Below are positions 1-64,000 of a stretch of 64,000 nucleotides of DNA, one piece after another. Made by a program: the position numbers and the translations under genes. The first letter of the stretch is position 1; the number at the start of each line of letters is the position of its first letter. The DNA is taken from contig CAXARO010000157.1 in assembly GCA_963971305.1 (NCBI GenBank), forward strand, positions 1 to 64,000, read 5' to 3'. Under the pieces are notes generated by a model. The model ran no database searches. It had not been told where the DNA came from and saw only the letters and a program-made list of their open reading frames with translations. The stretch is from Arcuatula senhousia (lineage: Eukaryota; Mollusca; Bivalvia; Mytilida; Mytilidae).

Positions 1-729
1 TAAAAATGTCATTAGGGCCTTATTGTGAACAGTTCAGATGTTTATTATTTTACCATTATTGATTGGCAATATGTTGCAAATGAAATTAAACGGTATTTAT
101 GAAAAAAATTTAAATGGCATTTCATTAATTTACCAGTTATTTTTTGGGGGGGGGATAAAATATACCTCTAAATACCAAAATAACTGTTACATATTTCGAA
201 GTAATAAAAATGGCTATACATGTATTTGTTTTGTTCATGGATTTAGAAAACTTGCCAAAAAGGAAACAAGGGACTCAACAAAGGGGGGTGACGTGTGGCC
301 CCCGTCGCGCTTATTAAGGTTTACTTTTTTATTCTAACCGAAATCTATTTTATATGGAGGTTCGGGTCCTTTGTCCCTTCCCTATATCTCCTATGCCAAC
401 TTAAGATTTCAATAAACATTTGACAATCTTTCATTGCTCAAAATAATGATAAACCTAAGTTAAAAAATTCAATTTCAATGTATATTTTGAATCAAATACT
501 TTTCTGTCTTTTTGATTTTTTACTTCTTATTCAATTCAATATTGTATTGGAAAGAGCAAAATAGAGGCTTGATCCAAGAAACACTAATATATTAAAATAG
601 ACATTATACATGTATAATAAAGCATAAGAATATAAATAAACATTTGAATGAGTATAAAAATACCGCTATACTTTATGTATATATTCTCAGATTTATAGTA
701 TATTTATTGATAAGTAATAATAGCATAAA
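1..729. other. AT-rich non-coding flank, no gene seen
   Basis: This stretch is AT-rich with homopolymer tracts, including a G run near 147-154, and has no coding sequence I can support. An open frame at 38-337 has low-complexity composition and no recognisable domain, so I treat it as chance. A tRNA B-box-like 11-mer at 359-369 has no matching A box or cloverleaf. Confidence 0.6.
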
Positions 730-784
730 TTAAAGAGTGTCTTTCTTCAACACAGTGTAGGAACGGAAGTGTACAGTTTTAGGG

Positions 785-922
785 TATATAAAGAAATGGT
801 GAAATGAACCATTCTAGATCGTACAATTTCTTTTACTTTTACACAAACTTTTACAAATGACACAAAAACGAAGAAGATGTACGATTGCCGTTCGCTTCAA
901 ATTTAAAGTAGACATAAAATAG
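785..922 (+). promoter_or_regulatory. TATA box plus mini-ORF in left arm
   Basis: TATATAAAG at 785-793 is followed 64 bases later by an ATG (857-859) in an ACAAATG context. The frame encodes 21 residues beginning MTQKRRRCTI and stops at 922. The arrangement looks like a core promoter and transcript start reading into the element. The peptide is too short and basic to assign, and a splice donor could follow it. Promoter activity is inference from the TATA match and its conservation in the other arm. Confidence 0.3.
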
Positions 923-1210
923 AATATAATATAACTCAATTACCTGTAATTGTTTGTGATGTCGAATAGAAATTTCAATCTGCACACTTGATTTTTAAAA
1001 AGCTCACTCCAAATTGATGTAAATAATCGGTTCGTGAACATAAATCGCATTCAACTCGTGATCATTGTGTATATGTATCCTCTCAAAAATCATTTCTGCA
1101 CATTCTTAACACGCACAAACGGGTTAATACATACAGGATTTTATTTAATTTGAACTTTATTCACCCAAGCCGTGTCTTAAAATCTGAGCGAAATCTATCG
1201 CAGTCATTGT

Positions 1211-1255
1211 ACAAAATCTATGGAGGACACTTCACAAAATCTATGGAGGACACTT
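1211..1255 (+). repeat. Two-copy 23-bp direct duplication
   Basis: ACAAAATCTATGGAGGACAC occurs twice at 23-bp spacing. The duplication is also present in the opposite arm, so it predates the divergence of the two arms. Confidence 0.85.
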
Positions 1256-1347
1256 TTCATAAAAAAACATATTTTCACAACATCTCCTGCGTCAGATGTA
1301 TAGTTCTTATTAAGCATTAAAGATACCAGAACATAAATAATTCATAT

Positions 1348-2360
1348 ACTCCAAAAAGAATCGTTTTCTCCAAGCTTATAGGTGTAGAACAGTTTTATAA
1401 ATTCAGCTCAGTTGACACCTACAGGATAATTAATATGTCAAAATAAATGAATAAATAAGGAAACAACATAACTGCTGAACTGGGATGATCAATCTTAATA
1501 ATACAAGACGGAAAGACATAACGAAGCACACGCCAGGGAAATTGAAGGTATTATCCTATATAATTTCCAAAACCCGGTCTTATAGCGCAAAATCTCCTTC
1601 TTCCATACCGAATAACCTGTCATTTAGAAGTAGCAGTTGCTGATCTTTTTCAGATCAAAACGGTTTTTTCTCCACGATTTGCTTCATAGATTTGCTTTAT
1701 AGTGGCTACATACTAGTATATAGTAAAAATATATGAATTAAAACAATTTTGGCGTGCTCAGAACAGGGTATGTTATACAACGTTCCCTTGTACATGTATA
1801 ACACGGTACGTTTTCCTGCAAATGTCTTGATTCTAACAAGGATCGGTCCAGAACAGGTCAATGACGGCGCACATGTTTATCCTAAATCATAGATAGTAGT
1901 ATCACATTAAAAGACATGTTGTTTAACTAGCAGTATATCTTATTAAAGAAGCCAAGTTTCAGTTCTGTATTCCAAAAACCTGGAAGGAGTTGCGTGACGA
2001 AGGATCAATTTGTCCTCAGGCTACCTGTGCGGCAACTATGCGGCAATCATATATCGCTAGTCCGAGAAGACTTGAATTTAAAATAGAATCATCGTAAATA
2101 CAAACCACATAACTTAAACAAACAAAAAAAAACATATTACAACCAAATCGCATAACGTGAAGTCTGAGTTAAACTAGTCGAAGCAGCCACCTTACATATC
2201 CACACGCTAGTATATGGGGCAAATAACTGAAAGAAATGAACAGGAACTACAATTGTAATTTATTGTTGTTAGACTTATTGCTGGTTTTGTGGCAAGTAAT
2301 AATAACCTGCAAATTGATTTTTTTATATAAAATATAAGATTATTAATATATGGTTTAAGG
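1348..2360. other. Non-coding interior of the inverted-repeat element
   Basis: No gene is seen. A partial, isolated copy of the tandem unit described at 2460-3065 lies at about 1950-2050, marked by AGTTTCAGTTCTGTATTCCA and GGAGTTGCGTGACGAAGGA. Confidence 0.55.
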
Positions 2361-2407
2361 GTAGGTACATTTCTAAACTAATTTGTAGGTACATTTCTAA
2401 ACTAATT
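2361..2407 (+). repeat. Two-copy 24-bp direct repeat
   Basis: GTAGGTACATTTCTAAACTA is present at 2361 and again at 2385, in tandem. Confidence 0.85.
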
Positions 2408-2459
2408 CTTAGGTTAGTTTGGCTGACACAAAAATTAAATTTTCAGTTCCATTTTCAAA

Positions 2460-3065
2460 ATAACCTGGTACAATATGCCCTATGGCTACATATGTATCCC
2501 AGCCGCTTGGGGCATCTACATACACACTGCAACTACTGAGCCAAGATTCAGTTCTACAGGTTTTGTTACAAAGGAATAATTAGCCCTTAGGATACCTATG
2601 CAGCCCAGCCCCTAGGGGCATTATAAAAACTAAGAAACCTTTGGCAGGATCTACATCCTTAGTGCAATAACTCAGTCAAGTTTCAATTCTGTATTCCAAA
2701 TATCCTGGGAGGAGTTGCGTGACGAAGGAATAAATTACCCTCAGCTACCTGTGCACCCCAGCCCTAAGGGGCATTATCAAAATTCAGAAACCTTCAGCAA
2801 AATCTACACCCATAGTGTAACCACTGAGTCAAGTTTCAGGGGAGGAGTTGGGTAACGAAGGAATAATGTGCCCTTAGGTTACCTATACAACCCAGCCCCT
2901 AGGCCGGGGGAGGTATTATAAAAATTCCGAAACCTTCGGCACAATCCCTAACCACAATACAATCAATGACCCAAGTTTCATTTTTCTACTCCCAGTGGTT
3001 TCAGAGATTATCCTGGACATTAACGCCATACGTACGCCGACATACGAAAAACATTATCCCCGCGC
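2460..3065 (+). repeat. Degenerate tandem repeat, unit ~105-155 bp
   Basis: Four diverged copies share an ordered set of blocks: GCCCTTAGGnTACCTATGCA, CCCAGCCCCTAGGGGCATTA, CAGAAACCTTCGGCAAAATC, then an ACTGAGTCAAGTTTCA block, then GGAGTTGCGTGACGAAGGAA. Block starts at about 2477, 2583, 2736 and 2871 give unequal spacing caused by internal deletions. The 2608-2619 segment is a perfect GCCCCTAGGGGC palindrome. The end of the array runs into a GCCGACATACGAAAAACATT block. I recall similar sequence dispersed in bivalve genomes, which is unverified here. Confidence 0.7.
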
Positions 3066-3379
3066 TTTCGCTAGCATGAGTATAACGAGAATGAACGTTC
3101 TTAAAGAGTTCAACAGTTCCTGCTTGATATGAAGCACATCCGTCACTTTGTCAGCACTCGATAAAGTGCATGTGGCAGTTTTCAGACGACCCCTCATAGA
3201 AGACCATTATGGTTTTAGGATCAGGGGACAATTTTAATCTGATAAAGACTTTTGTAGAACAAATGGAGATTTTTGTAGAGTTTAATGAGCTGAAGGTTTT
3301 AGCAAGCAACTGATTTTCTCTATCTGAAATAGTTTGCATTCTATTGGGCAAAAAAAAAACAGGGAAAATCGCTATTTAT
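3066..3379. other. Non-coding, repeat-like sequence
   Basis: No supported gene. The block TTTTGTAGAACAAATGGAG (about 3249) is echoed at about 3442 (CTTTTGTAGAACTTTTG) and on the other strand at about 4322, indicating dispersed-repeat material. The minus-strand open frame at 3151-3351 overlaps this block and is not treated as a gene. Confidence 0.45.
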
Positions 3380-3765
3380 GTCCTTTAAAGGGCTATAACC
3401 GCTATAAAGGGTAATCTGACGACTTCGCCCAATGGAGGCTTTTGTAGAACTTTTGATTCCAAAGACCCTAAGAATCTTTTGATATTTTGTATCTGTTATA
3501 GTTGCTGAGTTATAACCCATTTTAAATAAGTCTACCCTATGTTCTATTTTTAGTAACAGTGGTCATGTTTTTTATCGAATCAATTCAAAATGAACTTCGT
3601 TTGTTACCAACTTGTCAAATATCAATCCTGTAAAGTTTCAGTTAAATTGGTTAAGTGGTTTTAGAGGAGAAGATTTTAAAAATTGTTAACGGACGACGAC
3701 GACAGACGCATATATAGTGATTGCATAAACTTACATGACAATGTCCAATTGGGCTAGAATTATTT
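3380..3765 (+). repeat. Mytilid-type dispersed repeat tail
   Basis: The segment contains AAGGGCTATAACCGCTATAA, GTAAAGTTTCAGTTAAATTG, GTGGTTTTAGAGGAGAAGAT and an ACGGACGACGACGACAGACG terminus. This order resembles abundant non-coding dispersed repeats I recall from mussel genomic sequence. The assignment is by recollection only. It is nested inside the inverted-repeat element. Confidence 0.5.
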
Positions 3766-5080
3766 TTTGGTCAAAATATCAAAACTAGATATATGGTGAA
3801 TTTGATCAGATGTGATACGAGAAAAGGCTTCAGCTAGCATCATAATTGATTTTGATATTTACATGTGTACATTAAGTTGTTTGCTGTCAACTTTGCCTGT
3901 TGATAGCAACCAGACATGTATCAGATTCGCATCAATAGCAAAAAGGCATTTTTCGAATCGCACCTGGTAAATCAGTGTCTTTTTGTTACAATCGAACATT
4001 TCACGTAGTTTCGAAGCGATAGTTTTGGTTTGGGTCACGTGTAAAACTCCACCAAGAACTAGTTTGCTTGCTAAAATGTTCGGCATTGTTCTTCGTAAAC
4101 TAGACAATTTTTAAATAATCACACGAAATAGTAAGTTAGGCCACCTCTCTCCAAAAGATTTTACTGATCAAACTTTTCGACGAGGTTGAATAAAAATTGT
4201 ACGCATAAAGCATATTTTTAATTTGGTTGAAGAAAAAAAAGCCTAAAAATACATCAGAGTTAAGCCTTTTAAAAACAGAATAAAGAGAAAGGTGTCTGAA
4301 TCTACAGTCTGTCCGTTCAGCTCTACAAAAGTCTCCTTTGGTGGAAATTTAGCCCTTTTTGCAGCAGTGTCTTTTCCGTATAAAAAAGTATAAACTGATT
4401 ATCAAAAGTAAATCCCACTTGCAGGCACCATCAGAATAATAAGATTTAGCTTTTATCATAAAAAAAGTTTATGATTTCTGTTTTTGTATTGAAATTACCG
4501 AAGTGATTCGACCTGAGATTCAAGGTCAATAGTGCTAAAGTTGCAAGTTTTATCAACTGGATGCCTTTAAACAGTTCATGAGATAATAAAGTGTGCATAT
4601 ATTTGATAAACTTTCTGTCATTTAAAGATATATACTCTGTGTCAAAAGATGAAAATGTAGATATGTTGGTCTTCAACTGAGGCATATATGCACAAAGCTT
4701 CATCAGCTATACGTGCAGTACGTGAGCTAGGAAGTACTTATGAAATTTAACAGCGATAGTTAATATAAAGCAATCGTAAGGTCCATGTTTCTGTAGAATA
4801 AGAAACTTTATAATGTTCAAATAGAAATTAAAGGGTTCTCAATAACTATTTCATGTATACTTGTACTTAATCCATCCAACGTTTTGTAAGTCAGGAAGAA
4901 ACGTGCTCGAAAATCTCCATTTGATACAGCACATGACAAGAAACACTTTTTATATATTGGAATACATGTGCATATGCGTATACGATATATGTTTGAATAA
5001 AAAAAATATTCCCATCACTGGATTTATAAAATATTTTATCTTTATTTCATATGCCTACTCATAATTTTCTTAAAATAATT
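3766..5080. other. Non-coding interior, no gene seen
   Basis: AT-rich sequence with only short open frames (3859-4107, 4446-4703, 4861-5064), none with a recognisable domain. No promoter, tRNA or tandem structure was seen. Confidence 0.5.
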
Positions 5081-5676
5081 ATATGAATTATTTATGTTCT
5101 GGCATTATTCATGCCATATGAAAATTACATCTGACGCCGCTGATGTTGTGAAAATATGTTTTTATGAAAACTGTCCTCCATAGATTTTGTGAAGTGTCCT
5201 CCATAGATTTTGTACAATGACTGCGATAGATTTCGCTCAGATTTTAAAACACGGCTTGGGTGAATAAAGTTCAAATTAAATAAAATCCTGTATGTATTAA
5301 CCCGTTTGTGCATGTGAAGAATGTGCAGAAATGATTTTTGAGAGGATACATATACACAATGATCACGAGTTGAATGCGATTTATGTTCACGAACCGATTA
5401 TTTACATCAATTTGGAGTGAACTTTTGAAAAATCAAGTGTGCAGATTGAAATTTCTATTTGACATCACAAACAATTACAGGTAATTGAGTTATATCATAT
5501 TCTATGTTATGTGTTCTTAAAATTTGAAGCGAACGACAATCGTACATCTTCTTCGTTTTTGTGTCATTTGAAAAAGTTTGTGTAAAAGTAAAAGAAATTG
5601 TACGATCTAGAATGGTTCATTTCACCATTTCTTTATATACCCTAAAACTGTACACTTCCGTTCCTACACTGTGTTC
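5081..5676 (-). repeat. Right arm of long inverted repeat
   Basis: This is the reverse complement of 749-1347. It keeps the two-copy 23-bp duplication (about 5168-5213 here), the TATA box (5631-5639, minus) and the mini-ORF start (ATG at 5567, minus). An open frame at 5125-5313 on the minus strand lies wholly within the arm and is not considered a gene. Confidence 0.85.
5517..5639 (-). promoter_or_regulatory. TATA box plus mini-ORF in right arm
   Basis: This is the mirror copy of the left-arm arrangement: TATATAAAG at 5631-5639 (minus) and an ATG at 5567. The frame is MTQKRRRCTIVVRFKF and then stops at 5517-5519, five codons earlier than in the left arm. The single A-to-V change and the early stop argue against strong coding constraint. 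Confidence 0.3.
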
Positions 5677-5803
5677 AAAGGCTTCTTTAAAAAAAAGACC
5701 AAGACTTAAATATGGTTAGGATTTAGGATTCAATATTTCTGCGATTAATTCATCTGAAATACTAAATTTATTTGTAAAAGGGTTTAACCAGGTATGTTTT
5801 GTC

Positions 5804-6240
5804 TCAAAGTTTTATACTGGTGGCAAAGTATATTAAGAAGTGTGTTCCATCTTCCACTTGTTTTTTACAAAATTTACAATATCTTTCTAGTGGTGGAGTT
5901 TTAGGTTTTAAATACCTACCTGTTTCAATGGCTAAAATTAAGAATAGGCGCTTATTCTTAATTTTGTTAATTTGTTTCTCATTTCTATTGGGACACTAAT
6001 GTTCAAATAATCTTGCAATTTTAATTCTCTGAAGGTTTTACTGTAAAATAAGAGTTTTCCTGAAGATTCATTTTTCATATTAGAAAATTCAGTTAATATT
6101 TGGGATTTTTTAAAAAAAAATCTTGTATTTTAGCTTTAAATACTATTTTTTGAGACGTCCATAGTATAAATATATGTTTAAAATTTTAGTTAAGCATTGT
6201 GACCAAAATATTTCTTTATCTATATCTACTTTGACCACCT
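5804..6240 (-). pseudogene. Decayed non-LTR retrotransposon C-terminal region
   Basis: Read on the minus strand, three overlapping frames join into a recognisable LINE-type C-terminus. About 6240-6125 gives DKEIFWSQCLTKI. About 6105-5955 gives GKLLFYSKTFRELKLQDYL, then MRNKLTKLRISAYS. After a frameshift, 5950-5807 gives LAIETGRY, ERYCKFCKKQVEDGTHFL and a TGA at 5804-5806. The 'LTKLRISAHxLxIETGRY...C.FC...VEDE.HFL..C' pattern is the post-reverse-transcriptase region with a CCHC-like knuckle found in many bivalve and other metazoan LINE proteins. At least two frameshifts and loss of the last cysteine (YF follows HFLI) show it is dead. The reverse transcriptase itself is absent, and the remnant is not obviously 5'-truncated in the usual LINE way because the 5' part is simply unrecognisable. 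Confidence 0.75.
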
Positions 6241-7080
6241 TTCTACATATATATCAGTCAAAGCGCCATAACTCCAGACGTCAAAATTTCTTGATTTCAA
6301 TTTAAATCAAAGTACCGTTGGTACCGTGTACTTGGAAGTCACATTTGAACGAAGGCAAGCGATTTGTCTTGTGATTTTTAACTATTTCGACAAAAGAAGG
6401 CAATTACTGAATTTAGATATATCTTATTTCAATGATTTATGTATGATTGATTCATGCTTTCTTACAACGATATGAAATCGAAATAACTACATGTATTTTT
6501 CGGTAACTTTTATCTGAGGAAATCATTAGTTTAATTATCTCAGCTTTTATATAAAGCATTAATGGTTTTAATTTCTATAATTTGTATATTCCCGCTAAAA
6601 TATATTTCCCAATCGCAAAGATGACTAAAGTCACGTGATACACAAAATGTAGTTTTTAAAAGGTTATGAAAAATATAGCAAATACTATATCATCTATTAA
6701 AACGAAATAAATAAACAAATCAAGTAATAATAAGGGGTTATACTAAAATAAATAAGAAAGCTCGTCGACCAAAAAACAATAAACACACTTCTACCGGAGA
6801 GCGGATGCACAATAGAGTAGGTTATAACACGGTCTCGGGAAAGTCTCGTGAAATGGATTTCTCCGAAATCATTACTATACTTTGGAAGTCCTTGACTTCC
6901 AAGTAAATATCACAATGGGAAACAGCCAGCAGTCTTCAACATGACAAGAAGTCACTGCTCGCCGTCTTGCATTGGCCCAAGACTATAATACAATACATAG
7001 GATTCAAACAAATCCCTATGTTTAAATTATTAACAAAAGACCCATTTCTGGACACAGAACAAAAAAAACAAAAACAAAAA
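6241..7080. other. Non-coding, no gene seen
   Basis: AT-rich sequence. A short coding-like run on the plus strand at about 6950-7020 (ARRLALAQDYNTIHRIQ) is preceded by MGNSQQSST and a stop. It could be another decayed element, but no family is recognised. Nothing else is supported. Confidence 0.45.
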
Positions 7081-7116
7081 TAGTTGACAGGGACCAACAA
7101 AAGCTTAGACAAGAAT

Positions 7117-7160
7117 TCCTGGCTTAGGACAGGTGCATATAAAATGTGGCAGGGTTAAAC
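7117..7160 (-). repeat. Conserved 3' block of a mytilid dispersed element
   Basis: On the minus strand the order is GTTTAACCCTGCCACATTTT followed by GCACCTGTCCTAAGCCAGGA. It closely resembles the block 'TTTAACNCCGCCACAT...TGCCTGTCCCAAGTCAGGAG' that I recall in very many mussel transcripts and genomic repeats. It lies 273 bases downstream of the possible ORF tail at 7433-7561 on the same strand, so both may belong to one retroelement copy. Recognition is from memory. Confidence 0.55.
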
Positions 7161-7432
7161 TAGTTGGGCCCAACTTTCTCACTATTGTTAATCTTGTACA
7201 AAGCAAAAAAAAACACACTTTAAAAATCAAATCGGTTAAAGTTCAATTCACCAACAGAGAGCCTGAGACAAGAGCTAGCACTGTATACGAGAACAGCGAG
7301 ACGCAAAGTAACTATCTTAAGAACTCTCTCAGTTACTGACAGCTAGCTAAGAAGTATCGACTGATGTAAAAAAAAAATCAAACATCGATTCTAAATCCAA
7401 CATAACACTTCAAACCACTAATCATAAATGAT

Positions 7433-7561
7433 TTATAATAGTGTTATATCATCACACAAATCAGCGTCGTCGTCTGATTTGGAACGTTGGTATACTATAT
7501 GTTCAAGTTCCTTCAACATTTTGTCTAAGAATTGTAATCCAGAATAATAAACAAAGTGTGT
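7433..7561 (-). pseudogene. Possible retroelement ORF tail or terminal exon
   Basis: On the minus strand a frame is open from a TGA (just above 7561) to a TAA at 7433-7435. Its C-terminal part from the ATG at 7519 encodes 28 residues, MLKELEHIVYQRSKSDDDAD then LCDDITLL. Charged, low-AT-bias composition and GACGACGACGC codons stand out from the AT-rich surroundings. An acceptor-like pyrimidine stretch ending ATTCTTAG would start an exon at 7524. The nearby 3' element block suggests a transposon ORF end rather than a host gene. No domain is recognised. Confidence 0.25.
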
Positions 7562-8611
7562 TCAATATGTGAAAGAATGGAAATTTCAGATGTTGCTTAT
7601 ATGATAAGGTGTAGTTTTCACAAATGTCATTATACCAATAGAAAAAGTGTGACACAGCATCCACATTTTGCCTCTTTGTGACCCTAACTGTACATGCATT
7701 CAGTAACGTTTACCATTCAAACTTTGATTTTAATAGAAGATCAATAAAATATGTCAAGTTTAAGAATATCCTATATGATTTTAAGTAGTACTCCACCTAA
7801 AAATCATGCAAAATTGAAGAAAAGTGATTCATCGATAAAAAGGCTACAGTGGTTTATTTTAACAAAAGATAGTTCAAAGTATACAAAATAAGAAATACAT
7901 AACAATTTGCTCATAACTGTCTGGTCCTGGGAGAAATCTTGCCATTTTGTTACAATGGTTTCTATTGAAATTATTGACAGTTTTAAGAGTTATCTCCCTT
8001 TCTTACAATTTTCCAATGCATTCTATATATTTGTTTTCTCTCAGGACCAACGCTAGTTTGGAAAAAGAGTACAAAATATCGGATCAGGGTGCTAGTAGGA
8101 GTAACATATCAAAAATAAAGTGGTGTAGGCTTTCCACCCATGAATCGATTTTTTCATGGTTCCTATAAAAAGTGGTACTTAAATGAATGAAAGATATATG
8201 AATGGCTGTAATTTTTAAGAAGGCGTGTACATATGAATCGGGTGTGTACAAAATTTCTAGGCCGTACACTTGTACCTTTGAATACTTGGTGTTCCCACGC
8301 CTTGCCATGATAGGTTCTCCCTTCTTTTGATTGCTTGGGTTTTTTGTAATATTCTATTACATTTGACATGATTGATTGTAAAGATGCAGTTTTGCGGCAT
8401 TTCTTAGGACAATGTTGAAGACCCGGGTTGGAGATCTTACATATATTCTGATTTTTCAGAGTGAATTTCAATTCATAAACATCACCACTTTTTCAACTCA
8501 TCTACTTATCAATGGTTATTTTTTAACTATTTTTAAAATATCAAAAGTTTATGAAAACATGTTTATAATATAAGAAACTGTAAGTTAAATTAAATATTTT
8601 TTATGTTTAAA
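7562..8611. other. Non-coding, with a molluscan AGTTATCTCCCTT motif
   Basis: The only recognised element is AGTTATCTCCCTT at 7988-8000, a 13-mer I recall as extremely common in molluscan non-coding DNA and interspersed repeats. Overlapping open frames at 7947-8168 (plus), 8084-8308 and 8163-8471 (both minus) have no recognisable domain. The last contains a CPKKC run but nothing diagnostic. Confidence 0.45.
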
Positions 8612-9099
8612 ACTGTCCGGAAAACCCCTTACGGAAAATAAGGTGTTGAGTGATATTTCGGACAGTAAATAAAATTATAATTTCCCATTCCTTTATAGAA
8701 AGATACACCAGTGAAAATAATATATTTTTCACTTTTGATGTTTATATAAGAGAAGACAAAAAGAGACATCTCTCTTTATTGTATAACTTGTTCTCACGCT
8801 GCCAGAACAATCTGCAACCCTCTCTGCATAACAGTTTGGACTGTCCGATGATACCTATAAAGAAATTGCATAGTCCGATAATACCACCAACCAGTGGACG
8901 ATATTACCCTATTTTGTCCGGTTCAACCCTTTGTCAGATAGACATGATTATCTTGGATTTTACATCAAAAAGTAAGTAGAGAGCAAAGGTGTGCCGCATG
9001 AAATTGTTTAACAGATATAGCTCTAATTGTATTTACTGTCCCCTTTTCAATAGACTTCCGCATGAGTGCACAAATCGGACATACGTCCAAGTGTGTCCG
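8612..9099. repeat. Cluster of GTCCG/CGGAC motifs
   Basis: In an AT-rich stretch the pentamer GTCCG or its complement occurs seven times (8615, 8659, 8843, 8873, 8916, 9076, 9095). Two form an inverted pair, ACTGTCCG (8612-8619) and CGGACAGT (8659-8666). Two lie in a 13-bp direct repeat, GTCCGATGATACC (8843) and GTCCGATAATACC (8873). An open frame of 109 codons at 8650-8979 crosses the cluster and shows no known domain. Confidence 0.4.
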
Positions 9100-9128
9100 A
9101 TAAATGGCACACTTACTCTACCCATAGA

Positions 9129-9144
9129 CATAGACATGTCTATG
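9129..9144. repeat. 16-bp perfect palindrome
   Basis: CATAGACATGTCTATG reads identically on both strands. The half CATAGACA also precedes it in part (TAGACATAGACATG), so it may have arisen by slippage. Confidence 0.8.
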
Positions 9145-9374
9145 CTCTACCATACTAGTAAATAATCTTGGGACAGATGTTTTCCCTTGGAAGTAGAGGA
9201 CAGATTATTTATCTCCAATTTTTTTTTTTAGAGATTATTTATTTACAAGAACTGCCACTCACCCCCGTCAGAATCAAATATGTCATCCCCTAAAATATAT
9301 CTGCGGGTGCTTATCAGGTTGAACCTGCATCATATTACTAAATCTACAATAAATAATCTTCAAAAAATTGTATA

Positions 9375-9656
9375 AGGGACGGACCATTTAACTTGAAGGG
9401 GGGGCCTTGGTTTTTTGTTTTGATCAGAAATTTTTTTTCCGCGCAAAGCGCGGACAGAATATTTATTTTTCGAAGGCCTCGCGACATAATATTTTTTTCA
9501 TTATCAGCATTATTTTTATAGTAGAAATCCTTCTTCAGAATATTTTTTTCTTACCTTCAGCTGCCAAAATATTTTTTTCAGTCAAAAATTATTTTCAGAA
9601 TATTTTTTTAGGAAAAAACCAAGCCCCCCCCCCTTCAAGTTAAATGGTCGGTCCCT
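9375..9656. mobile_element. 282-bp MITE with 43-45 bp terminal inverted repeats
   Basis: The left end AGGGACGGACCATTTAACTT, then GAAGGGGGGG and CCTTGGTTTTTTG (9375-9417), is matched by its near-perfect reverse complement at 9612-9656. The core is T-rich, with repeated AATATTTTTTTC units and a short palindrome CCGCGCAAAGCGCGG at 9439-9453. There is no transposase. Length, TIRs and AT-rich core fit a non-autonomous DNA transposon. The G-rich 'GGACGGACCATTT...GGGGGG' end is one I recall from several marine invertebrates. Target duplication is unclear; TA is possible at the left. An open frame at 9407-9643 is a by-product of the T-rich core. Confidence 0.8.
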
Positions 9657-10029
9657 AACACATTTAACTTTTGGTTAGCAATAATTGTGTAATTAGACAT
9701 TTAAATCCATCCTTCCCAATTAATTTTCCTAAATATCACATTGTCAGTCGATACAAAATTTCGAAAATCTGTCAAAGTCAAAATTTGCCGGATTTCGTTA
9801 AAGAGGAAGTAGGTGAGCGACAGAATTGAAATCGAATCCCACGTTATGGTACCCCACCTTGGTGCTTTGATTAGATGTTGCTGAGATAACTGTTACGAAA
9901 ATTTCAACCCGCCGCCCGACATTCACCATTTCATAACCCGGATTTTTCACTCCATGAAGTCCGGCCAAAAAATAATTGAACCAAGCACAGCATTTTTTCT
10001 ATTCTTTTCTTCACATGTTCTGTAATAGT
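9657..10029. other. Non-coding, moderately GC-richer stretch
   Basis: No gene is seen. A locally GC-richer patch (about 9905-9965, with CCGCCGCCCGACATTC) precedes the TCTCGCGAGA palindrome. Confidence 0.4.
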
Positions 10030-10039
10030 TCTCGCGAGA
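10030..10039. promoter_or_regulatory. TCTCGCGAGA palindrome (BANP-type motif)
   Basis: This is a perfect 10-bp palindrome with two CpGs. In vertebrates this sequence is the BANP-bound element of CpG-rich promoters. Here it lies in an AT-rich, gene-poor region next to the GC-richer patch at 9905-9965, so it could mark an unannotated promoter or be chance. Confidence 0.3.
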
Positions 10040-10404
10040 TGAGACTATTTTGCGTATCGCAATTCACACGATATGATATTCAATTTCAAGCAATTTGAAA
10101 AAAGGCAGACTGTTAAAGTATAAGATGAAACACACGTTTAATATTAATTGAATCAGATTTTTTTCTAAAGTAAATACACCTAGAATACATAACTATCCCA
10201 TGATCATGGATTGCTCGCATGGTTTTACTTAAGCTAATAATCTTCGAGTTAGGACACCACATGTGTATCTACTTTTAATTTAAATCTAGAAGAGTTTTGA
10301 CAAAAACAAGGTTTTAAAAAATAACAAAAATTAACACAGTTTTTTATGGCAAGTAATGTGTTGCAAAATTTTATATATAGTAACTTTTAAATTCATTATT
10401 TTCT
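10040..10404. other. Non-coding, no gene seen
   Basis: AT-rich sequence leading into the minisatellite. Nothing else is supported. Confidence 0.5.
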
Positions 10405-10864
10405 ATTAATATGTAAGATTTTTTATTGATATGTAAGATTTTTTATTAATATGTAAGATTTTTTTTATTAATATGGAAGATTTTTTTCTTAATATGTAAG
10501 ATTTTCTTATTAATATGTAAGATTTTCTTATCAATATGTAAGATTTTTTATCAATATGTAAGATTTTTTATTAATATGGAAGATTTTTAAATTAATATGG
10601 AAGATTTTCTTATTAATATGGAAGATTTTTTTATTAATTAGGAAGATTTTTTTATTAATATGCAAGATTTTTTTATTAATATGGAAGATTTTTTTATTGA
10701 TATGGAAAACTTTTTTATTAATATGGAAGACTTTTTCATTGATATGAAAGACCTTTTCATTAATATGTAAGATTTTTCTTATTGATATGGAAGCCTTTTT
10801 TTATTAATATGGAAGACTTTTATATTGATATGGAAGACCTTTTCATTAATATGGAAGATTTTTC
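10405..10864 (+). repeat. Minisatellite, ~21-bp unit, 22 copies
   Basis: The consensus is ATTAATATGGAAGATTTTTT with a variable T run. I count 22 copies by eye. The left copies mostly carry ATGTAAG and the right copies ATGGAAG. From copy 14 to 22, ATTAAT and ATTGAT units alternate, so the right part has a dimeric (about 42-bp) higher-order period. Confidence 0.92.
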
Positions 10865-10887
10865 ATGCATATTTCATTCCATCGGAA

Positions 10888-10900
10888 CGCCCCCTAGAGG
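10888..10900 (-). promoter_or_regulatory. CTCF-like motif beside the minisatellite
   Basis: On the minus strand CCTCTAGGGGGCG fits the CTCF core CCASYAGRKGGCR at 12 of 13 positions, missing only the third base. It is 24 bp from the end of the minisatellite. CTCF is conserved in molluscs as established knowledge. Binding here is inference. Confidence 0.35.
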
Positions 10901-11173
10901 AAAGCGATGATCGATATAACACCTTTTTAGGCAGAGCCTTATAGCGTCATAAAGCTATCTGATTTTCGCGTTTTTTTTCCGTCTAGACAGGGTAAATCGG
11001 TCAGTCAATATTGCTACCAGAGGATCTATTACAGAACATTGTTCGTGTATTGTATTTTAAATGTTATACGTATTGTCTAAAATAGGAGGTACATATTTAT
11101 ATCCCCAGCATAAATGCGATATAAATGTGGACTACATATCGTGTATTAATACTCGTCGACACTTAAGCATTTT
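10901..11173. other. Non-coding, no gene seen
   Basis: Mixed sequence between the CTCF-like site and the DR1 element. No coding or RNA feature was recognised. Confidence 0.5.
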
Positions 11174-11186
11174 TGACCTTTGACCT
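11174..11186 (-). promoter_or_regulatory. Perfect DR1 nuclear-receptor element
   Basis: On the minus strand AGGTCAAAGGTCA is two perfect AGGTCA half-sites with one-base spacing, the HNF4/RXR-type DR1. A third partial site follows (TTTGATCA), then GTGGGCGGAGC at 11195. An inverted CCAAT box (ATTGG) lies at about 11362. The cluster resembles a promoter, but no downstream gene is visible before the satellite. Confidence 0.35.
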
Positions 11187-11454
11187 TTGATCAAGTGGGC
11201 GGAGCTTAATTACAGATTTCTTAACAAATGTGTAAGTGTGCGGAGAAAACAAACAAAACTGATGTGCTATGTTTCAAGTTTATGAAACACAGATCGTTCT
11301 TTATATTTAGTGCTTAGCTAAATTTAGCTCTGCCTTTAAACGCTTTAGCGCTTTGATTTCATTGGTTGTTATATCCCCGTAACACTGGGACGAAGACCTT
11401 CAAGTTGTTAGTACGTTTTTAGAACGGAGTGAAAATGGGACAAAAATATTGTTT
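11187..11454. other. Possible promoter-proximal non-coding sequence
   Basis: Contains an inverted CCAAT box and GCTTTAGCGCTTTGATTTCA, but no TATA box or start I can defend. Confidence 0.35.
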
Positions 11455-11620
11455 CCACGTTTTAACTACGATTGCTCTACGTCCTTAGAAGGACCACACA
11501 GAGACTTCAAAGTCTGCAACAAAGTTCCTTCTAGGTGTATCACGTTTTTACTACATCTCTTCTACGTTCATCACGTCTTCACTACGTTTCAACTACGTTC
11601 TCGCTACGATTGTACTGCTA
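11455..11620 (+). repeat. Degenerate short tandem repeat of (C)TACGTT type
   Basis: CACGTTTTAACTACG, CTCTACGTCC, then after a gap CACGTTTTTACTACATC, TTCTACGTTCATCACG, CACTACGTTTCAACTACG and CTCGCTACG follow one another at roughly 10-13 bp spacing. Two overlapping open frames here (from 11449 and from 11535) have repeat-driven composition (YHVFTTSLLRS, FYVHHVFTTFQLRS) and are not called genes. Confidence 0.5.
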
Positions 11621-11751
11621 CTATCCGTTTTGCAATACGTCTTTAATAAGTTTGCTTTTTAGCTCCCAAACCATGCAAAGACAGTACGATGACCGGATTA
11701 ATTCGTTTAAACCTCTCAAATACTGACTGGATAGGGATTTACCAACAGCTT
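11621..11751. other. Unique flank adjoining the satellite array
   Basis: No feature is seen. It ends ACCAACAGCTTA, immediately before the first satellite unit. Confidence 0.6.
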
Positions 11752-12409
11752 ACGATGCAAGACACAGTTTCGTATAAAATACTAGTGAGTTTTACCAAAT
11801 ACATTAACCACAGGTAAGGGAATCCCTGTCTATTCATATACCTGAAGTGAAAATCATGTAATATTTTTAACTTTTATGATTGTTTAGATATATTTTTGTA
11901 TTAAAAATGCCACAACAGGTTTATTTTCTTTTTTAAAATTTTTTTTATAAGCACTTCAGTGTGAAGGGAGACAACTATAAATCCCGCCATATTTGCAGAT
12001 GTCAAAATGACACTTTTCAGGTAAACAAAAATATTTTTCTTTAGAGCTGGAAAGCGTACCCTTTTTGTTCCCAATTTTTGCTCTTATTGACATGCTCTTT
12101 CAAGCGATTTATCATTTTGACTTGAAATTTTCCCACAAGGCAGTGGAATTTAGCCTCAGAAATGGGATGACACCCATAAATTTAACACAAAACACCCCTT
12201 TTTTTGTTCATTTTGGACAGTTTTGATGAAATATTCAAATATGAATAAGTTTACTAGGCAGGTTCCATTAAAAAGTGGTGAATTTCAGCTTTTTATTGAT
12301 ATATAGATGTCCATATTACAGGAAAATATCTTATTTCCATTCAAGCATGAAGGTGATGTTGCTTTCATCTGATGACGTCACTTTGCAAAACTATACCTTG
12401 CACCCTTTA
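11752..12409 (+). repeat. Segment A of the satellite unit (unit 1 copy), MITE-like
   Basis: Unit positions 1-658. The ends are imperfect inverted repeats. The left CGATGCAAGACACAGTTTCG faces the reverse complement of the right end, GGGTGCAAGGTATAGTTTTG, with TGCAAG and AGTTT at the same spacing; 15 of 22 positions match and most mismatches are transitions. Inside the array A is flanked on both sides by TTTAAA (13160-13165 and 13819-13824 around the second copy). Exactly this segment is missing from the two short units. It contains AAGGGAGACAACT (11964-11976), a variant of the common molluscan motif. A non-autonomous DNA element co-amplified with the satellite is the favoured reading. Chance terminal similarity is not excluded. 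Confidence 0.5.
12373..12380. promoter_or_regulatory. CRE palindrome in segment A (first of 36)
   Basis: TGACGTCA is the perfect CREB/ATF consensus, at unit position 622, present in every full-length unit and absent from the short units. Function is not shown by sequence alone. Confidence 0.4.
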
Positions 12410-12599
12410 AAGGCATATATACTTACTTTATGAATCATTTTTAGGGTCTACTTGGTTTATTTTGGTCTTGGATACAATTGTCAATTTGTTTACAAACACA
12501 AGACCAATGTATTGGTACAATTTTGGCTCAGTAACATTCATAATTCTCATGAAAACTCCATAGTAACCAGTAAAACACTCAAAGTCATTGTGCAATATG

Positions 12600-12607
12600 T
12601 GACGTCA
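12600..12607. promoter_or_regulatory. CRE palindrome in segment B (first of 38)
   Basis: A second perfect TGACGTCA, 227 bp after the first, at unit position 849. It is kept in the short units (for example 63567). Confidence 0.4.
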
Positions 12608-12709
12608 TTTCATACTTTTGCGACGTTTCATGTCTTTCGCATTCACAGATGGAACAATATGTGACTTAGAAACCATTTATAGTACATAAAATTAAAAATT
12701 ATCATTAAC

Positions 12710-12735
12710 CATCTACCACATGTATACAGTAGATG
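12710..12735 (+). other. Hairpin followed by T8 in segment B
   Basis: CATCTAC (12710-12716) pairs with GTAGATG (12729-12735) around a 12-base loop. A C and then eight T follow. The stem plus T run could stop RNA polymerase III or form a cruciform. No internal A/B box promoter was found, so it is reported only as structure. Confidence 0.5.
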
Positions 12736-12770
12736 CTTTTTTTTACATTTAGCTAGTAAAGTATGTTAAA

Positions 12771-12801
12771 TGGGTATTGCACAAACCATCTGTAATACCC
12801 A
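12771..12801 (+). other. Second hairpin in segment B
   Basis: TGGGTATT (12771-12778) pairs perfectly with AATACCCA (12794-12801) around a 15-base loop. It lies 35 bp after the first hairpin and is repeated in every unit. Confidence 0.55.
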
Positions 12802-15800
12802 AATTCTTAAATAAACTTAAAATGACCCTATTTTATGGCAAAACTAGGTGAAAAACAATTCCCTTTGAATGTTTTTTTTAGATTAACTATGTTTAATTGC
12901 CATCACAATATTACTTTTATTAAGATAATTATGTTAAATTGTTTAAAAAGCATAGTATTGATATAAGCTTCACATTTCAGCTTAAAACAGTTCATGAATG
13001 CAAAAAATCCAAAAATCTTCATCGCAAGGTCTTGTATGAGAATCTGTATGTTTTCGCTATTTTTTATCGCAACGACAAAAATAAGGTACCATTGTGTTCG
13101 CAATAAGATACCGAAACAGAAAAATTTGCTTTCATCAGAGAATTCATGCATCATAATGCTTTAAACGATGCAAGACACAGTTTCGTATAAAATACTAGTG
13201 AGTTTTACCAAATACATTAACCACAGGTAAGGGAATCCCTGTCTATTCATATACCTGAAGTGAAAATCATGTAATATTTTTAACTTTTATGATTGTTTAG
13301 ATATATTTTTGTATTAAAAATGCCACAACAGGTTTATTTTCTTTTTTAAAATTTTTTTTATAAGCACTTCAGTGTGAAGGGAGACAACTATAAATCCCGC
13401 CATATTTGCAGATGTCAAAATGACACTTTTCAGGTAAACAAAAATATTTTTCTTTAGAGCTGGAAAGCGTACCCTTTTTGTTCCCAATTTTTGCTCTTAT
13501 TGACATGCTCTTTCAAGCGATTTATCATTTTGACTTGAAATTTTCCCACAAGGCAGTGGAATTTAGCCTCAGAAATGGGATGACACCCATAAATTTAACA
13601 CAAAACACCCCTTTTTTTGTTCATTTTGGACAGTTTTGATGAAATATTCAAATATGAATAAGTTTACTAGGCAGGTTCCATTAAAAAGTGGTGAATTTCA
13701 GCTTTTTATTGATATATAGATGTCCATATTACAGGAAAATATCTTATTTCCATTCAAGCATGAAGGTGATGTTGCTTTCATCTGATGACGTCACTTTGCA
13801 AAACTATACCTTGCACCCTTTAAAGGCATATATACTTACTTTATGAATCATTTTTAGGGTCTACTTGGTTTATTTTGGTCTTGGATACAATTGTCAATTT
13901 GTTTACAAACACAAGACCAATGTATTGGTACAATTTTGGCTCAGTAACATTCATAATTCTCATGAAAACTCCATAGTAACCAGTAAAACACTCAAAGTCA
14001 TTGTGCAATATGTGACGTCATTTCATACTTTTGCGACGTTTCATGTCTTTCGCATTCACAGATGGAACAATATGTGACTTAGAAACCATTTATAGTACAT
14101 AAAATTAAAAATTATCATTAACCATCTACCACATGTATACAGTAGATGCTTTTTTTTACATTTAGCTAGTAAAGTATGTTAAATGGGTATTGCACAAACC
14201 ATCTGTAATACCCAAATTCTTAAATAAACTTAAAATGACCCTATTTTATGGCAAAACTAGGTGAAAAACAATTCCCTTTGAATGTTTTTTTTAGATTAAC
14301 TATGTTTAATTGCCATCACAATATTACTTTTATTAAGATAATTATGTTAAATTGTTTAAAAAGCATAGTATTGATATAAGCTTCACATTTCAGCTTAAAA
14401 CAGTTCATGAATGCAAAAAATCCAAAAATCTTCATCGCAAGGTCTTGTATGAGAATCTGTATGTTTTCGCTATTTTTTATCGCAACGACAAAAATAAGGT
14501 ACCATTGTGTTCGCAATAAGATACCGAAACAGAAAAATTTGCTTTCATCAGAGAATTCATGCATCATAATGCTTTAAACGATGCAAGACACAGTTTCGTA
14601 TAAAATACTAGTGAGTTTTACCAAATACATTAACCACAGGTAAGGGAATCCCTGTCTATTCATATACCTGAAGTGAAAATCATGTAATATTTTTAACTTT
14701 TATGATTGTTTAGATATATTTTTGTATTAAAAATGCCACAACAGGTTTATTTTCTTTTTTAAAATTTTTTTTATAAGCACTTCAGTGTGAAGGGAGACAA
14801 CTATAAATCCCGCCATATTTGCAGATGTCAAAATGACACTTTTCAGGTAAACAAAAATATTTTTCTTTAGAGCTGGAAAGCGTACCCTTTTTGTTCCCAA
14901 TTTTTGCTCTTATTGACATGCTCTTTCAAGCGATTTATCATTTTGACTTGAAATTTTCCCACAAGGCAGTGGAATTTAGCCTCAGAAATGGGATGACACC
15001 CATAAATTTAACACAAAACACCCCTTTTTTTGTTCATTTTGGACAGTTTTGATGAAATATTCAAATATGAATAAGTTTACTAGGCAGGTTCCATTAAAAA
15101 GTGGTGAATTTCAGCTTTTTATTGATATATAGATGTCCATATTACAGGAAAATATCTTATTTCCATTCAAGCATGAAGGTGATGTTGCTTTCATCTGATG
15201 ACGTCACTTTGCAAAACTATACCTTGCACCCTTTAAAGGCATATATACTTACTTTATGAATCATTTTTAGGGTCTACTTGGTTTATTTTGGTCTTGGATA
15301 CAATTGTCAATTTGTTTACAAACACAAGACCAATGTATTGGTACAATTTTGGCTCAGTAACATTCATAATTCTCATGAAAACTCCATAGTAACCAGTAAA
15401 ACACTCAAAGTCATTGTGCAATATGTGACGTCATTTCATACTTTTGCGACGTTTCATGTCTTTCGCATTCACAGATGGAACAATATGTGACTTAGAAACC
15501 ATTTATAGTACATAAAATTAAAAATTATCATTAACCATCTACCACATGTATACAGTAGATGCTTTTTTTTACATTTAGCTAGTAAAGTATGTTAAATGGG
15601 TATTGCACAAACCATCTGTAATACCCAAATTCTTAAATAAACTTAAAATGACCCTATTTTATGGCAAAACTAGGTGAAAAACAATTCCCTTTGAATGTTT
15701 TTTTTAGATTAACTATGTTTAATTGCCATCACAATATTACTTTTATTAAGATAATTATGTTAAATTGTTTAAAAAGCATAGTATTGATATAAGCTTCACA

Positions 15801-18800
15801 TTTCAGCTTAAAACAGTTCATGAATGCAAAAAATCCAAAAATCTTCATCGCAAGGTCTTGTATGAGAATCTGTATGTTTTCGCTATTTTTTATCGCAACG
15901 ACAAAAATAAGGTACCATTGTGTTCGCAATAAGATACCGAAACAGAAAAATTTGCTTTCATCAGAGAATTCATGCATCATAATGCTTTAAACGATGCAAG
16001 ACACAGTTTCGTATAAAATACTAGTGAGTTTTACCAAATACATTAACCACAGGTAAGGGAATCCCTGTCTATTCATATACCTGAAGTGAAAATCATGTAA
16101 TATTTTTAACTTTTATGATTGTTTAGATATATTTTTGTATTAAAAATGCCACAACAGGTTTATTTTCTTTTTTAAAATTTTTTTTATAAGCACTTCAGTG
16201 TGAAGGGAGACAACTATAAATCCCGCCATATTTGCAGATGTCAAAATGACACTTTTCAGGTAAACAAAAATATTTTTCTTTAGAGCTGGAAAGCGTACCC
16301 TTTTTGTTCCCAATTTTTGCTCTTATTGACATGCTCTTTCAAGCGATTTATCATTTTGACTTGAAATTTTCCCACAAGGCAGTGGAATTTAGCCTCAGAA
16401 ATGGGATGACACCCATAAATTTAACACAAAACACCCCTTTTTTTGTTCATTTTGGACAGTTTTGATGAAATATTCAAATATGAATAAGTTTACTAGGCAG
16501 GTTCCATTAAAAAGTGGTGAATTTCAGCTTTTTATTGATATATAGATGTCCATATTACAGGAAAATATCTTATTTCCATTCAAGCATGAAGGTGATGTTG
16601 CTTTCATCTGATGACGTCACTTTGCAAAACTATACCTTGCACCCTTTAAAGGCATATATACTTACTTTATGAATCATTTTTAGGGTCTACTTGGTTTATT
16701 TTGGTCTTGGATACAATTGTCAATTTGTTTACAAACACAAGACCAATGTATTGGTACAATTTTGGCTCAGTAACATTCATAATTCTCATGAAAACTCCAT
16801 AGTAACCAGTAAAACACTCAAAGTCATTGTGCAATATGTGACGTCATTTCATACTTTTGCGACGTTTCATGTCTTTCGCATTCACAGATGGAACAATATG
16901 TGACTTAGAAACCATTTATAGTACATAAAATTAAAAATTATCATTAACCATCTACCACATGTATACAGTAGATGCTTTTTTTTACATTTAGCTAGTAAAG
17001 TATGTTAAATGGGTATTGCACAAACCATCTGTAATACCCAAATTCTTAAATAAACTTAAAATGACCCTATTTTATGGCAAAACTAGGTGAAAAACAATTC
17101 CCTTTGAATGTTTTTTTTAGATTAACTATGTTTAATTGCCATCACAATATTACTTTTATTAAGATAATTATGTTAAATTGTTTAAAAAGCATAGTATTGA
17201 TATAAGCTTCACATTTCAGCTTAAAACAGTTCATGAATGCAAAAAATCCAAAAATCTTCATCGCAAGGTCTTGTATGAGAATCTGTATGTTTTCGCTATT
17301 TTTTATCGCAACGACAAAAATAAGGTACCATTGTGTTCGCAATAAGATACCGAAACAGAAAAATTTGCTTTCATCAGAGAATTCATGCATCATAATGCTT
17401 TAAACGATGCAAGACACAGTTTCGTATAAAATACTAGTGAGTTTTACCAAATACATTAACCACAGGTAAGGGAATCCCTGTCTATTCATATACCTGAAGT
17501 GAAAATCATGTAATATTTTTAACTTTTATGATTGTTTAGATATATTTTTGTATTAAAAATGCCACAACAGGTTTATTTTCTTTTTTAAAATTTTTTTTAT
17601 AAGCACTTCAGTGTGAAGGGAGACAACTATAAATCCCGCCATATTTGCAGATGTCAAAATGACACTTTTCAGGTAAACAAAAATATTTTTCTTTAGAGCT
17701 GGAAAGCGTACCCTTTTTGTTCCCAATTTTTGCTCTTATTGACATGCTCTTTCAAGCGATTTATCATTTTGACTTGAAATTTTCCCACAAGGCAGTGGAA
17801 TTTAGCCTCAGAAATGGGATGACACCCATAAATTTAACACAAAACACCCCTTTTTTTGTTCATTTTGGACAGTTTTGATGAAATATTCAAATATGAATAA
17901 GTTTACTAGGCAGGTTCCATTAAAAAGTGGTGAATTTCAGCTTTTTATTGATATATAGATGTCCATATTACAGGAAAATATCTTATTTCCATTCAAGCAT
18001 GAAGGTGATGTTGCTTTCATCTGATGACGTCACTTTGCAAAACTATACCTTGCACCCTTTAAAGGCATATATACTTACTTTATGAATCATTTTTAGGGTC
18101 TACTTGGTTTATTTTGGTCTTGGATACAATTGTCAATTTGTTTACAAACACAAGACCAATGTATTGGTACAATTTTGGCTCAGTAACATTCATAATTCTC
18201 ATGAAAACTCCATAGTAACCAGTAAAACACTCAAAGTCATTGTGCAATATGTGACGTCATTTCATACTTTTGCGACGTTTCATGTCTTTCGCATTCACAG
18301 ATGGAACAATATGTGACTTAGAAACCATTTATAGTACATAAAATTAAAAATTATCATTAACCATCTACCACATGTATACAGTAGATGCTTTTTTTTACAT
18401 TTAGCTAGTAAAGTATGTTAAATGGGTATTGCACAAACCATCTGTAATACCCAAATTCTTAAATAAACTTAAAATGACCCTATTTTATGGCAAAACTAGG
18501 TGAAAAACAATTCCCTTTGAATGTTTTTTTTAGATTAACTATGTTTAATTGCCATCACAATATTACTTTTATTAAGATAATTATGTTAAATTGTTTAAAA
18601 AGCATAGTATTGATATAAGCTTCACATTTCAGCTTAAAACAGTTCATGAATGCAAAAAATCCAAAAATCTTCATCGCAAGGTCTTGTATGAGAATCTGTA
18701 TGTTTTCGCTATTTTTTATCGCAACGACAAAAATAAGGTACCATTGTGTTCGCAATAAGATACCGAAACAGAAAAATTTGCTTTCATCAGAGAATTCATG

Positions 18801-21800
18801 CATCATAATGCTTTAAACGATGCAAGACACAGTTTCGTATAAAATACTAGTGAGTTTTACCAAATACATTAACCACAGGTAAGGGAATCCCTGTCTATTC
18901 ATATACCTGAAGTGAAAATCATGTAATATTTTTAACTTTTATGATTGTTTAGATATATTTTTGTATTAAAAATGCCACAACAGGTTTATTTTCTTTTTTA
19001 AAATTTTTTTTATAAGCACTTCAGTGTGAAGGGAGACAACTATAAATCCCGCCATATTTGCAGATGTCAAAATGACACTTTTCAGGTAAACAAAAATATT
19101 TTTCTTTAGAGCTGGAAAGCGTACCCTTTTTGTTCCCAATTTTTGCTCTTATTGACATGCTCTTTCAAGCGATTTATCATTTTGACTTGAAATTTTCCCA
19201 CAAGGCAGTGGAATTTAGCCTCAGAAATGGGATGACACCCATAAATTTAACACAAAACACCCCTTTTTTTGTTCATTTTGGACAGTTTTGATGAAATATT
19301 CAAATATGAATAAGTTTACTAGGCAGGTTCCATTAAAAAGTGGTGAATTTCAGCTTTTTATTGATATATAGATGTCCATATTACAGGAAAATATCTTATT
19401 TCCATTCAAGCATGAAGGTGATGTTGCTTTCATCTGATGACGTCACTTTGCAAAACTATACCTTGCACCCTTTAAAGGCATATATACTTACTTTATGAAT
19501 CATTTTTAGGGTCTACTTGGTTTATTTTGGTCTTGGATACAATTGTCAATTTGTTTACAAACACAAGACCAATGTATTGGTACAATTTTGGCTCAGTAAC
19601 ATTCATAATTCTCATGAAAACTCCATAGTAACCAGTAAAACACTCAAAGTCATTGTGCAATATGTGACGTCATTTCATACTTTTGCGACGTTTCATGTCT
19701 TTCGCATTCACAGATGGAACAATATGTGACTTAGAAACCATTTATAGTACATAAAATTAAAAATTATCATTAACCATCTACCACATGTATACAGTAGATG
19801 CTTTTTTTTACATTTAGCTAGTAAAGTATGTTAAATGGGTATTGCACAAACCATCTGTAATACCCAAATTCTTAAATAAACTTAAAATGACCCTATTTTA
19901 TGGCAAAACTAGGTGAAAAACAATTCCCTTTGAATGTTTTTTTTAGATTAACTATGTTTAATTGCCATCACAATATTACTTTTATTAAGATAATTATGTT
20001 AAATTGTTTAAAAAGCATAGTATTGATATAAGCTTCACATTTCAGCTTAAAACAGTTCATGAATGCAAAAAATCCAAAAATCTTCATCGCAAGGTCTTGT
20101 ATGAGAATCTGTATGTTTTCGCTATTTTTTATCGCAACGACAAAAATAAGGTACCATTGTGTTCGCAATAAGATACCGAAACAGAAAAATTTGCTTTCAT
20201 CAGAGAATTCATGCATCATAATGCTTTAAACGATGCAAGACACAGTTTCGTATAAAATACTAGTGAGTTTTACCAAATACATTAACCACAGGTAAGGGAA
20301 TCCCTGTCTATTCATATACCTGAAGTGAAAATCATGTAATATTTTTAACTTTTATGATTGTTTAGATATATTTTTGTATTAAAAATGCCACAACAGGTTT
20401 ATTTTCTTTTTTAAAATTTTTTTTATAAGCACTTCAGTGTGAAGGGAGACAACTATAAATCCCGCCATATTTGCAGATGTCAAAATGACACTTTTCAGGT
20501 AAACAAAAATATTTTTCTTTAGAGCTGGAAAGCGTACCCTTTTTGTTCCCAATTTTTGCTCTTATTGACATGCTCTTTCAAGCGATTTATCATTTTGACT
20601 TGAAATTTTCCCACAAGGCAGTGGAATTTAGCCTCAGAAATGGGATGACACCCATAAATTTAACACAAAACACCCCTTTTTTTGTTCATTTTGGACAGTT
20701 TTGATGAAATATTCAAATATGAATAAGTTTACTAGGCAGGTTCCATTAAAAAGTGGTGAATTTCAGCTTTTTATTGATATATAGATGTCCATATTACAGG
20801 AAAATATCTTATTTCCATTCAAGCATGAAGGTGATGTTGCTTTCATCTGATGACGTCACTTTGCAAAACTATACCTTGCACCCTTTAAAGGCATATATAC
20901 TTACTTTATGAATCATTTTTAGGGTCTACTTGGTTTATTTTGGTCTTGGATACAATTGTCAATTTGTTTACAAACACAAGACCAATGTATTGGTACAATT
21001 TTGGCTCAGTAACATTCATAATTCTCATGAAAACTCCATAGTAACCAGTAAAACACTCAAAGTCATTGTGCAATATGTGACGTCATTTCATACTTTTGCG
21101 ACGTTTCATGTCTTTCGCATTCACAGATGGAACAATATGTGACTTAGAAACCATTTATAGTACATAAAATTAAAAATTATCATTAACCATCTACCACATG
21201 TATACAGTAGATGCTTTTTTTTACATTTAGCTAGTAAAGTATGTTAAATGGGTATTGCACAAACCATCTGTAATACCCAAATTCTTAAATAAACTTAAAA
21301 TGACCCTATTTTATGGCAAAACTAGGTGAAAAACAATTCCCTTTGAATGTTTTTTTTAGATTAACTATGTTTAATTGCCATCACAATATTACTTTTATTA
21401 AGATAATTATGTTAAATTGTTTAAAAAGCATAGTATTGATATAAGCTTCACATTTCAGCTTAAAACAGTTCATGAATGCAAAAAATCCAAAAATCTTCAT
21501 CGCAAGGTCTTGTATGAGAATCTGTATGTTTTCGCTATTTTTTATCGCAACGACAAAAATAAGGTACCATTGTGTTCGCAATAAGATACCGAAACAGAAA
21601 AATTTGCTTTCATCAGAGAATTCATGCATCATAATGCTTTAAACGATGCAAGACACAGTTTCGTATAAAATACTAGTGAGTTTTACCAAATACATTAACC
21701 ACAGGTAAGGGAATCCCTGTCTATTCATATACCTGAAGTGAAAATCATGTAATATTTTTAACTTTTATGATTGTTTAGATATATTTTTGTATTAAAAATG

Positions 21801-24800
21801 CCACAACAGGTTTATTTTCTTTTTTAAAATTTTTTTTATAAGCACTTCAGTGTGAAGGGAGACAACTATAAATCCCGCCATATTTGCAGATGTCAAAATG
21901 ACACTTTTCAGGTAAACAAAAATATTTTTCTTTAGAGCTGGAAAGCGTACCCTTTTTGTTCCCAATTTTTGCTCTTATTGACATGCTCTTTCAAGCGATT
22001 TATCATTTTGACTTGAAATTTTCCCACAAGGCAGTGGAATTTAGCCTCAGAAATGGGATGACACCCATAAATTTAACACAAAACACCCCTTTTTTTGTTC
22101 ATTTTGGACAGTTTTGATGAAATATTCAAATATGAATAAGTTTACTAGGCAGGTTCCATTAAAAAGTGGTGAATTTCAGCTTTTTATTGATATATAGATG
22201 TCCATATTACAGGAAAATATCTTATTTCCATTCAAGCATGAAGGTGATGTTGCTTTCATCTGATGACGTCACTTTGCAAAACTATACCTTGCACCCTTTA
22301 AAGGCATATATACTTACTTTATGAATCATTTTTAGGGTCTACTTGGTTTATTTTGGTCTTGGATACAATTGTCAATTTGTTTACAAACACAAGACCAATG
22401 TATTGGTACAATTTTGGCTCAGTAACATTCATAATTCTCATGAAAACTCCATAGTAACCAGTAAAACACTCAAAGTCATTGTGCAATATGTGACGTCATT
22501 TCATACTTTTGCGACGTTTCATGTCTTTCGCATTCACAGATGGAACAATATGTGACTTAGAAACCATTTATAGTACATAAAATTAAAAATTATCATTAAC
22601 CATCTACCACATGTATACAGTAGATGCTTTTTTTTACATTTAGCTAGTAAAGTATGTTAAATGGGTATTGCACAAACCATCTGTAATACCCAAATTCTTA
22701 AATAAACTTAAAATGACCCTATTTTATGGCAAAACTAGGTGAAAAACAATTCCCTTTGAATGTTTTTTTTAGATTAACTATGTTTAATTGCCATCACAAT
22801 ATTACTTTTATTAAGATAATTATGTTAAATTGTTTAAAAAGCATAGTATTGATATAAGCTTCACATTTCAGCTTAAAACAGTTCATGAATGCAAAAAATC
22901 CAAAAATCTTCATCGCAAGGTCTTGTATGAGAATCTGTATGTTTTCGCTATTTTTTATCGCAACGACAAAAATAAGGTACCATTGTGTTCGCAATAAGAT
23001 ACCGAAACAGAAAAATTTGCTTTCATCAGAGAATTCATGCATCATAATGCTTTAAACGATGCAAGACACAGTTTCGTATAAAATACTAGTGAGTTTTACC
23101 AAATACATTAACCACAGGTAAGGGAATCCCTGTCTATTCATATACCTGAAGTGAAAATCATGTAATATTTTTAACTTTTATGATTGTTTAGATATATTTT
23201 TGTATTAAAAATGCCACAACAGGTTTATTTTCTTTTTTAAAATTTTTTTTATAAGCACTTCAGTGTGAAGGGAGACAACTATAAATCCCGCCATATTTGC
23301 AGATGTCAAAATGACACTTTTCAGGTAAACAAAAATATTTTTCTTTAGAGCTGGAAAGCGTACCCTTTTTGTTCCCAATTTTTGCTCTTATTGACATGCT
23401 CTTTCAAGCGATTTATCATTTTGACTTGAAATTTTCCCACAAGGCAGTGGAATTTAGCCTCAGAAATGGGATGACACCCATAAATTTAACACAAAACACC
23501 CCTTTTTTTGTTCATTTTGGACAGTTTTGATGAAATATTCAAATATGAATAAGTTTACTAGGCAGGTTCCATTAAAAAGTGGTGAATTTCAGCTTTTTAT
23601 TGATATATAGATGTCCATATTACAGGAAAATATCTTATTTCCATTCAAGCATGAAGGTGATGTTGCTTTCATCTGATGACGTCACTTTGCAAAACTATAC
23701 CTTGCACCCTTTAAAGGCATATATACTTACTTTATGAATCATTTTTAGGGTCTACTTGGTTTATTTTGGTCTTGGATACAATTGTCAATTTGTTTACAAA
23801 CACAAGACCAATGTATTGGTACAATTTTGGCTCAGTAACATTCATAATTCTCATGAAAACTCCATAGTAACCAGTAAAACACTCAAAGTCATTGTGCAAT
23901 ATGTGACGTCATTTCATACTTTTGCGACGTTTCATGTCTTTCGCATTCACAGATGGAACAATATGTGACTTAGAAACCATTTATAGTACATAAAATTAAA
24001 AATTATCATTAACCATCTACCACATGTATACAGTAGATGCTTTTTTTTACATTTAGCTAGTAAAGTATGTTAAATGGGTATTGCACAAACCATCTGTAAT
24101 ACCCAAATTCTTAAATAAACTTAAAATGACCCTATTTTATGGCAAAACTAGGTGAAAAACAATTCCCTTTGAATGTTTTTTTTAGATTAACTATGTTTAA
24201 TTGCCATCACAATATTACTTTTATTAAGATAATTATGTTAAATTGTTTAAAAAGCATAGTATTGATATAAGCTTCACATTTCAGCTTAAAACAGTTCATG
24301 AATGCAAAAAATCCAAAAATCTTCATCGCAAGGTCTTGTATGAGAATCTGTATGTTTTCGCTATTTTTTATCGCAACGACAAAAATAAGGTACCATTGTG
24401 TTCGCAATAAGATACCGAAACAGAAAAATTTGCTTTCATCAGAGAATTCATGCATCATAATGCTTTAAACGATGCAAGACACAGTTTCGTATAAAATACT
24501 AGTGAGTTTTACCAAATACATTAACCACAGGTAAGGGAATCCCTGTCTATTCATATACCTGAAGTGAAAATCATGTAATATTTTTAACTTTTATGATTGT
24601 TTAGATATATTTTTGTATTAAAAATGCCACAACAGGTTTATTTTCTTTTTTAAAATTTTTTTTATAAGCACTTCAGTGTGAAGGGAGACAACTATAAATC
24701 CCGCCATATTTGCAGATGTCAAAATGACACTTTTCAGGTAAACAAAAATATTTTTCTTTAGAGCTGGAAAGCGTACCCTTTTTGTTCCCAATTTTTGCTC

Positions 24801-27800
24801 TTATTGACATGCTCTTTCAAGCGATTTATCATTTTGACTTGAAATTTTCCCACAAGGCAGTGGAATTTAGCCTCAGAAATGGGATGACACCCATAAATTT
24901 AACACAAAACACCCCTTTTTTTGTTCATTTTGGACAGTTTTGATGAAATATTCAAATATGAATAAGTTTACTAGGCAGGTTCCATTAAAAAGTGGTGAAT
25001 TTCAGCTTTTTATTGATATATAGATGTCCATATTACAGGAAAATATCTTATTTCCATTCAAGCATGAAGGTGATGTTGCTTTCATCTGATGACGTCACTT
25101 TGCAAAACTATACCTTGCACCCTTTAAAGGCATATATACTTACTTTATGAATCATTTTTAGGGTCTACTTGGTTTATTTTGGTCTTGGATACAATTGTCA
25201 ATTTGTTTACAAACACAAGACCAATGTATTGGTACAATTTTGGCTCAGTAACATTCATAATTCTCATGAAAACTCCATAGTAACCAGTAAAACACTCAAA
25301 GTCATTGTGCAATATGTGACGTCATTTCATACTTTTGCGACGTTTCATGTCTTTCGCATTCACAGATGGAACAATATGTGACTTAGAAACCATTTATAGT
25401 ACATAAAATTAAAAATTATCATTAACCATCTACCACATGTATACAGTAGATGCTTTTTTTTACATTTAGCTAGTAAAGTATGTTAAATGGGTATTGCACA
25501 AACCATCTGTAATACCCAAATTCTTAAATAAACTTAAAATGACCCTATTTTATGGCAAAACTAGGTGAAAAACAATTCCCTTTGAATGTTTTTTTTAGAT
25601 TAACTATGTTTAATTGCCATCACAATATTACTTTTATTAAGATAATTATGTTAAATTGTTTAAAAAGCATAGTATTGATATAAGCTTCACATTTCAGCTT
25701 AAAACAGTTCATGAATGCAAAAAATCCAAAAATCTTCATCGCAAGGTCTTGTATGAGAATCTGTATGTTTTCGCTATTTTTTATCGCAACGACAAAAATA
25801 AGGTACCATTGTGTTCGCAATAAGATACCGAAACAGAAAAATTTGCTTTCATCAGAGAATTCATGCATCATAATGCTTTAAACGATGCAAGACACAGTTT
25901 CGTATAAAATACTAGTGAGTTTTACCAAATACATTAACCACAGGTAAGGGAATCCCTGTCTATTCATATACCTGAAGTGAAAATCATGTAATATTTTTAA
26001 CTTTTATGATTGTTTAGATATATTTTTGTATTAAAAATGCCACAACAGGTTTATTTTCTTTTTTAAAATTTTTTTTATAAGCACTTCAGTGTGAAGGGAG
26101 ACAACTATAAATCCCGCCATATTTGCAGATGTCAAAATGACACTTTTCAGGTAAACAAAAATATTTTTCTTTAGAGCTGGAAAGCGTACCCTTTTTGTTC
26201 CCAATTTTTGCTCTTATTGACATGCTCTTTCAAGCGATTTATCATTTTGACTTGAAATTTTCCCACAAGGCAGTGGAATTTAGCCTCAGAAATGGGATGA
26301 CACCCATAAATTTAACACAAAACACCCCTTTTTTTGTTCATTTTGGACAGTTTTGATGAAATATTCAAATATGAATAAGTTTACTAGGCAGGTTCCATTA
26401 AAAAGTGGTGAATTTCAGCTTTTTATTGATATATAGATGTCCATATTACAGGAAAATATCTTATTTCCATTCAAGCATGAAGGTGATGTTGCTTTCATCT
26501 GATGACGTCACTTTGCAAAACTATACCTTGCACCCTTTAAAGGCATATATACTTACTTTATGAATCATTTTTAGGGTCTACTTGGTTTATTTTGGTCTTG
26601 GATACAATTGTCAATTTGTTTACAAACACAAGACCAATGTATTGGTACAATTTTGGCTCAGTAACATTCATAATTCTCATGAAAACTCCATAGTAACCAG
26701 TAAAACACTCAAAGTCATTGTGCAATATGTGACGTCATTTCATACTTTTGCGACGTTTCATGTCTTTCGCATTCACAGATGGAACAATATGTGACTTAGA
26801 AACCATTTATAGTACATAAAATTAAAAATTATCATTAACCATCTACCACATGTATACAGTAGATGCTTTTTTTTACATTTAGCTAGTAAAGTATGTTAAA
26901 TGGGTATTGCACAAACCATCTGTAATACCCAAATTCTTAAATAAACTTAAAATGACCCTATTTTATGGCAAAACTAGGTGAAAAACAATTCCCTTTGAAT
27001 GTTTTTTTTAGATTAACTATGTTTAATTGCCATCACAATATTACTTTTATTAAGATAATTATGTTAAATTGTTTAAAAAGCATAGTATTGATATAAGCTT
27101 CACATTTCAGCTTAAAACAGTTCATGAATGCAAAAAATCCAAAAATCTTCATCGCAAGGTCTTGTATGAGAATCTGTATGTTTTCGCTATTTTTTATCGC
27201 AACGACAAAAATAAGGTACCATTGTGTTCGCAATAAGATACCGAAACAGAAAAATTTGCTTTCATCAGAGAATTCATGCATCATAATGCTTTAAACGATG
27301 CAAGACACAGTTTCGTATAAAATACTAGTGAGTTTTACCAAATACATTAACCACAGGTAAGGGAATCCCTGTCTATTCATATACCTGAAGTGAAAATCAT
27401 GTAATATTTTTAACTTTTATGATTGTTTAGATATATTTTTGTATTAAAAATGCCACAACAGGTTTATTTTCTTTTTTAAAATTTTTTTTATAAGCACTTC
27501 AGTGTGAAGGGAGACAACTATAAATCCCGCCATATTTGCAGATGTCAAAATGACACTTTTCAGGTAAACAAAAATATTTTTCTTTAGAGCTGGAAAGCGT
27601 ACCCTTTTTGTTCCCAATTTTTGCTCTTATTGACATGCTCTTTCAAGCGATTTATCATTTTGACTTGAAATTTTCCCACAAGGCAGTGGAATTTAGCCTC
27701 AGAAATGGGATGACACCCATAAATTTAACACAAAACACCCCTTTTTTTGTTCATTTTGGACAGTTTTGATGAAATATTCAAATATGAATAAGTTTACTAG

Positions 27801-28707
27801 GCAGGTTCCATTAAAAAGTGGTGAATTTCAGCTTTTTATTGATATATAGATGTCCATATTACAGGAAAATATCTTATTTCCATTCAAGCATGAAGGTGAT
27901 GTTGCTTTCATCTGATGACGTCACTTTGCAAAACTATACCTTGCACCCTTTAAAGGCATATATACTTACTTTATGAATCATTTTTAGGGTCTACTTGGTT
28001 TATTTTGGTCTTGGATACAATTGTCAATTTGTTTACAAACACAAGACCAATGTATTGGTACAATTTTGGCTCAGTAACATTCATAATTCTCATGAAAACT
28101 CCATAGTAACCAGTAAAACACTCAAAGTCATTGTGCAATATGTGACGTCATTTCATACTTTTGCGACGTTTCATGTCTTTCGCATTCACAGATGGAACAA
28201 TATGTGACTTAGAAACCATTTATAGTACATAAAATTAAAAATTATCATTAACCATCTACCACATGTATACAGTAGATGCTTTTTTTTACATTTAGCTAGT
28301 AAAGTATGTTAAATGGGTATTGCACAAACCATCTGTAATACCCAAATTCTTAAATAAACTTAAAATGACCCTATTTTATGGCAAAACTAGGTGAAAAACA
28401 ATTCCCTTTGAATGTTTTTTTTAGATTAACTATGTTTAATTGCCATCACAATATTACTTTTATTAAGATAATTATGTTAAATTGTTTAAAAAGCATAGTA
28501 TTGATATAAGCTTCACATTTCAGCTTAAAACAGTTCATGAATGCAAAAAATCCAAAAATCTTCATCGCAAGGTCTTGTATGAGAATCTGTATGTTTTCGC
28601 TATTTTTTATCGCAACGACAAAAATAAGGTACCATTGTGTTCGCAATAAGATACCGAAACAGAAAAATTTGCTTTCATCAGAGAATTCATGCATCATAAT
28701 GCTTTAA

Positions 28708-30121
28708 ACGATGCAAGACACAGTTTCGTATAAAATACTAGTGAGTTTTACCAAATACATTAACCACAGGTAAGGGAATCCCTGTCTATTCATATACCTG
28801 AAGTGAAAATCATGTAATATTTTTAACTTTTATGATTGTTTAGATATATTTTTGTATTAAAAATGCCACAACAGGTTTATTTTCTTTTTTAAAATTTTTT
28901 TTTATAAGCACTTCAGTGTGAAGGGAGACAACTATAAATCCCGCCATATTTGCAGATGTCAAAATGACACTTTTCAGGTAAACAAAAATATTTTTCTTTA
29001 GAGCTGGAAAGCGTACCCTTTTTGTTCCCAATTTTTGCTCTTATTGACATGCTCTTTCAAGCGATTTATCATTTTGACTTGAAATTTTCCCACAAGGCAG
29101 TGGAATTTAGCCTCAGAAATGGGATGACACCCATAAATTTAACACAAAACACCCCTTTTTTTGTTCATTTTGGACAGTTTTGATGAAATATTCAAATATG
29201 AATAAGTTTACTAGGCAGGTTCCATTAAAAAGTGGTGAATTTCAGCTTTTTATTGATATATAGATGTCCATATTACAGGAAAATATCTTATTTCCATTCA
29301 AGCATGAAGGTGATGTTGCTTTCATCTGATGACGTCACTTTGCAAAACTATACCTTGCACCCTTTAAAGGCATATATACTTACTTTATGAATCATTTTTA
29401 GGGTCTACTTGGTTTATTTTGGTCTTGGATACAATTGTCAATTTGTTTACAAACACAAGACCAATGTATTGGTACAATTTTGGCTCAGTAACATTCATAA
29501 TTCTCATGAAAACTCCATAGTAACCAGTAAAACACTCAAAGTCATTGTGCAATATGTGACGTCATTTCATACTTTTGCGACGTTTCATGTCTTTCGCATT
29601 CACAGATGGAACAATATGTGACTTAGAAACCATTTATAGTACATAAAATTAAAAATTATCATTAACCATCTACCACATGTATACAGTAGATGCTTTTTTT
29701 TACATTTAGCTAGTAAAGTATGTTAAATGGGTATTGCACAAACCATCTGTAATACCCAAATTCTTAAATAAACTTAAAATGACCCTATTTTATGGCAAAA
29801 CTAGGTGAAAAACAATTCCCTTTGAATGTTTTTTTTAGATTAACTATGTTTAATTGCCATCACAATATTACTTTTATTAAGATAATTATGTTAAATTGTT
29901 TAAAAAGCATAGTATTGATATAAGCTTCACATTTCAGCTTAAAACAGTTCATGAATGCAAAAAATCCAAAAATCTTCATCGCAAGGTCTTGTATGAGAAT
30001 CTGTATGTTTTCGCTATTTTTTATCGCAACGACAAAAATAAGGTACCATTGTGTTCGCAATAAGATACCGAAACAGAAAAATTTGCTTTCATCAGAGAAT
30101 TCATGCATCATAATGCTTTAA
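28708..30121 (+). repeat. Satellite unit 13, 1414 bp (T9 variant)
   Basis: The T run after TTTTTTAAAA has nine T (28895-28903) where other units have eight. This shifts local open frames. It is a real variant or a homopolymer error, shared with unit 23. Confidence 0.8.
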
Positions 30122-33100
30122 ACGATGCAAGACACAGTTTCGTATAAAATACTAGTGAGTTTTACCAAATACATTAACCACAGGTAAGGGAATCCCTGTC
30201 TATTCATATACCTGAAGTGAAAATCATGTAATATTTTTAACTTTTATGATTGTTTAGATATATTTTTGTATTAAAAATGCCACAACAGGTTTATTTTCTT
30301 TTTTAAAATTTTTTTTATAAGCACTTCAGTGTGAAGGGAGACAACTATAAATCCCGCCATATTTGCAGATGTCAAAATGACACTTTTCAGGTAAACAAAA
30401 ATATTTTTCTTTAGAGCTGGAAAGCGTACCCTTTTTGTTCCCAATTTTTGCTCTTATTGACATGCTCTTTCAAGCGATTTATCATTTTGACTTGAAATTT
30501 TCCCACAAGGCAGTGGAATTTAGCCTCAGAAATGGGATGACACCCATAAATTTAACACAAAACACCCCTTTTTTTGTTCATTTTGGACAGTTTTGATGAA
30601 ATATTCAAATATGAATAAGTTTACTAGGCAGGTTCCATTAAAAAGTGGTGAATTTCAGCTTTTTATTGATATATAGATGTCCATATTACAGGAAAATATC
30701 TTATTTCCATTCAAGCATGAAGGTGATGTTGCTTTCATCTGATGACGTCACTTTGCAAAACTATACCTTGCACCCTTTAAAGGCATATATACTTACTTTA
30801 TGAATCATTTTTAGGGTCTACTTGGTTTATTTTGGTCTTGGATACAATTGTCAATTTGTTTACAAACACAAGACCAATGTATTGGTACAATTTTGGCTCA
30901 GTAACATTCATAATTCTCATGAAAACTCCATAGTAACCAGTAAAACACTCAAAGTCATTGTGCAATATGTGACGTCATTTCATACTTTTGCGACGTTTCA
31001 TGTCTTTCGCATTCACAGATGGAACAATATGTGACTTAGAAACCATTTATAGTACATAAAATTAAAAATTATCATTAACCATCTACCACATGTATACAGT
31101 AGATGCTTTTTTTTACATTTAGCTAGTAAAGTATGTTAAATGGGTATTGCACAAACCATCTGTAATACCCAAATTCTTAAATAAACTTAAAATGACCCTA
31201 TTTTATGGCAAAACTAGGTGAAAAACAATTCCCTTTGAATGTTTTTTTTAGATTAACTATGTTTAATTGCCATCACAATATTACTTTTATTAAGATAATT
31301 ATGTTAAATTGTTTAAAAAGCATAGTATTGATATAAGCTTCACATTTCAGCTTAAAACAGTTCATGAATGCAAAAAATCCAAAAATCTTCATCGCAAGGT
31401 CTTGTATGAGAATCTGTATGTTTTCGCTATTTTTTATCGCAACGACAAAAATAAGGTACCATTGTGTTCGCAATAAGATACCGAAACAGAAAAATTTGCT
31501 TTCATCAGAGAATTCATGCATCATAATGCTTTAAACGATGCAAGACACAGTTTCGTATAAAATACTAGTGAGTTTTACCAAATACATTAACCACAGGTAA
31601 GGGAATCCCTGTCTATTCATATACCTGAAGTGAAAATCATGTAATATTTTTAACTTTTATGATTGTTTAGATATATTTTTGTATTAAAAATGCCACAACA
31701 GGTTTATTTTCTTTTTTAAAATTTTTTTTATAAGCACTTCAGTGTGAAGGGAGACAACTATAAATCCCGCCATATTTGCAGATGTCAAAATGACACTTTT
31801 CAGGTAAACAAAAATATTTTTCTTTAGAGCTGGAAAGCGTACCCTTTTTGTTCCCAATTTTTGCTCTTATTGACATGCTCTTTCAAGCGATTTATCATTT
31901 TGACTTGAAATTTTCCCACAAGGCAGTGGAATTTAGCCTCAGAAATGGGATGACACCCATAAATTTAACACAAAACACCCCTTTTTTTGTTCATTTTGGA
32001 CAGTTTTGATGAAATATTCAAATATGAATAAGTTTACTAGGCAGGTTCCATTAAAAAGTGGTGAATTTCAGCTTTTTATTGATATATAGATGTCCATATT
32101 ACAGGAAAATATCTTATTTCCATTCAAGCATGAAGGTGATGTTGCTTTCATCTGATGACGTCACTTTGCAAAACTATACCTTGCACCCTTTAAAGGCATA
32201 TATACTTACTTTATGAATCATTTTTAGGGTCTACTTGGTTTATTTTGGTCTTGGATACAATTGTCAATTTGTTTACAAACACAAGACCAATGTATTGGTA
32301 CAATTTTGGCTCAGTAACATTCATAATTCTCATGAAAACTCCATAGTAACCAGTAAAACACTCAAAGTCATTGTGCAATATGTGACGTCATTTCATACTT
32401 TTGCGACGTTTCATGTCTTTCGCATTCACAGATGGAACAATATGTGACTTAGAAACCATTTATAGTACATAAAATTAAAAATTATCATTAACCATCTACC
32501 ACATGTATACAGTAGATGCTTTTTTTTACATTTAGCTAGTAAAGTATGTTAAATGGGTATTGCACAAACCATCTGTAATACCCAAATTCTTAAATAAACT
32601 TAAAATGACCCTATTTTATGGCAAAACTAGGTGAAAAACAATTCCCTTTGAATGTTTTTTTTAGATTAACTATGTTTAATTGCCATCACAATATTACTTT
32701 TATTAAGATAATTATGTTAAATTGTTTAAAAAGCATAGTATTGATATAAGCTTCACATTTCAGCTTAAAACAGTTCATGAATGCAAAAAATCCAAAAATC
32801 TTCATCGCAAGGTCTTGTATGAGAATCTGTATGTTTTCGCTATTTTTTATCGCAACGACAAAAATAAGGTACCATTGTGTTCGCAATAAGATACCGAAAC
32901 AGAAAAATTTGCTTTCATCAGAGAATTCATGCATCATAATGCTTTAAACGATGCAAGACACAGTTTCGTATAAAATACTAGTGAGTTTTACCAAATACAT
33001 TAACCACAGGTAAGGGAATCCCTGTCTATTCATATACCTGAAGTGAAAATCATGTAATATTTTTAACTTTTATGATTGTTTAGATATATTTTTGTATTAA

Positions 33101-36100
33101 AAATGCCACAACAGGTTTATTTTCTTTTTTAAAATTTTTTTTATAAGCACTTCAGTGTGAAGGGAGACAACTATAAATCCCGCCATATTTGCAGATGTCA
33201 AAATGACACTTTTCAGGTAAACAAAAATATTTTTCTTTAGAGCTGGAAAGCGTACCCTTTTTGTTCCCAATTTTTGCTCTTATTGACATGCTCTTTCAAG
33301 CGATTTATCATTTTGACTTGAAATTTTCCCACAAGGCAGTGGAATTTAGCCTCAGAAATGGGATGACACCCATAAATTTAACACAAAACACCCCTTTTTT
33401 TGTTCATTTTGGACAGTTTTGATGAAATATTCAAATATGAATAAGTTTACTAGGCAGGTTCCATTAAAAAGTGGTGAATTTCAGCTTTTTATTGATATAT
33501 AGATGTCCATATTACAGGAAAATATCTTATTTCCATTCAAGCATGAAGGTGATGTTGCTTTCATCTGATGACGTCACTTTGCAAAACTATACCTTGCACC
33601 CTTTAAAGGCATATATACTTACTTTATGAATCATTTTTAGGGTCTACTTGGTTTATTTTGGTCTTGGATACAATTGTCAATTTGTTTACAAACACAAGAC
33701 CAATGTATTGGTACAATTTTGGCTCAGTAACATTCATAATTCTCATGAAAACTCCATAGTAACCAGTAAAACACTCAAAGTCATTGTGCAATATGTGACG
33801 TCATTTCATACTTTTGCGACGTTTCATGTCTTTCGCATTCACAGATGGAACAATATGTGACTTAGAAACCATTTATAGTACATAAAATTAAAAATTATCA
33901 TTAACCATCTACCACATGTATACAGTAGATGCTTTTTTTTACATTTAGCTAGTAAAGTATGTTAAATGGGTATTGCACAAACCATCTGTAATACCCAAAT
34001 TCTTAAATAAACTTAAAATGACCCTATTTTATGGCAAAACTAGGTGAAAAACAATTCCCTTTGAATGTTTTTTTTAGATTAACTATGTTTAATTGCCATC
34101 ACAATATTACTTTTATTAAGATAATTATGTTAAATTGTTTAAAAAGCATAGTATTGATATAAGCTTCACATTTCAGCTTAAAACAGTTCATGAATGCAAA
34201 AAATCCAAAAATCTTCATCGCAAGGTCTTGTATGAGAATCTGTATGTTTTCGCTATTTTTTATCGCAACGACAAAAATAAGGTACCATTGTGTTCGCAAT
34301 AAGATACCGAAACAGAAAAATTTGCTTTCATCAGAGAATTCATGCATCATAATGCTTTAAACGATGCAAGACACAGTTTCGTATAAAATACTAGTGAGTT
34401 TTACCAAATACATTAACCACAGGTAAGGGAATCCCTGTCTATTCATATACCTGAAGTGAAAATCATGTAATATTTTTAACTTTTATGATTGTTTAGATAT
34501 ATTTTTGTATTAAAAATGCCACAACAGGTTTATTTTCTTTTTTAAAATTTTTTTTATAAGCACTTCAGTGTGAAGGGAGACAACTATAAATCCCGCCATA
34601 TTTGCAGATGTCAAAATGACACTTTTCAGGTAAACAAAAATATTTTTCTTTAGAGCTGGAAAGCGTACCCTTTTTGTTCCCAATTTTTGCTCTTATTGAC
34701 ATGCTCTTTCAAGCGATTTATCATTTTGACTTGAAATTTTCCCACAAGGCAGTGGAATTTAGCCTCAGAAATGGGATGACACCCATAAATTTAACACAAA
34801 ACACCCCTTTTTTTGTTCATTTTGGACAGTTTTGATGAAATATTCAAATATGAATAAGTTTACTAGGCAGGTTCCATTAAAAAGTGGTGAATTTCAGCTT
34901 TTTATTGATATATAGATGTCCATATTACAGGAAAATATCTTATTTCCATTCAAGCATGAAGGTGATGTTGCTTTCATCTGATGACGTCACTTTGCAAAAC
35001 TATACCTTGCACCCTTTAAAGGCATATATACTTACTTTATGAATCATTTTTAGGGTCTACTTGGTTTATTTTGGTCTTGGATACAATTGTCAATTTGTTT
35101 ACAAACACAAGACCAATGTATTGGTACAATTTTGGCTCAGTAACATTCATAATTCTCATGAAAACTCCATAGTAACCAGTAAAACACTCAAAGTCATTGT
35201 GCAATATGTGACGTCATTTCATACTTTTGCGACGTTTCATGTCTTTCGCATTCACAGATGGAACAATATGTGACTTAGAAACCATTTATAGTACATAAAA
35301 TTAAAAATTATCATTAACCATCTACCACATGTATACAGTAGATGCTTTTTTTTACATTTAGCTAGTAAAGTATGTTAAATGGGTATTGCACAAACCATCT
35401 GTAATACCCAAATTCTTAAATAAACTTAAAATGACCCTATTTTATGGCAAAACTAGGTGAAAAACAATTCCCTTTGAATGTTTTTTTTAGATTAACTATG
35501 TTTAATTGCCATCACAATATTACTTTTATTAAGATAATTATGTTAAATTGTTTAAAAAGCATAGTATTGATATAAGCTTCACATTTCAGCTTAAAACAGT
35601 TCATGAATGCAAAAAATCCAAAAATCTTCATCGCAAGGTCTTGTATGAGAATCTGTATGTTTTCGCTATTTTTTATCGCAACGACAAAAATAAGGTACCA
35701 TTGTGTTCGCAATAAGATACCGAAACAGAAAAATTTGCTTTCATCAGAGAATTCATGCATCATAATGCTTTAAACGATGCAAGACACAGTTTCGTATAAA
35801 ATACTAGTGAGTTTTACCAAATACATTAACCACAGGTAAGGGAATCCCTGTCTATTCATATACCTGAAGTGAAAATCATGTAATATTTTTAACTTTTATG
35901 ATTGTTTAGATATATTTTTGTATTAAAAATGCCACAACAGGTTTATTTTCTTTTTTAAAATTTTTTTTATAAGCACTTCAGTGTGAAGGGAGACAACTAT
36001 AAATCCCGCCATATTTGCAGATGTCAAAATGACACTTTTCAGGTAAACAAAAATATTTTTCTTTAGAGCTGGAAAGCGTACCCTTTTTGTTCCCAATTTT

Positions 36101-39100
36101 TGCTCTTATTGACATGCTCTTTCAAGCGATTTATCATTTTGACTTGAAATTTTCCCACAAGGCAGTGGAATTTAGCCTCAGAAATGGGATGACACCCATA
36201 AATTTAACACAAAACACCCCTTTTTTTGTTCATTTTGGACAGTTTTGATGAAATATTCAAATATGAATAAGTTTACTAGGCAGGTTCCATTAAAAAGTGG
36301 TGAATTTCAGCTTTTTATTGATATATAGATGTCCATATTACAGGAAAATATCTTATTTCCATTCAAGCATGAAGGTGATGTTGCTTTCATCTGATGACGT
36401 CACTTTGCAAAACTATACCTTGCACCCTTTAAAGGCATATATACTTACTTTATGAATCATTTTTAGGGTCTACTTGGTTTATTTTGGTCTTGGATACAAT
36501 TGTCAATTTGTTTACAAACACAAGACCAATGTATTGGTACAATTTTGGCTCAGTAACATTCATAATTCTCATGAAAACTCCATAGTAACCAGTAAAACAC
36601 TCAAAGTCATTGTGCAATATGTGACGTCATTTCATACTTTTGCGACGTTTCATGTCTTTCGCATTCACAGATGGAACAATATGTGACTTAGAAACCATTT
36701 ATAGTACATAAAATTAAAAATTATCATTAACCATCTACCACATGTATACAGTAGATGCTTTTTTTTACATTTAGCTAGTAAAGTATGTTAAATGGGTATT
36801 GCACAAACCATCTGTAATACCCAAATTCTTAAATAAACTTAAAATGACCCTATTTTATGGCAAAACTAGGTGAAAAACAATTCCCTTTGAATGTTTTTTT
36901 TAGATTAACTATGTTTAATTGCCATCACAATATTACTTTTATTAAGATAATTATGTTAAATTGTTTAAAAAGCATAGTATTGATATAAGCTTCACATTTC
37001 AGCTTAAAACAGTTCATGAATGCAAAAAATCCAAAAATCTTCATCGCAAGGTCTTGTATGAGAATCTGTATGTTTTCGCTATTTTTTATCGCAACGACAA
37101 AAATAAGGTACCATTGTGTTCGCAATAAGATACCGAAACAGAAAAATTTGCTTTCATCAGAGAATTCATGCATCATAATGCTTTAAACGATGCAAGACAC
37201 AGTTTCGTATAAAATACTAGTGAGTTTTACCAAATACATTAACCACAGGTAAGGGAATCCCTGTCTATTCATATACCTGAAGTGAAAATCATGTAATATT
37301 TTTAACTTTTATGATTGTTTAGATATATTTTTGTATTAAAAATGCCACAACAGGTTTATTTTCTTTTTTAAAATTTTTTTTATAAGCACTTCAGTGTGAA
37401 GGGAGACAACTATAAATCCCGCCATATTTGCAGATGTCAAAATGACACTTTTCAGGTAAACAAAAATATTTTTCTTTAGAGCTGGAAAGCGTACCCTTTT
37501 TGTTCCCAATTTTTGCTCTTATTGACATGCTCTTTCAAGCGATTTATCATTTTGACTTGAAATTTTCCCACAAGGCAGTGGAATTTAGCCTCAGAAATGG
37601 GATGACACCCATAAATTTAACACAAAACACCCCTTTTTTTGTTCATTTTGGACAGTTTTGATGAAATATTCAAATATGAATAAGTTTACTAGGCAGGTTC
37701 CATTAAAAAGTGGTGAATTTCAGCTTTTTATTGATATATAGATGTCCATATTACAGGAAAATATCTTATTTCCATTCAAGCATGAAGGTGATGTTGCTTT
37801 CATCTGATGACGTCACTTTGCAAAACTATACCTTGCACCCTTTAAAGGCATATATACTTACTTTATGAATCATTTTTAGGGTCTACTTGGTTTATTTTGG
37901 TCTTGGATACAATTGTCAATTTGTTTACAAACACAAGACCAATGTATTGGTACAATTTTGGCTCAGTAACATTCATAATTCTCATGAAAACTCCATAGTA
38001 ACCAGTAAAACACTCAAAGTCATTGTGCAATATGTGACGTCATTTCATACTTTTGCGACGTTTCATGTCTTTCGCATTCACAGATGGAACAATATGTGAC
38101 TTAGAAACCATTTATAGTACATAAAATTAAAAATTATCATTAACCATCTACCACATGTATACAGTAGATGCTTTTTTTTACATTTAGCTAGTAAAGTATG
38201 TTAAATGGGTATTGCACAAACCATCTGTAATACCCAAATTCTTAAATAAACTTAAAATGACCCTATTTTATGGCAAAACTAGGTGAAAAACAATTCCCTT
38301 TGAATGTTTTTTTTAGATTAACTATGTTTAATTGCCATCACAATATTACTTTTATTAAGATAATTATGTTAAATTGTTTAAAAAGCATAGTATTGATATA
38401 AGCTTCACATTTCAGCTTAAAACAGTTCATGAATGCAAAAAATCCAAAAATCTTCATCGCAAGGTCTTGTATGAGAATCTGTATGTTTTCGCTATTTTTT
38501 ATCGCAACGACAAAAATAAGGTACCATTGTGTTCGCAATAAGATACCGAAACAGAAAAATTTGCTTTCATCAGAGAATTCATGCATCATAATGCTTTAAA
38601 CGATGCAAGACACAGTTTCGTATAAAATACTAGTGAGTTTTACCAAATACATTAACCACAGGTAAGGGAATCCCTGTCTATTCATATACCTGAAGTGAAA
38701 ATCATGTAATATTTTTAACTTTTATGATTGTTTAGATATATTTTTGTATTAAAAATGCCACAACAGGTTTATTTTCTTTTTTAAAATTTTTTTTATAAGC
38801 ACTTCAGTGTGAAGGGAGACAACTATAAATCCCGCCATATTTGCAGATGTCAAAATGACACTTTTCAGGTAAACAAAAATATTTTTCTTTAGAGCTGGAA
38901 AGCGTACCCTTTTTGTTCCCAATTTTTGCTCTTATTGACATGCTCTTTCAAGCGATTTATCATTTTGACTTGAAATTTTCCCACAAGGCAGTGGAATTTA
39001 GCCTCAGAAATGGGATGACACCCATAAATTTAACACAAAACACCCCTTTTTTTGTTCATTTTGGACAGTTTTGATGAAATATTCAAATATGAATAAGTTT

Positions 39101-41425
39101 ACTAGGCAGGTTCCATTAAAAAGTGGTGAATTTCAGCTTTTTATTGATATATAGATGTCCATATTACAGGAAAATATCTTATTTCCATTCAAGCATGAAG
39201 GTGATGTTGCTTTCATCTGATGACGTCACTTTGCAAAACTATACCTTGCACCCTTTAAAGGCATATATACTTACTTTATGAATCATTTTTAGGGTCTACT
39301 TGGTTTATTTTGGTCTTGGATACAATTGTCAATTTGTTTACAAACACAAGACCAATGTATTGGTACAATTTTGGCTCAGTAACATTCATAATTCTCATGA
39401 AAACTCCATAGTAACCAGTAAAACACTCAAAGTCATTGTGCAATATGTGACGTCATTTCATACTTTTGCGACGTTTCATGTCTTTCGCATTCACAGATGG
39501 AACAATATGTGACTTAGAAACCATTTATAGTACATAAAATTAAAAATTATCATTAACCATCTACCACATGTATACAGTAGATGCTTTTTTTTACATTTAG
39601 CTAGTAAAGTATGTTAAATGGGTATTGCACAAACCATCTGTAATACCCAAATTCTTAAATAAACTTAAAATGACCCTATTTTATGGCAAAACTAGGTGAA
39701 AAACAATTCCCTTTGAATGTTTTTTTTAGATTAACTATGTTTAATTGCCATCACAATATTACTTTTATTAAGATAATTATGTTAAATTGTTTAAAAAGCA
39801 TAGTATTGATATAAGCTTCACATTTCAGCTTAAAACAGTTCATGAATGCAAAAAATCCAAAAATCTTCATCGCAAGGTCTTGTATGAGAATCTGTATGTT
39901 TTCGCTATTTTTTATCGCAACGACAAAAATAAGGTACCATTGTGTTCGCAATAAGATACCGAAACAGAAAAATTTGCTTTCATCAGAGAATTCATGCATC
40001 ATAATGCTTTAAACGATGCAAGACACAGTTTCGTATAAAATACTAGTGAGTTTTACCAAATACATTAACCACAGGTAAGGGAATCCCTGTCTATTCATAT
40101 ACCTGAAGTGAAAATCATGTAATATTTTTAACTTTTATGATTGTTTAGATATATTTTTGTATTAAAAATGCCACAACAGGTTTATTTTCTTTTTTAAAAT
40201 TTTTTTTATAAGCACTTCAGTGTGAAGGGAGACAACTATAAATCCCGCCATATTTGCAGATGTCAAAATGACACTTTTCAGGTAAACAAAAATATTTTTC
40301 TTTAGAGCTGGAAAGCGTACCCTTTTTGTTCCCAATTTTTGCTCTTATTGACATGCTCTTTCAAGCGATTTATCATTTTGACTTGAAATTTTCCCACAAG
40401 GCAGTGGAATTTAGCCTCAGAAATGGGATGACACCCATAAATTTAACACAAAACACCCCTTTTTTTGTTCATTTTGGACAGTTTTGATGAAATATTCAAA
40501 TATGAATAAGTTTACTAGGCAGGTTCCATTAAAAAGTGGTGAATTTCAGCTTTTTATTGATATATAGATGTCCATATTACAGGAAAATATCTTATTTCCA
40601 TTCAAGCATGAAGGTGATGTTGCTTTCATCTGATGACGTCACTTTGCAAAACTATACCTTGCACCCTTTAAAGGCATATATACTTACTTTATGAATCATT
40701 TTTAGGGTCTACTTGGTTTATTTTGGTCTTGGATACAATTGTCAATTTGTTTACAAACACAAGACCAATGTATTGGTACAATTTTGGCTCAGTAACATTC
40801 ATAATTCTCATGAAAACTCCATAGTAACCAGTAAAACACTCAAAGTCATTGTGCAATATGTGACGTCATTTCATACTTTTGCGACGTTTCATGTCTTTCG
40901 CATTCACAGATGGAACAATATGTGACTTAGAAACCATTTATAGTACATAAAATTAAAAATTATCATTAACCATCTACCACATGTATACAGTAGATGCTTT
41001 TTTTTACATTTAGCTAGTAAAGTATGTTAAATGGGTATTGCACAAACCATCTGTAATACCCAAATTCTTAAATAAACTTAAAATGACCCTATTTTATGGC
41101 AAAACTAGGTGAAAAACAATTCCCTTTGAATGTTTTTTTTAGATTAACTATGTTTAATTGCCATCACAATATTACTTTTATTAAGATAATTATGTTAAAT
41201 TGTTTAAAAAGCATAGTATTGATATAAGCTTCACATTTCAGCTTAAAACAGTTCATGAATGCAAAAAATCCAAAAATCTTCATCGCAAGGTCTTGTATGA
41301 GAATCTGTATGTTTTCGCTATTTTTTATCGCAACGACAAAAATAAGGTACCATTGTGTTCGCAATAAGATACCGAAACAGAAAAATTTGCTTTCATCAGA
41401 GAATTCATGCATCATAATGCTTTAA

Positions 41426-42838
41426 ACGATGCAAGACATAGTTTCGTATAAAATACTAGTGAGTTTTACCAAATACATTAACCACAGGTAAGGGAATCCC
41501 TGTCTATTCATATACCTGAAGTGAAAATCATGTAATATTTTTAACTTTTATGATTGTTTAGATATATTTTTGTATTAAAAATGCCACAACAGGTTTATTT
41601 TCTTTTTTAAAATTTTTTTTATAAGCACTTCAGTGTGAAGGGAGACAACTATAAATCCCGCCATATTTGCAGATGTCAAAATGACACTTTTCAGGTAAAC
41701 AAAAATATTTTTCTTTAGAGCTGGAAAGCGTACCCTTTTTGTTCCCAATTTTTGCTCTTATTGACATGCTCTTTCAAGCGATTTATCATTTTGACTTGAA
41801 ATTTTCCCACAAGGCAGTGGAATTTAGCCTCAGAAATGGGATGACACCCATAAATTTAACACAAAACACCCCTTTTTTTGTTCATTTTGGACAGTTTTGA
41901 TGAAATATTCAAATATGAATAAGTTTACTAGGCAGGTTCCATTAAAAAGTGGTGAATTTCAGCTTTTTATTGATATATAGATGTCCATATTACAGGAAAA
42001 TATCTTATTTCCATTCAAGCATGAAGGTGATGTTGCTTTCATCTGATGACGTCACTTTGCAAAACTATACCTTGCACCCTTTAAAGGCATATATACTTAC
42101 TTTATGAATCATTTTTAGGGTCTACTTGGTTTATTTTGGTCTTGGATACAATTGTCAATTTGTTTACAAACACAAGACCAATGTATTGGTACAATTTTGG
42201 CTCAGTAACATTCATAATTCTCATGAAAACTCCATAGTAACCAGTAAAACACTCAAAGTCATTGTGCAATATGTGACGTCATTTCATACTTTTGCGACGT
42301 TTCATGTCTTTCGCATTCACAGATGGAACAATATGTGACTTAGAAACCATTTATAGTACATAAAATTAAAAATTATCATTAACCATCTACCACATGTATA
42401 CAGTAGATGCTTTTTTTTACATTTAGCTAGTAAAGTATGTTAAATGGGTATTGCACAAACCATCTGTAATACCCAAATTCTTAAATAAACTTAAAATGAC
42501 CCTATTTTATGGCAAAACTAGGTGAAAAACAATTCCCTTTGAATGTTTTTTTTAGATTAACTATGTTTAATTGCCATCACAATATTACTTTTATTAAGAT
42601 AATTATGTTAAATTGTTTAAAAAGCATAGTATTGATATAAGCTTCACATTTCAGCTTAAAACAGTTCATGAATGCAAAAAATCCAAAAATCTTCATCGCA
42701 AGGTCTTGTATGAGAATCTGTATGTTTTCGCTATTTTTTATCGCAACGACAAAAATAAGGTACCATTGTGTTCGCAATAAGATACCGAAACAGAAAAATT
42801 TGCTTTCATCAGAGAATTCATGCATCATAATGCTTTAA
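41426..42838 (+). repeat. Satellite unit 22 with a C-to-T change
   Basis: At 41439 (unit position 14) GACACAG is GACATAG. It is the only substitution I noticed among the full units, and it falls inside the left terminal repeat of segment A. Confidence 0.8.
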
Positions 42839-44252
42839 ACGATGCAAGACACAGTTTCGTATAAAATACTAGTGAGTTTTACCAAATACATTAACCACAG
42901 GTAAGGGAATCCCTGTCTATTCATATACCTGAAGTGAAAATCATGTAATATTTTTAACTTTTATGATTGTTTAGATATATTTTTGTATTAAAAATGCCAC
43001 AACAGGTTTATTTTCTTTTTTAAAATTTTTTTTTATAAGCACTTCAGTGTGAAGGGAGACAACTATAAATCCCGCCATATTTGCAGATGTCAAAATGACA
43101 CTTTTCAGGTAAACAAAAATATTTTTCTTTAGAGCTGGAAAGCGTACCCTTTTTGTTCCCAATTTTTGCTCTTATTGACATGCTCTTTCAAGCGATTTAT
43201 CATTTTGACTTGAAATTTTCCCACAAGGCAGTGGAATTTAGCCTCAGAAATGGGATGACACCCATAAATTTAACACAAAACACCCCTTTTTTTGTTCATT
43301 TTGGACAGTTTTGATGAAATATTCAAATATGAATAAGTTTACTAGGCAGGTTCCATTAAAAAGTGGTGAATTTCAGCTTTTTATTGATATATAGATGTCC
43401 ATATTACAGGAAAATATCTTATTTCCATTCAAGCATGAAGGTGATGTTGCTTTCATCTGATGACGTCACTTTGCAAAACTATACCTTGCACCCTTTAAAG
43501 GCATATATACTTACTTTATGAATCATTTTTAGGGTCTACTTGGTTTATTTTGGTCTTGGATACAATTGTCAATTTGTTTACAAACACAAGACCAATGTAT
43601 TGGTACAATTTTGGCTCAGTAACATTCATAATTCTCATGAAAACTCCATAGTAACCAGTAAAACACTCAAAGTCATTGTGCAATATGTGACGTCATTTCA
43701 TACTTTTGCGACGTTTCATGTCTTTCGCATTCACAGATGGAACAATATGTGACTTAGAAACCATTTATAGTACATAAAATTAAAAATTATCATTAACCAT
43801 CTACCACATGTATACAGTAGATGCTTTTTTTTACATTTAGCTAGTAAAGTATGTTAAATGGGTATTGCACAAACCATCTGTAATACCCAAATTCTTAAAT
43901 AAACTTAAAATGACCCTATTTTATGGCAAAACTAGGTGAAAAACAATTCCCTTTGAATGTTTTTTTTAGATTAACTATGTTTAATTGCCATCACAATATT
44001 ACTTTTATTAAGATAATTATGTTAAATTGTTTAAAAAGCATAGTATTGATATAAGCTTCACATTTCAGCTTAAAACAGTTCATGAATGCAAAAAATCCAA
44101 AAATCTTCATCGCAAGGTCTTGTATGAGAATCTGTATGTTTTCGCTATTTTTTATCGCAACGACAAAAATAAGGTACCATTGTGTTCGCAATAAGATACC
44201 GAAACAGAAAAATTTGCTTTCATCAGAGAATTCATGCATCATAATGCTTTAA
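42839..44252 (+). repeat. Satellite unit 23, 1414 bp (T9 variant)
   Basis: The same nine-T tract as unit 13 (43026-43034), ten units and 14,131 bp later. Confidence 0.8.
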
Positions 44253-47200
44253 ACGATGCAAGACACAGTTTCGTATAAAATACTAGTGAGTTTTACCAAA
44301 TACATTAACCACAGGTAAGGGAATCCCTGTCTATTCATATACCTGAAGTGAAAATCATGTAATATTTTTAACTTTTATGATTGTTTAGATATATTTTTGT
44401 ATTAAAAATGCCACAACAGGTTTATTTTCTTTTTTAAAATTTTTTTTATAAGCACTTCAGTGTGAAGGGAGACAACTATAAATCCCGCCATATTTGCAGA
44501 TGTCAAAATGACACTTTTCAGGTAAACAAAAATATTTTTCTTTAGAGCTGGAAAGCGTACCCTTTTTGTTCCCAATTTTTGCTCTTATTGACATGCTCTT
44601 TCAAGCGATTTATCATTTTGACTTGAAATTTTCCCACAAGGCAGTGGAATTTAGCCTCAGAAATGGGATGACACCCATAAATTTAACACAAAACACCCCT
44701 TTTTTTGTTCATTTTGGACAGTTTTGATGAAATATTCAAATATGAATAAGTTTACTAGGCAGGTTCCATTAAAAAGTGGTGAATTTCAGCTTTTTATTGA
44801 TATATAGATGTCCATATTACAGGAAAATATCTTATTTCCATTCAAGCATGAAGGTGATGTTGCTTTCATCTGATGACGTCACTTTGCAAAACTATACCTT
44901 GCACCCTTTAAAGGCATATATACTTACTTTATGAATCATTTTTAGGGTCTACTTGGTTTATTTTGGTCTTGGATACAATTGTCAATTTGTTTACAAACAC
45001 AAGACCAATGTATTGGTACAATTTTGGCTCAGTAACATTCATAATTCTCATGAAAACTCCATAGTAACCAGTAAAACACTCAAAGTCATTGTGCAATATG
45101 TGACGTCATTTCATACTTTTGCGACGTTTCATGTCTTTCGCATTCACAGATGGAACAATATGTGACTTAGAAACCATTTATAGTACATAAAATTAAAAAT
45201 TATCATTAACCATCTACCACATGTATACAGTAGATGCTTTTTTTTACATTTAGCTAGTAAAGTATGTTAAATGGGTATTGCACAAACCATCTGTAATACC
45301 CAAATTCTTAAATAAACTTAAAATGACCCTATTTTATGGCAAAACTAGGTGAAAAACAATTCCCTTTGAATGTTTTTTTTAGATTAACTATGTTTAATTG
45401 CCATCACAATATTACTTTTATTAAGATAATTATGTTAAATTGTTTAAAAAGCATAGTATTGATATAAGCTTCACATTTCAGCTTAAAACAGTTCATGAAT
45501 GCAAAAAATCCAAAAATCTTCATCGCAAGGTCTTGTATGAGAATCTGTATGTTTTCGCTATTTTTTATCGCAACGACAAAAATAAGGTACCATTGTGTTC
45601 GCAATAAGATACCGAAACAGAAAAATTTGCTTTCATCAGAGAATTCATGCATCATAATGCTTTAAACGATGCAAGACACAGTTTCGTATAAAATACTAGT
45701 GAGTTTTACCAAATACATTAACCACAGGTAAGGGAATCCCTGTCTATTCATATACCTGAAGTGAAAATCATGTAATATTTTTAACTTTTATGATTGTTTA
45801 GATATATTTTTGTATTAAAAATGCCACAACAGGTTTATTTTCTTTTTTAAAATTTTTTTTATAAGCACTTCAGTGTGAAGGGAGACAACTATAAATCCCG
45901 CCATATTTGCAGATGTCAAAATGACACTTTTCAGGTAAACAAAAATATTTTTCTTTAGAGCTGGAAAGCGTACCCTTTTTGTTCCCAATTTTTGCTCTTA
46001 TTGACATGCTCTTTCAAGCGATTTATCATTTTGACTTGAAATTTTCCCACAAGGCAGTGGAATTTAGCCTCAGAAATGGGATGACACCCATAAATTTAAC
46101 ACAAAACACCCCTTTTTTTGTTCATTTTGGACAGTTTTGATGAAATATTCAAATATGAATAAGTTTACTAGGCAGGTTCCATTAAAAAGTGGTGAATTTC
46201 AGCTTTTTATTGATATATAGATGTCCATATTACAGGAAAATATCTTATTTCCATTCAAGCATGAAGGTGATGTTGCTTTCATCTGATGACGTCACTTTGC
46301 AAAACTATACCTTGCACCCTTTAAAGGCATATATACTTACTTTATGAATCATTTTTAGGGTCTACTTGGTTTATTTTGGTCTTGGATACAATTGTCAATT
46401 TGTTTACAAACACAAGACCAATGTATTGGTACAATTTTGGCTCAGTAACATTCATAATTCTCATGAAAACTCCATAGTAACCAGTAAAACACTCAAAGTC
46501 ATTGTGCAATATGTGACGTCATTTCATACTTTTGCGACGTTTCATGTCTTTCGCATTCACAGATGGAACAATATGTGACTTAGAAACCATTTATAGTACA
46601 TAAAATTAAAAATTATCATTAACCATCTACCACATGTATACAGTAGATGCTTTTTTTTACATTTAGCTAGTAAAGTATGTTAAATGGGTATTGCACAAAC
46701 CATCTGTAATACCCAAATTCTTAAATAAACTTAAAATGACCCTATTTTATGGCAAAACTAGGTGAAAAACAATTCCCTTTGAATGTTTTTTTTAGATTAA
46801 CTATGTTTAATTGCCATCACAATATTACTTTTATTAAGATAATTATGTTAAATTGTTTAAAAAGCATAGTATTGATATAAGCTTCACATTTCAGCTTAAA
46901 ACAGTTCATGAATGCAAAAAATCCAAAAATCTTCATCGCAAGGTCTTGTATGAGAATCTGTATGTTTTCGCTATTTTTTATCGCAACGACAAAAATAAGG
47001 TACCATTGTGTTCGCAATAAGATACCGAAACAGAAAAATTTGCTTTCATCAGAGAATTCATGCATCATAATGCTTTAAACGATGCAAGACACAGTTTCGT
47101 ATAAAATACTAGTGAGTTTTACCAAATACATTAACCACAGGTAAGGGAATCCCTGTCTATTCATATACCTGAAGTGAAAATCATGTAATATTTTTAACTT

Positions 47201-50200
47201 TTATGATTGTTTAGATATATTTTTGTATTAAAAATGCCACAACAGGTTTATTTTCTTTTTTAAAATTTTTTTTATAAGCACTTCAGTGTGAAGGGAGACA
47301 ACTATAAATCCCGCCATATTTGCAGATGTCAAAATGACACTTTTCAGGTAAACAAAAATATTTTTCTTTAGAGCTGGAAAGCGTACCCTTTTTGTTCCCA
47401 ATTTTTGCTCTTATTGACATGCTCTTTCAAGCGATTTATCATTTTGACTTGAAATTTTCCCACAAGGCAGTGGAATTTAGCCTCAGAAATGGGATGACAC
47501 CCATAAATTTAACACAAAACACCCCTTTTTTTGTTCATTTTGGACAGTTTTGATGAAATATTCAAATATGAATAAGTTTACTAGGCAGGTTCCATTAAAA
47601 AGTGGTGAATTTCAGCTTTTTATTGATATATAGATGTCCATATTACAGGAAAATATCTTATTTCCATTCAAGCATGAAGGTGATGTTGCTTTCATCTGAT
47701 GACGTCACTTTGCAAAACTATACCTTGCACCCTTTAAAGGCATATATACTTACTTTATGAATCATTTTTAGGGTCTACTTGGTTTATTTTGGTCTTGGAT
47801 ACAATTGTCAATTTGTTTACAAACACAAGACCAATGTATTGGTACAATTTTGGCTCAGTAACATTCATAATTCTCATGAAAACTCCATAGTAACCAGTAA
47901 AACACTCAAAGTCATTGTGCAATATGTGACGTCATTTCATACTTTTGCGACGTTTCATGTCTTTCGCATTCACAGATGGAACAATATGTGACTTAGAAAC
48001 CATTTATAGTACATAAAATTAAAAATTATCATTAACCATCTACCACATGTATACAGTAGATGCTTTTTTTTACATTTAGCTAGTAAAGTATGTTAAATGG
48101 GTATTGCACAAACCATCTGTAATACCCAAATTCTTAAATAAACTTAAAATGACCCTATTTTATGGCAAAACTAGGTGAAAAACAATTCCCTTTGAATGTT
48201 TTTTTTAGATTAACTATGTTTAATTGCCATCACAATATTACTTTTATTAAGATAATTATGTTAAATTGTTTAAAAAGCATAGTATTGATATAAGCTTCAC
48301 ATTTCAGCTTAAAACAGTTCATGAATGCAAAAAATCCAAAAATCTTCATCGCAAGGTCTTGTATGAGAATCTGTATGTTTTCGCTATTTTTTATCGCAAC
48401 GACAAAAATAAGGTACCATTGTGTTCGCAATAAGATACCGAAACAGAAAAATTTGCTTTCATCAGAGAATTCATGCATCATAATGCTTTAAACGATGCAA
48501 GACACAGTTTCGTATAAAATACTAGTGAGTTTTACCAAATACATTAACCACAGGTAAGGGAATCCCTGTCTATTCATATACCTGAAGTGAAAATCATGTA
48601 ATATTTTTAACTTTTATGATTGTTTAGATATATTTTTGTATTAAAAATGCCACAACAGGTTTATTTTCTTTTTTAAAATTTTTTTTATAAGCACTTCAGT
48701 GTGAAGGGAGACAACTATAAATCCCGCCATATTTGCAGATGTCAAAATGACACTTTTCAGGTAAACAAAAATATTTTTCTTTAGAGCTGGAAAGCGTACC
48801 CTTTTTGTTCCCAATTTTTGCTCTTATTGACATGCTCTTTCAAGCGATTTATCATTTTGACTTGAAATTTTCCCACAAGGCAGTGGAATTTAGCCTCAGA
48901 AATGGGATGACACCCATAAATTTAACACAAAACACCCCTTTTTTTGTTCATTTTGGACAGTTTTGATGAAATATTCAAATATGAATAAGTTTACTAGGCA
49001 GGTTCCATTAAAAAGTGGTGAATTTCAGCTTTTTATTGATATATAGATGTCCATATTACAGGAAAATATCTTATTTCCATTCAAGCATGAAGGTGATGTT
49101 GCTTTCATCTGATGACGTCACTTTGCAAAACTATACCTTGCACCCTTTAAAGGCATATATACTTACTTTATGAATCATTTTTAGGGTCTACTTGGTTTAT
49201 TTTGGTCTTGGATACAATTGTCAATTTGTTTACAAACACAAGACCAATGTATTGGTACAATTTTGGCTCAGTAACATTCATAATTCTCATGAAAACTCCA
49301 TAGTAACCAGTAAAACACTCAAAGTCATTGTGCAATATGTGACGTCATTTCATACTTTTGCGACGTTTCATGTCTTTCGCATTCACAGATGGAACAATAT
49401 GTGACTTAGAAACCATTTATAGTACATAAAATTAAAAATTATCATTAACCATCTACCACATGTATACAGTAGATGCTTTTTTTTACATTTAGCTAGTAAA
49501 GTATGTTAAATGGGTATTGCACAAACCATCTGTAATACCCAAATTCTTAAATAAACTTAAAATGACCCTATTTTATGGCAAAACTAGGTGAAAAACAATT
49601 CCCTTTGAATGTTTTTTTTAGATTAACTATGTTTAATTGCCATCACAATATTACTTTTATTAAGATAATTATGTTAAATTGTTTAAAAAGCATAGTATTG
49701 ATATAAGCTTCACATTTCAGCTTAAAACAGTTCATGAATGCAAAAAATCCAAAAATCTTCATCGCAAGGTCTTGTATGAGAATCTGTATGTTTTCGCTAT
49801 TTTTTATCGCAACGACAAAAATAAGGTACCATTGTGTTCGCAATAAGATACCGAAACAGAAAAATTTGCTTTCATCAGAGAATTCATGCATCATAATGCT
49901 TTAAACGATGCAAGACACAGTTTCGTATAAAATACTAGTGAGTTTTACCAAATACATTAACCACAGGTAAGGGAATCCCTGTCTATTCATATACCTGAAG
50001 TGAAAATCATGTAATATTTTTAACTTTTATGATTGTTTAGATATATTTTTGTATTAAAAATGCCACAACAGGTTTATTTTCTTTTTTAAAATTTTTTTTA
50101 TAAGCACTTCAGTGTGAAGGGAGACAACTATAAATCCCGCCATATTTGCAGATGTCAAAATGACACTTTTCAGGTAAACAAAAATATTTTTCTTTAGAGC

Positions 50201-52730
50201 TGGAAAGCGTACCCTTTTTGTTCCCAATTTTTGCTCTTATTGACATGCTCTTTCAAGCGATTTATCATTTTGACTTGAAATTTTCCCACAAGGCAGTGGA
50301 ATTTAGCCTCAGAAATGGGATGACACCCATAAATTTAACACAAAACACCCCTTTTTTTGTTCATTTTGGACAGTTTTGATGAAATATTCAAATATGAATA
50401 AGTTTACTAGGCAGGTTCCATTAAAAAGTGGTGAATTTCAGCTTTTTATTGATATATAGATGTCCATATTACAGGAAAATATCTTATTTCCATTCAAGCA
50501 TGAAGGTGATGTTGCTTTCATCTGATGACGTCACTTTGCAAAACTATACCTTGCACCCTTTAAAGGCATATATACTTACTTTATGAATCATTTTTAGGGT
50601 CTACTTGGTTTATTTTGGTCTTGGATACAATTGTCAATTTGTTTACAAACACAAGACCAATGTATTGGTACAATTTTGGCTCAGTAACATTCATAATTCT
50701 CATGAAAACTCCATAGTAACCAGTAAAACACTCAAAGTCATTGTGCAATATGTGACGTCATTTCATACTTTTGCGACGTTTCATGTCTTTCGCATTCACA
50801 GATGGAACAATATGTGACTTAGAAACCATTTATAGTACATAAAATTAAAAATTATCATTAACCATCTACCACATGTATACAGTAGATGCTTTTTTTTACA
50901 TTTAGCTAGTAAAGTATGTTAAATGGGTATTGCACAAACCATCTGTAATACCCAAATTCTTAAATAAACTTAAAATGACCCTATTTTATGGCAAAACTAG
51001 GTGAAAAACAATTCCCTTTGAATGTTTTTTTTAGATTAACTATGTTTAATTGCCATCACAATATTACTTTTATTAAGATAATTATGTTAAATTGTTTAAA
51101 AAGCATAGTATTGATATAAGCTTCACATTTCAGCTTAAAACAGTTCATGAATGCAAAAAATCCAAAAATCTTCATCGCAAGGTCTTGTATGAGAATCTGT
51201 ATGTTTTCGCTATTTTTTATCGCAACGACAAAAATAAGGTACCATTGTGTTCGCAATAAGATACCGAAACAGAAAAATTTGCTTTCATCAGAGAATTCAT
51301 GCATCATAATGCTTTAAACGATGCAAGACACAGTTTCGTATAAAATACTAGTGAGTTTTACCAAATACATTAACCACAGGTAAGGGAATCCCTGTCTATT
51401 CATATACCTGAAGTGAAAATCATGTAATATTTTTAACTTTTATGATTGTTTAGATATATTTTTGTATTAAAAATGCCACAACAGGTTTATTTTCTTTTTT
51501 AAAATTTTTTTTATAAGCACTTCAGTGTGAAGGGAGACAACTATAAATCCCGCCATATTTGCAGATGTCAAAATGACACTTTTCAGGTAAACAAAAATAT
51601 TTTTCTTTAGAGCTGGAAAGCGTACCCTTTTTGTTCCCAATTTTTGCTCTTATTGACATGCTCTTTCAAGCGATTTATCATTTTGACTTGAAATTTTCCC
51701 ACAAGGCAGTGGAATTTAGCCTCAGAAATGGGATGACACCCATAAATTTAACACAAAACACCCCTTTTTTTGTTCATTTTGGACAGTTTTGATGAAATAT
51801 TCAAATATGAATAAGTTTACTAGGCAGGTTCCATTAAAAAGTGGTGAATTTCAGCTTTTTATTGATATATAGATGTCCATATTACAGGAAAATATCTTAT
51901 TTCCATTCAAGCATGAAGGTGATGTTGCTTTCATCTGATGACGTCACTTTGCAAAACTATACCTTGCACCCTTTAAAGGCATATATACTTACTTTATGAA
52001 TCATTTTTAGGGTCTACTTGGTTTATTTTGGTCTTGGATACAATTGTCAATTTGTTTACAAACACAAGACCAATGTATTGGTACAATTTTGGCTCAGTAA
52101 CATTCATAATTCTCATGAAAACTCCATAGTAACCAGTAAAACACTCAAAGTCATTGTGCAATATGTGACGTCATTTCATACTTTTGCGACGTTTCATGTC
52201 TTTCGCATTCACAGATGGAACAATATGTGACTTAGAAACCATTTATAGTACATAAAATTAAAAATTATCATTAACCATCTACCACATGTATACAGTAGAT
52301 GCTTTTTTTTACATTTAGCTAGTAAAGTATGTTAAATGGGTATTGCACAAACCATCTGTAATACCCAAATTCTTAAATAAACTTAAAATGACCCTATTTT
52401 ATGGCAAAACTAGGTGAAAAACAATTCCCTTTGAATGTTTTTTTTAGATTAACTATGTTTAATTGCCATCACAATATTACTTTTATTAAGATAATTATGT
52501 TAAATTGTTTAAAAAGCATAGTATTGATATAAGCTTCACATTTCAGCTTAAAACAGTTCATGAATGCAAAAAATCCAAAAATCTTCATCGCAAGGTCTTG
52601 TATGAGAATCTGTATGTTTTCGCTATTTTTTATCGCAACGACAAAAATAAGGTACCATTGTGTTCGCAATAAGATACCGAAACAGAAAAATTTGCTTTCA
52701 TCAGAGAATTCATGCATCATAATGCTTTTA

Positions 52731-53485
52731 AAGGCATATATACTTACTTTATGAATCATTTTTAGGGTCTACTTGGTTTATTTTGGTCTTGGATACAATT
52801 GTCAATTTGTTTACAAACACAAGACCAATGTATTGGTACAATTTTGGCTCAGTAACATTCATAATTCTCATGAAAACTCCATAGTAACCAGTAAAACACT
52901 CAAAGTCATTGTGCAATATGTGACGTCATTTCATACTTTTGCGACGTTTCATGTCTTTCGCATTCACAGATGGAACAATATGTGACTTAGAAACCATTTA
53001 TAGTACATAAAATTAAAAATTATCATTAACCATCTACCACATGTATACAGTAGATGCTTTTTTTTACATTTAGCTAGTAAAGTATGTTAAATGGGTATTG
53101 CACAAACCATCTGTAATACCCAAATTCTTAAATAAACTTAAAATGACCCTATTTTATGGCAAAACTAGGTGAAAAACAATTCCCTTTGAATGTTTTTTTT
53201 AGATTAACTATGTTTAATTGCCATCACAATATTACTTTTATTAAGATAATTATGTTAAATTGTTTAAAAAGCATAGTATTGATATAAGCTTCACATTTCA
53301 GCTTAAAACAGTTCATGAATGCAAAAAATCCAAAAATCTTCATCGCAAGGTCTTGTATGAGAATCTGTATGTTTTCGCTATTTTTTATCGCAACGACAAA
53401 AATAAGGTACCATTGTGTTCGCAATAAGATACCGAAACAGAAAAATTTGCTTTCATCAGAGAATTCATGCATCATAATGCTTTAA
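52731..53485 (+). repeat. Short satellite unit 30 (755 bp, lacks segment A)
   Basis: The preceding unit ends ATAATGCTTT and joins TAAAGGCATATAT directly, removing unit positions 1-658. Both parents carry CTTTAAA at the breakpoint and the junction has four T, leaving 2 bp of ambiguity. The junction fits microhomology deletion, or loss of an element flanked by TTTAAA with a one-base footprint. Confidence 0.92.
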
Positions 53486-56400
53486 ACGATGCAAGACACA
53501 GTTTCGTATAAAATACTAGTGAGTTTTACCAAATACATTAACCACAGGTAAGGGAATCCCTGTCTATTCATATACCTGAAGTGAAAATCATGTAATATTT
53601 TTAACTTTTATGATTGTTTAGATATATTTTTGTATTAAAAATGCCACAACAGGTTTATTTTCTTTTTTAAAATTTTTTTTATAAGCACTTCAGTGTGAAG
53701 GGAGACAACTATAAATCCCGCCATATTTGCAGATGTCAAAATGACACTTTTCAGGTAAACAAAAATATTTTTCTTTAGAGCTGGAAAGCGTACCCTTTTT
53801 GTTCCCAATTTTTGCTCTTATTGACATGCTCTTTCAAGCGATTTATCATTTTGACTTGAAATTTTCCCACAAGGCAGTGGAATTTAGCCTCAGAAATGGG
53901 ATGACACCCATAAATTTAACACAAAACACCCCTTTTTTTGTTCATTTTGGACAGTTTTGATGAAATATTCAAATATGAATAAGTTTACTAGGCAGGTTCC
54001 ATTAAAAAGTGGTGAATTTCAGCTTTTTATTGATATATAGATGTCCATATTACAGGAAAATATCTTATTTCCATTCAAGCATGAAGGTGATGTTGCTTTC
54101 ATCTGATGACGTCACTTTGCAAAACTATACCTTGCACCCTTTAAAGGCATATATACTTACTTTATGAATCATTTTTAGGGTCTACTTGGTTTATTTTGGT
54201 CTTGGATACAATTGTCAATTTGTTTACAAACACAAGACCAATGTATTGGTACAATTTTGGCTCAGTAACATTCATAATTCTCATGAAAACTCCATAGTAA
54301 CCAGTAAAACACTCAAAGTCATTGTGCAATATGTGACGTCATTTCATACTTTTGCGACGTTTCATGTCTTTCGCATTCACAGATGGAACAATATGTGACT
54401 TAGAAACCATTTATAGTACATAAAATTAAAAATTATCATTAACCATCTACCACATGTATACAGTAGATGCTTTTTTTTACATTTAGCTAGTAAAGTATGT
54501 TAAATGGGTATTGCACAAACCATCTGTAATACCCAAATTCTTAAATAAACTTAAAATGACCCTATTTTATGGCAAAACTAGGTGAAAAACAATTCCCTTT
54601 GAATGTTTTTTTTAGATTAACTATGTTTAATTGCCATCACAATATTACTTTTATTAAGATAATTATGTTAAATTGTTTAAAAAGCATAGTATTGATATAA
54701 GCTTCACATTTCAGCTTAAAACAGTTCATGAATGCAAAAAATCCAAAAATCTTCATCGCAAGGTCTTGTATGAGAATCTGTATGTTTTCGCTATTTTTTA
54801 TCGCAACGACAAAAATAAGGTACCATTGTGTTCGCAATAAGATACCGAAACAGAAAAATTTGCTTTCATCAGAGAATTCATGCATCATAATGCTTTAAAC
54901 GATGCAAGACACAGTTTCGTATAAAATACTAGTGAGTTTTACCAAATACATTAACCACAGGTAAGGGAATCCCTGTCTATTCATATACCTGAAGTGAAAA
55001 TCATGTAATATTTTTAACTTTTATGATTGTTTAGATATATTTTTGTATTAAAAATGCCACAACAGGTTTATTTTCTTTTTTAAAATTTTTTTTATAAGCA
55101 CTTCAGTGTGAAGGGAGACAACTATAAATCCCGCCATATTTGCAGATGTCAAAATGACACTTTTCAGGTAAACAAAAATATTTTTCTTTAGAGCTGGAAA
55201 GCGTACCCTTTTTGTTCCCAATTTTTGCTCTTATTGACATGCTCTTTCAAGCGATTTATCATTTTGACTTGAAATTTTCCCACAAGGCAGTGGAATTTAG
55301 CCTCAGAAATGGGATGACACCCATAAATTTAACACAAAACACCCCTTTTTTTGTTCATTTTGGACAGTTTTGATGAAATATTCAAATATGAATAAGTTTA
55401 CTAGGCAGGTTCCATTAAAAAGTGGTGAATTTCAGCTTTTTATTGATATATAGATGTCCATATTACAGGAAAATATCTTATTTCCATTCAAGCATGAAGG
55501 TGATGTTGCTTTCATCTGATGACGTCACTTTGCAAAACTATACCTTGCACCCTTTAAAGGCATATATACTTACTTTATGAATCATTTTTAGGGTCTACTT
55601 GGTTTATTTTGGTCTTGGATACAATTGTCAATTTGTTTACAAACACAAGACCAATGTATTGGTACAATTTTGGCTCAGTAACATTCATAATTCTCATGAA
55701 AACTCCATAGTAACCAGTAAAACACTCAAAGTCATTGTGCAATATGTGACGTCATTTCATACTTTTGCGACGTTTCATGTCTTTCGCATTCACAGATGGA
55801 ACAATATGTGACTTAGAAACCATTTATAGTACATAAAATTAAAAATTATCATTAACCATCTACCACATGTATACAGTAGATGCTTTTTTTTACATTTAGC
55901 TAGTAAAGTATGTTAAATGGGTATTGCACAAACCATCTGTAATACCCAAATTCTTAAATAAACTTAAAATGACCCTATTTTATGGCAAAACTAGGTGAAA
56001 AACAATTCCCTTTGAATGTTTTTTTTAGATTAACTATGTTTAATTGCCATCACAATATTACTTTTATTAAGATAATTATGTTAAATTGTTTAAAAAGCAT
56101 AGTATTGATATAAGCTTCACATTTCAGCTTAAAACAGTTCATGAATGCAAAAAATCCAAAAATCTTCATCGCAAGGTCTTGTATGAGAATCTGTATGTTT
56201 TCGCTATTTTTTATCGCAACGACAAAAATAAGGTACCATTGTGTTCGCAATAAGATACCGAAACAGAAAAATTTGCTTTCATCAGAGAATTCATGCATCA
56301 TAATGCTTTAAACGATGCAAGACACAGTTTCGTATAAAATACTAGTGAGTTTTACCAAATACATTAACCACAGGTAAGGGAATCCCTGTCTATTCATATA

Positions 56401-59400
56401 CCTGAAGTGAAAATCATGTAATATTTTTAACTTTTATGATTGTTTAGATATATTTTTGTATTAAAAATGCCACAACAGGTTTATTTTCTTTTTTAAAATT
56501 TTTTTTATAAGCACTTCAGTGTGAAGGGAGACAACTATAAATCCCGCCATATTTGCAGATGTCAAAATGACACTTTTCAGGTAAACAAAAATATTTTTCT
56601 TTAGAGCTGGAAAGCGTACCCTTTTTGTTCCCAATTTTTGCTCTTATTGACATGCTCTTTCAAGCGATTTATCATTTTGACTTGAAATTTTCCCACAAGG
56701 CAGTGGAATTTAGCCTCAGAAATGGGATGACACCCATAAATTTAACACAAAACACCCCTTTTTTTGTTCATTTTGGACAGTTTTGATGAAATATTCAAAT
56801 ATGAATAAGTTTACTAGGCAGGTTCCATTAAAAAGTGGTGAATTTCAGCTTTTTATTGATATATAGATGTCCATATTACAGGAAAATATCTTATTTCCAT
56901 TCAAGCATGAAGGTGATGTTGCTTTCATCTGATGACGTCACTTTGCAAAACTATACCTTGCACCCTTTAAAGGCATATATACTTACTTTATGAATCATTT
57001 TTAGGGTCTACTTGGTTTATTTTGGTCTTGGATACAATTGTCAATTTGTTTACAAACACAAGACCAATGTATTGGTACAATTTTGGCTCAGTAACATTCA
57101 TAATTCTCATGAAAACTCCATAGTAACCAGTAAAACACTCAAAGTCATTGTGCAATATGTGACGTCATTTCATACTTTTGCGACGTTTCATGTCTTTCGC
57201 ATTCACAGATGGAACAATATGTGACTTAGAAACCATTTATAGTACATAAAATTAAAAATTATCATTAACCATCTACCACATGTATACAGTAGATGCTTTT
57301 TTTTACATTTAGCTAGTAAAGTATGTTAAATGGGTATTGCACAAACCATCTGTAATACCCAAATTCTTAAATAAACTTAAAATGACCCTATTTTATGGCA
57401 AAACTAGGTGAAAAACAATTCCCTTTGAATGTTTTTTTTAGATTAACTATGTTTAATTGCCATCACAATATTACTTTTATTAAGATAATTATGTTAAATT
57501 GTTTAAAAAGCATAGTATTGATATAAGCTTCACATTTCAGCTTAAAACAGTTCATGAATGCAAAAAATCCAAAAATCTTCATCGCAAGGTCTTGTATGAG
57601 AATCTGTATGTTTTCGCTATTTTTTATCGCAACGACAAAAATAAGGTACCATTGTGTTCGCAATAAGATACCGAAACAGAAAAATTTGCTTTCATCAGAG
57701 AATTCATGCATCATAATGCTTTAAACGATGCAAGACACAGTTTCGTATAAAATACTAGTGAGTTTTACCAAATACATTAACCACAGGTAAGGGAATCCCT
57801 GTCTATTCATATACCTGAAGTGAAAATCATGTAATATTTTTAACTTTTATGATTGTTTAGATATATTTTTGTATTAAAAATGCCACAACAGGTTTATTTT
57901 CTTTTTTAAAATTTTTTTTATAAGCACTTCAGTGTGAAGGGAGACAACTATAAATCCCGCCATATTTGCAGATGTCAAAATGACACTTTTCAGGTAAACA
58001 AAAATATTTTTCTTTAGAGCTGGAAAGCGTACCCTTTTTGTTCCCAATTTTTGCTCTTATTGACATGCTCTTTCAAGCGATTTATCATTTTGACTTGAAA
58101 TTTTCCCACAAGGCAGTGGAATTTAGCCTCAGAAATGGGATGACACCCATAAATTTAACACAAAACACCCCTTTTTTTGTTCATTTTGGACAGTTTTGAT
58201 GAAATATTCAAATATGAATAAGTTTACTAGGCAGGTTCCATTAAAAAGTGGTGAATTTCAGCTTTTTATTGATATATAGATGTCCATATTACAGGAAAAT
58301 ATCTTATTTCCATTCAAGCATGAAGGTGATGTTGCTTTCATCTGATGACGTCACTTTGCAAAACTATACCTTGCACCCTTTAAAGGCATATATACTTACT
58401 TTATGAATCATTTTTAGGGTCTACTTGGTTTATTTTGGTCTTGGATACAATTGTCAATTTGTTTACAAACACAAGACCAATGTATTGGTACAATTTTGGC
58501 TCAGTAACATTCATAATTCTCATGAAAACTCCATAGTAACCAGTAAAACACTCAAAGTCATTGTGCAATATGTGACGTCATTTCATACTTTTGCGACGTT
58601 TCATGTCTTTCGCATTCACAGATGGAACAATATGTGACTTAGAAACCATTTATAGTACATAAAATTAAAAATTATCATTAACCATCTACCACATGTATAC
58701 AGTAGATGCTTTTTTTTACATTTAGCTAGTAAAGTATGTTAAATGGGTATTGCACAAACCATCTGTAATACCCAAATTCTTAAATAAACTTAAAATGACC
58801 CTATTTTATGGCAAAACTAGGTGAAAAACAATTCCCTTTGAATGTTTTTTTTAGATTAACTATGTTTAATTGCCATCACAATATTACTTTTATTAAGATA
58901 ATTATGTTAAATTGTTTAAAAAGCATAGTATTGATATAAGCTTCACATTTCAGCTTAAAACAGTTCATGAATGCAAAAAATCCAAAAATCTTCATCGCAA
59001 GGTCTTGTATGAGAATCTGTATGTTTTCGCTATTTTTTATCGCAACGACAAAAATAAGGTACCATTGTGTTCGCAATAAGATACCGAAACAGAAAAATTT
59101 GCTTTCATCAGAGAATTCATGCATCATAATGCTTTAAACGATGCAAGACACAGTTTCGTATAAAATACTAGTGAGTTTTACCAAATACATTAACCACAGG
59201 TAAGGGAATCCCTGTCTATTCATATACCTGAAGTGAAAATCATGTAATATTTTTAACTTTTATGATTGTTTAGATATATTTTTGTATTAAAAATGCCACA
59301 ACAGGTTTATTTTCTTTTTTAAAATTTTTTTTATAAGCACTTCAGTGTGAAGGGAGACAACTATAAATCCCGCCATATTTGCAGATGTCAAAATGACACT

Positions 59401-62400
59401 TTTCAGGTAAACAAAAATATTTTTCTTTAGAGCTGGAAAGCGTACCCTTTTTGTTCCCAATTTTTGCTCTTATTGACATGCTCTTTCAAGCGATTTATCA
59501 TTTTGACTTGAAATTTTCCCACAAGGCAGTGGAATTTAGCCTCAGAAATGGGATGACACCCATAAATTTAACACAAAACACCCCTTTTTTTGTTCATTTT
59601 GGACAGTTTTGATGAAATATTCAAATATGAATAAGTTTACTAGGCAGGTTCCATTAAAAAGTGGTGAATTTCAGCTTTTTATTGATATATAGATGTCCAT
59701 ATTACAGGAAAATATCTTATTTCCATTCAAGCATGAAGGTGATGTTGCTTTCATCTGATGACGTCACTTTGCAAAACTATACCTTGCACCCTTTAAAGGC
59801 ATATATACTTACTTTATGAATCATTTTTAGGGTCTACTTGGTTTATTTTGGTCTTGGATACAATTGTCAATTTGTTTACAAACACAAGACCAATGTATTG
59901 GTACAATTTTGGCTCAGTAACATTCATAATTCTCATGAAAACTCCATAGTAACCAGTAAAACACTCAAAGTCATTGTGCAATATGTGACGTCATTTCATA
60001 CTTTTGCGACGTTTCATGTCTTTCGCATTCACAGATGGAACAATATGTGACTTAGAAACCATTTATAGTACATAAAATTAAAAATTATCATTAACCATCT
60101 ACCACATGTATACAGTAGATGCTTTTTTTTACATTTAGCTAGTAAAGTATGTTAAATGGGTATTGCACAAACCATCTGTAATACCCAAATTCTTAAATAA
60201 ACTTAAAATGACCCTATTTTATGGCAAAACTAGGTGAAAAACAATTCCCTTTGAATGTTTTTTTTAGATTAACTATGTTTAATTGCCATCACAATATTAC
60301 TTTTATTAAGATAATTATGTTAAATTGTTTAAAAAGCATAGTATTGATATAAGCTTCACATTTCAGCTTAAAACAGTTCATGAATGCAAAAAATCCAAAA
60401 ATCTTCATCGCAAGGTCTTGTATGAGAATCTGTATGTTTTCGCTATTTTTTATCGCAACGACAAAAATAAGGTACCATTGTGTTCGCAATAAGATACCGA
60501 AACAGAAAAATTTGCTTTCATCAGAGAATTCATGCATCATAATGCTTTAAACGATGCAAGACACAGTTTCGTATAAAATACTAGTGAGTTTTACCAAATA
60601 CATTAACCACAGGTAAGGGAATCCCTGTCTATTCATATACCTGAAGTGAAAATCATGTAATATTTTTAACTTTTATGATTGTTTAGATATATTTTTGTAT
60701 TAAAAATGCCACAACAGGTTTATTTTCTTTTTTAAAATTTTTTTTATAAGCACTTCAGTGTGAAGGGAGACAACTATAAATCCCGCCATATTTGCAGATG
60801 TCAAAATGACACTTTTCAGGTAAACAAAAATATTTTTCTTTAGAGCTGGAAAGCGTACCCTTTTTGTTCCCAATTTTTGCTCTTATTGACATGCTCTTTC
60901 AAGCGATTTATCATTTTGACTTGAAATTTTCCCACAAGGCAGTGGAATTTAGCCTCAGAAATGGGATGACACCCATAAATTTAACACAAAACACCCCTTT
61001 TTTTGTTCATTTTGGACAGTTTTGATGAAATATTCAAATATGAATAAGTTTACTAGGCAGGTTCCATTAAAAAGTGGTGAATTTCAGCTTTTTATTGATA
61101 TATAGATGTCCATATTACAGGAAAATATCTTATTTCCATTCAAGCATGAAGGTGATGTTGCTTTCATCTGATGACGTCACTTTGCAAAACTATACCTTGC
61201 ACCCTTTAAAGGCATATATACTTACTTTATGAATCATTTTTAGGGTCTACTTGGTTTATTTTGGTCTTGGATACAATTGTCAATTTGTTTACAAACACAA
61301 GACCAATGTATTGGTACAATTTTGGCTCAGTAACATTCATAATTCTCATGAAAACTCCATAGTAACCAGTAAAACACTCAAAGTCATTGTGCAATATGTG
61401 ACGTCATTTCATACTTTTGCGACGTTTCATGTCTTTCGCATTCACAGATGGAACAATATGTGACTTAGAAACCATTTATAGTACATAAAATTAAAAATTA
61501 TCATTAACCATCTACCACATGTATACAGTAGATGCTTTTTTTTACATTTAGCTAGTAAAGTATGTTAAATGGGTATTGCACAAACCATCTGTAATACCCA
61601 AATTCTTAAATAAACTTAAAATGACCCTATTTTATGGCAAAACTAGGTGAAAAACAATTCCCTTTGAATGTTTTTTTTAGATTAACTATGTTTAATTGCC
61701 ATCACAATATTACTTTTATTAAGATAATTATGTTAAATTGTTTAAAAAGCATAGTATTGATATAAGCTTCACATTTCAGCTTAAAACAGTTCATGAATGC
61801 AAAAAATCCAAAAATCTTCATCGCAAGGTCTTGTATGAGAATCTGTATGTTTTCGCTATTTTTTATCGCAACGACAAAAATAAGGTACCATTGTGTTCGC
61901 AATAAGATACCGAAACAGAAAAATTTGCTTTCATCAGAGAATTCATGCATCATAATGCTTTAAACGATGCAAGACACAGTTTCGTATAAAATACTAGTGA
62001 GTTTTACCAAATACATTAACCACAGGTAAGGGAATCCCTGTCTATTCATATACCTGAAGTGAAAATCATGTAATATTTTTAACTTTTATGATTGTTTAGA
62101 TATATTTTTGTATTAAAAATGCCACAACAGGTTTATTTTCTTTTTTAAAATTTTTTTTATAAGCACTTCAGTGTGAAGGGAGACAACTATAAATCCCGCC
62201 ATATTTGCAGATGTCAAAATGACACTTTTCAGGTAAACAAAAATATTTTTCTTTAGAGCTGGAAAGCGTACCCTTTTTGTTCCCAATTTTTGCTCTTATT
62301 GACATGCTCTTTCAAGCGATTTATCATTTTGACTTGAAATTTTCCCACAAGGCAGTGGAATTTAGCCTCAGAAATGGGATGACACCCATAAATTTAACAC

Positions 62401-63376
62401 AAAACACCCCTTTTTTTGTTCATTTTGGACAGTTTTGATGAAATATTCAAATATGAATAAGTTTACTAGGCAGGTTCCATTAAAAAGTGGTGAATTTCAG
62501 CTTTTTATTGATATATAGATGTCCATATTACAGGAAAATATCTTATTTCCATTCAAGCATGAAGGTGATGTTGCTTTCATCTGATGACGTCACTTTGCAA
62601 AACTATACCTTGCACCCTTTAAAGGCATATATACTTACTTTATGAATCATTTTTAGGGTCTACTTGGTTTATTTTGGTCTTGGATACAATTGTCAATTTG
62701 TTTACAAACACAAGACCAATGTATTGGTACAATTTTGGCTCAGTAACATTCATAATTCTCATGAAAACTCCATAGTAACCAGTAAAACACTCAAAGTCAT
62801 TGTGCAATATGTGACGTCATTTCATACTTTTGCGACGTTTCATGTCTTTCGCATTCACAGATGGAACAATATGTGACTTAGAAACCATTTATAGTACATA
62901 AAATTAAAAATTATCATTAACCATCTACCACATGTATACAGTAGATGCTTTTTTTTACATTTAGCTAGTAAAGTATGTTAAATGGGTATTGCACAAACCA
63001 TCTGTAATACCCAAATTCTTAAATAAACTTAAAATGACCCTATTTTATGGCAAAACTAGGTGAAAAACAATTCCCTTTGAATGTTTTTTTTAGATTAACT
63101 ATGTTTAATTGCCATCACAATATTACTTTTATTAAGATAATTATGTTAAATTGTTTAAAAAGCATAGTATTGATATAAGCTTCACATTTCAGCTTAAAAC
63201 AGTTCATGAATGCAAAAAATCCAAAAATCTTCATCGCAAGGTCTTGTATGAGAATCTGTATGTTTTCGCTATTTTTTATCGCAACGACAAAAATAAGGTA
63301 CCATTGTGTTCGCAATAAGATACCGAAACAGAAAAATTTGCTTTCATCAGAGAATTCATGCATCATAATGCTTTTA

Positions 63377-64000
63377 AAGGCATATATACTTACTTTATGA
63401 ATCATTTTTAGGGTCTACTTGGTTTATTTTGGTCTTGGATACAATTGTCAATTTGTTTACAAACACAAGACCAATGTATTGGTACAATTTTGGCTCAGTA
63501 ACATTCATAATTCTCATGAAAACTCCATAGTAACCAGTAAAACACTCAAAGTCATTGTGCAATATGTGACGTCATTTCATACTTTTGCGACGTTTCATGT
63601 CTTTCGCATTCACAGATGGAACAATATGTGACTTAGAAACCATTTATAGTACATAAAATTAAAAATTATCATTAACCATCTACCACATGTATACAGTAGA
63701 TGCTTTTTTTTACATTTAGCTAGTAAAGTATGTTAAATGGGTATTGCACAAACCATCTGTAATACCCAAATTCTTAAATAAACTTAAAATGACCCTATTT
63801 TATGGCAAAACTAGGTGAAAAACAATTCCCTTTGAATGTTTTTTTTAGATTAACTATGTTTAATTGCCATCACAATATTACTTTTATTAAGATAATTATG
63901 TTAAATTGTTTAAAAAGCATAGTATTGATATAAGCTTCACATTTCAGCTTAAAACAGTTCATGAATGCAAAAAATCCAAAAATCTTCATCGCAAGGTCTT
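63377..64000 (+). repeat. Short satellite unit 38 (same junction, cut by window end)
   Basis: The ATAATGCTTTTAAAGGCAT junction is identical to that of unit 30, 10,646 bp downstream. Only 624 of its expected 755 bases are inside the window. Confidence 0.9.

Follow-up and report, generated by a model that had tools for sequence, protein, structure and literature searches.

A satellite-scale repeat array of Arcuatula senhousia as a probable multimer of a non-autonomous KolobokP DNA transposon

The KolobokP lineage of DNA transposons was described in 2022 (Kojima & Bao, PMC9587614), and a full-text literature search for KolobokP returned that paper alone. According to its main account, these elements carry long terminal direct repeats (LTDRs) of ~450 or 660 bp, terminal inverted repeats (TIRs) of up to 18 bp and target duplications of 3-4 or 4-5 bp; they occur as solo LTDRs and as multimers with target duplications, show microdeletions where two internal regions (INTs) meet, and encode a transposase together with a His-Me nuclease on the opposite strand. 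The array analysed here has in common with them an LTDR of ~660 bp with its own short TIRs, an INT, solo LTDRs, LTDR-sharing multimers, small INT-INT deletions, target duplications at multimer ends and, in a coding relative, a transposase plus an opposite-strand nuclease. Furthermore, its LTDR-INT-LTDR length of 2066 bp falls within the range of non-autonomous families in Crassostrea gigas, 1738-3261 bp (PMC9587614). The scale is different: the largest multimer spelled out in that account is LTDR-(INT)4-LTDR, whereas two arrays here hold 39 and 46 LTDRs over 57 and 64 kb, and the word "satellite" was absent from the main text of PMC9587614 in a word search. A possible second difference lies in the left end, which reads 5'-CG here under a 3-bp duplication, whereas Kolobok ends are given as RR in the same source.

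Other described systems resemble the array in part. CgiSat13 and CgiSat16 of Crassostrea gigas, 2414-bp satellites labelled DNA/Kolobok (PMC8268682), are also satellite-scale Kolobok repeats, so that such repeats are not new as such; they are likened here by label alone, not by sequence, and an LTDR/INT anatomy, target duplications and footprints are not described in the portions of that catalogue available to us. Terminal direct repeats, repeat-sharing tandems and solo repeats are likewise known from biv-TRIM (PMC6934838) and tandem LTR retrotransposons (PMC11899658), which are LTR elements and move by retrotransposition; biv-TRIM differs in its repeats of 202-218 bp, its 77-80 bp of inner sequence and its polypurine tract (PPT). 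Coral CMITE arrays (PMC2872659) are similar in presenting MITEs in tandem arrays and a new composite element formed by insertion, but they use TTAA targets and are piggyBac-like, and long direct terminal repeats do not figure in the available portions of that source.

The array and its repeat unit

The window, that is, the whole stretch of DNA that was analysed, is the first 64 kb of contig C166 (77,764 bases) in an assembly of 1.04 Gb and 1803 contigs. It holds a tandem array whose 1413-bp unit (first copy, 11752-13164) consists of a segment A (~654 bp) and a segment B (~759 bp). We read this array, with a probability of about 0.93, as a multimer (LTDR-INT)n-LTDR of a non-autonomous KolobokP DNA transposon, whose mobile unit would be LTDR-INT-LTDR; segment A is the long terminal direct repeat and segment B the internal region, not a MITE and the satellite around it. 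The sequence itself shows the LTDR-INT structure with its common boundaries and target duplications, as well as solo LTDRs and multimers; it also shows the footprint classes and a relative that has transposase and nuclease sequences. The main features are the following.

11752..64000, on to C166:69118, plus strand: putative KolobokP multimer, with an LTDR at both ends, the last without its final 2 bases
11753..12405, plus strand: first LTDR (segment A), 653 bp, CGATGCAAG..CTTGCACCC, recurring with a period of 1413 bp; outer limits taken from other loci, where empty sites and target duplications mark them
12406..13165, plus strand: INT (segment B), 760 bp, with inverted ends TTTAAAGGCAT / TTTAAAGCAT and TTTAAA at start and end; coding potential was not found in it
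11753..11770, plus strand: left TIR of the LTDR, CGATGCAAGACACAGTTT, of which 13/18 positions match the right end by eye
12388..12405, minus strand: right TIR of the LTDR, reverse complement GGGTGCAAGGTATAGTTT

Over its ~57 kb on C166 the array contains 39 LTDRs and 42 INTs, with an LTDR outermost at start and end. Its part within the window divides into 38 stretches, 36 of which are full units (1413 or 1414 bp), while two lack A, one being 755 bp long and the other 624 bp, cut by the window end. Missing A aside, these units are near-identical, with only three variable alignment columns: a SNP (unit 22), a 1-bp T insertion (units 13 and 23) and an A/T difference at both B-B junctions. A preliminary description had proposed that the unit is a composite of A and B, that A is exactly the part missing from short units, and that A has imperfect inverted ends (TGCAAG...AGTTT) between TTTAAA motifs, and in all these respects it holds: the composite unit repeats to the window end and beyond, short and full units differ by exactly 658 bp with A apparently lost cleanly, TTTAAA stands at both A/B borders, and the inverted orientation of the ends was recovered. 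The corrected limits of the LTDR are 11753-12405 (CGATG..CACCC, 653 bp).

The same description had treated the similarity of the A ends as a mark of transposon termini. As a bare statistic, this similarity is weak, since dinucleotide shuffles equalled it in 196/2000 cases for A alone and in 10/2000 with the TTTAA context; nevertheless, the ends are real, because it is exactly there that other loci have their insertion boundaries and target duplications. The 18-bp imperfect TIR is in line with KolobokP LTDRs, whose own TIRs are short (11-18 bp) and may be perfect or imperfect. With respect to the terminal bases, the right CC-3' fits 5'-RR..YY-3'. The left end is CG when the duplication is taken as 3 bp, but would be GA if the constant flank extended by one more base. 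Read as CG instead of RR, this left end, which the window element has in common with its transposase relative, counts against the KolobokP reading; two other families in the same genome begin with GG and end with CC.

Three open frames of the unit had no Pfam match above the cut-off, and positions 1-16000 gave no Rfam family at gathering score. A self-cleaving ribozyme (retrozyme) was considered and rejected, as no gathering-score match occurred in that range and a relaxed threshold over 11700-13900 yielded three sub-gathering matches, none of them a ribozyme. An exact 26-mer from A had 0 matches in GTDB genome contigs and 0 in IMG/VR.

Loci elsewhere in the genome and their target duplications

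A DNA search led to related places on C3, C2 and C393, with four of the 592 first-look candidates scored. Of the loci read with their flanks, three have the form A-B-A, two of them being local duplicates; the others are A-B-A-B-A and A-B-A-B-B-A. Within a locus, A copies differ at 0-1 of 653 positions (the comparison took in three of the 39 copies in the window array and all copies at the other five loci), whereas between loci they differ at 19-32 of 653, except for the window and C3:20.30 Mb, which differ at 2-4 and have identical B. This identity within loci, set against the divergence between them, points to a single A sequence per locus, so each locus would have received one A sequence or later evened its A copies out; from two independent MITE copies around B, such a pattern would not be expected.

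Left ends occur 1064 times in this genome at <=3 mismatches (the coding relative's included), versus 1 for the reversed pattern. Multimers were found on C166, C393, C3, C1 and C2, including arrays at C1:26.08-26.11 Mb and C2:41.84-41.90 Mb, for which 21 and 46 left ends, respectively, are listed, and the LTDR-INT-LTDR plan with its 653-bp A is seen in monomers and multimers. The array at C5:7.87-7.94 Mb was considered as an allele of the window array and rejected, as the pieces read are only ~96-97% identical and the compared flank pieces matched weakly and once (56 bases, 75%); an internal deletion in the last A at C5:7.87 Mb leaves that array edge unclean, which counts against the KolobokP reading.

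Empty sites were available at three loci, in which the element lies inside another tandem repeat and intact sibling units present the uninserted state. At 12 of 13 independent loci, an identical 3-bp target duplication flanks the element on both sides and always ends in A (NNA: TAA, TTA, TCA, AAA, ATA or CAA). Permuting the right flanks gave a mean of 2.85 matches, and 12 were reached in 0 of 20000 permutations. The sole mismatch, ATA/TTA at C4:10.40 Mb, counts against the KolobokP reading. A 2-bp duplication was ruled out in favour of 3 bp, as the third right-flank base is A at 13/13 loci. The set takes in three solo LTDRs and the two listed arrays on C1 and C2; it omits L048 and L050 (partly read, complex), L053 (another family) and the window array with its broken right end. 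The duplication at C3:44.33 Mb is represented in it by the first copy. Added loci came from the first 100 of the 1064 left-end matches (contigs C1-C4) and all have a perfect 23-base left end, so that old copies are under-represented.

The flanks of the window array itself have the following features.

11583..11751, plus strand: 169-bp flank, perfectly repeated beyond the array at C166:69119-69287
11750..11752, plus strand: left copy of the target, TTA; the uninserted target cagcTTAgtggcgg lies in the right flank at C166:69282-69295

The last LTDR is broken at CTTGCAC and followed by the perfect copy of the 169 pre-array bases, past which the uninserted target is intact. Thus, owing to the truncated right end and the 169-bp duplication, the array's own target duplication is not intact, which again counts against the KolobokP reading. 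The broken LTDR end and the bases just before the 169-bp segment have a CAC microhomology in common, and we infer that an inserted chromosome and an uninserted one may have been joined at CAC, by repair or by exchange, to form the right edge.

Coding relatives and the competing readings

A relative of the window element at C3:31.82-31.86 Mb has 11 left ends at a spacing of ~3825 bases, in tandem units of 3824 bp. Its A-like part is identical to the LTDR in 445/663 aligned columns, with the first 22 bases the same, and its internal region of 3.2 kb is longer than and different from the window INT, while the TTTAAA borders are the same. On the minus strand it carries a 670-aa open frame, stop-free in ten copies, that matches PF20700 (Mutator-like transposase, E 7.3e-34) and in which a CxxH motif (CFVH) is visible; a sequence search of solved structures with this frame gave no match. 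The DDD/E transposase characteristic of KolobokP is thus probably represented, through PF20700, in this coding relative only, and the window element encodes nothing recognised. Close to the left border, the plus strand has two open pieces that overlap and were searched apart: one matches PF05551 (His-Me homing endonucleases, zinc-binding region, E 2.1e-11) and finds its best solved-structure match in I-PpoI (E 0.0098), and the other had no Pfam match. A nuclease frame in two overlapping pieces, one of which lacks a Pfam match, makes activity uncertain, and this counts against the KolobokP reading, as does the right end of the relative's array, which lies ~55 bases inside the INT. Likewise, the LTDR identity to this transposase family is only 67%, so that the true helper may be another family. 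Further transposase families exist in the genome as arrays and monomers, and two were read: one on C278 with an LTDR of 654 bp (as a long unit set beside a short one indicates) and ends GGATGTGG, the other at C4:54.69 Mb with two identical 694-bp LTDRs, an 18-base terminal repeat and the target duplication TTA.

The preliminary description had interpreted the unit differently, namely as a MITE (A) that entered one unit of an older satellite (B), after which A and B were amplified together. Indeed, A has inverted ends, is cleanly absent from some units and, as that description had anticipated, occurs outside the unit, in three solo copies with 3-bp target duplications, two of which are 89-90% identical to the window A. 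However, all six loci first examined end in A on both sides, and the transposase family with a different INT has the same A-B plan and the same borders, so that B does not bear out its role as an older satellite. The TTTAAA or TTAA flanks that it expected of solo A copies do not fit either, as the insertion duplication at outer ends is NNA, not the TTTAAA of the A-B borders. Nor do A-free tandem arrays of B answer to the proposal, as the longest A-free run found by one exact pattern comprises seven copies (C10:46.70 Mb, with six INT-INT junctions). Taken with these observations, we consider this origin very unlikely.

Still less probable is a non-autonomous LTR retrotransposon (TRIM), with A as the LTR and the arrays as LTR-sharing tandems, even if the direct repeats are identical per locus, solo and tandem forms occur, and A has a near-terminal TG..CA. 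LTR elements make target duplications of 4-6 bp, and here the duplication is 3 bp. Constant bases lie outside TG..CA, no polypurine tract precedes A by reading (..AATGCTTTAAA), and the related family has transposase and His-Me nuclease sequence, not reverse transcriptase; on the length of the duplication and this coding content, the LTR interpretation was rejected. Similar forms do occur in biv-TRIM (PMC6934838), and a 5-nt duplication is given in the available part of PMC11899658. It is just as improbable that the array, on an unplaced contig of 78 kb, is an artefact of assembly. The near-identity of units and the shortness of C166 might speak for one, but separate arrays with their own flanks lie inside the long contigs C1, C2 and C5 (~95-97% identical to window units), and the window array has internal marks (INT-INT junctions of two forms, a SNP and indels).

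Array growth, short units and the LTDR/INT border

Under the KolobokP reading, a transposase from elsewhere, perhaps supplied in trans by a relative like that at C3:31.82 Mb, would cut the outer left and outer right LTDR ends and insert the piece at an NNA target with a 3-bp duplication. After insertion, the identical direct repeats would permit gain and loss of LTDR-INT units by unequal exchange, up to satellite scale and the 39 copies of the window array, and the KolobokP nuclease might provoke such exchange. We infer unequal exchange between direct repeats as the simplest reading of array growth, and it fits the intact target duplications outside the arrays with 21 and 46 LTDRs.

Single LTDRs could also be excised, probably by the transposase, with loss of a few flanking bases, leaving short INT-INT units. 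Two such junctions lie in the window.

52721..52737, plus strand: INT-INT junction, AATGCTTTTAAAGGCAT, read as a probable remnant of LTDR loss
63367..63383, plus strand: INT-INT junction of the same form

Two more follow beyond the window, at C166:64122 and 66290, the latter of a different form. Of the four B-B junctions in C166, AATGCTTTTAAAGG accounts for three and AATGCTTTAAAGG for one; at C3:20.30 Mb, the junction has a third form, AATGCTTTAAAAGG. A scan with one exact pattern, allowing 0-4 bases between fixed ends, which longer footprints and diverged junctions escape, gave 54 junctions of four forms (TTTTAAA 30, TTTAAAA 11, TTTAAA 7 and TTTAAAAA 6) and 0 in the reversed control. The same form recurs inside arrays, so these are not 54 independent events. 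Each form can be derived by removing the LTDR together with 4-6 bases from one of its sides, which comes near the 1-5 bases lost from one side in published INT-INT junctions of KolobokP (PMC9587614, in its main account), and the short units look as would be expected from LTDR excision.

A bolder idea, which we regard as unlikely, is that the LTDR/INT border is the cutting site of the KolobokP nuclease, which would then act in trans on non-coding arrays as an engine of satellite building. Both borders present TTTAAA in an inverted, near-palindromic setting, CACCC-TTTAAA-GGCAT and (reversed) CATCG-TTTAAA-GCATT, and the family whose INT differs retains these borders; according to PMC9587614, the overhangs that I-PpoI produces are four bases long, TTAA. 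Two borders cut and rejoined through TTAA would give exactly the shortest INT-INT junction, AATGCTTTAAAGGCAT, and one cut border repaired from a neighbouring unit would give extra units. The idea is weakened by the C4 family, because its INT begins with ATATGGCA and ends with TGCATTAT, which differ from TTTAAA. If it were nonetheless true, the nuclease of a few coding copies would build satellites from non-coding arrays in trans.

The kind of element is already known, and the interest lies in satellite-scale arrays that retain transposon ends and target duplications. The change from transposon to satellite is commonly traced through decayed remnants, and the present array, being large and complete, serves as a useful illustration of it. 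Our analysis suggests that arrays which a survey would class as satellites can be single transposon insertions grown in place. The nuclease-driven multimer model, which according to PMC9587614 awaits experimental validation, gains concrete test loci here. One genome presents the stages together, from a solo LTDR through a monomer and a dimer to an array of 46 LTDRs, each with target duplications in place, and the arrays of the coding relative, with open transposase frames, lie in the same genome.

Ends of the internal region and KolobokP arrays elsewhere

Read from the sequence, the two ends of the internal region (INT) resemble each other as inverted repeats in four KolobokP families, namely that of the window and those represented by locus L053 and by contigs C278 and C4 (54.69 Mb) of the same assembly, as exemplified by the pairs TTTAAAGGCAT/TTTAAAGCATT and TTAATGCTAG/TTAAAGCAAT. 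Therefore, INT may carry a putative binding or cutting site at both of its borders.

Further KolobokP arrays were observed on C278, C598, C15 (at 21.12 Mb) and C1381. Copies of the transposase are spaced mostly by 3794 or 3136 bases on C278, by 3825 bases on C598 and by 4255 bases on C15, while on C1381 the junctions at which two INTs directly adjoin recur mostly every 2169 bases, a period that would fit a higher-order unit, as in LTDR-INT-INT (LTDR, long terminal direct repeat).

Tandem repeats next to a solo LTDR and around KolobokP copies

At locus L047 (C1, 5.58 Mb; positions 717-2334 of the locus), a solo LTDR is followed by a tandem repeat with a period of 514 bases, whose repeated segment comprises the final 76 bases of the LTDR and ~438 bases of flank. 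This is a second route from a transposon end to a tandem repeat.

Several KolobokP copies were also found within unrelated direct repeats (L041, L042, L044 and L053), with host units of ~2 kb, 491 bp and 168 bp and, at L053, two copies spaced by 127 bp. Possible explanations are preference or survival bias.

Other repeats left of the array

Further repeats lie in the window:

746-1348 and 5080-5678, inverted pair of a ~600-bp sequence (95% identity, separation 3.7 kb), possibly a dispersed element that is present here twice
9366-9665, MITE-like element of 300 bp with inverted ends of 39 bases (90% complementarity)
10399-10863, minisatellite in which a 21-bp motif (TTTTTTATTAATATGGAAGAT) is repeated ~22 times, located ~900 bp ahead of the KolobokP array
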